Part shown: piece by piece, positions 1 through 64,000 of the stretch
Layout: the number at the start of each line of letters is the position of its first letter
Position numbering within the stretch: the first letter of the stretch is position 1
Source of the DNA: Siminovitchia terrae
GTDB lineage: Bacteria; Bacillota; Bacilli; Bacillales; Bacillaceae_C
Reading direction: 5' to 3'
Assembly (NCBI RefSeq): GCF_003605405.2
Contig: NZ_QYTW02000003.1
Coordinates: 124,001 to 188,000, forward strand
Length of the DNA stretch: 64,000 nucleotides
Position numbers and translations under genes: made by a program
Notes under the pieces: generated by a model
What the model was told of the DNA's origin: nothing
The model's input: only the letters and a program-made list of their open reading frames with translations
Database searches by the model: none

Positions 1-1
1 A

Positions 2-1645
2 ATTGGTGCTATCCAAAACAGTGATGAACAAAAAATAAACGCATCTGATCACCCTGACCTTGAGCAGCTCCTAAAAATCGGGTTGCTTTGTAATGACAGT
101 CTATTGGAAAAGACGCCAAAAGGCTGGGTAATACAGGGCGATCCAACAGAAGGTGCACTTTTAAGCCTGGGGGCCAAAGCGGGGAAAACAAAGGCAAATA
201 TGGTTCATTGGATCCGTTACAATGAAATTCCGTTTGATTCAGGAAGGGGAACGATGAGCGTAGCTTGCCATGAAGAGAAACAGGACAAAGACTGCTATAT
301 ATTTACAAAAGGGTCTGTCGAGGCAATTATTGATCGATGCAATCAGTACCAAAAGGACGGAAAAGTTTTCCCTCTAACAAAAGAAATAAAGGAGTGGATC
401 ACAAGCCAAAATAAAAAATATGCAGAGCAATCATTAAGGGTTCTTGCTTTTGCATACCGCCCAATCCAATCTGGACATGAAAGTGAGCAAGTTGAAGAAG
501 AGGAGTTAATTTTTGTGGGCCTTGCGGGAATGATAGACCCGCCTAAACAGGAGGTCAAGAAAAGTGTACAAGATGTGATCAGGCTTGGAGTAAAGCCGGT
601 CATGATAACAGGTGACCATCCTATAACGGCCTTTGCCATCGGCAAGGAATTAAATATCGTAACTGATTCGGCTGAAGTTCTTTCCGGAATGGAACTGGAC
701 CAACTGAGTGAAGAACAGCTCGTAGAAAAAATAAAAGATGTCTCTGTTTTTGCAAGAGTATCCCCTGAGCAAAAATTACGGATTGTCAACGCCTACCAAA
801 AGCTCGGCCATATTGTCGTGATGACGGGTGATGGTGTGAATGACAGCCCTGCTATTAAAAAAGCGGATGTCGGCGTTTCCATGGGGATTGCAGGAACGGA
901 TGTAACAAAAGAAACTTCGGATATGGTGCTGAAGGAGGATGACTTCACCTCTATTGTTGATGGCATTAAGCGGGGAAGAACTATCATCGGCAATATCCGA
1001 AAAGCATTAGGTTGTCTTTTAACCGGGAATCTATCCGAAATTTTAGTCACGACCACAGCAGTATTGATTGGGCTCCCGATACCGTTGGTTCCCATCCAGA
1101 TATTATTAATGAACCTGTTGACGGATGCCATTCCGGCAACGATTCTGGCTGCAAATCCGGGCAACAAAAATTTGCTGACAAAACAGCAGGATATTGCCGA
1201 CAGGTCACTTTTTCAAAAAATTGCAGTACGCGGATTGCTTCTTTCCGCAGGTGTTGTTGGGATCTTTGCATATAGCCTGTCAGCCGGTATGCCTTTAGCT
1301 ATCGCACAAACGATGGCTTTTGCCACATTGGTTGCGGGACAGCTTGTACAAACATTTTCATGGAGACAAGAAGGCACCATTGGACCGTTGGCTGATTGGA
1401 AAAAAGACCAGTACTTTATAGCCGGACTAGGCATCTCCTGGCTTACTTTGGGCTTAGTGATGTATATCCCTCCCCTTGCGTCCGTATTTCAGACAGCACC
1501 TCTGACGCTTGGGCAATGGCTGCCTCCTCTGTTGGTTGCCGGTTCAGTACCGGCTGTTTCAAAAATGATTCAGCCGGCCATCGAGCGTCACTTAAATCAT
1601 GTTAATGACAGAAAACCGCAACCTGCGCTCCAGCCAGTCATTTAG
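2..1645 (+). CDS. Cation-transporting P-type ATPase (Ca2+-ATPase-like), C-terminal part
   Basis: The frame is open from the left edge, so the N-terminal part, including the DKTG phosphorylation site and transmembrane helices M1-M4, lies outside the window. The visible 547 residues hold the nucleotide-binding region (GDPTEGALL, FTKGSVEAI), the hinge motif ITGDHP, the MTGDGVND motif coded at about 820-843, and the C-terminal membrane domain. M5/M6 read GNLSEIL and NLLTDAIPA, which resemble SERCA-type Ca2+ pumps rather than Cu/Cd P1B pumps. It would use ATP to expel or take up a divalent cation at the plasma membrane. It is followed closely by two small genes on the same strand. Substrate is inferred from the M6 motif only. 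Confidence 0.9.
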   Translation: MGAIQNSDEQKINASDHPDLEQLLKIGLLCNDSLLEKTPKGWVIQGDPTEGALLSLGAKAGKTKANMVHWIRYNEIPFDSGRGTMSVACHEEKQDKDCYIFTKGSVEAIIDRCNQYQKDGKVFPLTKEIKEWITSQNKKYAEQSLRVLAFAYRPIQSGHESEQVEEEELIFVGLAGMIDPPKQEVKKSVQDVIRLGVKPVMITGDHPITAFAIGKELNIVTDSAEVLSGMELDQLSEEQLVEKIKDVSVFARVSPEQKLRIVNAYQKLGHIVVMTGDGVNDSPAIKKADVGVSMGIAGTDVTKETSDMVLKEDDFTSIVDGIKRGRTIIGNIRKALGCLLTGNLSEILVTTTAVLIGLPIPLVPIQILLMNLLTDAIPATILAANPGNKNLLTKQQDIADRSLFQKIAVRGLLLSAGVVGIFAYSLSAGMPLAIAQTMAFATLVAGQLVQTFSWRQEGTIGPLADWKKDQYFIAGLGISWLTLGLVMYIPPLASVFQTAPLTLGQWLPPLLVAGSVPAVSKMIQPAIERHLNHVNDRKPQPALQPVI

Positions 1646-1671
1646 ACTTTATGGGAAGGAGGAAAGATAAA

Positions 1672-1905
1672 ATGAATGAAGAATACAACAATGCCCAAGA
1701 TAACTCAAATCCTCTTTATAACGGTATAATTAATGCCTTGCAGCTTATGCGCCCTGCAGCTGTTTTAGGAATCAAAGGTTTAATGGAGCTTGGCGAAAAG
1801 ACTAAAACACTCACAGCATACGCCCGTGAAGAATTCGAAGACCTTGTAGCTGAAGCCCAATTTGAAAGAATGAAACAACAGATTGATGAGGAACAAAAGG
1901 AGTAG
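1672..1905 (+). CDS. Small conserved-looking protein downstream of the P-type ATPase
   Basis: I do not recognise the family. The protein is 77 residues starting MNEEYNNAQDN. I chose the ATG at 1672 because a strong ribosome binding site (GGAAGGAGGAAAG) lies just upstream; an ATG at 1651 would put that site inside the gene. A central hydrophobic stretch (LMRPAAVLGIKGLMELG) is followed by a charged helical tail (EEFEDLVAEAQFERMKQQ), which suggests a membrane-associated or amphipathic helical protein. The gene begins 27 bases after the ATPase stop, so it is probably cotranscribed with it. A role as an accessory subunit of the pump is only a guess from position. Confidence 0.7.
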   Translation: MNEEYNNAQDNSNPLYNGIINALQLMRPAAVLGIKGLMELGEKTKTLTAYAREEFEDLVAEAQFERMKQQIDEEQKE

Positions 1906-1971
1906 CTAATTAATGGCAGCGGACTTCTTGCAAGAATGCCCGCTGCCGATTAAACTCGGGAGGTATTCCAA

Positions 1972-2208
1972 TTGAGTGGCCAAAATAATGAAATAACTCA
2001 TGAACTTAGTAAAGCGCTTAAACATTTAAGTAAAGCTTTAACAATCAGTATTCACTCCCTAAAAGCAGACCCCGACGCAAAAAAACATGTCGGTGAATTA
2101 TGGGAAAGTTTTCTTAGCGCATTTTTCAGCCAGATCAGAGAAAGAGGTAAAGAAAGCAAAATCAACTTATTACATTTGATTTCCTTTTCAAATATAAGAA
2201 AGTATTAA
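1972..2208 (+). CDS. Small helical protein, third gene of the P-ATPase cluster
   Basis: This 78-residue product is predicted from a TTG start at 1972 preceded by GGGAGG at a normal distance. The sequence (MSGQNNEITHELSKALKHLS...) is polar and helical without an obvious membrane segment. It follows the previous small gene by 66 bases on the same strand, so the three genes look like one transcription unit. I recognise no domain. Its last residues (NLLHLISFSNIRKY) are hydrophobic and different in character, which may reflect drift at the end of a decaying or recently trimmed gene. Confidence 0.55.
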   Translation: MSGQNNEITHELSKALKHLSKALTISIHSLKADPDAKKHVGELWESFLSAFFSQIRERGKESKINLLHLISFSNIRKY

Positions 2209-2215
2209 CAATCTT

Positions 2216-3433
2216 TTATCTTGAAGGTATCTCCGCCGCCTCTTCAAAATCATCCGCTGCTGCGGCATGTTTCAGTCTTGGCGCCAATAAAAGGGCCATT
2301 GCCAATAGACCGACACATAACCATAAGGCAGCCGATATTCCGCCCAACTTGTCAGTCAGCAATCCTCCAATGCCCGGTCCAAGGATCTGTCCCCCGGCAA
2401 AATAGATGGTCACATACCCCAATGCGATTGGAGCATAGGATTGGTGGACCTGCTCGGTCGAAAGTGCCTGGATAAGAGAAAGCATACCAACAAACGTGAA
2501 TCCCCAAAGCGCCTGGCTTATGACGAAGCTTGATAAGACAGGAATGAATATGGGGATCAAAATGGATGACCCTCCTAGGAAAATAGTGATGCACAAAGAC
2601 AGCTTCCTTCCGATATTATCGGAAACGGCACCCCATACCGGCCCGCTGAATATACTCATTACGCCTCCCAAAGCCATTATGTCTCCAGCGTTTTTTTCAT
2701 TTACGCCAGCTTCCAAAATATAGCTGAAAAAGAAGCTTTGAGGTATCAAATAGGCAAAGCCAATCAAACCATAAATAAAAGCGACAAGCAAAACACCTTT
2801 ATGGAAATAAACTTCCTTGAATAAGGATACACCCTGTTCTCCTTTTTGGGACAAAGGTACAGGCGGATCTTTTAAAATCCTAACAGCAACCAAAGTGGTT
2901 AGGATGGAACCAACCCCAAAAAGAAGCCAAAGATAGCGCCAGCCGTAATCATCGAACCATATATTAAAAATTGGCGCAATCAGGCTTGCAATCAGGGTTC
3001 CAAGTCCCATCCCGCTTAACAAAAGGCCGATCATCATCCCCCTATTGTTCGGAAACCATCCGACGACAATATTTACAAGTGGAGTGTATCCAAAAGCGGT
3101 TCCGACACCAAGCATGATCATTCCAATAAGAGAAGCCGCATAGCTCCCTGCATTGAATAAAATTATACAACCCCCGGCAAGAAGCAAAAGACCGATTACA
3201 ACGAGCGGCTTTGACCCCCATTTGGATGCCATGATCCCTACAAGCAATACCATGGCTAGGTAACCGACCGCTGTGGAGGTCCCCAACATCCCTGCCTGCT
3301 GATAGGAAAGATTAAGACTGTCTCTCATATATGGCATAAGAATCCCGTAGGCCATCCTTCCAAAGCCCGATATGCATATGGTGATCAACATACTGACAAT
3401 AGCATATATCCACATTCTTTTTCGCTGTTTCAT
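2216..3433 (-). CDS. Major facilitator superfamily permease, YbfB/YjiJ-like
   Basis: A 405-residue protein with about 12 hydrophobic segments and no large soluble domain. The N-terminus (GFGRMAYGILMPYMRDSLNLSYQQAGMLG is split around helix 1) has the arrangement of YbfB/YjiJ-type MFS proteins, and the loop 2-3 motif region reads ASKWGSKPLVVIG, a degenerate form of the MFS signature. A central cytoplasmic loop (about residues 188-208) separates the two six-helix halves. Substrate cannot be told. The gene runs convergent to the P-ATPase cluster, with 7 bases between the two stop codons. The start ATG at 3433 has GGGGTGGAGGA directly upstream, so spacing is tight and a slightly later start is possible. 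Confidence 0.85.
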   Translation of the reverse strand: MKQRKRMWIYAIVSMLITICISGFGRMAYGILMPYMRDSLNLSYQQAGMLGTSTAVGYLAMVLLVGIMASKWGSKPLVVIGLLLLAGGCIILFNAGSYAASLIGMIMLGVGTAFGYTPLVNIVVGWFPNNRGMMIGLLLSGMGLGTLIASLIAPIFNIWFDDYGWRYLWLLFGVGSILTTLVAVRILKDPPVPLSQKGEQGVSLFKEVYFHKGVLLVAFIYGLIGFAYLIPQSFFFSYILEAGVNEKNAGDIMALGGVMSIFSGPVWGAVSDNIGRKLSLCITIFLGGSSILIPIFIPVLSSFVISQALWGFTFVGMLSLIQALSTEQVHQSYAPIALGYVTIYFAGGQILGPGIGGLLTDKLGGISAALWLCVGLLAMALLLAPRLKHAAAADDFEEAAEIPSR

Positions 3434-4046
3434 TCCTCCACCCCATCGGCTGAAAACTTTTCCATCAAAAAATTTAGAATAAACCTGTAATTAATTGTAC
3501 CAAAAAGATCATTGCTTGAAAAAAAAGACCTTCAATTGTGTAGAGATAATAAAGTCGTTTAATAACCAATAGTTGGAAGATATTTAAGTTATTTAATTTT
3601 TAATATAAGGGACGTGGAGAAGTTGTCTCAACAAGGAAACGGTAATCATCCTCACCTTCCCCCATGAATATAACCTTTAGTTCACGTTTATATATAAATG
3701 GCACTAAAAAATGCCAAGCATTCCTGATAGTACTAACAACAAGTATTGCAATAACTAAAGCTAGTGTTAAATCTATGAAGAAGTGAATTTAACCATTCAA
3801 ATACATAGGAACACAACCAGAAGTCAGAAAAGACGCGTGCGGCTGATGGAAACATTGGGACGCCTCCACACCCTCCTGCTGCAAAAAATGCCTCTATAAA
3901 TCCAATAATTATAATTGGTTGAATAACTTGAAACCGTTTCAATAAGTAGGCATAATCTTCCCTAGTATAGTTTATCTAAGTATAATATACTCTCCTCCTA
4001 CACTTGCAATAAAAAGCTCTGGGTTTAACATCACATCGAACGAAGT
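3434..4046. other. AT-rich intergenic region without a convincing gene
   Basis: About 610 bases between the MFS permease and the small membrane protein. Short open frames exist, including a minus-strand one of 69 codons at 3733-3942, but it lacks a ribosome binding site and resembles no known protein. No RNA gene or repeat copy was recognised. Confidence 0.5.
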
Positions 4047-4523
4047 TCAATCAGTCACAATCCTTTGATATTTAATTAGGAATATTGTCAAAATTACAGA
4101 TAGTAGTAACCCTTCTAACACATAACCCCAACTAAAGAATGAAACAGCATTAGGGAAATAGCCTAAAATACCGTCAATACCAGACCTTATCTTCGACCCT
4201 TCGTCAACAATTCTTTGCATGACACTTCCAATATACAAAGGGTTAATGTCATAAATAAATGCACTTGTCAAATATATCGAAATTTTCTCTGCAATACAAG
4301 GAACCAAAAAACTTAACGCATAAAAAGTTTTGCTGTTCCCTTTACAGAAGGCTGAATAATACAATGCCCCAACTGTATAGGGGAAAATTATCAATAAAAT
4401 ACCCAAAACATGCTTTACATTCCAACCAATCAAGAAAGCTACGGAATATGTCAGTAGGTAAGTGAATAGTATAATCAACCAACCTAAACACAATCTGAGA
4501 AAAACTATAAAGCGTTTTTTCAA
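4047..4523 (-). CDS. Four-helix membrane protein at the end of the BceAB-RS cluster
   Basis: An unrecognised 158-residue protein. It starts with TTG at 4523 behind a very strong site (GGGGGAGGTG). Hydrophobic segments lie at about residues 10-34, 38-58, 65-85 and 125-150; the loop between the third and fourth (INPLYIGSVMQRIVDEGSK...) is polar and probably extracytoplasmic. It is 85 bases downstream of the histidine kinase gene on the same strand, so it may be the last gene of the peptide-resistance operon. Some Bce-type loci carry extra small membrane proteins, but nothing in this sequence proves a resistance role. Confidence 0.7.
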   Translation of the reverse strand: MKKRFIVFLRLCLGWLIILFTYLLTYSVAFLIGWNVKHVLGILLIIFPYTVGALYYSAFCKGNSKTFYALSFLVPCIAEKISIYLTSAFIYDINPLYIGSVMQRIVDEGSKIRSGIDGILGYFPNAVSFFSWGYVLEGLLLSVILTIFLIKYQRIVTD

Positions 4524-4608
4524 CTTTACACCTCCCCCTTTTTGTATTGGTGGTGCTTTTCCATCTTCTCATGATCTAAGCATTATCTCATTATGTGCGG
4601 TTGGTAGC

Positions 4609-5646
4609 TTATTGTTTCACATGTGGAAATATTAGCGATATAGTCAACCCCGAATCAAGCTCTGATTTTGCATCCAACTGAATGGCTAAATCATTAGCCA
4701 TCTTGCTTACTAAAAAGAGTCCCATGCCCGTTGCTTGTCTTGTATAAGTACCTCGCCCTCCAGTAAAACCCTTGTCAAAAATAAATGGCAGATCTTCTTC
4801 AGATACACCAGGTCCATTATCACTAATATGTAAAATGGTTTGTTCACTCACTTCATCATAAACCATTTCAAACTTCAGAATGGGATTATCCTGATTTTGT
4901 ACAACATATTTCGTACTATTAAAGATTAGTTGTTCTAATATAAAAGCTAGTCCCTTGCAATCAGATAAAATTTCCATATCTTCACCTATGAACTGTATTT
5001 GAAAACCGGATTCATCTAGTAGTGTTTGATGGTCTTCAATTGTCTGTTTACAAACTGCTAGTAAGCTTATAGACTCAAAAATATAATCTTTATGAACAGC
5101 CCCAAGTCTTGCAAAATACAAAATTCTCTCTACGTCTCCAAGCATTTGATCTCTAATATGAAGCATACGCTTTCTAACAAGGGGAGACATTTCGTCACTG
5201 CGGTTATCTAATACCAGTGTCATCAATGACAGAGGCTTTTTAATTTCATGAACCCACCCTTCTATATAGTTTTCATAATCGGTCAACTCAATGACTTGAT
5301 CATTAAGTTCCGACTGATACGACCTTATGATACCCCCCATACTTCGGATATATGACCAATGTGTCTTAGGAGATACCCGGCATAATCGTTCTTCGTTCGC
5401 CTCATTCGGTTCTAACAAAAAATCTTGGAAAGCAGCTTCTATTATCTTTTGCTTTTTATTGATGATGAATACAGACAACGATACCATGGCTAGAGTAAAA
5501 ACAATCATGAGTCCTACTAAAACATTAAACGTTTCAGGATAAGCTAACCAAGCTAAAAAACTAAATAGGAGACTTGTAGCCACCAACATAAGAAACCATT
5601 GTTTATAAGCATACAAACAATCATAGATTTGCTTTAACCATTTCAT
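4609..5646 (-). CDS. bceS: BceS-like intramembrane-sensing histidine kinase
   Basis: The 345-residue protein has two closely spaced transmembrane helices (about 16-35 and 41-62) with almost no extracellular loop, the hallmark of intramembrane-sensing kinases. These kinases perceive a cognate BceAB transporter rather than the peptide itself. The phosphoacceptor is His133 in GWVHEIKKPLS. The ATPase domain shows the N box (FNSTKYV), G1 (SDNGPGV), F (FIFDKGFTGG) and G2 (TGMGLFL) motifs. It follows the response regulator gene by 8 bases. The family controls resistance to cell-wall peptides such as bacitracin or lantibiotics; the exact inducer is unknown, so the symbol denotes the family, not proven orthology. 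Confidence 0.9.
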   Translation of the reverse strand: MKWLKQIYDCLYAYKQWFLMLVATSLLFSFLAWLAYPETFNVLVGLMIVFTLAMVSLSVFIINKKQKIIEAAFQDFLLEPNEANEERLCRVSPKTHWSYIRSMGGIIRSYQSELNDQVIELTDYENYIEGWVHEIKKPLSLMTLVLDNRSDEMSPLVRKRMLHIRDQMLGDVERILYFARLGAVHKDYIFESISLLAVCKQTIEDHQTLLDESGFQIQFIGEDMEILSDCKGLAFILEQLIFNSTKYVVQNQDNPILKFEMVYDEVSEQTILHISDNGPGVSEEDLPFIFDKGFTGGRGTYTRQATGMGLFLVSKMANDLAIQLDAKSELDSGLTISLIFPHVKQ

Positions 5647-5654
5647 GGCTTCAC

Positions 5655-6320
5655 TTACCCCCTAAGTCGATAACCTTTACCCCTTATTGTTTCAATTTGA
5701 CTTTCCAAGTTTAATTGTCGCAATGTTTTTCGCAAGCGAGTGAGATTTACTTGAAGTGCATTTTCGTCTATATATTGGTCTGTTCCCCATAAAAGATCAC
5801 TTAGTGTTGACTTGGATACAACCTCAGGTTTATTCTGTACTAAAGCCAATAAAATTTTTCCTTCATTAGCTGATAATGATAACGATTGCGATCCCTTATA
5901 CAAAGTAAAAGTATTTGGGTCTAGCGAAAAACTGCCCCCATCTATCAGGCCTAGTTGTCCTTCAAATCTTCTAAGCAGGTTCTGAATGCGCGCCAATAAT
6001 CGATCTCGATTGCATGGTTTTGTGAGATAATCATCTGCACCTAAATGAAGACCGTGTAATTCATCCTGTAACTTATCTCTAGATGTAAGAATCAATATGG
6101 GACCCATTCCTTTTAATTTTAGACTTTTGCATATTTCAAATCCTGACTGTTCCGGTAAATTGATGTCTAATAAAACTAGGTCTGGTGCCGAAGTGGCAAT
6201 TTGAGCAACAATATCATGGAAGTCTGCAATTGCCCTCACTTCAAACCCTTCTTTTTGCAATATATCCATTAACTCTTCTCTCATCATTGAATCATCTTCG
6301 ACAATTGTAATTCTCGCCAA
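5655..6320 (-). CDS. bceR: BceR-like OmpR-family response regulator
   Basis: A 221-residue regulator with a receiver domain (acidic pocket Asp9-Asp10, phosphoacceptor Asp52 in LLDINLP, Lys101 in LTKPC) and a C-terminal winged-helix DNA-binding domain ending in IRGKGYRL. It sits between the permease and kinase genes of the same operon. Such regulators activate the promoter of their own transporter genes. A perfect inverted repeat upstream of the ATPase gene (9386-9402) is the best candidate binding site in the window. Confidence 0.92.
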   Translation of the reverse strand: MARITIVEDDSMMREELMDILQKEGFEVRAIADFHDIVAQIATSAPDLVLLDINLPEQSGFEICKSLKLKGMGPILILTSRDKLQDELHGLHLGADDYLTKPCNRDRLLARIQNLLRRFEGQLGLIDGGSFSLDPNTFTLYKGSQSLSLSANEGKILLALVQNKPEVVSKSTLSDLLWGTDQYIDENALQVNLTRLRKTLRQLNLESQIETIRGKGYRLRG

Positions 6321-6356
6321 TTCAGCACCTCCTTCGATGTGAAATGTAACGGTTCC

Positions 6357-8522
6357 TTAATCTATATTCGGCTTCCAGCGCAATTTATCGATCTCATGAT
6401 CTGCTGCTCGGGCAACCGCTATTCCATAAATCACCAAAAATACGATAACTATACATGCAAAGGTAAAGGTGATAGGATACAGTAACGCATTGTCTTCGAT
6501 GCGAATCATAACAAATACAATCATCGCCCTTATCCCAACAGCACCACTCACACACGCAAGAGACATAGGTAACAGAAAGGTCCACAACACCTGTCTACGC
6601 ATCGATTTTTTCATTTGATGACGTTTTGCCCCTAACATGGAAAGCGTTACATAGCGCCCGCCAGTCTGCTTCATCTGTGTCAAAAATTGTAAAGCTAATA
6701 CCGTACAAGCAATCATCAAGAATAAGAATCCCATATATAAGACCGTATAACTTCCAGCAACAACATAGAAGAGTTGACGCCCAAAGTTTTGTAAATAACT
6801 TTCAAACTCGAAGCCTGAAGACTTTAATAAGTCTCTAGCCTCCATCATTGGTTTCATTAAACCTTGCTGATCTTGCATCTTTTGTGGGATACGAAAATTC
6901 CAATATAACGCATAGGTTTCCGTATCTAATAATGGTTCAAACATATGATCGGGGACGATAAATGCTGAATGAATTTCTACGGAACTGTCTGCTACTAATC
7001 CTCTCATTGGAATTGATGGGCGTATCAATACTTCCTGATCATTAATGCTCATCAAACTTTGCCCTTCTTTTGCAGCCTTTTCAAGAATACTATCAAGTAC
7101 AGGCATGCTGTCTAGATTATCCGTAGGCATAAAATCCGGATTAAAATATAAAGCAATTTCATTTGAATGTAGATTCAGTGGTTTTTCTCCTATCGCTTCT
7201 AAAAGTCCATTATAAGATGATTCAGGAATGAGATAAGGTGTTGTTGCATCTATCTCTAGAATTCCAAACAGATTAAGTGCTTCAGGGTTTTCCGAACTGA
7301 TATCATAGCCCTGCATTTCTCCAGATAAAATTTGCTCTTTGTAGTTGTTTGGCAGAGCCCTAATGAGTTGCTCTCTTAATTCAGACCATTCTACCAACGA
7401 TAAAGGCAAGTCGTCTTCCCCACGTTCATCCTGATATTTCATTTCCCCAATTTCTAGTAGGTTTAAGTCCTCTACATATGGTACCATTTTTTCTGAAGTA
7501 AGAAATTGTTCAACCTTTTGATTATCCCCATTAACAGTAAAATCATATATCGAGGAATGCCTACTAAAGGCACTTTCAAATCCTATAATAGTTGAAGCAC
7601 CATTTGCGATCAAAATGATCGACAACGTGATGAGAATCGATGTGACAGCAACAGAAGTAGATTTATTAGTTATGTTCTCTTGAAACTGCCTTAATGTAAA
7701 TGTGTGAAGATCTTTAGTAGACTTATGCTTAAACATGCTTGCCAACAAGCCTAGTAATTTTGCAAATCCTTTCATAAAAAGGATCGTTCCTAAACTTCCC
7801 AGAGCCAATGCCACAAACAGAAGCAGTCCTGCAAAGTCCATCAAACGATATAAAACAATCCAATAGGCAACGCCTAGCAAGACAGAACCTACTAACATAT
7901 GGAGTACGTTGCCTTTAACATGACCCATATCCTGTTTCTTATCCATTTGCTCATAAAGTAATTGATGGACCTCTTGATTAAATAATCTTCCGCCAAGAAT
8001 GACTAATGCTATCAACTGGATGAATAAAAAACCGATTATGGTAAAGAAAATCGCACCTACCGACAAGCTTATTTGATGACCAATAATTCCCTGTCCAACT
8101 AATTTAGAAACCGTCAAACTGATGATTTCTGCTAAAAATCCGCCTATTAAAATGCCTCCAATGAGTGCCAAAATAGAAGTAATGAACCCCTCTGCTAAAA
8201 GTTGAAGAACAAGGCGTTCCTTGCGCATTCCTAACATGAGATAAAGCCCAAACTCTTTGCTTCTCCGATTTAATTGATACTGATTAGCAAATAAAATCAA
8301 GAAAAACAATAAAAATAATGCAAATAGATACACAATGGGCATCTGAGCTAAAAGTTTATCGATCGAATCACTCTCAAACTCCCTTAAGAATAAAATAACA
8401 TCTTGTCTCCCCAGTGAAAGAATGATATAAAATGAGGCTACTGCTGTTACAAGTGTTGCAAAATAGATTAAATTCTCCTTACGACTTCGTTTAGCATTAC
8501 GATAAATCAGCCTAGAGAACAT
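6357..8522 (-). CDS. bceB: BceB-like permease of a peptide-resistance ABC transporter
   Basis: A 721-residue FtsX-type permease with about ten transmembrane segments. The order is one helix, then three (about 55-80, 110-140, 150-180), further helices to about 300, a large extracytoplasmic domain at about residues 320-560, and a final group of three. The large domain between helices 7 and 8 is typical of BceB proteins, which bind peptide-lipid II complexes and also signal to the BceS kinase. I chose the ATG at 8522: it overlaps the ATPase gene end by 11 bases and is preceded by GGGGGAGG. An upstream TTG at 8540 would lie in front of that ribosome binding site. Confidence 0.9.
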   Translation of the reverse strand: MFSRLIYRNAKRSRKENLIYFATLVTAVASFYIILSLGRQDVILFLREFESDSIDKLLAQMPIVYLFALFLLFFLILFANQYQLNRRSKEFGLYLMLGMRKERLVLQLLAEGFITSILALIGGILIGGFLAEIISLTVSKLVGQGIIGHQISLSVGAIFFTIIGFLFIQLIALVILGGRLFNQEVHQLLYEQMDKKQDMGHVKGNVLHMLVGSVLLGVAYWIVLYRLMDFAGLLLFVALALGSLGTILFMKGFAKLLGLLASMFKHKSTKDLHTFTLRQFQENITNKSTSVAVTSILITLSIILIANGASTIIGFESAFSRHSSIYDFTVNGDNQKVEQFLTSEKMVPYVEDLNLLEIGEMKYQDERGEDDLPLSLVEWSELREQLIRALPNNYKEQILSGEMQGYDISSENPEALNLFGILEIDATTPYLIPESSYNGLLEAIGEKPLNLHSNEIALYFNPDFMPTDNLDSMPVLDSILEKAAKEGQSLMSINDQEVLIRPSIPMRGLVADSSVEIHSAFIVPDHMFEPLLDTETYALYWNFRIPQKMQDQQGLMKPMMEARDLLKSSGFEFESYLQNFGRQLFYVVAGSYTVLYMGFLFLMIACTVLALQFLTQMKQTGGRYVTLSMLGAKRHQMKKSMRRQVLWTFLLPMSLACVSGAVGIRAMIVFVMIRIEDNALLYPITFTFACIVIVFLVIYGIAVARAADHEIDKLRWKPNID

Positions 8523-9291
8523 TTGCGCTTCCTCCCCCAAGCTGAGCTAGTAACTGCAAAATTCTTTCATAAAATGTCTCTTGTGACTCATCATGTTTGC
8601 GACGCAACTCATGAAAGATAACACCATCTTGAATAAAAAGGATTCTTGAGCAAAAACTTGCTGCATTAGGATCGTGGCTGACCATTAAAATAGTTCTTCC
8701 ACTACTTCTATTAATACCTTCCAACTTATTCATTAATGTTCTTGCAGAACGTGTGTCCAATGCTCCTGTCGGTTCATCGGCAAGAACGATGTCTGGATCA
8801 GAAATCAAACTACGTCCAGCAGCTACCCTTTGCTTTTGTCCCCCAGACATCTGAGATGGGAATTTATGAAGGATATCTGTAATTTCAAAAAAACCTGCCA
8901 GCTCATCTAATTTAGCTTTTGCTTTTACAAAATCCACCCCATAAATAGATAATGGTAATAGGATATTTTCTTGTCCAGTTAAATTATCCAGCAGTGCAAA
9001 GTCTTGAAACAAATATCCAATTCGACTACCGCGATATTCAGCTAAATCCTTACTGTTAAAAGCACTGATGTTTTTACCATTTAGAAGTACACGCCCAGAT
9101 GTTGGTTTTATTATTGTTGCAATGCAGTTTAATAATGTCGTTTTACCAGATCCACTTGGCCCCATTATTCCTAAGAATTCTCCTGGGAGAATATCAAAGC
9201 TAACACCGTTTAAAGCTTTTGTTATATTGTTTTTCTTACCGTAGATTTTTTGTAAGTCTTGAACTTCCAGTAATTTTCCTTGCCTGATCAC
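8512..9291 (-). CDS. bceA: BceA-like ATPase of a peptide-resistance ABC transporter
   Basis: A 259-residue ABC ATPase of the MacB/LolD class. Walker A is GPSGSGKTT at about residue 44, the signature SGGQKQR begins at about 149, Walker B is IVLADE at about 168-173, and the switch His is in MVSHDP. It is the first gene of a minus-strand operon ATPase-permease-regulator-kinase-membrane protein. The C-terminal extension of about 25 residues is rich in Glu/Gln and specific to this protein. The pair would remove or release cell-wall-active peptides from their lipid targets. Confidence 0.93.
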   Translation of the reverse strand: MIRQGKLLEVQDLQKIYGKKNNITKALNGVSFDILPGEFLGIMGPSGSGKTTLLNCIATIIKPTSGRVLLNGKNISAFNSKDLAEYRGSRIGYLFQDFALLDNLTGQENILLPLSIYGVDFVKAKAKLDELAGFFEITDILHKFPSQMSGGQKQRVAAGRSLISDPDIVLADEPTGALDTRSARTLMNKLEGINRSSGRTILMVSHDPNAASFCSRILFIQDGVIFHELRRKHDESQETFYERILQLLAQLGGGSANVL

Positions 9292-9356
9292 TGTATAACA
9301 CTCCTTTTCTTATTATGACTTTCCGAAGTTATAATCGACCGAATTGAGCTATACAC

Positions 9357-9402
9357 ATTATAATCAGTATAAAAGACTAGAAACACTTACAAATGATGTA
9401 AG
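9357..9402 (-). promoter_or_regulatory. Putative BceR-dependent promoter of the bceAB-like operon
   Basis: Upstream of the ATPase gene lies a perfect inverted repeat, CTTACA-N5-TGTAAG, at 9386-9402. It is followed on the minus strand by a consensus -10 box TATAAT at 9357-9362. The region 17 bases before the -10 box is a poor -35 (TGTTTC), as expected for an activator-dependent promoter with the operator placed just upstream of -35. Position and symmetry are seen; binding by the neighbouring regulator is inferred. Confidence 0.6.
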
Positions 9403-9838
9403 GAAAAATGAATGATGTTGATTTGAAAAATTTGAATCACTATATATATTGCACCCCAATAGTTCATTATTGAAGATCATCACGTATGCCAGCAATGACC
9501 TTTCATAATAAATATTCTCTGTAATAAAGGGCATCAGTTAGACAAGTTTGTCTAACTGATGCCCTTACTACTATGTTTGGCTTTTGCTATGTTAATGTCT
9601 TGGACTTCGAAGTATGCTAATAACTTAATAGCCCAAATACCACTAGCATTGACAAACCCCGAAGGCGGTGATGATAGATTGTAATCCAATCTTGACTATA
9701 TAGTGATGATAATGATATAGGCTAACCTAATATTTTGAAACAACATAAAATACCTTTGAATGGGTGTACAGAAGTATAAAAATTACCTATTACAGAATAT
9801 ATGATTCATTTGGTGGGCTTCTTGTGAATATCATGAAA
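9403..9838. other. Intergenic region holding one long perfect palindrome
   Basis: No gene was recognised. The only feature is the 40-base inverted repeat at 9527-9566, listed separately. The remainder is AT-rich sequence up to the first family A repeat. Confidence 0.5.
9527..9566. terminator. Perfect 19-bp inverted repeat
   Basis: Two 19-base arms (AAGGGCATCAGTTAGACAA and its complement) are separated by only two bases. There is no real T-run on either side, so a terminator role is uncertain. No gene ends here: the nearest are the start of bceA to the left and the MntP-like gene to the right. It could be an intrinsic stem-loop, or the fused ends of a lost mobile element. Confidence 0.5.
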
Positions 9839-10035
9839 TCAAATGCGCCTTGGCGTATTTGCGCCCAGATTTTATCGAGCTTAAGCTCGATAAATTTCCT
9901 CTGAAAATCTGTGGCATCCGCCGGAGGCTTTGACTTTATTCAGCCGGGGGGTTTGAACCCCCACTGAATGGAATACCAATATGCATACATCTCACCACTT
10001 ATAGAAGTGGGAGATTTCTGCTGAATGAAGTTAAA
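9839..10035 (+). repeat. Family A repeat, copy 1
   Basis: This 197-base copy starts TCAAATGCGCC and ends GAAGTTAAA. It holds a GC-rich end hairpin, a hairpin TTTATCGAGC/GCTCGATAAA with a TTAA loop, a GGGG/CCCC hairpin and a CCACTT/AAGTGG hairpin. The TTAA loop is shared only with copy 2. Confidence 0.9.
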
Positions 10036-10165
10036 ATGACAAGTTTTTTAAGGAATTTGCGAGAATCAGCTTCTAACCAATTATAAATGGTGTCCAAACT
10101 TTTGTTTAATGTTTTGCATTTCATATGAAGACAGGAATTTTTTATATGAAGGAGGATATTTTTAG

Positions 10166-10732
10166 TTGGACTTCCTATCGACTATTATCATGATTAATTT
10201 AGTTGGTATTGGTGCTAATTTAGATAATTCCAGTATCGGAATGGCTTACGGAATAGAGAAAGTTCATTTCCCCCATAGGGTTAATTTTATTGTCAATGTG
10301 ATTGGATTTATAAGTGCTTTAATTGGTACGTATGCAGGAAAATCCCTTTCTCAAATTACTCCTTATCAATTTGGTGCAATCTCCTCTTGTATTGTTCTTT
10401 CTTCACTTGGATGTTTTATTTTATATTCTAATTATATACATCCTTATACAACCCAAAAAAAAGAATTAAAACTTCAGAGACCTAACCTTCGTATGGGAAT
10501 TTATTTGGGATTAGGACTTTCAATTTCTAATGCTTTTAGTGGTCTTGGAGTGGGTTTGGCTGATATGGCAAACATGTGGTGGATTGCTTTAAGTATTACT
10601 GTTTGGGGATATCTATTAATCTGGTTCGGTAATTTATTTGGGGCCAAGATAATTGTAAGGCGGCTTGGAAAACATTCATCCTTTGTGGCTGGATTACTGC
10701 TAATTATAATTGGGATTAAACAAATTTATTAA
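10166..10732 (+). CDS. MntP/YtaF-like membrane protein
   Basis: A 188-residue protein of about six transmembrane helices starting with TTG at 10166 behind GGAGG. Its first helix reads GIGANLDNSSIGMAYGI, closely resembling the Asp-containing signature of MntP (manganese efflux) and YtaF (sporulation membrane protein). The second half repeats the fold, but the matching helix reads SISNAFSGLGVGLADM, with Asn where MntP has Asp, so manganese transport is uncertain. The gene is very AT-rich and stands alone between two sister copies of repeat family A in direct orientation. This suggests it travelled or was trapped with them. YtaF-like identity is also possible given the sporulation context. Confidence 0.7.
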   Translation: MDFLSTIIMINLVGIGANLDNSSIGMAYGIEKVHFPHRVNFIVNVIGFISALIGTYAGKSLSQITPYQFGAISSCIVLSSLGCFILYSNYIHPYTTQKKELKLQRPNLRMGIYLGLGLSISNAFSGLGVGLADMANMWWIALSITVWGYLLIWFGNLFGAKIIVRRLGKHSSFVAGLLLIIIGIKQIY

Positions 10733-10807
10733 TATGCAAACGAATAGGTCATAATGGAATGTGTTATTTTGCAGAGTACCGTCTCTTTTCCGTGGAATTT
10801 TATTAAA

Positions 10808-11002
10808 TCAAATGCGCCTTGGCGTATTTGCGCCCAGATTTTATCGAGCTTAAGCTCGATAAATTTCCTCTGAAAATCTGTAGCATCCACCGGAGGCTTT
10901 GACTTTATTCAGCCGGGGTTTGAACCCCCACTGAATGGAATACCAATTTGCATTCATCTCACCACTTATAGAAGTAGGAGATTTCTGCTGAATGAAGTTA
11001 AA
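10808..11002 (+). repeat. Family A repeat, copy 2
   Basis: A 195-base copy in the same orientation as copy 1 and sharing its diagnostic TTAA hairpin loop. The two copies bracket the MntP/YtaF-like gene as a direct repeat. It ends about 110 bases before the recombinase start. Confidence 0.9.
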
Positions 11003-11114
11003 ATGTTTTTTTAAAATAAACAATAAATTTTATTCTATTTATAAAGGTTAACCGATATGATTTTAGTTAGATACACCATAAAAAAAGTGACACTAAAAAT
11101 AAGGAAGGAGCTCT

Positions 11115-12743
11115 ATGCTTTTGTCGGCACGTAAAAAACTAATTGATCAATTTGGGATTAAAAACATTATTAATTATTTACGGAGGTCTAGACAAGACGA
11201 AGAGCGAGAAAAGAAAACAGGCGAAGATACACTACATGAGCAAAAACAACTGATGGATCGAGTACTAAATGAATATAGAATCCCTTATAATCAAGTTTCG
11301 GAAATAGGATCTGGAGACAAAATTTCAACCCGCCCAGTTTTTATGCAAGTTATACGTGATTTAAAAAACGAGAAATATGAAGCAATTGCTGTAAAAGAAA
11401 TATCTCGTATGGGAAGAGGATCTTATACAGATATGGGGACTATTTATGACTTGATTATCGAGAAGCGAATCTACATCATCACGCCCTCGAAGATTTATGA
11501 TCCCACAAACCCAGCAGACTTGCGGCACATTCGCTTTGAATTGTTTTTATCCAGGGAAGAGTTTGAATCAACAAAGGAGCGACTTAATGGAGGTCGTTAT
11601 AACGCTGCATTAGAAGGAAAGTGGGTTTCAGGACCACCTCCATTTGGGTTTGATTACAGCCCTGCTACAGGAAGATTAATAATTAATGAGGAAGAGGCAG
11701 GGATAGTACGGGCCATTTTTGATTATTACGCAAACGGGATTATTTTAAATAACGGAAAAAGAAAATTAGTTCAATTTCGTGCGCTGGCGACCTATTTAAA
11801 GCGAATTGGCATAAAAACTCCAACTGGTAAAGACAATTGGTCCCCTCCTTTTTTGAAAGAGTTTCTTTCACACGATCGATATATTGGCACGCTGCGGCAA
11901 AATACTAGGCAAACTTTATCGAATGGAAAAAAGGTTCCCCGCCCAGAGGAAGAACATATTGTAGTAGAAAAGGCCCACCCCGCTATTATTGATATGGAGA
12001 TATGGAGCAAAGTCCAATATAGAATCAATAACCGGGACATCCCGACACATACAAAGCTCGATTTTGAACCAAATAGATTAGCAGGATTGTGCATTTGTAA
12101 GAAATGCGGCAAGAAATTTATAAGAAGAGCTAGCGAAAGGACTTATATTAAGAAAGACGGCAGCGTAAGTTATTATGAAAATGAATTTTTGTTTTGCGGA
12201 ACAGTCGGATGCACCTATGTTAAATATAAACCGGTTGAGGAAGACATACTTGAAACTCTAAAAATTTTAAAAGACCTGAATCCCTCTTTATTAAAATCAC
12301 AAGTTGAAAAGATTGTAATCAAAGAAAAGCCTATCGACTCCAAAGAGGATATTATTAAGCGTATTAAATCCAGACGCGAGGAATTAGATAGGCGTATGAA
12401 ATTTATTTATGAGAAACATGAGACAGGAGTCTATTCTGATGAGAGATTTCTTGAGAGAAAAGCGGAAATTGATAAAGAGTTAGAAGAACTTGCAAAGATT
12501 AATGTTGAGGATCAAAAAGAGAATGAGAACGAGGAATTTGATCCAAGCGTAATAAAAAGAAATTTAAATTCTGTTTTGCAAGCATATGAGAACACGACCA
12601 GTGAATTAAATAAAAACAAATTGTTGCATAGTGTATTCAGCCATATTTTTATAGAAATCGTTAAAAAAGGGAGCGGTTCAAGGCCTGCAACCCACCAAAT
12701 CGAGCCTTATCTAAAAAGTACCGTATTGTCAAAACCCAATTGA
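11115..12743 (+). CDS. Large serine recombinase at the end of an intervening element
   Basis: A 542-residue site-specific recombinase. The N-terminal resolvase domain (about 17-160) has the catalytic Ser25 in YLRRSRQDEE and the conserved Arg in ISRMGRGS. It is followed by the recombinase domain (about 185-290), a zinc-ribbon (ICKKCGKKF and FCGTVGCTY, about 330-375), and a coiled-coil C-terminal part. Such enzymes integrate and excise phages and the skin elements of sporulation genes. Start ATG at 11115 follows GGAAGGAGCT. The gene ends only 38 bases from the broken dpaB and runs convergent to it, the usual position of a recombinase beside its attachment site. I found no convincing mother-cell sigma promoter; a CATA at 11077 is a weak candidate. 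Confidence 0.93.
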   Translation: MLLSARKKLIDQFGIKNIINYLRRSRQDEEREKKTGEDTLHEQKQLMDRVLNEYRIPYNQVSEIGSGDKISTRPVFMQVIRDLKNEKYEAIAVKEISRMGRGSYTDMGTIYDLIIEKRIYIITPSKIYDPTNPADLRHIRFELFLSREEFESTKERLNGGRYNAALEGKWVSGPPPFGFDYSPATGRLIINEEEAGIVRAIFDYYANGIILNNGKRKLVQFRALATYLKRIGIKTPTGKDNWSPPFLKEFLSHDRYIGTLRQNTRQTLSNGKKVPRPEEEHIVVEKAHPAIIDMEIWSKVQYRINNRDIPTHTKLDFEPNRLAGLCICKKCGKKFIRRASERTYIKKDGSVSYYENEFLFCGTVGCTYVKYKPVEEDILETLKILKDLNPSLLKSQVEKIVIKEKPIDSKEDIIKRIKSRREELDRRMKFIYEKHETGVYSDERFLERKAEIDKELEELAKINVEDQKENENEEFDPSVIKRNLNSVLQAYENTTSELNKNKLLHSVFSHIFIEIVKKGSGSRPATHQIEPYLKSTVLSKPN

Positions 12744-12777
12744 CATGCGGTTTCTTTTTTTAATAACATGAGATTAA

Positions 12778-12792
12778 CACTCATCTGTCGGT
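12778..12792. other. Probable attachment junction of the element in dpaB
   Basis: On the minus strand dpaB reads ...GCATTAACCGACAG and then leaves the family sequence: the expected Ser-Pro-Val codons are replaced by Arg and a stop. The crossover must lie in or near ACCGACAG. The partner half-site with the rest of dpaB would be at the other end of the element, beyond the left edge of the window. Confidence 0.7.
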
Positions 12793-13107
12793 TAATGCAT
12801 TGGCAAATTTACTCATTGAATTTCCGGTCAACGGGGCGATCACCATACAGTCAAGTGGCTCTTTCGGTCCGAGCGGCTCCGCATCCACAATCGAATCTAT
12901 GACTCTTCGTCCTGCTGTATGTTCAATCCTGGCAATCCAATCATCGCTCTCTCCAAACTTCGTATCTGTGCTTTTGACAGTATAAGTGACGACAGGAACA
13001 ACTTCCGCTCCAGCACCCGCCAGCTTTTCAATTTCCGGAATAACAGCATCATAGGTACAATGCGACCCAGTTAAACCGAAACCGATTCGCTTACCTTTTA
13101 AACTCAT
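12781..13107 (-). pseudogene. dpaB: Dipicolinate synthase subunit B, 5' part, interrupted by an intervening element
   Basis: The 108-residue open frame matches the N-terminal half of DpaB/SpoVFB, a flavoprotein-like subunit that with DpaA makes dipicolinic acid in the mother cell. It carries KGKRIGFGLTGSHCTY, then GPKEPLDCMVIAPLTGN and SMSKFANALTD. The family continues SPVLMAAKAT and is about 200 residues long; here one Arg and a stop follow Asp107. Start ATG at 13107 lies 4 bases after the dpaA stop, as in intact operons. The sequence up to the break is undamaged, so this looks like a gene split by a removable element rather than a decayed pseudogene. Confidence 0.92.
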
Positions 13108-13111
13108 TTTT

Positions 13112-14008
13112 TTATTTCCCCTTTCGGCTTTCCAGCTCTTCTCCCAGCAATTGTGATAGTACATTCGCCAAAATTTGTCCCGCTGTTTTAGGTGCAACAA
13201 TTCCCGGCAAGCCGGGCGCAAGAAGTGCTTTGATGCCTCGCTTCTCTGCATAGCGGAAGTCTGTGCCACCAGGCTTAGAGGCCAAATCAATGATTAAGGT
13301 ATGTGAAGGCATTTGGGCAATAACGGCGGCGTTGACTATTGGATAAGGTACAGTATTAATACAAATATCTATATCATTCACTTCATTCCCAAGATCATTT
13401 AAATAAAATGGCTGCAACCCCATTTCGGTTATCCTGGCAATATGTTTGCTCTTTCTTGCCCCAACCTTTACTTTAGCTCCCAACAAAGAAAAGGTCCGAG
13501 CAACACTCATTCCAACTCTCCCCAGTCCGAGTACGGCTATGGATGACTGATGGATAGTTATGTCCGTATTTTGTATGGCCATCATTATCGTTCCTTCAAC
13601 AGTGGGGATCGAATTATAAATGGCCACATCGTCTCTTTCAAAGAGATTGATGAGCTTTCGTTTTGATTTTTTTATGATATTATCCAAATACTGGTTGCTG
13701 ATTCCTGAATAGACAGTGCAATACGATGGTGTCTGTTGCAGGATTTCTTCTGTTAACACAATTTTTTCACTGGAGAATATCGTTTCTACTTCTCCTTCCA
13801 AGCTCGTTCCGGGAACAGGTAAAATAATCGCGTCTATATTTGAAAAATTCAGGTCATGAAGCCTCTCTTTCACCGCTCCGGAAAAGGGCTGTTCTAATTG
13901 TTCAAAGCCAGCAAGGTATATTTTTGCATCCAGTTCTGCCAGCTTTTTAATGATTTCCAACTGTCTTGCATCTCCGCCCATGACCACAATCTGCATATCC
14001 GTCAACAT
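13112..14008 (-). CDS. dpaA: Dipicolinate synthase subunit A
   Basis: A 298-residue protein (B. subtilis SpoVFA is about 297). It has an N-terminal dipicolinate-synthase domain (MLTDMQIVVMGGDARQLEII) and a C-terminal Rossmann fold with VLGLGRVGMSVART. The conserved end is KALLAPGLPGIVAPKTAGQI. With DpaB it oxidises the dihydrodipicolinate-pathway intermediate to dipicolinic acid, a core component of spores. I chose the ATG at 14008 because it matches the family start and has GAAGGTGAT upstream; a start at 14071 would place the sigma-K-like promoter inside the gene. Transcription is expected in the mother cell late in sporulation. Confidence 0.96.
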   Translation of the reverse strand: MLTDMQIVVMGGDARQLEIIKKLAELDAKIYLAGFEQLEQPFSGAVKERLHDLNFSNIDAIILPVPGTSLEGEVETIFSSEKIVLTEEILQQTPSYCTVYSGISNQYLDNIIKKSKRKLINLFERDDVAIYNSIPTVEGTIMMAIQNTDITIHQSSIAVLGLGRVGMSVARTFSLLGAKVKVGARKSKHIARITEMGLQPFYLNDLGNEVNDIDICINTVPYPIVNAAVIAQMPSHTLIIDLASKPGGTDFRYAEKRGIKALLAPGLPGIVAPKTAGQILANVLSQLLGEELESRKGK

Positions 14009-14055
14009 CAAAGATCCATCACCTTCTTTCGCTCCTGCTGAACCCTTTGCCACCT

Positions 14056-14082
14056 TATTGTATGATTGCATAAAAATAGAGT
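14056..14082 (-). promoter_or_regulatory. Sigma-K-type promoter of dpaAB
   Basis: On the minus strand the sequence AC-N16-CATA-N3-TA is present: AC at 14081-14082 and CATACAATA at 14056-14064. This matches the sigma-K consensus with the usual spacing and lies 48 bases before the dpaA start. The B. subtilis spoVF operon is transcribed by sigma-K. The match is seen; use is inferred. Confidence 0.7.
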
Positions 14083-14246
14083 GCTTGGATGATTTCCTGC
14101 ACTCTAAAAAGAAAAGTAAATTTTGTTCTTAATGCAAGAGCCTTTTCGAGCAAATATTGAATTAATCCAAGCGATGATTTATTGAACCTCTCCTGACCAA
14201 AGTAACGAGATTCTCGGGAAGAGAGCATATTTGTTGGCATATTTCT

Positions 14247-14543
14247 TTACCAACAGCGGTTTCTCTTATGGATCAAGCTATCCCCCAGATTTTTTAAAGA
14301 GGATTGAAGGGCCGTGCTATCGACTTCTTTCCGCCAGCAAGTGGCTTCTTCCCTTTTCATTTGAGGAAGTAAAGCAGAACAAGCCTCATAGGACAAACCT
14401 TTTCCAATTTTTACATACGCCATATTCCAACGATGAAGAAAATGGTTATAGACAAATCTTGAACAACCGATGGTTTTAGCGATGAAGATTTCTTGTTCTT
14501 TCGTTGGATAGATACGAAACTTGCAGGCTTTGTGCCGCAGCAT
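14247..14543 (-). pseudogene. Truncated TnpB (IS200/IS605 OrfB-like), N-terminal fragment
   Basis: The 98-residue frame starts MLRHKACKFRIYPTKEQE and continues TIGCSRFVYNHFL and KEVDSTALQSSLKNL. This is the helix-turn-helix N-terminus of TnpB, the RNA-guided nuclease of IS605-type elements. Frame is lost after about 95 residues, so the RuvC-like nuclease and zinc-finger parts of the roughly 370-residue protein are missing. No tnpA is present. The remnant sits between dpaA and the polyamine gene and records a past insertion. Confidence 0.8.
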
Positions 14544-14577
14544 TGGACTCTCCTCACTTCATTGCTTTGATAGACCG

Positions 14578-14631
14578 ACACCTCTATACTATTTTAACAT
14601 TTGTATGAGATCATACATTGTATAGAAGTGT
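14578..14631 (-). mobile_element. Hairpin-rich left end upstream of the tnpB fragment
   Basis: An imperfect palindrome (ACACCTCTATAC...GTATAGAAGTGT) encloses a smaller perfect hairpin GTATGA-GA-TCATAC at 14603-14616. It lies about 35 bases upstream of the tnpB start, where IS200/IS605 elements carry their subterminal left-end hairpin. It does not resemble the ends of repeat family A, so the two are separate lineages. Confidence 0.5.
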
Positions 14632-14928
14632 TTAAAAAGCTTTTGATTTTAATAGATGTTGGTTGACTAACATAGCTAAACAAAAGCCGATTTATCTACA
14701 CAATGAAGTCGTGAGTATTCACAGTTGAATGGTAAAACTTGCGAAATTTTGATATCTATTATATAGTTGAGTTACTATTTTTTTAAAGGGTGAACTTTTT
14801 GTCAATTGTAGCATTCTAATCTGAATCAACGTAATAGCTTAATTTTGTCGAACAACCACCCATCCTGGGTGTTATTTGTTGTGCAAAAAAAGCAAGATTA
14901 GAATTAGTCATCTTCGTATAAACATCTG

Positions 14929-14955
14929 GCGCGACTAATTTTAGTCGCGCTTTTT
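14929..14955 (+). terminator. Intrinsic terminator in the leader of the polyamine fusion gene
   Basis: A perfect hairpin GCGCGACTAA/TTAGTCGCGC is followed by TTTTT on the plus strand. The only plus-strand gene upstream, the recombinase, ends 2.2 kb away beyond minus-strand genes. The terminator therefore precedes the fusion gene by about 60 bases and may act as an attenuator, or be a leftover of the region from which the gene came. Confidence 0.8.
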
Positions 14956-15016
14956 CTATTCGTTGATTTAGACAATTTTAATTTTTTCCTATTAAAATTG
15001 AGAGGACGAATCTACA

Positions 15017-16522
15017 ATGCAAAAACAATTACAACAAATTACAGCTGATATGCAGCTTGAAGAACATTATCTCACATTAGAAAAGGCTCTACTTGATTTA
15101 TATTTCCATAAAAATTGCACCACTAAATCTTTAGCTCATACGACAGGCTTACCAATACCTATCGTTTCAGCAATGAAGAAAGAATTTGCTAAGCGAGGAT
15201 GGGGCAAACATAGCTTAACGAAAAAAGGCCAGCTTGCCATCTCGCAATATTTTCAACTCTCAGGTGCTGATGCTAAGCTCTATCTTCAATTAACGACAGA
15301 TGATGCATTTCGTACAGAATGGATTACACAAAATATAAGCGAATTAAGCACTATTTATGACGCTAGACCCACAGCTGACGTGGCGATTGATCAAGCAAAA
15401 TGTACAGTTGAGACAGCCTTAAAACGTGCATTGCTCGCATTAGACTATACGATGCTACTCAATAAGCGTATTTTGTGTTTAGGCGATGATGATTTCATCA
15501 GTATTGCACTAGCATTTTTACTAAAGAAAATCTCTCCACATTCTACAACTAAAATTGTTGTATTAGATATTGATAGTCGAGTTTTATATACAATTAGTAA
15601 AATAGCTAAAGATTATGAGCTCCCGATTAAAACAGATTATTATAACGTTCAGGAGCCCTTGCCTAAAACATACACCCAACATTTTGATTGTGTATACACA
15701 GATACACCGTATACATTGATTGGCGCACAGCTTTTTTTATCACGTGCAATTAACGCACTAAAGCCAGAAGCTATGCGGCATGTGTTTTTCTCCTACGCTA
15801 AGCGTAGCTATCAAAAGCAGTGGGAGCTACAGCAAAGCTTACATGCTATGGGCTTCGTGATTGACAGTATTAAATACGATATAAACACCTATGAAGGTGC
15901 GCAGATTTTAGGTGCTACAAGCTCATTATTCGTATTACAAACAACAGAGCAAATGACTTCCTACATTCCTAATCAGCGTAAATTTATGCGACCAATTTAC
16001 ACAGGAGAAATTGAGCGGAAATCAGTTGTTTATCAGTGTATCAATTGTCAGCACTCACTTACAGTCGGCGCTGGTCATCAATACACCACGATTGTTCAAC
16101 TTCAATCTAGTGGTTGTCCGATTTGCGAAAATAAAAAGTTTTCACAAATTAAGAGAGCAGTACGAAAAACACAATTCCAGCACGTATTAGGACATCATAT
16201 TTTATTAGAGCTACATGATTGTGATGTTGCATTGCTCAATGACGTGCAACAAATTAAAACGATAATGTGTCAAGCTGCACATAAAGCAAAGGCAACGATT
16301 GTGACCGAACATTTCCATCATTTTTCACCTTATGGGGTTAGCGGTGTAGTCATCATTCAAGAGTCACATTTAACGATTCACACGTGGCCAGAGTTCGGTT
16401 ACGCAGCAATCGATATTTTTACATGTAGCAGTAAACTGGCTCTACATGAGGCTGTTCAATATATTACTGAGCAATTTAATGCTGGAAATGCTACACAGCA
16501 TTACGTGCATCGAGGTAAATAG
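15017..16522 (+). CDS. Fusion of branched-polyamine synthase (BpsA-like) and S-adenosylmethionine decarboxylase
   Basis: A 501-residue two-part protein. Residues 1 to about 75 form a winged-helix domain and about 120-320 an aminopropyltransferase fold with the Gly-Asp-Asp-Asp motif (156-159) and DTPYT, as in BpsA, N4-bis(aminopropyl)spermidine synthase. A zinc-ribbon-like CINC/CPIC pair at about 338-375 links to a bacterial-type AdoMet decarboxylase (about 390-501). That domain has [26 protein letters not shown] and the self-cleavage site Glu449-Ser450 in [11 protein letters not shown]. The second half makes decarboxylated AdoMet, the aminopropyl donor for the first half, so one polypeptide may supply its own substrate. 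Start ATG follows GAGAGGAC. Codon use is more AT-rich than in neighbouring housekeeping genes, and the flanks are mobile-element relics, suggesting transfer. Confidence 0.85.
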
Positions 16523-16540
16523 AAAAAATGAGGGACTGGC

Positions 16541-17016
16541 CCATAAGCCCTTAAAGCGAAAGCAGAGTGATCTGAAAGATATATTCGGCCCAATGTTAGA
16601 GGCCATGCTAAAGGTGAAATGGAAATCAACTGGGCTATGAATCTAATGACAAAAATGAAAAGGAAACAGATAATAGGCGTAGAAGATATTTTCTTTCCAT
16701 GGTTGGAGTCAGTGGATTTGAAGGTGCCATGGCTATTTTTCCTCTAATCATCGTGCAGCGCTGCGTCGTCTATTTGATCCGCAATTGCATAAGATACGTT
16801 CCAAGCAAGGACTCTCACACAGGCATTAAGAGAAAGGTTTCCAAACAAAATGGACGACCTATCCAGGAGCTATTGACGTATGGGAGAGGAATTTTCACCA
16901 CGTCAAGCAGCGCCATTCGTAAAATCATGTATACTACTAATGCCGTGGAATGCATCCATTCCAGCTTTAGGAAAATGATCAAAAAAGGAGCATTCCCTAA
17001 CGAGAATGCCCTGATA
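16541..17016 (+). pseudogene. Decayed IS256-family transposase
   Basis: Pieces of an IS256-type transposase survive in shifting frames: KDIFGPMLEAML (N-terminal part), then GVSGFEGAM...IVQRCVVYLIRNCIRYV, then IRKIMYTTNAVECIHSSFRK and FPNENALIKCAL. The stretches between them are deleted, and no full frame exists. The 3' end is cut by repeat family A copy 3. Confidence 0.75.
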
Positions 17017-17194
17017 AAATGCGCCTTGGGTTATTTGTGCCCAGATTTTATCGAGCTCCGCTCGATAAATTTCCTCTGAAAATCTGTGGCATCCGCCGGA
17101 GGCTTTGACTTTATTCAGCCGACTGAATGGATTACCAATAGGCATTCATCTCACCACTTATAGAAGTGGGAGATTTCTGCTGAATGAAGTTAAA
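17015..17194 (+). repeat. Family A repeat, copy 3
   Basis: A 180-base copy with a changed left end (TAAAATGCGCC, GGGTTATTT) and a deletion of the GGGG/CCCC hairpin. It directly abuts the IS256 relic, so it arrived after that element. Confidence 0.88.
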
Positions 17195-17196
17195 AT

Positions 17197-17285
17197 ACCT
17201 TGAGTAAAGTGTACTTACACACTTTATTTGACAAACCCAAATTAACATGCGTTTTCTCTCTTAGATAACTTGAGGTTACCATCTT
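17197..17285 (+). pseudogene. Possible scar of a second recombinase-type element end
   Basis: The segment 17227-17279 resembles 12726-12779, which is the last codons of the serine recombinase plus the spacer to the attachment junction. Shared blocks include ACATGCG and an ATAAC...TGAG...TTA pattern. The preceding codons can be read as YLHTLFDKPK against the recombinase end YLKSTVLSKPN. This may be the remains of a related element end; the stretch is short. Confidence 0.4.
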
Positions 17286-17456
17286 TGATGCATAACAGAA
17301 AAGACAGGCAAGAGTACTGCATGAAGTGGGTGTCGTTTGCCTTATCAGCGATTGATTGATCCTTACGCCGATGGCACCGTTGGTACGTCCCGTCACTTAG
17401 CTTTCCCGTCCATCGCAATTCAACGCGAAATTATGTGATAAAGAGTTATGAACACT
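17286..17456. other. Unassigned accessory DNA between the scar and ymxH
   Basis: No gene, repeat copy or RNA was recognised. It belongs to the block that separates ymxH from dpaA, genes that are neighbours in B. subtilis. Confidence 0.4.
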
Positions 17457-17459
17457 TAG

Positions 17460-17506
17460 AAAAAAAGGTAATATCCAGCCTCCACTTTTGGGTGGAGTGG
17501 GATATT
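17460..17506 (-). terminator. Intrinsic terminator downstream of ymxH
   Basis: The hairpin ATATCC..CTCCAC/GTGGAG..GGATAT (17471-17505) is followed on the minus strand by a run of T complementary to the A-run at 17460-17466. It ends the ymxH transcript, so ymxH and dpaA are transcriptionally separated here. Confidence 0.75.
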
Positions 17507-17519
17507 CCAAAAGGGAATG

Positions 17520-17753
17520 CTACTGATCAGGAACTTCCAGTATAATCATGTCTGTCCCAATTGTTCTAATATTTCTCCAAGGTACCCTGATTTCTCCTCC
17601 ATTTTTTCTAATCCATTTTCCAGTGGGAATAATCAAGTGGTTAATCTCACCTGTACTGCTGTTGATCTCAAGATCAGTCTGTCCGAGGACCCCCATTCGC
17701 TCGGCCTTTTTAAAGTCTACGATTTCTTTGCCGCCCAGCTCGCTTAATCGCAT
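17520..17753 (-). CDS. ymxH: YlmC/YmxH family PRC-barrel protein
   Basis: A 77-residue small sporulation-associated protein: MRLSELGGKEIVDF, then GVLGQTDLEI and VPWRNIRTIGTDMIIL. The family has the PRC-barrel fold and is common in endospore formers, where the gene normally lies between mlpA and dpaA. In this window it is separated from both by inserted blocks of 9.8 kb and 3.4 kb. A ribosome binding site AAGGAGG lies just upstream of the ATG. Function is unknown. Confidence 0.9.
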   Translation of the reverse strand: MRLSELGGKEIVDFKKAERMGVLGQTDLEINSSTGEINHLIIPTGKWIRKNGGEIRVPWRNIRTIGTDMIILEVPDQ

Positions 17754-17908
17754 AGTGCGCCTCCTTATTAATCCTACCCTTTGTACAATATATAGCCGGT
17801 TGCCAAGATTTAGAATGGAAAACCCCTTTTAATAAAAGGTACAGATTATTTCAGCCCCTTTTACATAACTTTTGAAATGAAGGGCGTGGATAAAAAGCGA
17901 TTTTTCAA

Positions 17909-18102
17909 TCAAATGCGCCTTGGCGTATTTGCGACCAGATTTTATCGAGCTCCGCTCGATAAATTTCCTCTGAAAATCTGTGGCATCCGCCGGAGGCTTT
18001 GACTTTATTCAGCCGGGGTTTGAACCCCCACTGAATGGAATACCAATAGGCATTCATCCCACCACTTATAGAAGTGGGAGATTTCTGCTGAATAAAGTTA
18101 AA
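17909..18102 (+). repeat. Family A repeat, copy 4
   Basis: A complete 194-base copy ending GAATAAAGTTAAA, 16 bases beyond the stop codon of the 3-hydroxyisobutyryl-CoA hydrolase gene and antisense to it. Confidence 0.9.
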
Positions 18103-18118
18103 AAAACCGCCAAACCCA

Positions 18119-19183
18119 TCACTCTTTATAAATTACACTGCTATCTTGAAAGAATTTTTCCACATCTCGATCGGAAAAATCGGATAATGTTTTATAGATA
18201 TACTGAGGATTTCGATCCTTATCGATCACGACGGACCGCACACCTTCGAAGAAGTCTTCATGCCGCAAAAAGTTTTTTGCCAGGATAAGATCAGTGGCAA
18301 AACACTCCTCTGCTGTTTTTGCTTCTCCATCTATTAGCTGCTTTAACGTAATTTTTAATGAAGATGGTGATTTGGACATAAGAATTTCCTTTGTTCTTGA
18401 CGCAAATTCGCTCGGATCTTTCTCTAGTGATGCGAAAATCTCCTCCACTGTGCAATGTGAAAAGTGTTTATCGATTTCAGTTTGCATGGCAGCAAGATCC
18501 CCTTTCTCCAATGGACAACTTGAGAATTCAGTTAATAGTTTGTTTAAATCCCCATTCACATCCTGCCCTTGCCAATTTATCTGTGCAACGCGATCAAGAA
18601 ACTCTGGCAGTTTGACGCTGTCCATGTAACGATCGGCAGCATTCGCAAAAAGGACGTCCGCGGCCGGGATGACTGATGCTGTTAATGCTAAGTAGCGGCC
18701 AACAAATCCTGGTGCTTTATTTAAGAAATAAGCAGCTCCAACATCCGGAAAGAAACCAATATTCATTTCCGGCATGGCCCATTTCGTGCGTTCCGTAACG
18801 ATCCGGTGGGTGGCACCATAGGATAAGCCTATTCCGCCCCCCATGACAATGCCATCCAGGCAGGCGATAATCGGTTTGGGATAGGAATAGATGGCCATGT
18901 CCACTTTATATTCCATTTCAAAAAAAGTTTCTGCTTTTTCTAACGATTCCTCGCTGGTACTGGCTTTATAAAGCGCTTTGATATCACCGCCCGCACAAAA
19001 CCCCTTCTCCCCTTCTCCTTTTAAGACAATGACTTGGATATGGTCATTTGCCTCCCATTCTTTTAATTTCTCACCAATCAGCTTCAGCATCTCATAAGAA
19101 AGAGAATTTAAGGCTTTTGGGCGATTAAGCGTAATAAAGGCCACCCCACCGTCACTAACCGAAAGTAATACTTCGCTTTCCAT
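18119..19183 (-). CDS. 3-Hydroxyisobutyryl-CoA hydrolase
   Basis: A 354-residue crotonase-fold protein with the longer C-terminal part typical of the hydrolase rather than of plain enoyl-CoA hydratases. Oxyanion-hole motifs are FCAGGDIKAL and DGIVMGGGIGLS; the catalytic Glu lies in MPEMNIGFFPDVGA. It releases 3-hydroxyisobutyrate from its CoA ester in valine breakdown, feeding the dehydrogenase encoded by mmsB upstream in the same cluster. It is the last gene of the set, 14 bases after the hydratase gene. Confidence 0.93.
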   Translation of the reverse strand: MESEVLLSVSDGGVAFITLNRPKALNSLSYEMLKLIGEKLKEWEANDHIQVIVLKGEGEKGFCAGGDIKALYKASTSEESLEKAETFFEMEYKVDMAIYSYPKPIIACLDGIVMGGGIGLSYGATHRIVTERTKWAMPEMNIGFFPDVGAAYFLNKAPGFVGRYLALTASVIPAADVLFANAADRYMDSVKLPEFLDRVAQINWQGQDVNGDLNKLLTEFSSCPLEKGDLAAMQTEIDKHFSHCTVEEIFASLEKDPSEFASRTKEILMSKSPSSLKITLKQLIDGEAKTAEECFATDLILAKNFLRHEDFFEGVRSVVIDKDRNPQYIYKTLSDFSDRDVEKFFQDSSVIYKE

Positions 19184-19197
19184 ACTGAATCCCCCTC

Positions 19198-19983
19198 TTA
19201 AGAGTGTTTAAATTGCGGCTCTCTTTTTTCAATAAATGCCTGAACTCCTTCTTTGGCATCTTCCGTTAAAAATAGTTCAGCAAATCGCGTTCGTTCCCTT
19301 TCAAGCCCTGATTGAAGATTTTCTTTCGTTCCCTGAATCACACACTCAATTGTGCGTAATACACTTGTCATACTCTTTCCGTCAATGAAGGATTGTGCAA
19401 TAGTCTTTGCCACTGGAAGAAGCTCTTCCGGATCTGTTACCATTTGAATAATGCCTAGCTGCAGTGCCTCGTCAGGGTTCAATTGTTTGCTTGTTAAAAT
19501 TAAGTTTAATGCCGTCGCTGGATTTGTAATTCTGCTAAGCCGTTGTGTACCGCCGAATGTTGGAAGCAATCCGAGCTTTAATTCCGGTAATCCAAGAACT
19601 GCTTGATTTGAAGCAATCCGATAATGGCAGCTTAATGCCAGCTCCAGCCCTCCGCCAAGGGCAGGACCATTAATGGCCGCAATAACAGGCTTTTTCATGG
19701 CTTCGATCTCATCACAAATCGCTTGCCCCGCTTCAGCCATTTTCAATGCCTTCTCCTGGTGTCCAAAGGCAGAAACAAATTCCTTAATATCGGCTCCAGC
19801 TACAAAAAATCGACCGGAACCGGTAAGGATGATAGCTCTTGTTTCCTCGTCTTCTGCCAGTTCCTGAAAAATGGAGCGCAGGTTATCAATACACGCTGAT
19901 GATAACGTGTTTGCTGGGGGATGATCCACTTTGATGATCTGGATTGAACCTTCCTTGCTTACATTCGCAAATGTACCTATCAT
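19198..19983 (-). CDS. Enoyl-CoA hydratase
   Basis: A 261-residue crotonase: RFFVAGADIKEF and NGPALGGGLELALSC form the oxyanion hole, and GLPELKLGLLPTFGGTQRL carries the catalytic Glu region. In this cluster it would hydrate methacrylyl-CoA to 3-hydroxyisobutyryl-CoA, the substrate of the next gene. Start ATG at 19983 follows AAAGGAGG. The gene is cut off from mmsA by about 375 bases containing repeat copy 5 and a further palindromic repeat fragment. Confidence 0.92.
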   Translation of the reverse strand: MIGTFANVSKEGSIQIIKVDHPPANTLSSACIDNLRSIFQELAEDEETRAIILTGSGRFFVAGADIKEFVSAFGHQEKALKMAEAGQAICDEIEAMKKPVIAAINGPALGGGLELALSCHYRIASNQAVLGLPELKLGLLPTFGGTQRLSRITNPATALNLILTSKQLNPDEALQLGIIQMVTDPEELLPVAKTIAQSFIDGKSMTSVLRTIECVIQGTKENLQSGLERERTRFAELFLTEDAKEGVQAFIEKREPQFKHS

Positions 19984-20045
19984 TTTGCTTTTCCTCCTTT
20001 GAAAGATTGATCATTGGGGCATAAACTATTGTTATTCTTTGAAAT

Positions 20046-20140
20046 TCTTCTCGTTGATTTCCGCTCACGGCACTTGCTTTTTATGAGACAGGGAGGATTC
20101 CGCATCTCCTCGGCTTCACCTGTAAGTCTCCCTGTCCCAA
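20046..20140 (+). repeat. Fragment of a third Bacillus-type palindromic repeat
   Basis: The segment begins GTTGATTTCCGCTC, then GGC-CTTGCTTT, and carries a stem ACAGGGAG/CTCCCTGT with CTCCTCGGCTTC between. It recalls an abundant Bacillus intergenic repeat starting GTTGATTTCCGCT, known to me only from memory. Only one copy is in the window. Confidence 0.4.
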
Positions 20141-20168
20141 AAAAGCTTTATGAAAAACAGGCAATCTA

Positions 20169-20363
20169 TCAAATGCGCCTTGGCGTATTTGCGCCCAGAT
20201 TTTATCGAGCTCCGCTCGATAAATTTTCCTCTGAAAATCTGTGGCACCCGCCGGAGGCTTTAACTTTATTCAGCCGGGGTTTGAACTCCCACTGAATGGA
20301 ATACCAATATGGATTCATCTCACTACTTACAGAAGTGGGAGATTTCTGCTGAATGAAGTTAAA
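20169..20363 (+). repeat. Family A repeat, copy 5
   Basis: A complete 195-base copy. Its last bases (GTTAAA) contain, on the other strand, the stop codon of mmsA at 20359-20361, so the insertion replaced the original end of that gene. Confidence 0.92.
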
Positions 20364-21816
20364 ACCAGCGTTCCGTCACAACTTTTTTACGTGTGTAAAA
20401 CTGCACACCATCCTTTCCATTTGTTCCAAGATCACCGAAGAATGAGGCTTTATTCCCTGCAAAAGAGAAAAAGGCCATCGGAGCCGGGACATTTACATTA
20501 ACACCAATCATGCCGGCATCAATTTTTTCCCGAAAAATCCGTGCATTTTTACCGCTTCCCGTATAGATCACGGCTCCATTTGCGAATCTGGATTGATTCG
20601 TAAGGTTGATACCGTCTTCCAGATTGTTCACTCTTACCACGCTTAGTACGGGTGCAAATATTTCATCTTGCCAGATTTTCATATCCGGTTTTACATGGTC
20701 AAAGATTGTTGCGCCCACATAATACCCCTCTTCATCCGTTTCTGTGTCTCTTCCATCGACCAATAAAGAAGCACCTTCTGCAACACCTGTAGCAATGTAC
20801 TGCAAAACCCGGCTCTTATGGACATCACGGATTAAGGGGCCGACAAAGTTTTCTTCAGAACGCCCATCCCCCACTTTTAACTTTCGCGTCTCTGCAACAA
20901 GAGCTTCCATGAATTCATCCGCAATCTCTTCCACTACTGCTACAACTGAACAAGCCATACAACGTTCGCCGCTGCTTCCGAATGCTGCTCCGATGACACC
21001 TTGCACTGTCTTTTCCAGGTTACAGTCAGGCATCACAACAGCATGGTTCTTTGCTCCTGCAAGTGCCTGAACCCTTTTTCCATGAGCAGTGCCTGTTTGG
21101 TAGATGTGCTTCGCAACGGGTTCTGAACCTACAAAGGAAATGGCCTGAATTTCAGGATGTTCTAGCAAACCATTGACTGCCTCTTTTCCGCCATGCACTA
21201 AATTTAAGACACCTTTTGGAAAGCCAGACTCATAGAAAAGTTCCACAAGCTTTCCTGCTAAAATAGGGGTCCTCTCTGATGCTTTCAGGACAAATGTGTT
21301 TCCGCATGCAATCGCGAGAGGGAACATCCAAAGGGGTACCATCATCGGGAAATTGAACGGTGTAATCCCTGCAACAACTCCAAGCGGATAACGCCAAATG
21401 GAGCCATCAATACCCTCTGCAATATTCGGCAGTGCTTCGCCCATCATTAAATTTGGCGTTGAGGTCGCAAGCTCTACTACTTCAATACCACGCTGCACTT
21501 CTCCGAGGGCATCCTTTATTGTTTTGCCGTTTTCCATTGTAATGACTTGAGCCAGATTTTCTTTTTCTTCCTGCAAAAGTTGCAGGTATTTATATAGAAG
21601 GCGTGAACGGTTTGGAACAGGCGTTTCAGCCCACTGCGGGTAGGCACATGCGGCAGCCTGTACAGCGAGGTCGATATCTTTTTTTCCGGATAAAGGAACA
21701 TTTGCAAGCAGCTTCCCGCTTGCCGGATTCGGCACAGGTTCTGTCTCTGTACTAGACGAATTGACCCACTCTCCATTAATATGGTTCTGTAATTTTTGAA
21801 CATAAGTTGTAATCAT
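20359..21816 (-). CDS. mmsA: Methylmalonate-semialdehyde dehydrogenase (CoA-acylating)
   Basis: A 485-residue aldehyde dehydrogenase of the MmsA/IolA type. Motifs are [23 protein letters not shown] and the nucleophile Cys near residue 285 in [12 protein letters not shown]. It converts methylmalonate semialdehyde to propionyl-CoA in valine breakdown. The C-terminus ends KKVVTERWF, whereas B. subtilis IolA runs a few residues further (KVVTARYP...). The final residues and the stop codon come from repeat copy 5, so the gene was clipped by insertion but is probably still functional. Confidence 0.94.
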
Positions 21817-21834
21817 CTTCTCAATCTCCTTTTC

Positions 21835-22719
21835 TTATAAAATAGAAGTTGCATTGATTTGTTTATAAACAACCGCCATATCCTTTTCTCCTAGCCCACT
21901 CTTCTCTGCCTTTTCATACATTTCAAACAGGACCTTGCTGATTGGTAAATCCAGCTGTTTTTTTTCAGCCAGATCTAACGCAAATCCAAGATCTTTCCTT
22001 AATAGCTTTAAGGCAAAACCTGGCTCATAGTTATCATTTGCTATGAAGGTTTTATAATTTCGTTCATAGATTCGGCTCTGCCCATAGCTGACATTTAACA
22101 TATCGAATAATTTCTCCAGATCGAGATTACTTTTTTGAGCTAAATTCAGTGCTTCACCGACCCCTGCTGTATAAAATCCGATCAGCAGATTGTTTATCAG
22201 CTTCACAGCCGTTCCGCTATCTACGCTTTCACTAACATGAAAGATATTTTCTCCAAGAGCATCAAACAGCGGAAGGGAACGTTCGAATGCTTGTTTAGAG
22301 CCGCCTACCATAAAAGTTAAAGTTTTATTGACTGCCCCAACGACCCCTCCGCTGACAGGAGCCGCTAAAAAGTACATTCCTTTATTGATTGCAGCTTTTT
22401 CAATTTTTTGATTCAAGTCGGGAGCGACAGTACTTGTGTCGATCAGCACGGTGCCTGACTGACTGTTTTCAACGATCCCCTCTTTACCTAGATAAATCGC
22501 TTCAACTGCTTCGGTCGATGGCAGGCTTGTGAAAATGGCGTCGCAGAGCCTTATAAGATTTGAAATGGAAACGCCAATGATGCCTCCCAAACGTTCAAAT
22601 TTAGCTTCTGCCTCTTTATTTAGATCTACTCCATAAACGGTAAAGCCAGATTCTAGTAAATTCTTGGACATGGGAAACCCCATATTCCCGAGACCAATAA
22701 ATCCAATATTTTTTTTCAT
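21835..22719 (-). CDS. mmsB: 3-Hydroxyisobutyrate dehydrogenase
   Basis: A 294-residue NAD-dependent beta-hydroxyacid dehydrogenase. The nucleotide-binding start is GFIGLGNMGFPM, the substrate loop is APVSGGVVGA, and the catalytic Lys is at about 171 in GTAVKLINNLL. It oxidises 3-hydroxyisobutyrate to methylmalonate semialdehyde, the substrate of mmsA, whose gene starts 18 bases downstream. Spacing to the preceding acyl-CoA dehydrogenase gene is 15 bases, showing one operon. Confidence 0.94.
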   Translation of the reverse strand: MKKNIGFIGLGNMGFPMSKNLLESGFTVYGVDLNKEAEAKFERLGGIIGVSISNLIRLCDAIFTSLPSTEAVEAIYLGKEGIVENSQSGTVLIDTSTVAPDLNQKIEKAAINKGMYFLAAPVSGGVVGAVNKTLTFMVGGSKQAFERSLPLFDALGENIFHVSESVDSGTAVKLINNLLIGFYTAGVGEALNLAQKSNLDLEKLFDMLNVSYGQSRIYERNYKTFIANDNYEPGFALKLLRKDLGFALDLAEKKQLDLPISKVLFEMYEKAEKSGLGEKDMAVVYKQINATSIL

Positions 22720-22734
22720 TCTGTTTCACACCTT

Positions 22735-24450
22735 TCATTTAATAGTTCTCGGATTATTTATCATATGCTTCGCAATTTCTCTTTTTTTCATAAAGAGATT
22801 TTGATAAAGCGGAATGGACAAGTGCCGAATTTTATCCAATTGTATTTTTCGCTTTTTTTCATCTGGTTCAGCCGCTGAAATGATCTCGATTGCATATTCT
22901 TCTACTTTTCGGTAGCCTTCTTCACACAGGACGTCTGTCATCAAAAGATTCTTTTCTTCATTTGCTGCACCATTTTTCTTACGGCCCTTTTCTGTTCTCA
23001 GCAAGGCTGATTCCATCACGTAAACATCCTTGACCATGTCAGCCAACAAACGCATATATTCCTGCTCAAGTTCCAAATTGATCTGCAAATTTGAAATCGT
23101 TTGTAATGTTATGTTCAATAGATGCTTAGATAGCTGCATGTATTGATGATTTCTTTCCAATTGCTGATAGGATGATGAGAAACTGTCAGAAAGCGCATTC
23201 TCGGAGTATTTCTTTAATAAGATTTTCGAAATGGTTAACCGATTAATTTCATTTGTTCCCTCAAAAATGCGGCTAATCCTTGCGTCACGGTATAATCGTT
23301 CTACTTCATAATCTTGCATGTACCCATATCCTCCATGGATTTGCACAGCTTCATCCACAATTTTCCCCAGTATTTCTGAGCAGTGGACTTTATTGAGTGC
23401 GCATTCCAGAGCAAAATCCGAGATTTTATTGGTGATATCATCCTTTTCGATTGAATCGATGACATCATCCATTTCCCCTGCGGTGCGATAAGCAACACTT
23501 TCTGCACCATAAATCGCTACCGACATATTGGCGAGTTTTTCCTGAATCATTGTGAAGTCGACTAAAAACGTATTGAATTGCTTGCGTTCTTTCCCATAAT
23601 TTACAGCCAGTTGGAGTGCTTGCTTGGAGGTCCCTATATTTGAGAAAGCCAGTTTAAGGCGAGCCATATTTAAGATATTCATCGCAACTTTGTGGCCCTT
23701 CCCCACTTCTCCAAGAACATTTTTCTTCGGAACTGCTACGTCCTCTAAAATTAACGTAGCTGTGGAAGAGCCTTTAATGCCCATCTTTTCCTCTTCCGGC
23801 CCTACAGACACACCTTTATAGGAACGCTCTACAATGAATGCCGTTATTCCCTCGTCCGTTTTGGCAAAAACGACAAAAACATCAGCCAGCTGAGCATTCG
23901 TGATCCATTGCTTTTCCCCATTTAACACCCACGCTGTTCCAGCCTCATTTAAAACGGCATTCGTTTTTGGACGAAGAGCATCTGAACCCGCATCTGATTC
24001 TGTCAGGGCATAGGCTCCAATCCACTCTCCTGAAACCAGCTTTGGCAGGTATTCCTGCTTTTGCTCCTCATTTCCAAAATACACATAAGGCAATGTGCCG
24101 ACTCCAGCATGAATATTATAGGAGACGCTGAATGATCCGCCAAAGCCCAAGCCTTCCGCAACAATTCCCGAAATTTTCTTATTGAGTCCAAGCCCGCCAT
24201 AAGCTTCCGGTACTTCAATAGCGAGCAGCCCCAGTTCCCCTGCTTTTTGAAATAATTTTCGAGTTACCTCATGCCTTTGCTCTTCAATCGCTGGGACACT
24301 GGGTGTGACATCCTGTTTAATGAATAGCTCTGCCGTCTTAGCGATAAGCGTTTCTTCTGCTTGAAAGTCTTCAGGAGTAAAAAGACGAGCGATTCTATCA
24401 TTATTTAGTAGAAATGGATCCTGCGTAAACCCGTACTTTATTTTTTCCAT
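22735..24450 (-). CDS. Acyl-CoA dehydrogenase with C-terminal extension
   Basis: A 571-residue flavoprotein. FAD/substrate motifs are YALTESDAGSDA and WITNAQLADVFVVF; the catalytic Glu lies near residue 399 in RIFEGTNEINR. About 150 further helical residues follow, as in FadE/very-long-chain-type enzymes. Being first gene of a valine set, it probably oxidises isobutyryl-CoA, but the long form equally fits fatty acyl-CoA. Start ATG at 24450 with GGGAGGGG upstream. The upstream region holds one copy each of repeat families B and A. Confidence 0.9.
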   Translation of the reverse strand: MEKIKYGFTQDPFLLNNDRIARLFTPEDFQAEETLIAKTAELFIKQDVTPSVPAIEEQRHEVTRKLFQKAGELGLLAIEVPEAYGGLGLNKKISGIVAEGLGFGGSFSVSYNIHAGVGTLPYVYFGNEEQKQEYLPKLVSGEWIGAYALTESDAGSDALRPKTNAVLNEAGTAWVLNGEKQWITNAQLADVFVVFAKTDEGITAFIVERSYKGVSVGPEEEKMGIKGSSTATLILEDVAVPKKNVLGEVGKGHKVAMNILNMARLKLAFSNIGTSKQALQLAVNYGKERKQFNTFLVDFTMIQEKLANMSVAIYGAESVAYRTAGEMDDVIDSIEKDDITNKISDFALECALNKVHCSEILGKIVDEAVQIHGGYGYMQDYEVERLYRDARISRIFEGTNEINRLTISKILLKKYSENALSDSFSSSYQQLERNHQYMQLSKHLLNITLQTISNLQINLELEQEYMRLLADMVKDVYVMESALLRTEKGRKKNGAANEEKNLLMTDVLCEEGYRKVEEYAIEIISAAEPDEKKRKIQLDKIRHLSIPLYQNLFMKKREIAKHMINNPRTIK

Positions 24451-24500
24451 ACCGGCCCCTCCCTGTATGGTCCGTTAGTCGTATCCTGTCTAATCTCTAA

Positions 24501-24617
24501 GAAAAGCGCAAGCGCCTTGGTCAGCGCGGAGAAACAAGACGATTCCCGAGGAGGCAGTTCTTCAGCCACCACAGAGAAGCGGCTTAATCCTTGCAGGGCT
24601 AGGCGCTGGAGTTAGAC
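24501..24617 (+). repeat. Family B repeat, copy 1
   Basis: Starts GAAAAGCGCAAGCGCC and ends GGCGCTGGAGTTAGAC; the two ends are partly complementary. The centre has CGAGGAGGCAG and CAGCCACCAC. Confidence 0.8.
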
Positions 24618-24641
24618 AACAATACACTTAGTTCAAATTAA

Positions 24642-24835
24642 TCAAATGCGCCTTGGCGTATTTGCGCCCAGATTTTATCAAGCTCCGCTCGATAAATTTC
24701 CTCTGAAAATCTGTAGCATTCGCCGGAGGCTTTAACTTTATTCAGCCGGGGTTTGAACCCCCACTGAATGGAATACCAATAGGCGTTCATCTCACCACTT
24801 ACAAATGTGGTAGACTTCTGCTGAATGAAGTTAAA
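24642..24835 (+). repeat. Family A repeat, copy 6
   Basis: A complete 194-base copy with point changes in two hairpins (CAAGCTCCGCTCG; ACTTACAAATGTGGTAG), suggesting an older insertion. Confidence 0.9.
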
Positions 24836-24967
24836 CCTAAAAACTTATGCTTTCTTATCTTCGAATAAATAAAGACGGTCCCCTATTCCGTATCAGATCT
24901 GCTAACTATTTTGCCGATGATACATGTGACCGCCTTCTTCTTATGCTATTCATGTTGTGTTTGGCAT

Positions 24968-24998
24968 TGGAGAAAAGAAAAGGGTCCCCTTTTCTCCT
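24968..24998. terminator. Hairpin downstream of the mmgE relic
   Basis: Arms GGAGAAAAG and CTTTTCTCC enclose AAAAGGGTCCC, with short A and T runs around. It probably ended the former mmgD-mmgE transcript on the minus strand. Confidence 0.5.
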
Positions 24999-25024
24999 AT
25001 AAAATTTATTTCTTCTGGTAAGAA

Positions 25025-25298
25025 TGTTCTGCTACATCTTTGTAGCAGTGCACTAATGACTGAGGTCCGATTTTTTCAGTAAATAGCTGACCGCATTTCC
25101 GATTGAGCGCTTGCTCAGAATGAGGCCATCAAAACGATGTTGCTTAATTTCGACAACTTTCATCTTCTCTATTAACTGTCAACCCTTGGATCTGGGACTG
25201 TTTCCGTGCGGTTTTTCCACATCCAAGTACATCAAGCAAAGCATAACGAGCTGTATCCAATGCTTTTATCTCGTGATTTTTAACCGATATAATCATTC
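25025..25298 (-). pseudogene. mmgE: Remnant of 2-methylcitrate dehydratase
   Basis: Minus-strand translation directly after mmgD gives EIKALDTARYALLDVLGCG (coded around 25216-25260), matching the N-terminus of MmgE/PrpD. Less than 100 bases on it gives SKRSIGNAV (25090-25116), matching a C-terminal motif of the same protein. The roughly 400 residues between are missing. So mmgE once followed mmgD, as in B. subtilis, and suffered a huge internal deletion. Confidence 0.6.
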
Positions 25299-25301
25299 CT
25301 T

Positions 25302-26420
25302 TTAGCTTAAACTTGCGTGACGCCCTCCAGTATAGTTCACGCGTGGCCGATAAAGGCGATTATTGGCATGCTGCTCTATGACATGAGCACATAGACCAAC
25401 AGTCCTGGAACTGAAGAAAATTGGCGTATATAACGGAATGTCAATGCCAAGCATCCAGTAAACAGGTGCCGCGTAATAATCCAGATTCGGATAAAGCCCT
25501 TTTTCTCTTTCCATCACCTTTTCCCCGGCTTCACACATTTGCAACAGAAGGTTGTCCCCTTTCAAATCTGAAAGCTGCTTGAGTGCTTCTTTCAGCATAA
25601 GAGCTCTCGGGTCCATCTTTTTCATGTAAACACGGTGTCCAAACCCCATGATTTTTTCTTTGTTATAAAGCTTTTTCTGTAGCATTTCCTCGAAGCCGGA
25701 AACTGTCTCAGCCTCATTCAGCATATACATGACCGCTTCATTCGCACCGCCATGCAAGTTTCCTTTTAAAGATGCAACTGCACCAGTCAGGGCACCGTAT
25801 AAATCTGATTGTGTGGAAGCGATGACTCTTGCTGTGAAAGTAGAGTTCGGCATTTCATGCTCACTATATAAAACGAGCGAAAGATCAAATATTTTTTCTT
25901 CCAGCGGAGAAGGCCTTCTCCCTGTAAGCATGTAAAAGAAGTTGGAACTATAGGATAATTCATTAAGAGGCTGAATCGGCTCTTTGCCGTTGATGATGCG
26001 ATAGCTATTGGCTACAATGTTTGGGACTTTCCCCAGTAGCCGATAGGCACGTTTTTTATTGGCTGAAATGGAACGGTCATCAATTTCGGCATCAAAGCCG
26101 GCAATCGACGATATCCCTGTCCTCAGTCCGTCCATTGGATGGGTTTCTTTTGGTAATAATTTAAAAACATCTAATATTTCCGCAGGAATCTCATATTCAC
26201 TTTTAAGAATGTCTGCAATAGCGGCTTTTTCTGAATCAAGCGGCAGTTTGTTCTCAAGCAAAAGATAAACAATGTCCAGATACTCTTTACTCTGGGATAG
26301 TTGGATAAGATCGTATCCTCTTATAATGATTTTGCTTGCATTGGTATCTAAAAAAGATATGTCCGTTTCTGACGCAACAACACCTTCAAGTCCTGGAAAA
26401 TAATTTATTTCAGTTTCCAT
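25302..26420 (-). CDS. mmgD: 2-Methylcitrate synthase / citrate synthase
   Basis: A 372-residue citrate-synthase family protein nearly collinear with B. subtilis MmgD: MEGLRT-type region HPMDGLRTGISSIAGFD, SEHEMPNSTF, HGGANEAVMYML, GFGHRVYMKKMDPRA and the catalytic Asp region YPNLDYYAAPVYW. It condenses propionyl-CoA (or acetyl-CoA) with oxaloacetate. Start ATG at 26420 fits the family and follows GGGAGGAA; an upstream frame extension to 26489 overlaps the preceding gene. Propionyl-CoA is the end product of the adjacent valine genes. The next pathway gene, mmgE, is destroyed, and the transcript is preceded by a cobalamin riboswitch. Confidence 0.93.
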   Translation of the reverse strand: METEINYFPGLEGVVASETDISFLDTNASKIIIRGYDLIQLSQSKEYLDIVYLLLENKLPLDSEKAAIADILKSEYEIPAEILDVFKLLPKETHPMDGLRTGISSIAGFDAEIDDRSISANKKRAYRLLGKVPNIVANSYRIINGKEPIQPLNELSYSSNFFYMLTGRRPSPLEEKIFDLSLVLYSEHEMPNSTFTARVIASTQSDLYGALTGAVASLKGNLHGGANEAVMYMLNEAETVSGFEEMLQKKLYNKEKIMGFGHRVYMKKMDPRALMLKEALKQLSDLKGDNLLLQMCEAGEKVMEREKGLYPNLDYYAAPVYWMLGIDIPLYTPIFFSSRTVGLCAHVIEQHANNRLYRPRVNYTGGRHASLS

Positions 26421-26641
26421 TCTTCTTCCTCCCGTCCAAATAGATCCTGTTTTATCATCCTGTAAGCCCTTTCTACATTTTGCAGACAAATTTCTTTTTC
26501 CTCCGGTGTCACTTCACTTGCTCTAATTTCTGCTATTAGCTGATCATGTTTTTCTTGGATGGAACATGATGGCCCTGACGCGAAATTATTCATAAGGCAC
26601 GTTTTGAAAGAATGAATAAAGTCATCCACTGTTTTAAACAA
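26405..26641 (-). CDS. Small protein of unknown function upstream of mmgD
   Basis: A 78-residue, mostly charged helical protein (MFKTVDDFIHSFKTCL...FGREEEEWKLK), with three Cys in the first half. Start is TTG at 26641 behind GGAGGAG. It overlaps the mmgD start by 16 bases, implying translational coupling. It is the first gene after the cobalamin riboswitch and its terminator. I recognise no family. Confidence 0.6.
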   Translation of the reverse strand: MFKTVDDFIHSFKTCLMNNFASGPSCSIQEKHDQLIAEIRASEVTPEEKEICLQNVERAYRMIKQDLFGREEEEWKLK

Positions 26642-26683
26642 AGATGCTCTCCTCCAATAATGAGGCTTTTAAAAATTTCCCCA

Positions 26684-26711
26684 ATAAAAAAACAACTTCC
26701 AAGAAGTTGTT
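26684..26711 (-). terminator. Intrinsic terminator forming the riboswitch expression platform
   Basis: On the minus strand AACAACTTC-TTG-GAAGTTGTT is followed by TTTTTTT. It lies between the cobalamin aptamer and the first gene, so it would stop transcription when cobalamin is bound. Confidence 0.85.
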
Positions 26712-26810
26712 AAGTTACGAAGGAATACTTAAATAAACATGTTAATTAAAAACATGTACTTTGATTCCGCACTTAACACCCCCTATCCTCGTAGGTATTG
26801 ATGTTTGCTA

Positions 26811-26983
26811 AAACAGGCAGGTCTCCTGGCTTATGATCATCGCTCTTCGAACCTTCCCATTTCCCTTTTACAGGAAACAGTGGCCTTTTCGAATCACTCC
26901 CAATTACAGTTGCGGGACAGCGCCGGAATCTAACCGGCTTCCCTTTTAAGCAGGTAAAATATATAATTTCACCGCACCTGTTT
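26811..26983 (-). promoter_or_regulatory. Cobalamin riboswitch
   Basis: The minus strand carries the B12 box AGCCAGGAGACCTGCC close to its 3' side and the core GCCGGTTAGATTCCGGCGC, then TGTCCCGCAACTGTA. The ends AAACAGG and CCTGTTT form P1. These are the hallmark conserved blocks of cobalamin aptamers. It precedes the small gene and mmgD, so it probably represses methylcitrate synthase when adenosyl- or methylcobalamin is plentiful. Confidence 0.95.
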
Positions 26984-27099
26984 CTACACACATATTTAAT
27001 TTTACAAATCCAATATATCAATTTTTCTAAAAATTTACAACAATATTTCATAAAGAACTTATTTTCATTAGAAAATTTATTGAGGAGATATTGATAAAA

Positions 27100-27292
27100 T
27101 CAAAAGCGCCTTGGCGTATTTACGCCTAGATTTTATCGAGCTCCGCTCGATAAATTTCCTCTGAAAATCTGTGGTATCCGCCAGAGGCTTTAACTTTATT
27201 CAGCCGGGGTTGAACCCCCACTGAATGGAATATAAATATGCATTCATCTCACCACTTACAGAAGTGGGAGATTTCTGCTGAATGAAGTTAAA
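27100..27292 (+). repeat. Family A repeat, copy 7
   Basis: A 193-base copy with left end TCAAAAGCGCC. It lies between the riboswitch and the end of mlpA. Confidence 0.9.
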
Positions 27293-27552
27293 TATCACAA
27301 ACTTACAAAAGCAGACCAATATAGGCAAACAATCTTGAAAAATCTACTGCCTGACCATTACTGGATAGTGCACCCGTTTTTAAAATACCATTAAGTCCAT
27401 GTTTGGGATCAGGTACCAATAAACCACTGTAGGGAGATTACTTTACAAATTAAAAAAAGCCAAACGAAGCTCAAAAAAATCCAAGCACTTGGTTATTCTC
27501 ACTCGAGGAGGCGTTGTCACAGATGACAATCTTTTCACAAAAGCAAAAAAAG
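27293..27552. other. Intergenic sequence with no recognised gene
   Basis: Nothing recognisable beyond short frames without ribosome binding sites. It is at the border between the valine block and the conserved mlpA region and may be insertion debris. Confidence 0.4.
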
Positions 27553-27586
27553 CTTGTAGAGAAATAACTTTCATTTTCTCTACAAG
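27545..27586 (-). terminator. Intrinsic terminator after mlpA
   Basis: The minus strand forms CTTGTAGAGAAA with TTTCTCTACAAG and then runs into a T tract (A-run at 27545-27551 on plus), 13 bases beyond the mlpA stop. Confidence 0.8.
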
Positions 27587-27598
27587 CCGATGTTCAGA

Positions 27599-28837
27599 TT
27601 AAATTGACTGCAATAATAATTTTTCCTCAGGACTGACCAATGCAAGCGTATATTGATCAGTAAAAATTCGATTTGCCAAATCGTTTACGCTTTGAATGCT
27701 GACACGATCAATTTCATCTATGATTTGGTCCAAAGTTTTGTGGCGTTTCAACAATAATTCATTTTTCCCATTTCTGCTCATACGGCTGTTTGTACTTTCA
27801 AGGCCCAGCATTAAATTTCCTTTTAACTGCTCTTTGCTGTTCCTCAACTCTTTTTCCGTGATGCCGTTCCTTTTTAACTCGCCAAGCGTACTATTGATTG
27901 TCTCAAAAAGGGCATCAATCTGATTGGCACCTGTTCCTCCGTAAATGGTGACGATTCCGCTGTCTTTAAACGAGGAATGATAGGAAAACACGGAATAAGC
28001 TAGTCCTCTCTCTTCGCGAACTTCTTGAAAAAGACGGGACGACATGCTTCCGCCAAAAATATTATTCATGACAATTAAACTATATATATCAGGATCACCA
28101 ATGGATAATCCCTCAAATCCGATACATAAATGAGCCTGTTCCGTATCTTTCTGCCTTGTGACATGATTTGACTTGAAAACGGGCTTTGCTTCAGCTTGAT
28201 GTCGCCCTTTCCTGTCAAATGAGCCAAAAAGACTTTCAACTTCTTTTATGAAAGACTCGTCAATATTTCCTGCAATGGATATGACTATCTTTTCCGGGGT
28301 ATACATCTCTTCTACATACGACCTCAATAAATCGCCTGTAAATGTGGACAACGTCTGCTCTGTCCCCAAAATGGGATAGCCAAGAGGATGATTATCAAAT
28401 GCTGCTTTGCTGAGCAGATCATGGACGATGTCATCCGGAGCATCCTCATACATCTTTATTTCTTCACCGACTACGTTCTTCTCTTTATTCAACTCATCCT
28501 CAGCAAAAGTTGAGTTGAAGAACATATCAGCCAATATTTCAAGCGCATACTGAGAATGGTTGTCCAACACCTTTGCATAATAGCAAGTATATTCTTTTGA
28601 AGTAAAAGCATTAACCTGGCCGCCGATAGAGTCAAATGCTTCAGCCAGCTCTTTAGCATTTCTTGTATTTGTTCCTTTAAAAAACATATGTTCAAGAAAA
28701 TGGGAAATACCATTATTACCTGGCAGTTCATCCCTTGATCCAGTCCCAACCCATATCCCAATGGCAACAGAGCGGACAGAAGGTATATTCTCTAAAACGA
28801 CTCTGACCCCGTTTTGGCATGTATATTTTGTAATCAC
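27599..28837 (-). CDS. mlpA: M16 zinc protease MlpA (YmxG)
   Basis: A 412-residue pitrilysin/insulinase-family peptidase. The inverted zinc motif is His46-x-x-Glu49-His50 in HFLEHMFFKGT, and the distal zinc ligand Glu is in VVGEEIKMYEDAPDD. The C-terminal half is the inactive homologous domain (GSMSSRLFQEVREERGLAYS). B. subtilis MlpA is about 409 residues and lies next to ymxH. Start is at 28837 with AGGAGG upstream on the minus strand. The gene is bordered by a terminator and by repeats on its upstream side. Confidence 0.95.
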   Translation of the reverse strand: MITKYTCQNGVRVVLENIPSVRSVAIGIWVGTGSRDELPGNNGISHFLEHMFFKGTNTRNAKELAEAFDSIGGQVNAFTSKEYTCYYAKVLDNHSQYALEILADMFFNSTFAEDELNKEKNVVGEEIKMYEDAPDDIVHDLLSKAAFDNHPLGYPILGTEQTLSTFTGDLLRSYVEEMYTPEKIVISIAGNIDESFIKEVESLFGSFDRKGRHQAEAKPVFKSNHVTRQKDTEQAHLCIGFEGLSIGDPDIYSLIVMNNIFGGSMSSRLFQEVREERGLAYSVFSYHSSFKDSGIVTIYGGTGANQIDALFETINSTLGELKRNGITEKELRNSKEQLKGNLMLGLESTNSRMSRNGKNELLLKRHKTLDQIIDEIDRVSIQSVNDLANRIFTDQYTLALVSPEEKLLLQSI

Positions 28838-28866
28838 TGAAGTTCCTCCTGTTCATGGTGTAAAAA

Positions 28867-28985
28867 GAAAAGCGGATGCGCCTGTCCAGCCACGACAAGC
28901 ATAAGACGATTCCCGAGGAGGCAGCTTTTCAGCCGCCACAGGGAAGCGGCTTATGACCTCGAGGGGCTAGGCGCTGCAGCTGGAC
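28867..28985 (+). repeat. Family B repeat, copy 2
   Basis: GAAAAGCGGATGCGCC ... GGCGCTGCAGCTGGAC, with CGAGGAGGCAG and CAGCCGCCAC inside. Confidence 0.8.
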
Positions 28986-28991
28986 AATAAA

Positions 28992-29111
28992 GAAAAGCGG
29001 AAGACGGCTGACCAGGGGCGACAAGCGCTGGAGGGCAAACCAGAGAAGTCGTTCTGTGACTCTAATGGTTTGACCGAAGCGACCTCGAGCCCCTGCCGTC
29101 TGAAGCTAGAC
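28992..29111 (+). repeat. Family B repeat, copy 3
   Basis: GAAAAGCGGAAGACGGC ... GCCGTCTGAAGCTAGAC, six bases after copy 2. Its ends are complementary over GACGGC/GCCGTC. Confidence 0.8.
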
Positions 29112-29117
29112 ATTTAA

Positions 29118-29157
29118 GAAAAGCGGATGCGCCTGTCCAGCCACGACAAGCATGCGG
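29118..29157 (+). repeat. Family B repeat, copy 4 (truncated)
   Basis: Identical to the first 38 bases of copy 2, then lost shortly before family A copy 8, as if that insertion removed the rest. Confidence 0.7.
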
Positions 29158-29171
29158 AAACGTCTGTTCAA

Positions 29172-29365
29172 TCAAATGCGCCTTGGCGTATTTGCGCCCA
29201 GATTTTATCGAGCTCCGCTCGATAAATTTCCTCTGAAAATCTGTGGCATCCGCCGGAGGCTTTGACTTTATTCAGCCGGGATTTGAACCCCCACTGAATG
29301 GATTACCAATAGGCATTCATCTCACCACTTATAGAAGTGGGAGATTTCTGCTGAATAAAGTTAAA
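29172..29365 (+). repeat. Family A repeat, copy 8
   Basis: A complete 194-base copy, 18 bases beyond the stop codon of ylxY and antisense to it. Confidence 0.92.
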
Positions 29366-29383
29366 CACAGACGTAGCCAGCGC

Positions 29384-30358
29384 TTATTTGTCAATTTGCT
29401 GATCTATCTTAATGATGTGTTCTTCATCCATCAATTTTGTGACTGTACCAATCCTTAAATTCTTATCTCTTATCTGATTGATCAGTTGATCAAGAGCTTT
29501 TGCTGTAGAATCGGTAGGATGCATCAAAATCATTGACCCAGGACTAACCTTTGTCATTACACGATCTATGATTGTTTCGGGCGAAGGCTTTTGCCAATCA
29601 ATCGTATCTACCGTCCACATGACTGTCTTCATGTCCAACTCATTCGCAATAAGAATAGTGTGGTCCCGGAAGCCGCCGCTCGGCGGTCCGAACCATACAG
29701 GTTTCTCCCCTGTAGTAGCCTCTATGATTTCATTTGTCTTCAATAATTCTTCCCGTGTTTTAGCATCTCCCAGCGTTTCCATTTTTGGATGGCTGTATGA
29801 ATGATTTCCGATCTCGTGCCCATCGGCAGAAATCATTTTTGCTAGGTCAGGATTTTCCTTTACCCACCGGCCTTCCAAAAAGAACGTTGCCTGGACGTTA
29901 TTCTTTTTCAGGGTTGTCAGCATTTTAGGTAAATATTCATTTCCCCAGGCCACATTAATCATGAAGCTGACCATCGGCTTATCCGGATGAGCCCTATAGA
30001 TGGGAGCCGGGGGCAAGTCCTCTAAATGAGCTTTGGGAGGAATTTGCTTAAAAACAAGCTTACGGGCATCAAAGACTCCGCCTTTCATCTTTTTATAGGA
30101 AGCTTTGATATCCACTTTAACGCCATTATATCCCGGCATTGCTTTCCAAACCCTATCTATTTTCGCATCCTGAGGCGCTGCATCATATTTCTCCGCAGCA
30201 TGGGTAATCTGTTCATACAATGCATCCTGACTGGAATTAACTGGATGTGAACCATTCACTAACTCATCTAAATAGACCGTTGTATAGGGATTATTGACAA
30301 TCAATATTGCTAGGATAGCAATAAGACCCAATCCTGGCAAGTGTTTTGTATTTTTCAC
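29384..30358 (-). CDS. ylxY: YlxY-type polysaccharide deacetylase-like protein
   Basis: A 324-residue protein with an N-terminal membrane anchor/signal segment (LPGLGLIAILAILIV) and a C-terminal NodB-like domain (about 120-310) with ATFFLEGRWV, DGHEIGNHSYSHP and WTVDTIDW. The first catalytic motif, normally T-F-D-D, reads MINVAWGNEY, so the metal-binding Asp is missing, as I recall for B. subtilis YlxY. Deacetylase activity is thus doubtful. I prefer the GTG at 30358, eight bases after GGAGG; an ATG at 30364 is too close to that site. The gene lies between pnp and mlpA as in B. subtilis. Confidence 0.9.
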   Translation of the reverse strand: MKNTKHLPGLGLIAILAILIVNNPYTTVYLDELVNGSHPVNSSQDALYEQITHAAEKYDAAPQDAKIDRVWKAMPGYNGVKVDIKASYKKMKGGVFDARKLVFKQIPPKAHLEDLPPAPIYRAHPDKPMVSFMINVAWGNEYLPKMLTTLKKNNVQATFFLEGRWVKENPDLAKMISADGHEIGNHSYSHPKMETLGDAKTREELLKTNEIIEATTGEKPVWFGPPSGGFRDHTILIANELDMKTVMWTVDTIDWQKPSPETIIDRVMTKVSPGSMILMHPTDSTAKALDQLINQIRDKNLRIGTVTKLMDEEHIIKIDQQIDK

Positions 30359-30458
30359 GCCCATTTCCTCCTTCAACCAATTTTATGAGGATAATGGACA
30401 AGGTAGAACAGAGAACCAGCCGGTTTGCTCTAGTTTGATTGTTGTATGTAATTTATTG

Positions 30459-30487
30459 AAAAAAGCCAGGATCACCCTGGCTTTTTT
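30459..30487. terminator. Bidirectional intrinsic terminator after pnp
   Basis: GCCAGG-ATCAC-CCTGGC flanked by A5 and T6 runs on both sides; lies 6 bases beyond the pnp stop. Confidence 0.88.
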
Positions 30488-30492
30488 CAGTG

Positions 30493-32616
30493 CTATTCTG
30501 TCGCTTGATTTTGTTTTTCCTTCTGCTCTTTAAGAACGACTTTGCGGGAAAGGTTAACTCTTCCCTGATTGTCGATTTCTACTACTTTCACAAGGACTTC
30601 GTCTCCGATGGACACAACGTCCTCAACTTTATTGACTCTTTCCTCCGCCAATTGTGAAATATGGACAAGACCATCTTTGCCAGGGAAAATCTCTACGAAA
30701 GCACCAAATTTCTCAATTCGCTTCACTTTTCCAAGGTATATTTGTCCAACCTCTACTTCACGGACGAGGTCTTCTATGATCTTCTTGGCCTTTTCATTCA
30801 TTTCTTCATCAGCGGATGCGATGAACACTGTTCCGTCTTGTTCAATGTCAATCTTCACGTTGGTCTCTTCAATGATTTTATTGATTTGTTTACCGCTCGG
30901 CCCAATAACATCCCGGATTTTATCAGGATTGATATGGAGCGTAAGAATCTTCGGCGCATACGGTGAGAGACGTTCCCTAGGCTCAGAAATAGCGGAATTC
31001 ATTTTCTCTAGAATAAACATCCGTCCTTCTTTTGCCTGGCGGAGCGCTTCCTCTAGAATTTCACGTGACAATCCTTCGATTTTGATATCCATTTGCAAAG
31101 CAGTGATTCCGTCCGCCGTACCGGCCACTTTGAAGTCCATATCACCCAAATGATCTTCCATCCCCTGGATATCAGTTAAAATGGTGTAATGTTCCTCGGA
31201 TTTCACTAATCCCATGGCAATGCCGGCAACCGGCGCCTTAATAGGGACACCTGCATCCATCATAGCCAGTGAGCTTGCACATATGCTCGCTTGGGATGAT
31301 GAACCATTTGATTCCAATACCTCAGAAACGAGGCGAATTGTATATGGAAAATCTGATTCACTTGGAATAACAGGCTCTAGCGCCCGTTCCCCAAGCGCAC
31401 CATGACCGATCTCTCTGCGACCAGGAGCTCTAATTGGCCCTGTTTCCCCAACGCTGAAATGAGGGAAATTATAATGGTGCATGAATCTTTTTGATTCCTC
31501 AATCCCGAGGCCGTCCAAAATTTGAACATCACCAAGGGCTCCAAGTGTACAAATACTGAATGCCTGAGTTTGTCCTCTTGTAAACAAACCGGATCCGTGC
31601 GTTCTTGCCAACAAGTGTACTTCCGTCTGGATAGGTCTGATTTCATCAGGCTTCCGGCCATCCGGACGGATCTTTTCAACAGTGATCAAGCGGCGAACTT
31701 CTGCTTTCACAAGATTATCTAAAACTTGCTTCACTTGTTTGATTAACTCTTCATTATTCTCTTCCCGCTCAGAAAAGCTGTCGATCACGTTATCCTTTAC
31801 TTCTTGGATAGCTTCTTCACGTGCATGCTTTTCCTCTACCTGAATCGCAGCGATGAGCTGTTGCTCACACATTGAACGAACTTCCTGCTCCAGTTCAGAA
31901 TCAATTTCATATAATTCGATTTCCCTGTTTTCTTTCCCAACCTCTTCTGCAATCTGTTCTTGGAATGCGATCAAGCGTTTTATTTCCTCATGCCCGAACA
32001 TGATTGCTTCTAGCATCGTTTCCTCAGAAACCTCTTTTGCTCCGGCCTCGACCATGTTAATGGCATCCTTTGTTCCAGCCACAGTCAGATCAATATCGCT
32101 CTGCTCCATTTGTTCTACCGTTGGATTGATGATAAATTTTCCATCCACACGTCCGACAACGACTCCCGCGATCGGTCCCATAAACGGTATGTCGGAAATC
32201 GACAATGCCAATGAAGAACCGAACATCGCTGCCATTTCTGAAGAGCAATCTTGATCAACACTCATTACAATGCTTACAACCTGTACTTCATTTCTGAATC
32301 CATCAGGAAACAGCGGGCGGATCGGGCGGTCAATCAGACGGCTGGCCAATATTGCTTTTTCACTTGGGCGCCCTTCCCTTTTAATGAAGCCGCCTGGGAT
32401 TTTCCCCACTGCGTACAACCTTTCCTCATAGTTGACTGTCAATGGAAAAAAATCAACAGATTTTGCTGCCTTTGATGCAGTAGCTGTAGATAAAACAGCT
32501 GTATCGCCATAGCGGATAAGAGCCGCTCCATTGGCCTGTTTTGCAAGCTGGCCTATTTCAACGGTCAAATTCCGTCCGGCCCATTCCATAGAAAATAATT
32601 TTTTCTCGTGGTCCAT
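30493..32616 (-). CDS. pnp: Polyribonucleotide nucleotidyltransferase (PNPase)
   Basis: A 707-residue 3'-to-5' phosphorolytic exoribonuclease. Two RNase PH domains (about 10-220 and 310-540) flank an all-helical region, followed by a KH domain (about 555-615, [16 protein letters not shown]) and an S1 domain (about 622-690, [12 protein letters not shown]). Start ATG at 32616 fits the family; in-frame starts up to 32643 lack support. The gene follows rpsO, and a strong hairpin in the intergenic leader may regulate it. Confidence 0.97.
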
Positions 32617-32695
32617 TTTACAACGCCTCTCTTTCATAAACATAATTGTAAATAATTGGCAGAAGTATAAAGTAAAAAACTCTCACCTGTTACGC

Positions 32696-32750
32696 AACTG
32701 AACATTAGACATAGATATGAGCTTCTCCTACCCATGTCCAATGTTCAGTT
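32696..32750 (-). promoter_or_regulatory. Long stem-loop in the pnp leader
   Basis: Arms of 17 bases (32696-32712 and 32734-32750) pair fully on the minus-strand RNA, with one G-U pair where the plus strand would have a mismatch. It lies 80 bases upstream of pnp and downstream of the rpsO terminator. A second small hairpin (GCGCC/GGCGC) is at 32758-32772. Confidence 0.6.
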
Positions 32751-32816
32751 CGAATATGCGCCCTTTGGCGCATTTTCATTTGAACTTACGTACAGGCGTC
32801 TGCCTTTTCATCCTAA

Positions 32817-32843
32817 CAAAAAAGCGGGAATTTATCCCGCTTT
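32817..32843 (-). terminator. Intrinsic terminator after rpsO
   Basis: AAAGCGGGA/TCCCGCTTT with a following T run on the minus strand, about 20 bases beyond the rpsO stop. Confidence 0.85.
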
Positions 32844-32862
32844 CAGTTACATCTTTATCATC

Positions 32863-33132
32863 TTAACGACGCAGGCCAAGTTTATCGATCAATACACGAT
32901 AACGTTGAACATCTTTTTCACGCAGATAAGTTAACAAGTTTCTGCGGCGTCCAACCATTTTCATTAATCCACGTCTTGAATGATGATCCTTTTTATGGAC
33001 GCGAAGATGGCCGTTCAAGTTGTTGATTTCTTCAGTTAAAACCGCAATTTGAACTTCCGGAGATCCCGTGTCACTTTCATGGATTCTGTACTGGTTGATG
33101 ATTTCGTTTTTACGTTCTTGCGTAATGGACAT
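32863..33132 (-). CDS. rpsO: 30S ribosomal protein S15
   Basis: An 89-residue protein starting [16 protein letters not shown] with the family signature [21 protein letters not shown]. It binds 16S rRNA and nucleates the platform of the small subunit. Start follows AGGAGGTGT. Full family length. Confidence 0.98.
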
Positions 33133-33250
33133 CTGTCCGACACCTCCTGTTTTTCATCCCCAATTACCGAGCAGGCGTTGGTGAATCGCACTGCCAAGCA
33201 ATGGTTCTTGATACTGTTATAGAATACAACTTTACTTTGGAAAAATCAAG

Positions 33251-34201
33251 TTATTTTGCATCCTGCTCAAAAAATCTCTGCGCTGTCTGTTTATCCTTTA
33301 AAATTTGATCTTTGAGGTGTTCCAAATGATCAAATTTTTGTTCATCCCTTATTCTCAAATGCCATTCTATCGTCACTTCTTCACCGTAAATCGAACGGTC
33401 AAAATCAAGCAAGTGGATTTCAACAGACAGTTCCAATTGTCCCGGTTCATGAAATGTAGGCTTATACCCTACATTGCAGACTCCTTTTTCCCATTGATCG
33501 TTCACAAGCATACGTACAGCATAAACACCTTTTTTCGGAACAAGGTAGTCATTCTTCAGCCGAATATTGGCGGTAGGAAAACCAAGCTGTCTTCCACGTT
33601 TTTCACCATGTATGACAGTTCCTTTCGTTGTATAGAACCTTCCAAGCAGTTCTTGTACTTCTTCAGTTCTGCCTTCTCTTAACAGCTTCCTGATCCAGGT
33701 TGAGCTGACTTTCTCCTTGTTTTTTTCAAGCTTGGGCACTGTCACAACCTGAAGTTTTCCCTGGCCATGCTCTGGAAGTGTCTCCATCGTGCCCTTTCCA
33801 TATTTTCCATATGTAAAATCAAACCCCGCCGTCACATATTGGACGTTTAAGTCTAAAAGATATTGCTGAACAAACTCAGCAGGCTGAAGACTCGCAAAAG
33901 CGGATGTGAATCTCACAATCAAAAGATAATCTATTCCTAATCCTGAGATGAATTCTATCTTATCCTCTATTGGTGTAATGTACTCAACGTCTCCTCCTGT
34001 TTCTGATAGGACAACAGAAGGATGAGGATCAAAGGTCATGACGGCACTATTGATTCCATGCTCATCAGCCGTTTTTTTTGCTGTCAAAATTACGCTTTTA
34101 TGCCCTTCATGGATTCCGTCAAAAAAGCCTAGCGCCACTGAGAGGGGAGCGAAATCATTCTTTTGAAAAGTATGTGGATGCTGAATCATTATTACTTTCA
34201 C
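33251..34201 (-). CDS. ribF: Bifunctional riboflavin kinase / FAD synthetase
   Basis: A 316-residue enzyme. The N-terminal adenylyltransferase domain carries ALGFFDGIHEGHKSV (about 22-36) and SSTWIRKLL; the C-terminal riboflavin kinase domain (about 185-310) carries RQLGFPTANI. It turns riboflavin into FMN and FAD. Start is GTG at 34201 with CAGGTGA upstream. It lies 15 bases after truB, the order seen in B. subtilis, where it is called ribC. Confidence 0.96.
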   Translation of the reverse strand: MKVIMIQHPHTFQKNDFAPLSVALGFFDGIHEGHKSVILTAKKTADEHGINSAVMTFDPHPSVVLSETGGDVEYITPIEDKIEFISGLGIDYLLIVRFTSAFASLQPAEFVQQYLLDLNVQYVTAGFDFTYGKYGKGTMETLPEHGQGKLQVVTVPKLEKNKEKVSSTWIRKLLREGRTEEVQELLGRFYTTKGTVIHGEKRGRQLGFPTANIRLKNDYLVPKKGVYAVRMLVNDQWEKGVCNVGYKPTFHEPGQLELSVEIHLLDFDRSIYGEEVTIEWHLRIRDEQKFDHLEHLKDQILKDKQTAQRFFEQDAK

Positions 34202-34216
34202 TATACGTCACCTGTT

Positions 34217-35122
34217 TCATTCATTTCTTAACACTTTTACTGGTTTAATCAGACCGGGTTTTTGAACATGCGATTGATAAATAGCTAAAGCCTTTCCTTC
34301 ATACAATAGCACTGTTTCTTCATCTGTCCATTTGTCAGGCATGTCCAAAACAGCGCCATTTCGGACTTTTACTGCTAATTTATCACTAATTTCCATAGAG
34401 GGCAAATGTAAAAGACCCCTCTCAAGCGGAAAAATGACCTCCTCCACTTTTCCTAGGTCAATGAGTGAATGCAACTCGTCAAAAGTGACACAATGCTCCT
34501 GCTTAAATGAGGCTGATGCTGTCCGGATAAGATCTGACATATGGGCTGGGTATCCAAGTTGTTCCCCTATCATCACAGCGAGCGTCCGAATATAAGTGCC
34601 TTTGCTGCAGTGAACGGAAAAGCGAAAAGAGAGAAGCCCATCACGAAAAGAAACGGTGTTCTCCAAAAGCTTTAAATGATATATTTTGACCTTCCGAACC
34701 GGCCGCTCAACCGTAATACCTGCCCGAGCATATTCGTACAAACGTTTCCCATTGACCTTTACAGCAGAGAACATAGGTGGAATTTGCTGAATTTCTCCGG
34801 TTAAGGAATTCAGTACTTCCTTAATTGCTTCTATCGTGATCTCTTCTTGGACAGGCTTTTTTTCTACTATTTCTCCGGCAGCATCTTCAGTTGTTGTGGA
34901 AAAACCGATAGTAATTTCCCCTTCGTATTCTTTTCCACCATCTGTGATATACTCTGCTATTTTAGTCGCTCTGCCGAGACAGATAGGCAATACACCTGTA
35001 ACGTCGGGATCAAGAGTACCTGTATGCCCGACTTTTTTCATTCTCAATAGTTTCCTGATCTTATACACGCAGTCATGGGATGTCAGCCCTTTCGGCTTCC
35101 ACAATGGCAATATTCCCTCCAC
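34217..35122 (-). CDS. truB: tRNA pseudouridine-55 synthase
   Basis: A 301-residue enzyme with the catalytic Asp38 in GHTGTLDPDVTG and the TruB motifs PPMFSAVKVNGKRLYEYAR and CSKGTYIRTLA. It modifies U55 in the T loop of tRNA. I chose the GTG at 35122: it aligns with the family start (VEGILPLWKPKGLTSHD) and is preceded by GAGGAGGAG. The frame stays open a further 70 codons upstream, but that stretch lies in a family B repeat and a terminator and is not TruB-like. Confidence 0.94.
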   Translation of the reverse strand: MEGILPLWKPKGLTSHDCVYKIRKLLRMKKVGHTGTLDPDVTGVLPICLGRATKIAEYITDGGKEYEGEITIGFSTTTEDAAGEIVEKKPVQEEITIEAIKEVLNSLTGEIQQIPPMFSAVKVNGKRLYEYARAGITVERPVRKVKIYHLKLLENTVSFRDGLLSFRFSVHCSKGTYIRTLAVMIGEQLGYPAHMSDLIRTASASFKQEHCVTFDELHSLIDLGKVEEVIFPLERGLLHLPSMEISDKLAVKVRNGAVLDMPDKWTDEETVLLYEGKALAIYQSHVQKPGLIKPVKVLRNE

Positions 35123-35143
35123 AGGCTCCTCCTCCTCTTCAGA

Positions 35144-35262
35144 AATGCGTATGCGCTTGATCAGCGCAGGCAAACAAGACGCTCCCCGAGGAGACTGATT
35201 TTCAGCTACCACAGGGAAACAGCTTGGCCCCCTAGGGGGTAAGGACAAAGCAGGTGCTTTTC
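35144..35262 (+). repeat. Family B repeat, copy 5 (divergent)
   Basis: Contains TGCGCTTGATCAGCGCAGGC, CCGAGGAG and CAGCTACCACAGGGAAACAG, the core of family B, with altered ends. It lies between rbfA and truB. Confidence 0.65.
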
Positions 35263-35294
35263 CTGACCAATATCCATAATCATATTTCATCTTG

Positions 35295-35322
35295 AAAAAA
35301 GGATAGACAAGTTTGTCTATCC
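35295..35322 (-). terminator. Intrinsic terminator between rbfA and truB
   Basis: GGATAGACAA/TTGTCTATCC followed by TTTTTT on the minus strand, directly at the rbfA stop codon. It would separate truB-ribF from the upstream nusA-infB operon. Confidence 0.85.
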
Positions 35323-35663
35323 TAATCTTCATTAATATCTTTTAACAGTTTCTCAATCTTGTTTCCATATTCGATTGATTCATCAAATTCAAAACTGATT
35401 TCGGGTGTTTTTCGCAGCCTGATTCTATGACCGATTTCTGACCGGATAAATCCAGTGGCTTTAGTCAGTCCTTTCAGTGTATCTTCTTTTTCCTGATCAC
35501 TGCCTAGAACCGAAATATAGACTGTGGCCTGCTGAAGGTCCCCTGTCACTTCCACGTCGGTAACAGTGACAAATCCGACTCTCGGATCTTTGATCTTCCG
35601 AGAGATAATTTCACCCAGTTCTTTCTTCATTTGTTCACCGACTCGATTGGCTCGTACACTCAT
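35322..35663 (-). CDS. rbfA: Ribosome-binding factor A
   Basis: A 113-residue KH-fold protein starting [16 protein letters not shown] with [18 protein letters not shown] and [14 protein letters not shown]. It binds the pre-30S subunit and helps 16S rRNA maturation. ATG at 35663 is spaced well from AGGTG; an in-frame GTG nine bases upstream overlaps that site. Confidence 0.96.
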
Positions 35664-35678
35664 GTATAACACCTCACA

Positions 35679-35960
35679 TTACAGCCACTCATAATGGGTT
35701 GCCCCGACTCTTTCCCATTCAGGAAAAGAATCCAGGAAATCAATAACCTCTTCCAGTTCACGCTCAGCCCTTTTCCGAGCTGAGGCCACAGTGACAATAG
35801 CGATGCCAGCCCGCTGCCATATATCCTGATGATTGACCTCAGCAATGGAAACATTATATTTTTGCTTTGTTCTTGTTAGGACTCGCTTTACTACTGAGCG
35901 TTTATCTTTCAGGGATTGGGCGTTATAAATTCGGAATTCACACTCAGCGAATCCGATCAA
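35679..35960 (-). CDS. ylxP: DUF503 family protein YlxP
   Basis: A 93-residue protein: [20 protein letters not shown] and [20 protein letters not shown] are the family hallmarks. It overlaps the infB stop by 4 bases and lies 15 bases before rbfA, as in other Bacillaceae. Family function is unknown; a role in ribosome biogenesis is suggested only by context. Confidence 0.93.
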
Positions 35961-38266
35961 GCACGCTCGACTTCTTCCATTACAAATGCTTCGATCACGT
36001 CGCCTTCTTTTACATCATTGAAATTTTTGATCGTGATACCACATTCATATCCCTGACTCACTTCTTTAACGTCATCCTTAAATCGTTTCAGGTCATCGAT
36101 TTCACCTTCATAGATGACGATTCCGTCCCTGATCAGGCGGACACCACTGTCACGGGTGATTTTTCCATCCGTTACATATGAACCAGCAATCGTTCCGATT
36201 CTGGAAACTTTGAATGTTTGTCTGACTTCTGCCTGGCCAATGACTTTTTCTTCGTATTCAGGATCCAGCATACCTTTCATAGCTGACTCGATTTCTTCGA
36301 TCGCCTTGTAAATAATACGATGAAGTCGGATATCTACTCCTTCAGAGTCAGCTGCACGTTTAGCATTTACATCTGGGCGAACGTTAAAACCGATGACAAT
36401 GGCATTGGAAGCTGCTGCCAGTGTGATGTCTGATTCATTGATTGCACCAACGCCACCATGGATAATTCTGATGTTGACGCCGTCTACATAAATTTTCCTT
36501 AATGATGCAGCTAGGGCCTCCGCAGAACCCTGAACATCCGCTTTGATGATCACATTGAGCTCTTTCATTTCGCCTTGTTTCATCTGTTCAAAAAGCGTAT
36601 CAAGGCTTACACGTGAGTTTTCGCCTCTTTGAGCTTGCAATGCCTGCTGAGCACGGGTTTCTCCGACTTGACGGGCAGTTTTTTCATCTTGGAATACGAC
36701 AAACCGATCTCCAGCCTGAGGTACGTCGCTCAAACCAGTAATTTCGACTGGGGTTGAAGGTGCAGCTTCTTTGACACGCCGCCCGATATCATTCACCATA
36801 GCACGGACACGGCCAAAGGCGTTGCCGGCAACGATTGGATCTCCCACTTTCAATGTACCATCCTGCACAAGCAATGTTGCTACCGAACCGCGACCTTTAT
36901 CAAGCTGGGCTTCAATAACAGTTCCGAGAGCACCCCTTTTCGGATTTGCTTTCAGCTCTTCCACTTCACTTACAAGAAGGACCATTTCCAGCAAGCTGTC
37001 TATACCTTCCCCTTGAAGAGCAGAGATTGGAACAAAAATTGTGTCTCCGCCCCAATCTTCCGGTACAAGACCGTGCTCAGTCAATTCCTGCATCACCCGA
37101 TCAGGATTTGCAGTCGGCTTGTCAATCTTGTTGACCGCAACAATAATAGGCACTTCTGCAGCTTTTGCATGGTTGATCGCTTCAATTGTTTGCGGCATAA
37201 CTCCATCGTCAGCAGCTACAACTAAAATCGTAATATCTGTCACTTTGGCTCCCCTGGCACGCATTGTTGTAAACGCGGCGTGTCCCGGAGTATCCAAGAA
37301 TGTAATTTTCTTACCATTTGCTTCGATCTGATAAGCACCGATATGCTGTGTAATTCCGCCAGCTTCACCGGCTGTTACCTTTGTATTTCTCAATGAATCA
37401 AGGAGAGTCGTTTTACCATGGTCAACATGTCCCATGATTGTAACAACAGCTGGTCTTTCCACCAGATCCTCTTCGCTGCTCTCCTCTTCAAAATACACTT
37501 CAAGATCGGTCTTGTCGATTTGAATCTCTTCTTCTACTTCAACGCCATATTCTGTACAGATTAGCTCGATAGCGTCTTTGTCGAGTTCCTGATTGATTGT
37601 TGCAATAACACCAAGCATAAATAACTTTTTAATAATTTCAGAAGGCTCTCTGTGAATCTTCTTCGCAAGCTCAGCTACTGTTAAAGACTCTATAAAAGTG
37701 ATTTTTTCCGGCAACTCTTTTTGTTTAGGTGGAGCAGGCTGGTGCTGATGTTGTTTCTGGCGCTGACGGTTTTGGTTCTGTTTGCGGTTGTTGCGGCCCG
37801 GTCCTTTATTGCCTCCCCGCTGATTTCCCCTTGCGTTGGATCTATGGTTTCCGCCGTCGTTTTTAGCATGATTTTGCTTATTATTATGACGGCCGCTCCT
37901 TTGTCCCTGATTTCCCTGATTTCCCTGATTTCCTTGACTTCCTTGACTTCCTTGATTTCCCTGCTGCCTATTTTGCTGCTGTTCCGATCCGCCTTTTCGC
38001 TGGTCACCACGCTGTTCTCCGCTCTGTCCCGTTCTGGCCTGTGGACGGTTCTGCTGTTGGCCTTGTCTTTGTTGCACCCTCCTCTGAGAGCCTCCTTTTT
38101 CCCCGCTGTTCCTTTTAAAAACGGAATCAAGCTTTCCTATTGCCTGGCCATCAATGGCCGACATATGATTTGTAACCTCTATATTCATGCTTTTAAGCTT
38201 TTCTATTACATCTTTACTGGAAGTATTATGTTTTTTTGCATATTCATATACTCGCATTTTACTCAT
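35957..38266 (-). CDS. infB: Translation initiation factor IF-2
   Basis: A 769-residue GTPase. An N-terminal IF2_N domain ([15 protein letters not shown]) is followed by a long disordered Gln/Gly/Asn/Arg-rich region (about 45-195). Next come a second IF2_N motif, the G domain ([25 protein letters not shown]) and the C-terminal fMet-tRNA-binding domains. Start ATG at 38266 fits the family and has GGGGGTGA upstream. The disordered region contains a tandem 9-base repeat coding for Q-G-N/S. Confidence 0.97.
37904..37966 (-). repeat. Tandem 9-bp repeat inside infB
   Basis: Seven near-identical 9-base units (plus strand TCCCTGATT and variants TCCTTGACT) encode Gln-Gly-Asn/Ser triplets in the linker of IF-2. 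Copy number probably varies between strains. Confidence 0.85.
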
Positions 38267-38282
38267 ATGTTCACCCCCGGGT

Positions 38283-38588
38283 TTAATCATAAAACAATGT
38301 TACCAACTTTTTCGCAAATCCGGCCTCCGCTATTGCAACCACAACCCTTGCTTCTTTTCCGATTGCCTGACCGAGCAATTCCCTTGTCTCTGCAAAAACG
38401 ACAGGAACATCATAATATCGGCATTTGTCCTGAACCTTTTTGGAGGTATTATTGGATGCGTCTTTTGCCAATATGACCAGCTTTGCTCTGCCGCTTCTAA
38501 TTTCTTTGATGACTAGTTCTTCACCTGATATTACTTTGCGCGCACGATTGGCCAAGCCGAGCAATGACATCCACTTCTCATTTTTCAT
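38283..38588 (-). CDS. ylxQ: L7Ae-family ribosomal/RNA-binding protein YlxQ
   Basis: A 101-residue protein ([36 protein letters not shown]) of the L7Ae/L30e fold that binds kink-turn RNA. It overlaps rnpM by 4 bases and is followed by infB, the usual order. Its exact role in bacteria is unsettled. Confidence 0.93.
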
Positions 38589-38860
38589 TTATTATCTCCA
38601 TCAATCAGGGAAAGCAACTCATCATATATCTCATCTTTTATTTCTGCCTGCAGATGGCTGGCAAGCACTTTTTTATTTTTAGCGGCCAAAATAACATCTT
38701 TATCTTTGGAAAGATAAGCACCTCGACCGGATTTCTTTCCAGTCAAATCCACAGAAACCTCTCCTTCCTTGGAGCGGACAATCCGGATCATTTCTTTCTT
38801 TGGCCTCATCTCGCCAGTAGCGACACATTTTCTCATAGGTATTTTTCTTTGCTTTGCCAT
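38585..38860 (-). CDS. rnpM: YlxR/RnpM RNA-binding protein
   Basis: A 91-residue protein with RKCVATGEMRPKKEMIRIVR and the GRGAYLS motif of the YlxR family, reported to modulate RNase P. I chose the ATG at 38860 because it aligns with MSKQKKVPLRKC of B. subtilis; a GTG nine bases upstream is in the Shine-Dalgarno region. It lies between nusA and ylxQ. Confidence 0.92.
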   Translation of the reverse strand: MAKQRKIPMRKCVATGEMRPKKEMIRIVRSKEGEVSVDLTGKKSGRGAYLSKDKDVILAAKNKKVLASHLQAEIKDEIYDELLSLIDGDNK

Positions 38861-38871
38861 CTTCCTCACCC

Positions 38872-39999
38872 CTATTCGATTTCTTCGTTCAACAAATCGA
38901 ATGATTCATCCAATTCCTCTTCTTCCTCAAAATCAAACACTTCGTCCCTTGGATAAATCCCGGCTTCACGGGCATCCGTTTCACTTTTAATATCTATTTT
39001 CCAGCCTGTCAATTTTGCAGCAAGACGGGCGTTTTGTCCGCGTTTTCCAATAGCCAGGGAAAGCTGATAATCTGGCACAATCACAGTTGTTGCTTTGTCA
39101 TCTTCGTTCACAATGACATCGAGCACCTTAGACGGACTTAATGCATTTGCTACGAATTCAACCGGATCTGAAGACCATTCAACTATATCAATCTTCTCAC
39201 CTTTCAACTCGTCAACAATGGCTTGGACCCTTGCTCCTTTAGGACCGACACAAGCTCCTACAGGATCAATGTCATCATAATCTGTCGCAACAGAGATTTT
39301 TGAACGGTCCCCCGCTTCCCTGGCAACAGACTTTATTTCAACAGTTCCATCGTATATTTCCGGAACTTCGATTTCAAACAGGCGCTTAAGCAGGCCAGGA
39401 TGAGTTCTTGAAACAAAGATTTGCGGACCTTTTGTCGTCTTTTCGACTTTTGTCAAATAGACTTTGATCCGATCATGAGGCTTATATGTTTCATTAGACA
39501 TTTGCTCACTTTGTGGAAGCAGCGCCTCGATTTTTCCAAGGCTTACATATATGAAGCGGGGATCTTGACGCTGTACGATACCTGTCATGATATCATCTTC
39601 ACGATCCACAAATTCTGAATAGATAATGCCTCGTTCAGCTTCCCTTACACGCTGTGTAACGACCTGTTTGGCTGTTTGGGCTGCAATTCTGCCAAATTCC
39701 TTTGGTGTCACTTCAAGCTCCACCATATCACCCGGCTCATAAGAAGGGTTGATATTCCGCGCTTCATCTATAGAAATTTCCAGCCTGGAATCGAAGACTT
39801 CATCGACCACTTCTTTTCTGGCAAAAACCCTCATGGTCCCAGTTTCCAAGTTCAAATCAACGCGTACATTCTGTGCCTGGTTAAAGTTTCTTTTATATGC
39901 GGACACCAAAGCAGCTTCAATGGCCTCAATCAGGACTTCCCGGGAAATTCCTTTTTCTTTTTCCAAAATAATTAGAGCATCCATTAGTTCTGAGCTCAT
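38872..39999 (-). CDS. nusA: Transcription termination/antitermination factor NusA
   Basis: A 375-residue protein: an N-terminal RNA-polymerase-binding domain ([19 protein letters not shown]), an S1 domain (about 135-200), and two KH domains with [14 protein letters not shown] and [16 protein letters not shown]. An acidic tail follows. It lacks the C-terminal repeats of the E. coli protein, as usual in Bacillota. ATG at 39999 has better spacing from AAGGGGAG than the ATG six bases upstream. Confidence 0.97.
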
Positions 40000-40034
40000 G
40001 AACATGTTCTCCCCTTTTCTCTATTGTTCGCTAT

Positions 40035-40502
40035 TTAAAAAACGACGGCTAAACGGGCTTTTGCCACTTTTTCATATGGAATTTCGAATGTTTTCGTCCG
40101 GGTTTTTATGTTGACGTCGATTTTTAAAGCTTCGCCATTAAATTCAACCAGCTTGCCTTCAAATTCTTTTTCTCCATCGATCGGTTCATATGTTTTGACA
40201 TTGACTTGCTTTCCTATGGCTTTTGTAAAATCTTCCGCCTTTTTCAAAGGTCTTTCTGCTCCTGGTGATGAGACTTCTAAAAAATAATTGTGTGGTATAG
40301 GGTCCAATTCATCCAGCTTCTCTCCAAGCTTTTCACTAACAAGGCCGCACTCCTCTATGTCTACACCAGTTTCCTTATCAATGAAAAGACGAAGAAACCA
40401 ATTTTTCCCTTCCTTGACATATTCGATATCAACCAGTTCAAGCTGGATTTCCTCTAGGATCGGAGCCACAAGTTCTTCAACCATGTCTGTCACTTTACTC
40501 AT
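40035..40502 (-). CDS. rimP: Ribosome maturation factor RimP
   Basis: A 155-residue protein with [32 protein letters not shown] and [14 protein letters not shown]. It assists 30S assembly. ATG at 40502 directly follows the strong site TTGGAGGTTTTT. It is the first gene of the nusA-infB operon. Confidence 0.96.
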
Positions 40503-40558
40503 AAAAACCTCCAAAAAATAGAGTCTCTATTTGGTTCCGTATATTTATCTGCAAATAA

Positions 40559-40678
40559 GAAAAGCGCAAGGCGCCCGTCCATCGGCGAAAATCACAAGGC
40601 GAATTGCGAGGAGGCAGTTCCTCAGCCACCGCAGCAATTTGACTTGCGTCCTCGAGCCGATGGCGCCTGAAGCTAAAC
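40559..40678 (+). repeat. Family B repeat, copy 6
   Basis: GAAAAGCGCAAGGCGCC ... GGCGCCTGAAGCTAAAC with perfectly complementary GGCGCC ends, inside the rimP-polC gap. Confidence 0.8.
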
Positions 40679-40739
40679 CAAACACTTACCAATTTAAGTG
40701 AAAACTTAGTCTAATTTCAATTTCTTTTCTTACAATACG

Positions 40740-40767
40740 AAAGAGTGGGGGGCACCCACTCTTTTTG
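40740..40767 (-). terminator. Intrinsic terminator after polC
   Basis: AAAGAGTGGG/CCCACTCTTT hairpin with short U runs, about 77 bases beyond the polC stop; it may work in both directions. Confidence 0.7.
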
Positions 40768-40843
40768 CGCAGAGTCTATTCATAGTATTTCCAATAAAAA
40801 TATACCATAACCCTATATCGTTTGCAAATAATTGGCTGAAACC

Positions 40844-43800
40844 TTAGAAAAGAGACAGCTGATTTTGATCAGGGAGTGATTCCAAACAGCCTTGCTGGTC
40901 TAAATATTCGATCACTGTCTTAGAAACTTTTCCACGCTTCTGAAGGTCTTCCTTCGAAAGAAATTCCCCATCCTCACGAGCCTTTACAATGTTTATCGCA
41001 GCATTTGTACCTAATCCAGGGATAGCATTGAATGGCGGAATCAGCGTATCCCCGTCAATGATGAATTCAGAGGCTCCCGATCGATAAAGATTGACTCGCT
41101 GAAATTTAAATTTGCGTTCACACATCTCTAGAGCAATCTCCAGAACCGTCAGCAGATTCTTTTCTTTTGTCGAGGCATCTAGCCCTTTTGCGTTGATTTC
41201 TTCTATTTTGGATCGGATCGCCTGAGAACCGCGCACCATCGCTTCAAGATCAAAATCCTCAGCTCTGACAGTGAAGTATGCCGCATAATAAAGGAGCGGA
41301 TGATGGACTTTGAAATAAGCAATTCTTACAGCCATCAGTACATACGCTGTTGCGTGCGCCTTTGGAAACATGTACTTAATTTTTTTACATGAATCAATAT
41401 ACCATTCCGGTACATTGTTATTCCGCATTTCCTCTTCCCATTCAGGTGTCAAGCCCTTCCCTTTCCTGACAAACTCCATGATTTTAAAAGCGAGTGACGG
41501 TTCGAGGCCTTGGTAAATAAGGTACACCATAATATCATCCCGGCATCCAATAACATCAGAGAGCGTACATGTTCCAGACCGGATAAGCTCCTGGGCATTG
41601 CCAAGCCATACATCTGTACCATGTGAAAGCCCTGAGATCTGGACGAGTTCTGAAAAAGTGGTTGGCATCGTATCCTCTAGCATCTGCCTTACAAAACGGG
41701 TACCAAATTCAGGTATCCCCAATGTTCCTGTCTTACACATAATTTGTTCTTCTGTCACACCAAGAGACTCCGTGCCACTGAAAATCTTCATTACTTCCGG
41801 ATCATCGATCGGAATCGTTTTGGGGTCCATTCCACTGAGTTCTTGCAGCATACGGATCACCGTGGGATCATCGTGTCCAAGAATATCCAATTTTAATAGA
41901 TTGCTATCTATGGAGTGGAAATCAAAATGTGTCGTTCTCCAATCAGACCCGGTATCATCAGCTGGAAATTGAATAGGGCAAAAATCGAATATTTCCATGT
42001 CCGATGGTACTACGATGATTCCTCCCGGGTGCTGTCCTGTTGTCCTTTTCACACCGGTACACCCTTGCACGAGCCTATCAATTTCCGCATTCCGCATCAT
42101 TAAATTATTATCCTGCTCATAGCCCCTTACATAACCATAGGCCGTCTTTTCTGCCACTGTTCCAATCGTACCTGCCCGATATACGTAGTCTTCTCCAAAC
42201 AGTTCCTTCGTATAATTGTGAGCATGCGGCTGGTAATCACCAGAGAAGTTCAAATCGATATCTGGTACCTTGTCTCCCTTAAATCCCAGGAACGTTTCAA
42301 ATGGTATGTCGTGTCCATCTTTTTTATATTCCGCTCCACATTTTTCACAAGATTTATCCGGAAGGTCAAATCCAGAGCCGACTGATCCGTCATCAAAGAA
42401 CTCGGAGTGTTTACATGCAGGGCAGACATAATGTGGGGGCAGTGGATTGACCTCCGTAATTTCAGTCATGGTAGCCACCAAAGATGAACCGACTGATCCC
42501 CTTGAACCTACCAAATAACCATCCACCAAGGATTTTTTTACAAGTTTATGGGAGATCAAGTAGATAACGGCAAACCCATGGCCGATAATGCTTGCGAGTT
42601 CTTTCTCAAGCCTAGCCTCTACGATCTCTGGAAGCTTTTCGCCGTAAATCGACTCAGCCATTTTGTAGCTCATTGATCGGATTTCCGACTCCGCGCCGTC
42701 AATTTTTGGCGTATACAAGTCATCCCTGATCGGTTTGACATCTTCTATCTTGTCTGTAATCAAGTTGGAATTTGTTACGACAACTTCATATGCTTTTTCT
42801 TTTCCAAGAAAAGAAAACTCCGCTAACATTTCATCTGTCGTCCGGAAATGAACTTCAGGAAGGTTGTACCTATTCATCGGGTTGGCTCCGCCTTGTGATC
42901 TGATCAGTATTTCCCTGTAGATCTTATCCTCTTTGTTCAGATAATGAACATTTCCGGTAGCGACAACAGGCATATTGAGCGTTTCACCCATACTTACGAT
43001 ATTTTTGATAATATCTTCAAGATCCTTCTCATCCCTTACGAGCTCCATTTCAAGAAGAGGTGCGTAGACGGGTTTCGGATGAATTTCAATATAATCGTAA
43101 AACCCTGCCGCTTTTTCCGCTTCCGCACGTCCCTTTTGCATCATAGCTTCGAAAACTTCTCCTTTATCACAGCCAGAGCCGACAAGGATACCTTCCCTAT
43201 ATTTTTCCAATAAAGACCGTGGGATACGCGGAACTCTATAAAAGTAATTCAAATGCGAATATGAAACAAGCTTATAAAGGTTTTTCAGCCCGGCATCATT
43301 TTGTACAAGCAATGTACAATGGGAGGGCCTTACCCGTTTATATGAATCTCCCTGTCCCATATTGTCATTCAGTTGATCGTGGTAAAGAATATCCTTCTGT
43401 TTTGCATCTCCAAGCAACTTCAAAAATATTTTTCCTGTTGCTTCTGCATCATAAATCGCCCTGTGATGCTGGACGAGCTCAATATCGAACCTCTTAGCCA
43501 ATGTGTTTAGGCGATGATTCTTAAATTCAGGATACAGAAACCTTGCAAGTTCCAAAGTATCAATAACCGGGTTTTCCACTTTCGGCAATCCTACCCTCTG
43601 ATTGCCAGCATTCAAAAAGCCTATATCAAATGAAGCGTTATGTGCAACGAGTATACCGTCCTCAATCCAATGATGGAAGTCATGGAGGACTTCCTCTATT
43701 TCTGGCGCATTTTCGACCATGTCATCCGTTATTCCTGTTAACTCAATTGTTGTAGCTGACAAAGGATGATGCGGGTTTGCAAATCTTTCGAAACGGTCAA

Positions 43801-45178
43801 TCTCTTCTCCCCCGCGTATTTTTACTGCGGCCAACTCAATGATTTTGTCATAGATTGCCGAAAGACCCGTGGTCTCAACGTCAAAAACGATATATGTGTC
43901 TTCTTCCAAGAGTCTATGAGCACTGTTATAGGCAATCGGGACACCATCATCAACCAGATTGGCCTCCAGCCCATACAACACTTTTATATCATTCTTTTTT
44001 CCTGCACCGTAGGCTTCAGGAAACGACTGAACGACTGCATGGTCTGTAAGCGCAATAGCGGTATGTCCCCATTTTTTTGCTTGAGAGATAAAACTGCTTA
44101 TGGATGTAACAGCATCCATTTGGCTCATCGGTGAATGTAAATGGAGTTCTACTCTTTTTTGCCCTTTCGCTAAATCTTTTCTTTCCTGCGCCTTCACCTC
44201 ATTGATATCCTGGGCCATAAGAACAAGTTCCCTAGCAAAGGTATCATTTTGCACACTTCCACGGGCTCTTACCCACATGCCTTTTTTCAGCATCTTCATA
44301 AGGGCAGCATCTTCATTATCTTTAGAGAACATTTTCACGGAAATAGAATTAGTGTAATCCGTCATTTTGAAAGTAAGTAATGTCCTTCCGCTGCGAAGCT
44401 CTCTTGTTTCAGCTGAGAAAATATACCCTTCAACCGTGATACGACGTTCTTCATCATGGATCTCTTCAAGCCTTTTAATCTCTTCATCACTTTTGATCGT
44501 ATATCCAATCGTCAACGGGCCGCTCAATTCAACGCCACTACCATTCTCTTTTTCCGCTTCCATCCGCTGCATGTCCGCAAGAGCCTGACGTGCCCGCTCT
44601 TTGTCTTCTCTCTGCTTTTCTTCCATAAATTTCTCATACTCTTCATTGGATTGTGCCTCATCACCGATTTCTGCTGACAGCATGACAGATGGAAAGCCAA
44701 ATTTCATATATATGTCGGAAAGTTCCTTTCCATATTTTTCCTGAAGCGTCCTTGCCTCCATATCGTTCCTGACCTTGACAATGAGCTTATTACCCTGGAC
44801 ATCAGGAAGCTGCCCATCTAAAAGGCCAAGAAGCATCGGCGACATCCCCTCGATCTCTTTTAGACATTCACGCCAATAATCGATAACAAGCTCTTTACTA
44901 TATGTATGATCATTGTAAGACAGGGTAAAACCTACTTGTGCAATCTGGTGAAAGGCTTGTTGAAGTTTTTGAGAAAATGCTGTATAAACGCGGCATGGGA
45001 GTAGACTTTCTAATAAAAAATAAAAATGCCATCTCTTGTTTGTTTTATCGACAACCAGTTTTTCTATCTGACCGGATTGAAAATATTGCATATATTGGTC
45101 ATCTGTTAACCCTATCTGCTGGAGCAGCAATAGGAAACGTTCTTTTTTTTCGGCGGGATTCTGCGTCTTGGACGTCAT
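40844..45178 (-). CDS. polC: DNA polymerase III alpha subunit, PolC type
   Basis: A 1444-residue replicative polymerase. From the N-terminus: a helical domain, an OB fold (about 235-325), a PHP domain split by the 3'-5' exonuclease (Asp/Glu near 430 in [10 protein letters not shown]), and a zinc finger (CPACKHSEF and CEKCGAEY, about 905-945). The palm follows with catalytic acids near 974 in [12 protein letters not shown], then helix-hairpin-helix and C-terminal beta-clamp-binding sequences (NQLSLF at the end). It is the main replicase of Bacillota. A family B repeat separates it from rimP on one side and proS on the other. Confidence 0.98.
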
Positions 45179-45211
45179 TTGATCCTCTCCCCCAATTCAT
45201 TCTACAAATAA

Positions 45212-45377
45212 GAAAAGCCGCAGGTGCGTATTCATTTTGATATCGTTCTTCCGCGACCCTATCACCTAACCGACTAAAGCATGTCCAGCTCATCAGCGGA
45301 CCTAGGGCACGACAGCCTGCCGTCGCTTGTACAGGGTCTCTTCGCTGGCAAGCCTGGACTAAGCACTTGCGCTTCTT
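45212..45377 (+). repeat. Family B repeat, copy 7 (expanded/divergent)
   Basis: Begins GAAAAGCCGCAGGTGCG and ends ACTTGCGCTTCTT, with several internal palindromes. Similarity to family B is mainly at the start. Confidence 0.5.
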
Positions 45378-45402
45378 AAAAACCATAAACTTTCTTTATT
45401 TT

Positions 45403-45437
45403 AACAAAGGAAGGCACCTTTTTGAAAAGGTACCTTT
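45403..45437 (-). terminator. Possible terminator after proS
   Basis: An 11-base stem AGGTACCTTTT/AAAAGGTGCCT on the minus strand with a weak downstream U-rich tract. Confidence 0.45.
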
Positions 45438-45446
45438 CATTTTGAA

Positions 45447-47153
45447 TTACAATTCTTTAAAAATATTTGTAAGGACTTGTAGCAGATCCTCTGCTTTCAC
45501 TTCCTGCATTTCACCGGACTTCCGGACTTTTACTTCCACAATGCCTTCGGCAGCTTTTTTACCGACTGTCACCCTGACGGGCATTCCAATCAAATCAGAA
45601 TCTTTGAATTTGACTCCAGGCCGCTCATTGCGATCATCTAAGAGCACATTATAGCGATTTTCTTTCAACTCTCGATACAATTTTTCAGCAAGATTTTCCT
45701 GATCCGAATCCTTCATATTAACCGGAATCAAATGAATGTGATAGGGAGCAATATTTGCTGGCCAAATCAATCCGTTCTCGTCGTTGAACTGTTCAGCAAC
45801 TGCAGATAGTGTACGTGATACGCCTATCCCGTAACAGCCCATGAGGTAAGGGGAGGACTTTCCATTTTCATCCAAATATATTGCTGACATCGCTTCGCTG
45901 TATTTCGTTCCGAGTTTAAAGATATGCCCGACTTCAATCCCTCTTGCAAACTTAATCGTCCCTTTTCCGTCAGGAGATGGATCTCCTTCCTGAATGAATC
46001 TTAGGTCCACAAATTTTTCAACTGTAAAATCTCGTCCAGGAACGACATTCATGTAATGGTAATCATCTTCATTAGCGCCGCAAACGGCATTAACCATTGC
46101 CTCAATCGCTTTATCTGCAACGATTTTCAAAGTTGCTGGAAGGTTGACTGGTCCAATGGAACCGAATGAACAATTCAAGAGCTCTTTAGTCCGCTCTTCA
46201 TCGGCAAATTCAACTGAGGTTGCGTTCAAAGCATTTTTCACTTTAATATCATTGATTTCGTGATCTCCCCTAACCAGTACCATGACCGGCTCTTCGTCCA
46301 CAATCAGTACAAGGGATTTGATGATATTTGATGCTTGTACATTTAAAAACTCAGAAACTTCGGAGATTGTTTTTTGTCCAGGCGTTTCTACTTTGGAGAG
46401 CTCTTGTTCCGGCTCATTCGACTTTTCATACTCCTGATGAACTTCTGCCATCTCTATGTTTGCAGCATAGGAGGAACCATCCGAGTAAGCGATCGTATCC
46501 TCTCCGATCTCGGACAAAACCATGAACTCCTGTGTATCCTTCCCGCCAATTGCTCCGGAATCTGCCAAAACTGCTCTAAAGTCCAAACCACATCTTGTAA
46601 AGATGTTCGTGTAGGCTTGGTACATCTTTTGATAGACATCATCAAGACTTTCCGCTGATGTATGGAATGAATATGCATCTTTCATGATAAACTCACGACC
46701 TCGTAAAAGGCCAAAGCGCGGACGTTTTTCATCCCTAAATTTCGTCTGGATTTGATACAGTGTCACGGGAAGGCGTTTATAAGATGGTACTGCGTCACTT
46801 ACAATGCTTGTAATGACTTCCTCATGTGTTGGACCTAATGCAAAACTGCGATCATGCCGGTCATGCATTCTCATCAACTCATCGCCGTATGTATACCAGC
46901 GCCCTGAAGACTGCCATAATTCAGCTGGTTGGAGAGCTGGCAGGAGAAGTTCGGCTGCTCCTGCGTTTTCCATTTCTTCTCTAATGATCTGTCCAATGTT
47001 ATCAAGCGCTCTTTTGGCAAGCGGCAAGTATGAATATACCCCGCTTGCGATTTGCTTTATAAAACCTGCTCTGAGCAGCAGCTGATGGCTTTTGATTTCA
47101 GCATCAGACGGCAGCTCGCGGAGCGTTGGAATCAATGTCATGCTTTGCCTCAT
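45447..47153 (-). CDS. proS: Prolyl-tRNA synthetase
   Basis: A 568-residue class II synthetase of the bacterial type with an inserted editing domain (about 230-385). Motifs include [32 protein letters not shown] and the C-terminal [13 protein letters not shown]. Start ATG at 47153 ([13 protein letters not shown]) matches the family and follows GAGGTG. The gene lies between rasP and polC as in B. subtilis. Confidence 0.97.
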
Positions 47154-47173
47154 CACTTGCACCTCTATCTATA

Positions 47174-48451
47174 TTATTTAATAATAAAGAATCGTTGAAT
47201 GTCGTTCCATGTAACAACAATCATCAAGACCATCAAAAGAGCGAAACCGATAAAGTGAACCATTCCTTCTTTTTGGCGGTCAATCGGCTTTCCGCGCAGA
47301 GCTTCCACACCAAAGAACAGGAGGCGGCCGCCATCCAGTGCCGGTACTGGGAGCAGGTTCATGATTCCTAAGTTAATACTTAGAAGAGCCGCCCATTTCA
47401 TCAGTAACAGAACTCCCGATTTCGCCACGGTTTCCGTTGTTTTATATATTCCGACAGGGCCCGCAAGCATATCAATAGAGAACTGCCCTGTAACAAGCTT
47501 TCCAAGCAACCGGAAAATCTCTACAGTCCAATGGTAGGTTTCAGTAAAACCATTGACTGCTACGCTAGAGAATGACTTATCAACGGGCGCTTGCACTCCA
47601 ATTAAGCCGAACTCCTCACCGTCGGCCACCTCCCTTTTGGGGGTAACCATAATATCAAGTGTTTTATCCTCACGTTCAACCGTAAAGACAAGCTCTTCTC
47701 CAGGATGACTGCGGACAACTTCGGTAATATCGTCAAAGTTTGAAATTTCGGCGCCGTCGATGCTTAAAACAACGTCGCCCTCCTTAAATCCTGCTTCGTA
47801 CGCTGATCCGTCCGGAAGCAATTTGCCGATAAGCGGATCGTTTATCTGTACTCCCTGGATGAACCCTAATACTGTGAAAATGACGATGGCAAGTACAAAG
47901 TTCATCATCGGTCCGGCAAAAATGGTCATTGCCCTTGCACTCAGTTTCTTAGAACCAAACTGACGGTCCCATGGTGCTATTTGTGTTTCCGTCTGATCTT
48001 CGACAATCATGGCTTCATGAGACAGATGGAATGTTTTTAATGTCTCATCGTCTCCATCCTCATACCCTTTTATCAATAGATCATGTTCAAGGTCGGCCGA
48101 TTCCACTTCCACTGCGCGTGCATTTGAAAAACGGTCCTTCCCCTGTAATATTACTTTTTCTACCAGACCATCATCATTTAAAACGAGTGCTACCCGATGG
48201 CCTGGCTTGATTTCCATCATCTCCGGGTCATCTCCGGCCATTCTTACATAACCCCCAAGAGGAAGAAGACGAATCGTGTACAATGTTTCCTGGGTTTTAT
48301 GGGAAAACACCTTAGGCCCCATACCGATCGCAAACTCTCTGACAAGTATTCCTGCACGTTTCGCAAAGACAAAGTGTCCCAGCTCGTGGAAAAATACCAA
48401 AGCCCCAAAAATAATTATAAAAGCGATGACTGTATTCAAAAAAATAACCAC
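47174..48451 (-). CDS. rasP: Intramembrane zinc metalloprotease RasP (site-2 protease)
   Basis: A 425-residue membrane protease. The zinc site is His22-Glu23-x-x-His26 in FFHELGHFVFAKRAG in the first helix; NLLPVPALDGGR in the third helix supplies the other ligand. A PDZ domain at about 205-290 lies between. It cleaves anti-sigma factors such as RsiW and remnants such as FtsL. It follows dxr by only 3 bases. Confidence 0.96.
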   Translation of the reverse strand: MVIFLNTVIAFIIIFGALVFFHELGHFVFAKRAGILVREFAIGMGPKVFSHKTQETLYTIRLLPLGGYVRMAGDDPEMMEIKPGHRVALVLNDDGLVEKVILQGKDRFSNARAVEVESADLEHDLLIKGYEDGDDETLKTFHLSHEAMIVEDQTETQIAPWDRQFGSKKLSARAMTIFAGPMMNFVLAIVIFTVLGFIQGVQINDPLIGKLLPDGSAYEAGFKEGDVVLSIDGAEISNFDDITEVVRSHPGEELVFTVEREDKTLDIMVTPKREVADGEEFGLIGVQAPVDKSFSSVAVNGFTETYHWTVEIFRLLGKLVTGQFSIDMLAGPVGIYKTTETVAKSGVLLLMKWAALLSINLGIMNLLPVPALDGGRLLFFGVEALRGKPIDRQKEGMVHFIGFALLMVLMIVVTWNDIQRFFIIK

Positions 48452-48454
48452 CTT

Positions 48455-49609
48455 TTAAAGGAGTGTATGAACTAACCGTCTTGTCTCCCTGTCTACTTCC
48501 CTTATGGCAGAAAAATCAGGATTTTCAATGACATGGTGCCTTTCCATGGCTGTTTCGATTAGTTCTTCAATCCTGATAAATGGTATTTTCTGTTCAAGGA
48601 AAGCATTTACAGCAGCTTCATTTGCTGCATTTAATACTGTTGGCAATGTACCGCCCCGCCGTCCGGCCTCATAGGCGAAATATAGGCACCGGTATCGGTC
48701 CATGTCCATTTTTTCAAAGTGAAGCTCCCCAATTTCCGCAAGGTTAAGTCTTTTCGCCGACGGAAGCGGTAAGCGCTCCGGATAAGTCAGAGCATATTGA
48801 ATAGGAACTCTCATATCAGGGGTCCCCAGCTGCGCAATCACACTGCTGTCGTGGAATTCGACAAGCGAGTGTATGATGCTTTCTCTGTGCAAAAGAACAT
48901 CTATTTGATCATAAGGTAAATCAAACAGCCAATGAGCCTCTATTACTTCAAGGCCTTTGTTCATCATTGTAGCAGAGTCAATCGTAATTTTGGAGCCCAT
49001 TGACCAATTAGGGTGATTTAAAGCCTGTTCAAGGGTCACAAACTTCAATTCTTCTCGGCTCAAATCTCTAAAGCTCCCGCCTGATGCAGTAATAAGCAGC
49101 CTGGATAGATTCTTCATGTCCTCACCTTGCAAACATTGGAAAATAGCCGAGTGCTCGCTATCGACCGGTAAGATATCCACCTTTTTTTCCTTTGCCGCCG
49201 TCATAACAAGATGTCCCGCTGTTACCAATGTTTCTTTATTGGCTATAGCAATATTTTTCCCAGCTTCAATCGCCTGTAACGTCGGATAGAGTCCAACACT
49301 ACCGATAACTGCATTCAGAACAACATCCGCCTTGTCGTAAACCGCTGCTTCCACCAGACCCTGTTCGCCATATACAAATTTTATCTCAGACGAGTACTCC
49401 CCTTGCAAAGTTTCGCAGTCCTCTTTTGTCTGTACCGCAACAAGTGGTGGGTGAAACTCCGTAATAATCTCCCTGACAAGCTCTATATTTCTGCCGGCCG
49501 TTATGGCAGCCAGTTGAAATTTCTCAGGATGCTCCCTGATCAACTCAAGAGTTTGAGTGCCGATTGATCCTGTTGCTCCCAATAAACTAATATATTTCAA
49601 ACTCTTCAC
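48455..49609 (-). CDS. dxr: 1-Deoxy-D-xylulose-5-phosphate reductoisomerase
   Basis: A 384-residue MEP-pathway enzyme. NADPH binding is at [14 protein letters not shown], the metal/substrate motif is [15 protein letters not shown], and [21 protein letters not shown] is the family signature. It makes methylerythritol phosphate for isoprenoids, including the lipid used by uppS and cell-wall synthesis. Confidence 0.97.
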
Positions 49610-49724
49610 TCCCGATGACTACTATTCATACTTATTCAAAAAAATGACCGAATTTAGAAGCAAGGTTTGGACAAAAACCAAGCTACAAACGATTTGCCGT
49701 TGATTATTTGGTGATATCCACTAA

Positions 49725-49888
49725 TTAAATGCGCCTTGGCGTATTTGCGCCCAGATTTTATCGAGCACCGCTCGATAAATTTCCTCTTAAAATCTGTGAC
49801 ATTCGCCGGAGGCTTTAACTCTATTCAGCCACCAATATGCATTCTCACCACTTACTGAAGTGGGAGACTTCTGCTGAATGAAGTTAAA
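49725..49888 (+). repeat. Family A repeat, copy 9 (shortened)
   Basis: A 164-base copy missing the GGGG/CCCC hairpin. It lies between cdsA and dxr, and its final GTTAAA contains the cdsA stop codon on the minus strand (49884-49886). Confidence 0.9.
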
Positions 49889-50669
49889 TAATTTGCAGCA
49901 CGTGGACGAGCGGTAATACAAACAACCAGCTGTCACATCTGTCCAAAATGCCTCCATGCCCTGGCATGATATTGCCCGAATCCTTCACCCCATAATGACG
50001 TTTAAAGGCGGATTGGGCCAAGTCTCCAATTTGTCCAAAAACGGAAAGTACCACAGTCACAATCAGCAATTTGACAAGTGGGATATCAAGGCTGGTAAAG
50101 CTGAAAAATGCCAGCGCAATGAGCACAGCAATCACAATTCCGCCCAGGGAACCTCCAATGGTCTTGTTTGGACTGATTTCCGGCCATAGCTTGCGCTTGC
50201 CTAAAGACCTTCCAACAAAATACGCTCCGGAATCCGTTCCCCATACAACAAACAGCACATAGAACAAATAAACGATTCCAGCTTCACGTGTTTCCATCAG
50301 AAAATGGAAACCAATTCCTACATACAATACCGATAGTATAACAAATCCAGCATCATCAAAAGTGAATTTATTTTTACTTATAACAGTATATGATAAAAAA
50401 AGGAGGACAGCCAAAATGGCAGCCTTTATTTTAATATCCGCCCCATGGCCTGAATCAAACGCCTGTCCGGGTAGAAGAATAACCCAAAGGAGCGCTAAAG
50501 ACAAGGCTCCTTGCACAGAAACGAGCGACAGGTTTCGCATTCTCAATAATTCATACAGCCCAATTGTTGCCATGGCATATATCAAGAGAATGAAAGGAAT
50601 CCCGCCGATATAAAGCAATGGTAAAAAAATCGCTATTGCTACTATTGCTGAAATAATTCTAACCTTCAT
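49884..50669 (-). CDS. cdsA: Phosphatidate cytidylyltransferase
   Basis: A 261-residue enzyme with eight or so membrane helices and the signature region ISPNKTIGGSLGG plus GNIMPGHGGILDRCDS near the end. It makes CDP-diacylglycerol for phospholipids. Start overlaps the uppS stop by one base (TAATG). The last codons and stop come directly against repeat copy 9, so the tail may have been slightly altered (..VHVLQII). Confidence 0.96.
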   Translation of the reverse strand: MKVRIISAIVAIAIFLPLLYIGGIPFILLIYAMATIGLYELLRMRNLSLVSVQGALSLALLWVILLPGQAFDSGHGADIKIKAAILAVLLFLSYTVISKNKFTFDDAGFVILSVLYVGIGFHFLMETREAGIVYLFYVLFVVWGTDSGAYFVGRSLGKRKLWPEISPNKTIGGSLGGIVIAVLIALAFFSFTSLDIPLVKLLIVTVVLSVFGQIGDLAQSAFKRHYGVKDSGNIMPGHGGILDRCDSWLFVLPLVHVLQII

Positions 50670-51463
50670 TATTGTATCTCCTCACCAAGTAATCCGCCAT
50701 ATCTCCTGGAACGCTTTTGAAATGATTCAACTGCTTCAAACAAGTGCTCTTCCGAGAAATCAGGCCAGAGAACATCCATGAAGTACAGCTCTGTGTACGC
50801 AAGCTGCCAAAGCATGAAATTGCTCAGGCGAACCTCCCCACTTGTTCTGATAAGCAAGTCTGGATCTTTCAAGCTTTTTGTCATCAAATAAGTCGAAAAG
50901 CATTCATTGTCAATATCCTCTTCACTAATAATGCCTTTCTTGACATCTGTGGCTAGATGTTTGATCGCATCAATTATCTCCGAGCGGCTTCCGTAGTTTA
51001 ATGCAAAGTTTAAAATGAGACCGTCATTGTTTTTTGTTTTCTCTTTTGCATGATCGACAGCTCTTCTTGTACTCACGGGGAGCTGGTCCATATCTCCCAT
51101 TGTTGAAACTTTTACATTTTCCTCAATCAATTCTGGTAGAAAACTGTTCAAAAACTGTTCTGGAAGTTTCATTAAGTAATCAACCTCTGTTTTAGGGCGC
51201 TTCCAGTTCTCAGTTGAAAAAGCATATAATGTAAGGATTTTAATTCCTAGTTTATTAGCTGCTTTCGTTACTTTTTTTACTGTCTTCATTCCCTCATGAT
51301 GGCCTGCAATACGGGGAAGAGTCCTTTTTTTCGCCCATCTTCCGTTGCCATCCATAATGATAGCAACATGGTCCGGAATAGGGTGGGCAAGAATTTGACT
51401 GATTCGGTCATCCTGCCCATCTTGATCCTTTGAAGTTTTCCATAACTTCATTTTATTGAACAT
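50669..51463 (-). CDS. uppS: Undecaprenyl diphosphate synthase (cis-prenyltransferase)
   Basis: A 264-residue enzyme with the active-site motif IIMDGNGRWAKKR, YAFSTENWKRP and LIRTSGEVRLSNFMLWQ. It builds the C55 carrier lipid of peptidoglycan and teichoic acids from farnesyl diphosphate. It is followed immediately by cdsA. Confidence 0.97.
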   Translation of the reverse strand: MFNKMKLWKTSKDQDGQDDRISQILAHPIPDHVAIIMDGNGRWAKKRTLPRIAGHHEGMKTVKKVTKAANKLGIKILTLYAFSTENWKRPKTEVDYLMKLPEQFLNSFLPELIEENVKVSTMGDMDQLPVSTRRAVDHAKEKTKNNDGLILNFALNYGSRSEIIDAIKHLATDVKKGIISEEDIDNECFSTYLMTKSLKDPDLLIRTSGEVRLSNFMLWQLAYTELYFMDVLWPDFSEEHLFEAVESFQKRSRRYGGLLGEEIQ

Positions 51464-51578
51464 AATGAGTCCTCCGTCAGAAATACATTCTTCTGTGCGT
51501 CAAACATATTTTAGCATATCCATATGATGAAGCGATATGATTCTCCATCGATTTATTCCTTCATTTTGGTATAAAAGG

Positions 51579-51601
51579 AAAAAACCCTCCAAAAGGAGGG
51601 A
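51579..51601 (-). terminator. Intrinsic terminator after frr
   Basis: CCCTCC-TTTT-GGAGGG followed by TTTTTT on the minus strand, about 65 bases beyond the frr stop. Confidence 0.85.
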
Positions 51602-51665
51602 TTTATATTTAAAAATAAGAACTTTTCCTGTTTACCCGGATCAAACAGGGGCTTTCGCTTTTGTA

Positions 51666-52223
51666 TTATACAGCCAAAACTTCCTGTTCTTTCTCTTTTG
51701 TAAGTTCATCAATTTGCTTAATATGTTCATCCGTCAGCTTTTGAATGTCATCTGCATAACCGCGTAGGTCATCTTCAGAAATTTCACCGTTCTTTTCAAG
51801 TTTTTTCAAATCTTCGTTCCCGTCTCTGCGGATGTTTCTTATGACAACCTTGGCATCTTCTGCTTCTTTTCTAACTTGTTTCACAAGATCCTTGCGTCGT
51901 TCTTCCGTTAGCTGCGGAATGGAAATCCGAATCAGGGAGCCGTCGTTAGATGGCGTTAAACCAAGATCGGATTTTAAAATGGCTTTTTCCATTTCGCCTA
52001 AAGTCGTTTTATCATAAGGCTGGATCACAAGGAGACGAGCTTCAGGTACTGAAATGTTTGCCATTTGGTTAATTGGCGTCGGAGCACCGTAATAATCAAC
52101 AGAAATCTTGTCCAAAAGCGCTGCATTCGCCCGGCCCGCACGAATGCTTGCCAATTCACGACTGTACACCTGAATGGCTTTTCCCATTCTGTCTTTCGCA
52201 TTTGAAATCACTTTATTCGGCAT
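51666..52223 (-). CDS. frr: Ribosome recycling factor
   Basis: A 185-residue protein: [22 protein letters not shown]-type N-terminus and [17 protein letters not shown]. It separates ribosomal subunits with EF-G after termination. It overlaps the pyrH stop by one base (TAATG), so it is translationally coupled. Confidence 0.98.
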
Positions 52224-52948
52224 TATTCCTTCCCCCTTACTATCGTTCCAATTTGTTTACCCATGACAGCACGTTTGATATTTCCTTTTTCTGTAAAAGA
52301 GAACACGATCAACGGAATATCATTGTCCATGCAAAGAGATGACGCGGTAGAGTCCATGACAGCAAGTCCTTCTTTCAATACATCAAGATAAGAAAGCCTG
52401 TCATATTTGACTGCATCCTTATGCGTCTTCGGATCCGCGCTGTATACACCATCCACATTATTTTTTGCCATTAAGATAACATCAGCTTCAATTTCTGCTG
52501 CTCTTAATGCCGCTGTTGTATCCGTTGAGAAGTATGGATTACCAGTGCCCGCCGCAAAGATGACAACACGTTTCTTTTCCAAGTGTCTGATGGCACGGCG
52601 CCTGATGTAAGGTTCAGCAACTTGAAGCATATCAATGGACGTTTGAACACGAGTTTCAATTCCAAGATGCTCTAAGCTATCCTGCAAAGCTAAGGAGTTC
52701 ATCACCGTTGCCAGCATCCCCATATAATCTGCAGTTGCACGGTCCATGCCCATTTCGCTTCCAATTTTTCCGCGCCAGATATTTCCGCCTCCGACGACTA
52801 CAGCAACTTCAACGTCAAGCTCAGCCACCTCTTTAACTTGCTCTGCAATGGATTTGATCACTGCCGGGTTGATACCGAAGCCTTCATCTCCCGCCAGTGC
52901 TTCACCACTTAATTTAAGTACGACTCTTTTGTATTTTGGGGTATCCAT
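52223..52948 (-). CDS. pyrH: UMP kinase
   Basis: A 241-residue amino-acid-kinase-fold enzyme: [24 protein letters not shown] and [14 protein letters not shown] are the phosphate- and nucleotide-binding motifs. ATG at 52948 ([12 protein letters not shown]) follows GGAGGTTCAG; upstream in-frame codons are not family-like. Confidence 0.97.
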
Positions 52949-52998
52949 CTGAACCTCCAATAATCCCTTATTGTATGTATTTGACAAATGTTGTTTTT

Positions 52999-53029
52999 AA
53001 AATAGGGAACACGATGTGTTCCCTATTTT
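52999..53029. terminator. Perfect hairpin between tsf and pyrH
   Basis: Fourteen-base arms (AAAATAGGGAACAC and complement) with a three-base loop; symmetrical A/T ends allow termination in either direction. It may partly insulate pyrH-frr from rpsB-tsf. Confidence 0.8.
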
Positions 53030-53101
53030 AACATATAAATTCTAAAGCTATTGCTTAATAGGCCTCGATTACATCTGAAACGGACCCGTGTATCACATTA
53101 C

Positions 53102-53983
53102 TTACTTTTTCGTTTGGCTCATTACCTCTTCAGCGAAGTTTTCTTGACGCTTTTCCATACCTTCGCCTACTTCATAACGAACAAATCCGAGCACTTCAGC
53201 ACCTTTGGCTTTTACAAATTTACCAACTTTTTCATCTGGGTTTTTGACAAATGATTGATCAAGAAGGCAGATTTGCTCGAAAAACTTACCGAGGCGGCCT
53301 TCAACCATTTTTGCAACAATTTTTTCAGGCTTGCCTTCGTTCAAAGCTTGCTGTGTAAGAACTTGGCGTTCACGATCGATTTCTTCCTCAGAAACCTGGT
53401 CGCGTGAAACATATTTTGGATTGATGGCAGCAATATGCATAGCAACATCTTTTGCAGCTTCTTCATCATTTGTTCCTTCAAGAACTGCTAGAACGCCAAT
53501 GCGTCCGCCCATATGAAGATATTCACCGAATACGCCGTTGTCAGATTTCGTTTTAATTTCGAAACGACGGAGTGTAATTTTTTCTCCAATTTTAGCAATC
53601 GCGCTGTTAATAAATTCAGTCACAGTTTCGCCGTTGCTCATTTTTTGTTCCAAAGCTTCTTCAATGGATGCAGGCTTGTTCGCAAGAAGATGCTCAGCCA
53701 GTTCCTTTACAAGCTGTTGGAAATTTTCGTTTTTTGCAACAAAATCAGTTTCTGCGTTCACTTCTAAAAGAACTGCTGTGTTTCCTTCACTTAAAATAAA
53801 AGTAGTTCCTTCAGCTGCAATTCTGTCAGCTTTCTTAGCAGCGGAAGCCATTCCTTTCTTTCTAAGGAAGTCGATCGCTTCCTCCATGTTGCCGTTTGTT
53901 TCTGTCAAAGCTTTTTTGCAATCAAGCATGCCGGCACCAGTTTTGGCACGCAATTCTTTAACCATTTGAGCAGTAATTGCCAT
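53102..53983 (-). CDS. tsf: Elongation factor Ts
   Basis: A 293-residue nucleotide-exchange factor for EF-Tu, with the UBA-like start [19 protein letters not shown] and [20 protein letters not shown] at 53983 follows GAGGAGG by eight bases; the in-frame extension to 54028 would include that site. Full family length. Confidence 0.97.
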
Positions 53984-54040
53984 TTTCATTTCCTCCTCGT
54001 GTAATAAAAAAGGTGTCAATAAGCACATGATTGTGTGAAA

Positions 54041-54075
54041 AAAGGTGACAAAGTGTCATCACTCTTATCACCTTT
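54041..54075. terminator. Hairpin in the rpsB-tsf gap
   Basis: AAAGGTGA/TCACCTTT arms with a long loop. In B. subtilis and others the rpsB-tsf spacer carries an attenuating hairpin; this may be the equivalent. Confidence 0.5.
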
Positions 54076-54111
54076 CGAATCGCCTGAATTCAGGCAGATA
54101 TCATATAACGA

Positions 54112-54843
54112 TTATGCATTAGCAGTTTCAGTAGATGCTTGTTCTTCCTCTGCAGGCTCTTCACTGTATTTAGCTTCCAATAATGCATCAGCCATTTTAG
54201 AAGTAAGCAATTTTACTGCGCGGATTGCATCATCGTTTGCTGGAATGACATAATCTATTTCATCCGGATCACAGTTTGTATCAACGATACCGACGATTGG
54301 AATATTCAACTTACGCGCTTCCGCAACAGCAATGCGCTCTTTTCTAGGGTCAATGATGAACATTGCATCCGGAAGAGTCTTCATGTCTTTAATACCACCC
54401 AAGAACTTGACAAGACGATCACGCTCTCTGTTGAGCATAACTACTTCTTTCTTTGGAAGGACTTCGAAAGTACCGTCTTCTTCCATTTTTTCAATCGCTT
54501 TTAAGCGCTCAATTCTTTTTTGGATCGTTTCAAAGTTAGTCAAAGTTCCGCCAAGCCAACGATGGTTCACATAAAATTGGCCTGCACGTTCAGCTTCATC
54601 TTTAACAGATTCTTGAGCTTGTTTTTTAGTTCCGACAAAAAGGACTTTACCATTGTTTTCGGAAAGCTCTCTCATAAAGTTATAAGCTTCTTCAACCTTC
54701 TTGACTGTTTTTTGCAAGTCAATGATATAGATACCGTTTCTTTCCGTAAAGATGTATTTTTTCATCTTAGGATTCCAGCGGCGTGTTTGGTGTCCAAAGT
54801 GTACACCTGCTTCAAGCAATTGCTTCATAGAAATGATTGACAT
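54112..54843 (-). CDS. rpsB: 30S ribosomal protein S2
   Basis: A 243-residue protein: [20 protein letters not shown] and [20 protein letters not shown] are S2 hallmarks, with an acidic Glu/Ala-rich tail. First gene of the rpsB-tsf unit. Start follows GAGGAGG. Confidence 0.98.
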
Positions 54844-54961
54844 AATTTTTTCCTCCTCGGTTTTTCCTCCGCTTCACTCATCTTCCGGAAAGACTGTTCT
54901 GTCGAAAAAAACAGCACCCTGTCGCGAAAATCATGAAACGTGTGTATTAATACCATCAAAT

Positions 54962-54990
54962 AATATAGCATAACCAAATATGTTAATCAA
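54962..54990 (-). promoter_or_regulatory. Sigma-A promoter of rpsB-tsf
   Basis: Minus-strand TTGATT (-35, 54985-54990), 17-base spacer, TATATT (-10, 54962-54967), about 115 bases upstream of rpsB. Confidence 0.65.
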
Positions 54991-55105
54991 GCACGAAATG
55001 CCGTATCGCTCTATGGAGCCAATTAAACGAACAATCATGAAACAAGACTAAGAGTAGTTGTCACATCGAAAAATGCTTCCAGTGCTCTTTTTGTCTTTTT
55101 GATGG

Positions 55106-55202
55106 GAAAAGCGCCAGCGCCTTACTCATCACGTACTGAGTCCTTCTGACTTATCGTAGGAAGAAGCGCGAAGTATGTAGTCGGTAGGCGCTGGAGCTGG
55201 AC
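55106..55202 (+). repeat. Family B repeat, copy 8 (short)
   Basis: GAAAAGCGCCAGCGCC ... TAGGCGCTGGAGCTGGAC, with complementary AGCGCC/GGCGCT ends. Confidence 0.75.
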
Positions 55203-55437
55203 CATAAAGCACTTTGTTCAAAATGTTAAACCTAAAAAATTATCTTTCAAAAACCCTTTTAAAATCGTCGATAACTCAAATTATACTACTGCTAAACAGC
55301 CCTATTCAGAATACAATTTTTTCTGTTATTATTTCAGATTCTCTCGTTTCCTCCACAAGAAATATCCGATCAACCCGCAAAAACAACAATTAGAATATTA
55401 GTGTATTCGGACCTATTTTTATTTGTGGCAATCACTA
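55203..55437. other. Intergenic region between family B copy 8 and the swrB terminator
   Basis: No gene, RNA or repeat recognised in this AT-rich stretch. Confidence 0.45.
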
Positions 55438-55464
55438 AAAAGAGCCAACGATCGTCAGCTCTTT
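55438..55464 (-). terminator. Intrinsic terminator of the flagellar operon
   Basis: AAAGAGC/GCTCTTT stem with a TTTTT run on the minus strand, downstream of swrB, the last gene of the fla operon here. Confidence 0.75.
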
Positions 55465-55601
55465 TCACAAACTCCTGAGATAATAATTCGAATTCTTCCG
55501 CTTTGAGGAGGGCTTCTGCTCTTGAATTCACCCTAAGTTTTTTAAAAAAATTTTGCTTAAATGATTATAGAACTTTCATATTCCGGAATAAAGACAGCAA
55601 T

Positions 55602-56093
55602 TCACCGGAATTTCATCAGAAGCTCTATTTCTGTTTTACCTTTATTCAGCTTCCTGGCTATGTCCGTAACGGTCAGTCCTTGTTCAGCCAGCAACTTCAC
55701 CTGCTCCCTCAACGGCTGTGGATCTGTGGCATCGTCAGAGACATCGCTTAGGGGGTCTTGTTTCGATTCCAAGGGCCTTGCCTCCTCTTGAACATCCTGA
55801 TGCTCCTCAGTCGCTGGAACAAGCTTCTTTTCTTCCATTATAATATTTGCCGCTATAGCAGCCGTAGTTTTATCTTCTGTCTCCCTACTCTCCATTAACC
55901 TGCTCAAAAGTTTTTCATTTTCATCTTTAATTTCTTCAAGCAGGGAAGCCATTACCTGTTCTGACTCCTTAAGGACAAGCTGTTGTCTCTTTTCAATGCC
56001 CATCAACTTGTTTTGTCGCATATACAGTAGTAGCAGAGCAAACGCCAAAAGGACGTTGATTAGAAATAAAATGAATATAAGTGTCCCAGTCAC
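55602..56093 (-). CDS. swrB: SwrB-like swarming/flagellar assembly protein
   Basis: A 163-residue protein with one N-terminal membrane helix (TLIFILFLINVLLAFALLLLY split at the anchor), a coiled-coil region (about 35-75), a disordered acidic linker, and a C-terminal helix-turn-helix-like motif (LTVTDIARKLNKGKTEIELLMKF). SwrB promotes flagellar type III export in B. subtilis. I chose GTG at 56093, nine bases after GGCGGAG; an ATG at 56114 would overlap sigD by 17 bases. Identity rests on position after sigD and architecture. Confidence 0.8.
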   Translation of the reverse strand: MTGTLIFILFLINVLLAFALLLLYMRQNKLMGIEKRQQLVLKESEQVMASLLEEIKDENEKLLSRLMESRETEDKTTAAIAANIIMEEKKLVPATEEHQDVQEEARPLESKQDPLSDVSDDATDPQPLREQVKLLAEQGLTVTDIARKLNKGKTEIELLMKFR

Positions 56094-56097
56094 TTTT

Positions 56098-56880
56098 TCA
56101 TCTCCGCCTGTCATTTTTGTCCGTCTTCAATAATTGCTGCCTTAATTTGAAGAGGGCTTTGGAATGGATTTGTGAAATTCTTGATGTGGAAAGCTGCATA
56201 ATATGGCCGATTTCCGTCAGCGTTAACTCTTCTTCATAAAAGAGACTTAAAACAAGCTGCTCATTTTCAGTAAGGGTTGTGATCACTTCCGCCATTTCTT
56301 CGAGCCATTCTTTTTGTATAATCTGCTCTTCCGGGGTTGGAGTCTGATCATCTTTGATTGTATACGAATGATTTTCTTCGTCCTCTTCTCCCGACATATA
56401 TTCATTCACGGAGAAAATCTGGGCAAAAAAGTACTCATTCATTGTTTTGATCACTTCCGTATCGGTCACACCCATTTTGGCAGCAATTTCTTCAGATGAT
56501 ACATGACGCATAAATTCTTGTTCCAAAGCGTTTTGTACACTTTCTATTTCTTTTGCCTTCTCGCGTGTACTTCTCGGAAGCCAATCTTCCTTTCGCAGCC
56601 CATCTATAATAGCCCCTCTAATCCTAAAAGAAGCGTAAGTATCAAATTTAAGTTTCCTAGTCAAATCAAACTTGTCCAAAGCATCGAGCAACCCCATAAT
56701 ACCCAAGCTTTTTAATTCTTCCCTACTCACGTTTTGAGGCAAATTAACCGAAATTCTTTGCACATGATAAGTGACAAGCGGCATATATTTTTTCACTAAG
56801 TGATTGCCTGATTCCGAGTCTCGCTCCTCTCTCCAGCGTTCCCAATGTTTATGTTCCTCAAGGGGCAGTGTAAGTGACAT
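56098..56880 (-). CDS. sigD: RNA polymerase sigma factor SigD (FliA/WhiG family)
   Basis: A 260-residue sigma factor: region 2 (LDALDKFDLTRKLKFDTYAS, RIRGAIIDGLRKEDWLPRS) and region 4 helix-turn-helix (LTEIGHIMQLSTSRISQIHS). It directs late flagellar, motility and autolysin genes. ATG at 56880 follows GAGGAGGGG. In B. subtilis five chemotaxis genes separate it from flhG; here only 64 bases do. Confidence 0.95.
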   Translation of the reverse strand: MSLTLPLEEHKHWERWREERDSESGNHLVKKYMPLVTYHVQRISVNLPQNVSREELKSLGIMGLLDALDKFDLTRKLKFDTYASFRIRGAIIDGLRKEDWLPRSTREKAKEIESVQNALEQEFMRHVSSEEIAAKMGVTDTEVIKTMNEYFFAQIFSVNEYMSGEEDEENHSYTIKDDQTPTPEEQIIQKEWLEEMAEVITTLTENEQLVLSLFYEEELTLTEIGHIMQLSTSRISQIHSKALFKLRQQLLKTDKNDRRR

Positions 56881-56944
56881 GTGTATCCCCTCCTCTAACA
56901 AATTAGAATGCTTCGGGAAAAGAAAATCCTTTTAGTGCAATTTT

Positions 56945-57811
56945 TTATTTGCTGTAAAACATTTTTTGCAACCTAGTAATAAATGACTCTTTCAAATGAG
57001 CAGGCTCCTGATTTAAATTTCCATGGATGAGAGATAGAGTCAGTTTTTTCATATTGACTGAAACAGGTGCTCTTGGAAATTCCAAATATACCGGTCGATT
57101 GGCTAGAACGGCTTTTCTCATATGCTTATCTTCAGGCAATATCCCCAATAAGTGGATTTCTTTTTGAAGAAAGGTTTCCATTGCTTTCTTGAGACGTTCG
57201 AAGGTCTCCCTTCCTTGCTTATCATTGTCTGAACGGTTGCATATGAGGAGCATCCTAGCATCAGCCCGAACCCGGTGGATTAGCTTCATCATGGAATAAG
57301 CATCCATGATAGCCGTAGCCTCCGGTGTTGTAATGACGATGATCTCATCAGCCGCCAGCGATAGTCGAAGCATCCACGGCCCTGCACCAGCGCCCATGTC
57401 AAAAATGATAATGTCGTAGATTTCCTGCATTCGTTTGAAGCCATAAAAAAGCCTGTCAACTGTTGTCTCGTCAAGCTCAACTGCTTCTTGAAATCCATTT
57501 CCGCCGGCGATAAACGAAACACCGCCAGGACCCAATTCGACAATTTCGGAAAGTGGTTCTTGATTATAAATAAAATCACCCATCGTTTTCGTTGCCGCTC
57601 CACCCAACAGTAAATTGACATTCCCCATGCCAATGTCCAGATCGACAACAAGTACATTAAACCCCTGCTCAGTAAGAATGATTGCCATATTGCTGGAAAT
57701 ATTGGATTTTCCCACTCCACCTTTTCCGCTGACAACAGCTAGAGTCCTCGCTTTTTTTCGGGGCTGCCTATTGATTTTTCTACGTAGGTTTTCTGCCTGA
57801 TCCTTCCTCAT
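56945..57811 (-). CDS. flhG: Flagellar number regulator FlhG (YlxH), MinD-like ATPase
   Basis: A 288-residue ParA/MinD-type ATPase with the deviant Walker A GKGGVGKSNISSNMA, switch I/II Asp residues in VDLDIGMGNVNLL and IIFDMGAGAG, and a C-terminal membrane-targeting region. An N-terminal basic stretch (ENLRRKINRQPRKKART) can stimulate FlhF GTPase. It overlaps flhF by 4 bases. It controls flagellar number and placement. Confidence 0.94.
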   Translation of the reverse strand: MRKDQAENLRRKINRQPRKKARTLAVVSGKGGVGKSNISSNMAIILTEQGFNVLVVDLDIGMGNVNLLLGGAATKTMGDFIYNQEPLSEIVELGPGGVSFIAGGNGFQEAVELDETTVDRLFYGFKRMQEIYDIIIFDMGAGAGPWMLRLSLAADEIIVITTPEATAIMDAYSMMKLIHRVRADARMLLICNRSDNDKQGRETFERLKKAMETFLQKEIHLLGILPEDKHMRKAVLANRPVYLEFPRAPVSVNMKKLTLSLIHGNLNQEPAHLKESFITRLQKMFYSK

Positions 57812-58932
57812 TCACTGCCATCTCCAAAAATAAAATCAACAAACAATTCCGGTGCGGCTATGATGATGTCGTCGGGAACATCCTGACCTGTTGTGACAAA
57901 CGCCGTTGGCAAGTTGTACTTAAGCATAATATTCACCATCGATCCAAATACTTTTGTTTCATCCGCTTTTGTAAAAATCAACCTGTCAATAGACATATGC
58001 TGAAAATTGTCCATAATTGGCATAATATCTCTTTCTTTCATCGTCACACCCATAACAAGAAAAGTCTTGAGATCATTTTCCATCGATAAGATGTTATGTA
58101 ATGATTGAACGAATTCAGCGTCCCGATAATTTCTACCTGCGGTATCAATAAAGACTTGGTCATAATCTGCAAAGCTCTCTACTGCTTTAATGAAATCCTC
58201 CAGCTCATAAGCAACTTCAACCGGAATATCGAGTAATCCGGCATATGTTTTTAACTGATCAATAGCGGCAATACGATATGTATCTAAAGTAATAAACGCC
58301 ACTTTTTTCTTCTCTTCCAACGCTGCATGTGCTGCTAGCTTCGCCAGGGTGGTTGTCTTCCCTACCCCTGTCGGTCCCACAAGTGCAACAAACTTTTTCT
58401 CGCCTGATGGAGAAAAGTCGAGTTGATCTATTTGGTCAGCAAGAATTTTTTTCGCCTCTTGGATGACTTCCTTTTCTGATGGCTCTTTTTTTGCCTTCCG
58501 CCAGCTATCTAGCAATCGTTCACCGATTTTCGCTACATGGCGTTCGTCCAGTTCCTGATCTAATAATGTTTCAAGCGCCTTTTGAATCGAAGCAGGATAA
58601 ACCGCCAAATCAGGATCAGTTGTTTTCTGGCTGGATGCCACCATTTCTTTCAGTTCCGCTAATTCAAGCAGGAGCGATTTTTCATAATCCTTCGGTTCCT
58701 GTTCAATATGATCCAAGGTCTCTGTTAAAACAGGTGAAGGATCGATTTCCGGCAATTTATTGTCATCATCCATGACAGCAACGACTTCGAACTTTTTTTT
58801 CTTGAAAAAGCCAAGTACACCACCGGTCCAAACTACCTTGGAACTTAAAATAACCGCTTCTTCCCCAACCTCTTCTTTTACTTTTTGAAAGGCTTCCGGC
58901 ATTGAAGGAGCTATGATTTTTTTTATACCCAT
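57808..58932 (-). CDS. flhF: Flagellar SRP-type GTPase FlhF
   Basis: A 374-residue protein. After a basic/disordered N-terminal part comes an N domain and a GTPase domain with G1 GPTGVGKTTTLAKLA, VAFITLDTYRIAAIDQLKTY, DTAGRNYRD and TKADE. It marks the site of flagellar assembly. Its stop overlaps the flhG start; its start touches the flhA stop. Confidence 0.96.
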   Translation of the reverse strand: MGIKKIIAPSMPEAFQKVKEEVGEEAVILSSKVVWTGGVLGFFKKKKFEVVAVMDDDNKLPEIDPSPVLTETLDHIEQEPKDYEKSLLLELAELKEMVASSQKTTDPDLAVYPASIQKALETLLDQELDERHVAKIGERLLDSWRKAKKEPSEKEVIQEAKKILADQIDQLDFSPSGEKKFVALVGPTGVGKTTTLAKLAAHAALEEKKKVAFITLDTYRIAAIDQLKTYAGLLDIPVEVAYELEDFIKAVESFADYDQVFIDTAGRNYRDAEFVQSLHNILSMENDLKTFLVMGVTMKERDIMPIMDNFQHMSIDRLIFTKADETKVFGSMVNIMLKYNLPTAFVTTGQDVPDDIIIAAPELFVDFIFGDGSE

Positions 58933-60965
58933 TAAACGTTCACCACCCCGATACTTTGGACTTCCACATCCGCTTCCAGTTCATTGTATGAAAGGATGGG
59001 TACCTGAGGAAAATATCTTTCAGTCAATTGGCGCAAATACATCCGCACGGCCGGGGAGCATAAAAAGATCGGTGTTTGCTGGATTTGTGACAGATCTTCG
59101 ATTTGAGCAGCGGCCGCTTCCAGTATCTTTTGCGAATCCCCTGGGTCCATTGCCAGGTAGTTTCCATTCTCGGTCTGCTGAATGCTGTCAGCAATCATTT
59201 TTTCAACCTTCCCAGAAACCGTAATAACTTTCAATACCGGATCATCATTCGCATATTGCTTCGTAATCTGTCTCGCTAAAGCCTGACGTACATATTCGGC
59301 AAGTATATCCGTATCCAGCGTCACTTTTCCATAGTCAGCCAAGGTTTCAAAAATCAATGGCAGATTTCTGATCGAAACATTTTCTTTCAATAACTTAGCC
59401 AACACCTTCTGTACCTCTCCGACTGTCAGAGGATTAGGCGTAACCTCTTCGACAAGAATCGGATAAGACTCTTGTAGATGGTCGATGAGCTCCTTCGTTT
59501 CCTGCCTGCCAATTAACAAATCCGCGTTTACTTTCAAGACTTCCGTTAGATGAGTTGATACGACGGACGGCGGATCTACCACAGTGTAGCCCTCGATTTC
59601 GGCCTGCTCTTTCACTTCTTCCGAAATCCATTTCGCCGGAAGGCCGAATGACGGCTCAATCGTGTCAATCCCCGGTATCGTATCTTCCGTTCCTGGACTC
59701 ATCGCCAGGTAATGATCCAAAAGAAGTGTCCCTCTTGCTACTTCGTCACCTTTTATTTTGATCAGATATTCATTCGGCTCCAGTTGGATGTTATCTCGGA
59801 TTCTGACAACAGGAATGACAACGCCCAATTCCAAAGCCAACTGCCTGCGAATCATGACAATACGGTCTAAGAGATCCCCACCCTGGTTTACATCCGCCAA
59901 CGGGATAAGCCCGTATCCAAATTCAAATTCAATCGGATCCATCTGTAATAAATCGAGTACACTTTCAGGTGATTTCATTTCATCCGCTTCTGCTTCCTCT
60001 GCTGTCAGAGCAAGAGGATCTTCAGTACTTTCAGGAATCCGGCTCAATGCGTATCCTCCCGCCGCCAATGCCCCAGCAATTGGAATGGTAATCATATTGC
60101 TGATAGGAGTCGTTAAGCCCAACAAGAAAATAGTCGCCCCTGAAATATAGAGGATTTTTGGATAAGCAAACAATTGGCCCGCAATATCGGATCCAAGATT
60201 ACCTTCCGAAGCTGCACGTGTTACAACAATTCCCGTTGCTGTTGAAATTAAAAGTGCCGGAATCTGGCTAACAATTCCATCTCCTACAGTCAGCATTGAA
60301 TATCTTGTGGCTGCTTCAGCAATTGGAAGGCCCTGCTGGACCATTCCGATCAATATTCCAAAGAGCAGATTAATGATGACAATGACAATACCAGCAATGG
60401 CATCTCCCTTTACGAACTTGCTGGCACCATCCATGGCTCCGTAAAAATCTGACTCGCGTGAAACCTTTTCCCTGCGGTCCCTTGCCTCATGTTCTGAAAT
60501 GATACCTGCATTTAAATCTGCATCAATGCTCATCTGCTTACCAGGCATTGCATCAAGTGTAAACCTTGCAGCTACTTCCGAAACACGCTCCGCACCTTTT
60601 GTAATAACGATGAACTGAATAACAATCAAGATAAAAAACACAACGAGACCGACAAGTATATTGCCTCCGACTACAAACGTGCCAAACGTTTCAACAACAC
60701 CGCCAGCATCGCCCTTAGAAAGGATGGACCTTGTGGTGGAAACGTTAAGACCCAGTCTGAATAAAGTAAGGAGCAATAATAATGAAGGAAATATTGAAAA
60801 CTGCAAAGGCTCGTTCACATTCATCGTAGTTAAAAGGACCAGTAACGCTAGTGATATATTGATGATAATCAAAAAACTTAACATCCATGGCGGGAATGGA
60901 ATGACCAGCATGGCAACTATTAAAATAACACTTAGCAATACGGCAATTTCCTTTGTCTTCATCAT
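58932..60965 (-). CDS. flhA: Flagellar type III export protein FlhA
   Basis: A 677-residue export-gate protein: eight N-terminal membrane helices including TTMNVNEPLQFSIFPSLLLL and the FHIPEP signature area (VEVAARFTLDAMPGKQMSID-like), then a cytoplasmic domain that docks chaperone-substrate complexes. ATG at 60965 is eight bases after GGAGG and is followed by a second ATG. In operon with flhB (stop overlaps start region by 4+ bases upstream). Confidence 0.96.
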   Translation of the reverse strand: MMKTKEIAVLLSVILIVAMLVIPFPPWMLSFLIIINISLALLVLLTTMNVNEPLQFSIFPSLLLLLTLFRLGLNVSTTRSILSKGDAGGVVETFGTFVVGGNILVGLVVFFILIVIQFIVITKGAERVSEVAARFTLDAMPGKQMSIDADLNAGIISEHEARDRREKVSRESDFYGAMDGASKFVKGDAIAGIVIVIINLLFGILIGMVQQGLPIAEAATRYSMLTVGDGIVSQIPALLISTATGIVVTRAASEGNLGSDIAGQLFAYPKILYISGATIFLLGLTTPISNMITIPIAGALAAGGYALSRIPESTEDPLALTAEEAEADEMKSPESVLDLLQMDPIEFEFGYGLIPLADVNQGGDLLDRIVMIRRQLALELGVVIPVVRIRDNIQLEPNEYLIKIKGDEVARGTLLLDHYLAMSPGTEDTIPGIDTIEPSFGLPAKWISEEVKEQAEIEGYTVVDPPSVVSTHLTEVLKVNADLLIGRQETKELIDHLQESYPILVEEVTPNPLTVGEVQKVLAKLLKENVSIRNLPLIFETLADYGKVTLDTDILAEYVRQALARQITKQYANDDPVLKVITVSGKVEKMIADSIQQTENGNYLAMDPGDSQKILEAAAAQIEDLSQIQQTPIFLCSPAVRMYLRQLTERYFPQVPILSYNELEADVEVQSIGVVNV

Positions 60966-60994
60966 GTCTGGCCCCTCCTTCCATTCGCTGAATT

Positions 60995-62077
60995 TCATAT
61001 CTTATGCTTAATGCGATAAACATAAGCCAGTATTTCGGCTACCGCCTTGAAAAACTCATCCGGGATGGCGTCTCCTATATCGGTCTGTTTGTAGAGCGCT
61101 TGTGCCAGCGGGCGGTTTTCTACAAGCATGACCTGATGCTCTTTTGCTACCCGTTTTATTTTCTGGGCCATGAAGTCAATCCCTTTGGCCACGACAACTG
61201 GGGCATCCGCTTTTTCTTCATCATACTTGAGGGCAATAGCATAGTGGGTCGGGTTCGTTATGACAACATCGGCCTTTGGAACCTCCTCCATCATCCTTGT
61301 CATCGCCATTTCTCTTTGCTTCTGCTTAATTTTTGATTTAATCAGCGGATCGCCTTCCATATTCTTAAATTCATCTTTCACATCTTGTTTGGACATCCTG
61401 ATATTTTTTTCAAAATCATATCGTTGATATAAGTAATCAAATAAGGACAGGAATAATAATGCGATAGATGCGCTGATACCCATTTGTAAAGTCAGACTTC
61501 CAATCGTTTTTAAAGCGGAGGGAACTGACTTGTGCGATAGGATAAGAACTTCATCAATCCGGAGCCACAATACAAGGAATGTGATAAAACCGACAAATCC
61601 GATTTTTAAAATAGATTTTAGCAGCTCAACGATGGCCCTGATCGAAACAATCCGTTTGAATCCTTTAATGGGATCAATTTTCTCAAGCTTCGGCTTCATG
61701 GATTCTGTGGTAAAAAGAAACCCGACTTGTAAGAGATTTGCTCCAAGACCCGCCACCAGTGCCACCAGCATGATGGGGCCTAGCAGTACAGCAATTCGTA
61801 TGATCAAGTCCAAACCGATTTGGTGTAAGTTTTCCGCTGTTAAATCCATGAGCATATATTGACTGAAGGTCTTGCGGAAAATATCCATCACTACTTGGCC
61901 AACGCTAGATGAAAAGAACATTAGAAAGCCGAAGACAGACAATAAGCTAATAGCAGTATTGACATCCTGGCTTTTGGCCGTCTGTCCTTTTTTTCTCGTA
62001 TCCTGTCTTTTTTTCGGTGTGGCTTTTTCTGTTTTTTCACCGGCAAAAAACTGCAAATCTAGTTGTAGTAGCTTCAT
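60995..62077 (-). CDS. flhB: Flagellar type III export protein FlhB
   Basis: A 360-residue protein with four membrane helices and a cytoplasmic domain containing the self-cleavage site Asn-Pro-Thr-His in VVITNPTHYAIALKY. N-terminal GEKTEKATPKKRQD is the family hallmark. It switches export specificity from rod/hook to filament proteins. It overlaps fliR by 4 bases. Confidence 0.97.
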   Translation of the reverse strand: MKLLQLDLQFFAGEKTEKATPKKRQDTRKKGQTAKSQDVNTAISLLSVFGFLMFFSSSVGQVVMDIFRKTFSQYMLMDLTAENLHQIGLDLIIRIAVLLGPIMLVALVAGLGANLLQVGFLFTTESMKPKLEKIDPIKGFKRIVSIRAIVELLKSILKIGFVGFITFLVLWLRIDEVLILSHKSVPSALKTIGSLTLQMGISASIALLFLSLFDYLYQRYDFEKNIRMSKQDVKDEFKNMEGDPLIKSKIKQKQREMAMTRMMEEVPKADVVITNPTHYAIALKYDEEKADAPVVVAKGIDFMAQKIKRVAKEHQVMLVENRPLAQALYKQTDIGDAIPDEFFKAVAEILAYVYRIKHKI

Positions 62078-62853
62078 TCCAAACCACCGAGTCTTTCCAT
62101 GACATCCCTCATCGTATGGCCAATCGTTTCAAATAAGTTTTGCACGATGCCCAAAATGACACCAATGACTATAAAGATAACGATAAAACTTACTGCAATT
62201 TTGATAGGAAAGCCGACAACAAACACATTCATCTGAGGAACGGTTCTCGCGACAATGCCTAGAGCAACATCCACAAGAAACAGTACTGCCACAACAGGAA
62301 CAGCCATCTGAAAAGCGATGACAAACATCATGGCAAATGCTTTGATCACGTATTCCACCAGGCCTGCATTGCCAAACTCCAGAGTTACCTTGTCAATCGG
62401 GATAAATTGATAGCTGTAGAATATCCCGTCCAACAGCATATGGTGGCCATCAACAGCTAAAAGCAGCAAAAACGAAAATATATACAGATACTGTCCGATC
62501 AAGGGAGATTGAGCACCTGTCTGCGGATCTATGACATTGGCAATCGCAAATCCCATCTGAAAATCTATGAAGCTTCCCGCTACCTGAACGGCTGACAAAA
62601 TCATATACCCCATGAACCCGATAAATAGTCCGACAAGCACCTCTTTTATAATTAATAAAAAATATTCCAGGTCAATCGGAAGCGGCGAAGCATCCACCGT
62701 ATAGTACATGAGCAGCGAAATAAAAAAAGCAAACCCGATCCGGAACATAGCCGGGAGCGTTCGGTATGAAAACAGCGGCATTGTTACAAAGAAAGCGGAC
62801 ACCCGCATGAAAATCAGGAGAAACACTGAAAAAGCTGGGACAATGTCTATCAT
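62074..62853 (-). CDS. fliR: Flagellar export protein FliR
   Basis: A 259-residue membrane protein of about six helices (FLLIFMRVSAFFVTMPLFS, DFQMGFAIANVIDPQTG). Part of the FliPQR export gate. Four bases separate it from fliQ. Confidence 0.96.
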   Translation of the reverse strand: MIDIVPAFSVFLLIFMRVSAFFVTMPLFSYRTLPAMFRIGFAFFISLLMYYTVDASPLPIDLEYFLLIIKEVLVGLFIGFMGYMILSAVQVAGSFIDFQMGFAIANVIDPQTGAQSPLIGQYLYIFSFLLLLAVDGHHMLLDGIFYSYQFIPIDKVTLEFGNAGLVEYVIKAFAMMFVIAFQMAVPVVAVLFLVDVALGIVARTVPQMNVFVVGFPIKIAVSFIVIFIVIGVILGIVQNLFETIGHTMRDVMERLGGLE

Positions 62854-62857
62854 TCTT

Positions 62858-63127
62858 TTAACCTACAAACCGGGTCAAATTTTGAAAAATATCTGTTGTA
62901 TAAGATAGCATCCTGCTCAGCATCCATGGACCAAAAAAGACAATACCTACAAGGACTGCAATGATTTTTGGTATGAAGGCCAGAGTCTGCTCCTGGATTT
63001 GAGTTGTAGCTTGAAAGATACTCACAATCAATCCAACCGTCAAAGCTAAAAGCAACAGCGGCCCAGCTACAATCAATATTGTAAATACTCCTTTTCCAGC
63101 TAGAGAAATGACCGATTCGGCGCTCAT
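62858..63127 (-). CDS. fliQ: Flagellar export protein FliQ
   Basis: An 89-residue protein with two membrane helices and the family motif VSIFQATTQIQEQTLAFIPK. Part of the FliPQR gate. Confidence 0.96.
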   Translation of the reverse strand: MSAESVISLAGKGVFTILIVAGPLLLLALTVGLIVSIFQATTQIQEQTLAFIPKIIAVLVGIVFFGPWMLSRMLSYTTDIFQNLTRFVG

Positions 63128-63158
63128 AACATCACCTTCCTTGGGATTGGTAGTCTCA

Positions 63159-63821
63159 CTAAAAACTCTGCAGCAGCGATTTGACGACTAAATACCATCC
63201 ATCAACCAAAACAAACAGCAGTATTTTGAACGGTAGAGAGATCATCACTGGCGGTAGCATCATCATCCCCATTGACATCAATACACTGGCTACAACCATA
63301 TCAATCACAAGGAACGGGATGAAAATCATGAATCCGATTTGAAATGCTGTCTTCAATTCACTCAGAGCAAAAGCAGGGACAAGTGCTGTCAATGGTATAT
63401 CTTCAATCGTTTTTGGACGTTCTGCCCCCGAATAATTTAAAAATAATTCCAGGTCTTTCTGTCTTGTATAAGAGCTCATAAATTCCTTAAACGGAACCGC
63501 AGCTCGTTCATATGACTCTTCCAGGGAAATTTCATCATTAAACAGCGGCTTCAGCGCTTCTTTGTTCACTTGGTTCAAAGTCGGCGCCATCACGAAAAAG
63601 GTTAAAAAAAGCGCCAATCCAACGATGATTTGGTTTGGAGGCATTTGCTGGGTAGCCAGCGATGTTCTGACAAAAGAAAGCACAATGACAATCCTGGTGA
63701 ACGATGTCATGACAATCAGGATTCCTGGTGCAATCGACAGAACCGTCAGCAACAAAAAGAGTTTCACTGATGTTGACACGGTTTCAGGTGAACTGTTGAA
63801 AAACTCCATGACTTCATTCAC
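63159..63821 (-). CDS. fliP: Flagellar export protein FliP
   Basis: A 220-residue protein with four helices; TSFTRIVIVLSFVRTSLATQ and FQIGFMIFIPFLVIDMVVAS are FliP signatures. The start is GTG at 63821, overlapping the stop of the preceding fliO/fliZ gene (GTGA). It lacks an obvious cleaved signal sequence. Confidence 0.95.
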   Translation of the reverse strand: MNEVMEFFNSSPETVSTSVKLFLLLTVLSIAPGILIVMTSFTRIVIVLSFVRTSLATQQMPPNQIIVGLALFLTFFVMAPTLNQVNKEALKPLFNDEISLEESYERAAVPFKEFMSSYTRQKDLELFLNYSGAERPKTIEDIPLTALVPAFALSELKTAFQIGFMIFIPFLVIDMVVASVLMSMGMMMLPPVMISLPFKILLFVLVDGWYLVVKSLLQSF

Positions 63822-64000
63822 TTTTCATCGTGCCCCTTTCCCTGCAACTCTTTTAAAATATTTTGTCGTTGCTTCTTAATTGCATCCATTTCATTCTTAA
63901 AATGTTCTTCGAATGTATTGGGATTCTTCTCATCTCTTTTGGACTTCAACATGTCTTTTATGTTTGCGGCAACCTTTGTCACCACATCTGCCGATTGAAT
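63818..64000 (-). CDS. fliZ: Flagellar protein FliO/FliZ, C-terminal end (partial)
   Basis: The minus-strand frame from the right edge is open for 60 codons and ends ..KELQGKGHDEK with TGA overlapping the fliP start. It includes FEEHFKNEMDAIKKQRQNIL, a charged helical tail like that of Bacillus FliZ (FliO), the gene expected before fliP. The N-terminal membrane part is outside the window. Confidence 0.8.
   Translation of the reverse strand: MQSADVVTKVAANIKDMLKSKRDEKNPNTFEEHFKNEMDAIKKQRQNILKELQGKGHDEK

Follow-up and report, generated by a model that had tools for sequence, protein, structure and literature searches.

Several intervening elements that interrupt sporulation genes have been described. 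SPβ, which lies in spsM of Bacillus subtilis and has the SprA/SprB pair, is excised during sporulation (PMC4191935), as is gin, which lies in gerE of Bacillus cereus ATCC10987 (PMC5595907). Skin in sigK (PMC4191935), phi3T in kamA (PMC6957869), and yin in yabG (PMC10747680) have also been reported, and the integrase of phi3T is 18.9% identical to SprA (PMC6957869).

We analyzed a 64,000-nucleotide stretch of the Siminovitchia terrae genome (the window), which corresponds to positions 124001–188000 of contig C23. The source genome comprises 5,302,661 bases in 68 contigs, with tool-derived values of 100 for completeness and 3.33 for contamination. The window contains part of dpaB, a mother-cell sporulation gene (PMC5629000) that encodes a subunit of dipicolinate synthase; dipicolinate plays a central role in the heat resistance of spores. 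We propose, with a probability of approximately 0.85, that a non-viral intervening element of 95.5 kb lies in the Ser108 codon of dpaB and is excised in the sporulating mother cell to rejoin the gene.

The vfbin element, reportedly described by Abe in 2013, shares its target gene with our element. It interrupts spoVFB, which is dpaB, in Bacillus weihenstephanensis KBAB4, and the gene is rejoined during sporulation (PMC4191935, PMC10747680); therefore, dpaB is not new as a target. vfbin carries phage-related genes (PMC4191935), whereas the cargo of our element is of the host type. SPβ resembles our element in that a recombinase of the SprA family lies beside the break and the attachment (att) sites are placed within the reading frame, which allows an in-frame reunion. 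SPβ has a small directionality factor, for which our element encodes a candidate. However, SPβ is an active 134-kb phage in spsM, whereas our element is non-viral, lies in dpaB, and matches SPBc2 in only 4 of 99 open reading frames (ORFs). Similar to our element, gin is a non-phage element in a mother-cell gene, and its serine recombinase GirC and small factor GirX have counterparts in our recombinase and candidate factor (PMC5595907). In contrast, gin is 28.6 kb in length, carries three recombinase genes, and targets gerE, whereas our element is 95.5 kb and carries one such recombinase together with host-type cargo. Skin, a site-specific element in a sporulation gene, and phi3T and yin, which also occupy sporulation genes, are like our element in these respects, but are prophages or prophage-like and have other targets.

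Judged by its anatomy, our element is a large non-viral case of the skin, SPβ, vfbin, and gin kind: it lies inside a mother-cell sporulation gene, the two parts of which have one orientation, the frame is restored at a common core, and a site-specific recombinase is encoded within. Its contents are not those of a phage. As far as the literature searched is concerned, the size in combination with host-type cargo, the convergence of two subclades on one codon, the presence of three break sites within dpaB, and the targeting of prkA are new. Prophages of Siminovitchia were not found in this literature, which omits most subscription papers.

Split dpaB gene and attachment sites

The 5′ half of dpaB runs on the minus strand from 13107 down to approximately 12785 of the window (12785..13107) and extends over codons 1–107 and two bases into codon 108. 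The preliminary description, which was prepared from the window alone, claimed that dpaB is intact to codon 107 and then broken. In agreement with this, the gene is intact through Asp107 and leaves the frame thereafter, and it covers only positions 1–102 of the 187-position TIGR02852 profile. The intact dpaA gene (13112..14071, minus strand; TIGR02853, 443.9 bits with a cut-off of 319.65) forms the native right flank. A search of all 68 contigs revealed one other dpaB match, namely, the 3′ half (profile positions 97–187) at C23:41056–41328, on the same contig and strand; a second complete dpaB was not found in this whole-genome search. The 3′ half is followed by asd-, dapG-, and dapA-like genes (named by reading) in the same order as in Siminovitchia fordii, and, thus, both native flanks are in place.

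The two halves joined at their common core gave an uninterrupted DpaB of 199 amino acids. The core is CTGT (ACAG in the sense of dpaB), and its copies at C23:41309–41312 and C23:136785–136788, the latter being window 12785–12788, enclose an insert of 95,476 bp. The window therefore holds only the right-hand 12.8 kb of the element (1..12786), including a P-type ATPase, an MFS transporter, a Bce-like module, an MntP-like gene, and the recombinase; the remainder extends leftward to C23:41309, where the 3′ half and the second core copy are located. The minimum size of 12.78 kb given in the preliminary description was correct, but far too low. Its prediction that a 3′ half containing SPVLMAAKAT would adjoin a copy of the core was borne out on C23, on the same strand. 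It had also named a complete second dpaB with no matching 3′ half beside an attachment core, or the deletion of the 3′ half, as grounds for abandoning the idea. Since the 3′ half is retained beside a core copy and a second complete dpaB was not detected genome-wide, neither applies. We concluded that the split in dpaB is real. It is beyond chance, given that the halves share a contig and strand, that they join in the exact frame, and that dpaB is broken at this codon in two other species. The interpretation of the insert as an excision element is supported at the sequence level by att sites with inverted repeats, a SprA-like recombinase, and a candidate directionality factor.

The break falls at the same serine codon, in ALTD-S-PVLM, in S. 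terrae, S. fordii, and Heyndrickxia camelliae. The crossover dinucleotide AG (window 12785–12786, read on the minus strand) forms the first two bases of the Ser108 codon. The counterpart element of S. fordii is 24,515 bp, and its halves also rejoin in frame to 199 amino acids. Rebuilt attP sites contained inverted repeats centered on AG in S. terrae (15 of 25 positions; equaled by 39 of 20,000 shuffles) and on TC in S. fordii (16 of 25; 2 of 20,000) and H. camelliae (16 of 22; 0 of 20,000). The Ser108 center outscored every other center tested in S. terrae and S. fordii, while a contig end in H. camelliae leaves the true center outside the list of shifted centers. The dpaB halves and recombinase of H. 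camelliae are on three contigs, and, thus, this element is not closed. A crossover at the Thr106 codon, at which two bases are common to all three species, was also considered. Ser108 was preferred because it keeps the Asp of the TDSP motif of relatives and because the best attP inverted repeat of S. terrae and S. fordii is located there.

The serine codon is AGT in S. terrae and the sister genome G026, AGC in G027, and TCT in G025, the dpaB 3′ half of which is closest to that of S. fordii (dS 0.44). AG- and TC-type serine codons are separated by two base changes. Moreover, the flanking genes of S. terrae and S. fordii are 91% (asd) and 95% (dapG) identical, whereas their recombinases, at 66% identity, are far more diverged. 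Based on these two differences, we infer that the elements of the two species arose from separate integrations.

Recombinase, candidate directionality factor, and related elements

The large serine recombinase (window 11115..12743, plus strand; 542 amino acids; PF00239 and PF07508) ends approximately 40 bases from the break and converges on it, as previously described. It is 41.8% identical over 97% of its length to YokA/SprA of SPBc2, 59% identical to the recombinase of a Terribacillus aidingensis element, and 44% identical to that of the H. camelliae dpaB element. In a phylogenetic tree, it fell inside the SprA-type group and, on this basis, is a member of the SprA subfamily. The S. terrae and S. 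fordii enzymes grouped with the prkA-targeting enzyme of Terribacillus, whereas that of H. camelliae grouped with SPβ in a separate subclade. A single clade of dpaB-targeting recombinases was rejected (p-AU 3.9e-7) in a test in which the group was defined by the target gene, but with the first tree seen beforehand. The two subclades indicate that the same dpaB codon was chosen at least twice. The element contained one recombinase of this kind (E≤1e-20). Other classes of element were examined and rejected: SCC/Ccr (CcrB, 72.6 bits of the 900 required; CcrC, 56.4 of 900; CcrA, 42.8 of 700) and the fdxN element recombinase XisF (67.1 bits of 375).

A small ORF of 102 amino acids (C23:58717–59025, minus strand), homologues of which lie beside the att site in prophages with related recombinases, is a strong candidate for the directionality factor. 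Its counterpart in the S. fordii element is 53% identical. Among 34 genomes of the family, matches were confined to the two Siminovitchia genomes with a split dpaB, and the other 32 gave none. In H. camelliae, the third genome with a split dpaB, the att site has a diverged SprB-like ORF instead. The T. aidingensis element carries a small ORF beside its att site, at the place of sprB in SPβ. When this ORF was used as the query, the candidate ranked first among the 1149 six-frame ORFs from the S. terrae element (E 1.6e-12, with the next at 3.4), and its S. fordii counterpart ranked first among 291 ORFs (E 8.7e-14, with the next at 2.3). Similarly, an ORF adjoining the recombinase on a viral contig ranked both first (E 2.2e-13 and 1.1e-14, respectively), and two further viral contigs, which are nearly alike, carry such an ORF approximately 240 bases from the 3′ half of prkA. 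Annotated phage and plasmid collections gave no match to the candidate; its relatives come from viral contigs only. Its likeness to SprB itself is suggestive only. With several profiles, the candidate ranked first to third among element ORFs at E-values of 0.27 to 2.0, which are not significant, and in the reverse search SprB ranked first (E 0.14), second (E 0.46), or outside the first eight. The hhalign p-values were 0.025, 0.015, and 0.0022.

A split dpaB was found in 3 of the 34 family genomes and in at least 12 of 397 genomes of the order, S. terrae included. The latter census is a lower bound, since the re-examination covered 16 genomes, the selection of which was based mainly on poor best E-values; two genomes (G066 and G214) have dpaB genes that look frameshifted or diverged and were excluded from the count. 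In H. camelliae, the occupant of the codon is a SPβ-like prophage, with 5 of 10 ORFs at one locus (L083) matching SPβ, including tail and endolysin genes. In addition to the serine codon (site A), relatives have two other break sites in dpaB. In one group (g29), dpaB is split near NLM in 9 of 11 sampled genomes; the inserts are approximately 3 kb in most and 9 kb in one, while the halves lie on two contigs in another, and the recombinases are 29–31% identical to ours. The inserts of approximately 3 kb consist of little more than the recombinase (loci L045–L053 and L062–L070). In G093 and G134, dpaB is split near PLD/CMVIAP by inserts of approximately 21 and 11 kb (L054, L055, L060, and L061). 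Overall, the recombinases at these two further sites are approximately 25–31% identical to ours. On another viral contig (L131), dpaB was matched to residue 142 beside a recombinase of the further-site kind.

Close relatives of the recombinase (E≤1e-70) were detected in 9 of the 397 genomes, with up to three candidates scored per genome among the matches listed. Based on a reading of their neighbors, they adjoin dpaB (S. terrae), halves of prkA (four), spsM (three), and one further gene. prkA is a sporulation-related gene. It is split near ISADEL/AHTNE by elements with a SprA-type recombinase in Terribacillus (approximately 43 kb; also present as a viral contig) and Anoxybacillus and, judged by the neighboring genes, in three more genomes of the order (prkA loci: L081 with L101, L086 with L103, L088 with L102, L104, L109, L110, L111, L114, L115, L116, L118, L129, and L130). 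prkA was not found as a target of such elements in the literature searched, most subscription papers being outside it. A viral contig of 40.6 kb carries a recombinase that is 67% identical to ours beside a 5′ half of dpaB and likely provides a picture of the ancestral prophage.

Contents of the insert

The element contains 99 non-overlapping ORFs of at least 60 amino acids, 70 of which have at least 100; 34 of the 99 were run against one or more family libraries, and the others were read by eye. The four ORFs that match SPBc2 are the recombinase, two generic ABC ATPases, and a short thioredoxin-like match; phage structural genes were not found in this comparison of all 99. In PHROGs, 3 of 10 chosen ORFs had matches: a glycine-zipper ORF, weakly, to tail families, and two regulators. 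A plain or SPβ-like prophage (Spbetavirus) was rejected on the SPBc2 comparison, and "prophage-like" is unfit as a description of the contents.

The cargo instead includes an accessory TrpRS, an aldehyde dehydrogenase, an S9 peptidase, a BlaR1-type peptidase, amidohydrolases, a β-lactamase-fold protein, GrpB, a glycan cluster, a CLC channel, and the MFS and MntP-like genes. The possibility that the essential trpS lies inside the element was discarded because a second, better-scoring trpS is present on contig C68. The GC content is 38.3% inside the element and 42.2% in 58.5 kb of flanking DNA.

Three stretches of the cargo, covering 49 kb of the element, were searched for in sister species. The DNA at 81.2–92.4 kb of C23 is collinear with G026:C49 at 81–98% by segment, and that at 120–124 kb matches G026:C52 at 95%. 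A cluster for a thiazole/oxazole-modified peptide (C23:85621–91101; SagB, YcaO/SagD, and TIGR03693) is also present in S. fordii (G024), G025, and G027 (89–91%) and partly in G028 (68%). Since parts of the cargo occur elsewhere in sister species, it appears to be a mosaic that draws on the gene pool of the genus. The peptide cluster lies at other places in four sister genomes and is matched in part in a fifth.

A repeat of approximately 195 bp occurs in the window at 9838–10035, 10807–11002, 17014–17194, 17908–18102, and 20168–20363, with further copies. There are 26 matches in C23:34000–188000, 18 of which are in the element, and 614 first-look candidates genome-wide; sister species also have copies. 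Cargo may have been shuffled into the element with the help of this repeat. In the DNA adjoining the element, in the vicinity of dpaA, the window contains fragments of IS605-type (14247–14543, minus strand) and Mutator-type (16699–17079, plus strand) transposases. A single ORF close to dpaA (15017–16522, plus strand) fuses PF01861, the C-terminal domain of branched-chain polyamine synthase, to PF02675, S-adenosylmethionine decarboxylase. A cobalamin riboswitch (120 bits) is present at 26799–26996 on the minus strand.

Proposed excision and competing explanations

By analogy with SPβ and gin (PMC4191935, PMC5595907, PMC6957869), we infer that the element is excised in the mother cell during sporulation. 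The candidate factor would be produced in the mother cell and would switch the recombinase from integration to excision. A circle of 95 kb would then leave the chromosome, dpaB would be rejoined, and dipicolinate synthesis would become possible. The forespore would retain the element, which would therefore be inherited like any host DNA. We propose that the element originated from a SPβ-like prophage that lost its phage genes and was refilled from the genus gene pool. However, 76 kb separate the candidate factor from the recombinase and 17 kb separate it from the left core, whereas sprB is located by the att site in SPβ. This large distance counts against the excision model.

The evidence for a sporulation promoter is weak. 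Upstream of the candidate factor, the best σE-like match occupies the same position in S. terrae and S. fordii, but 71 of 400 random stretches of 300 bases from the element contained one as good. Within the limit used, the regions upstream of the candidate factor and of dpaA gave no σK match.

One alternative is that the element no longer excises and that dpaB has been lost for good, which would result in dipicolinate-poor spores or poor sporulation. The very large size of the element, its unrelated cargo, the displacement of the candidate factor from the att site, and the σE/σK scan, which did not establish a sporulation promoter, are consistent with such a dead insertion. In contrast, the two dpaB halves, the two att sites, and the recombinase have all stayed intact, and the halves join in the exact frame. 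dN/dS ratios, an indirect gauge of selection since insertion, were obtained by the Nei-Gojobori method from few genomes, with the G025 5′ half left out and G028 saturated. The ratios of the 5′ and 3′ halves were 0.028 and 0.033 against S. fordii, 0.106 and 0.035 against G026, and 0.062 and 0.047 against G027, respectively, while those of the intact pair G026/G027 were 0.082 and 0.066. Both halves thus appear to evolve like a working gene, with no sign of relaxation relative to the intact pair. We consider a dead insertion to be unlikely.

An even less probable explanation is that the element is occasionally lost in growing cells, similar to an ordinary mobile island, and that sporulation depends on these cured cells. 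The promoter scan did not tie the candidate factor to sporulation, and the yin element of C. botulinum was excised at all time points (PMC10747680). However, spores from cured cells would be without the element, which would consequently be lost. Furthermore, in 8 of the 9 genomes that carry a close recombinase, this enzyme is encoded at a split sporulation-type gene (dpaB, prkA, or spsM, as named by reading), which would be expected if these sites are harmless owing to excision in the mother cell. An assembly artefact, in which two unrelated pieces were joined inside dpaB, might be suspected from the draft state of the genome (68 contigs) and the many copies of the 195-bp repeat, but is very improbable because both junctions lie inside a single contig of 352,597 bp, the 110 kb spanning the element (C23:34000–144000) contain no N, S. 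fordii and H. camelliae have dpaB interrupted at this very codon, and the 5′ joint is visible on a viral contig. Within the cargo, a misjoin may be present, which would alter the size of the element.

Excision in the sporulating mother cell remains the preferred explanation. Beyond this, we lean towards a broader interpretation, with appreciably less confidence, in which a prophage-derived dpaB switch has turned into a large, open-ended repository of ordinary host genes. To turn on the production of dipicolinate, every mother cell that sporulates would throw away 95 kb of DNA (1.8% of the genome) that is non-viral and in part native to the genus, in the manner of body versus germline. Two SprA-type subclades would have settled independently on one and the same serine codon in dpaB, and elements related to ours have prkA as their target.

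If excision in the mother cell occurs, the synthesis of dipicolinate in this bacterium would hang on the excision of DNA. The element is more than three-fold larger than gin (28.6 kb), the published non-phage case (PMC5595907), and its cargo is of the host type. Sites of this kind may therefore be safe harbors for stockpiling genes, and not just graveyards of old phages. The repeated and convergent targeting of dpaB, together with prkA, makes it testable whether sequence or the timing tolerated by the host decides which genes these elements choose.
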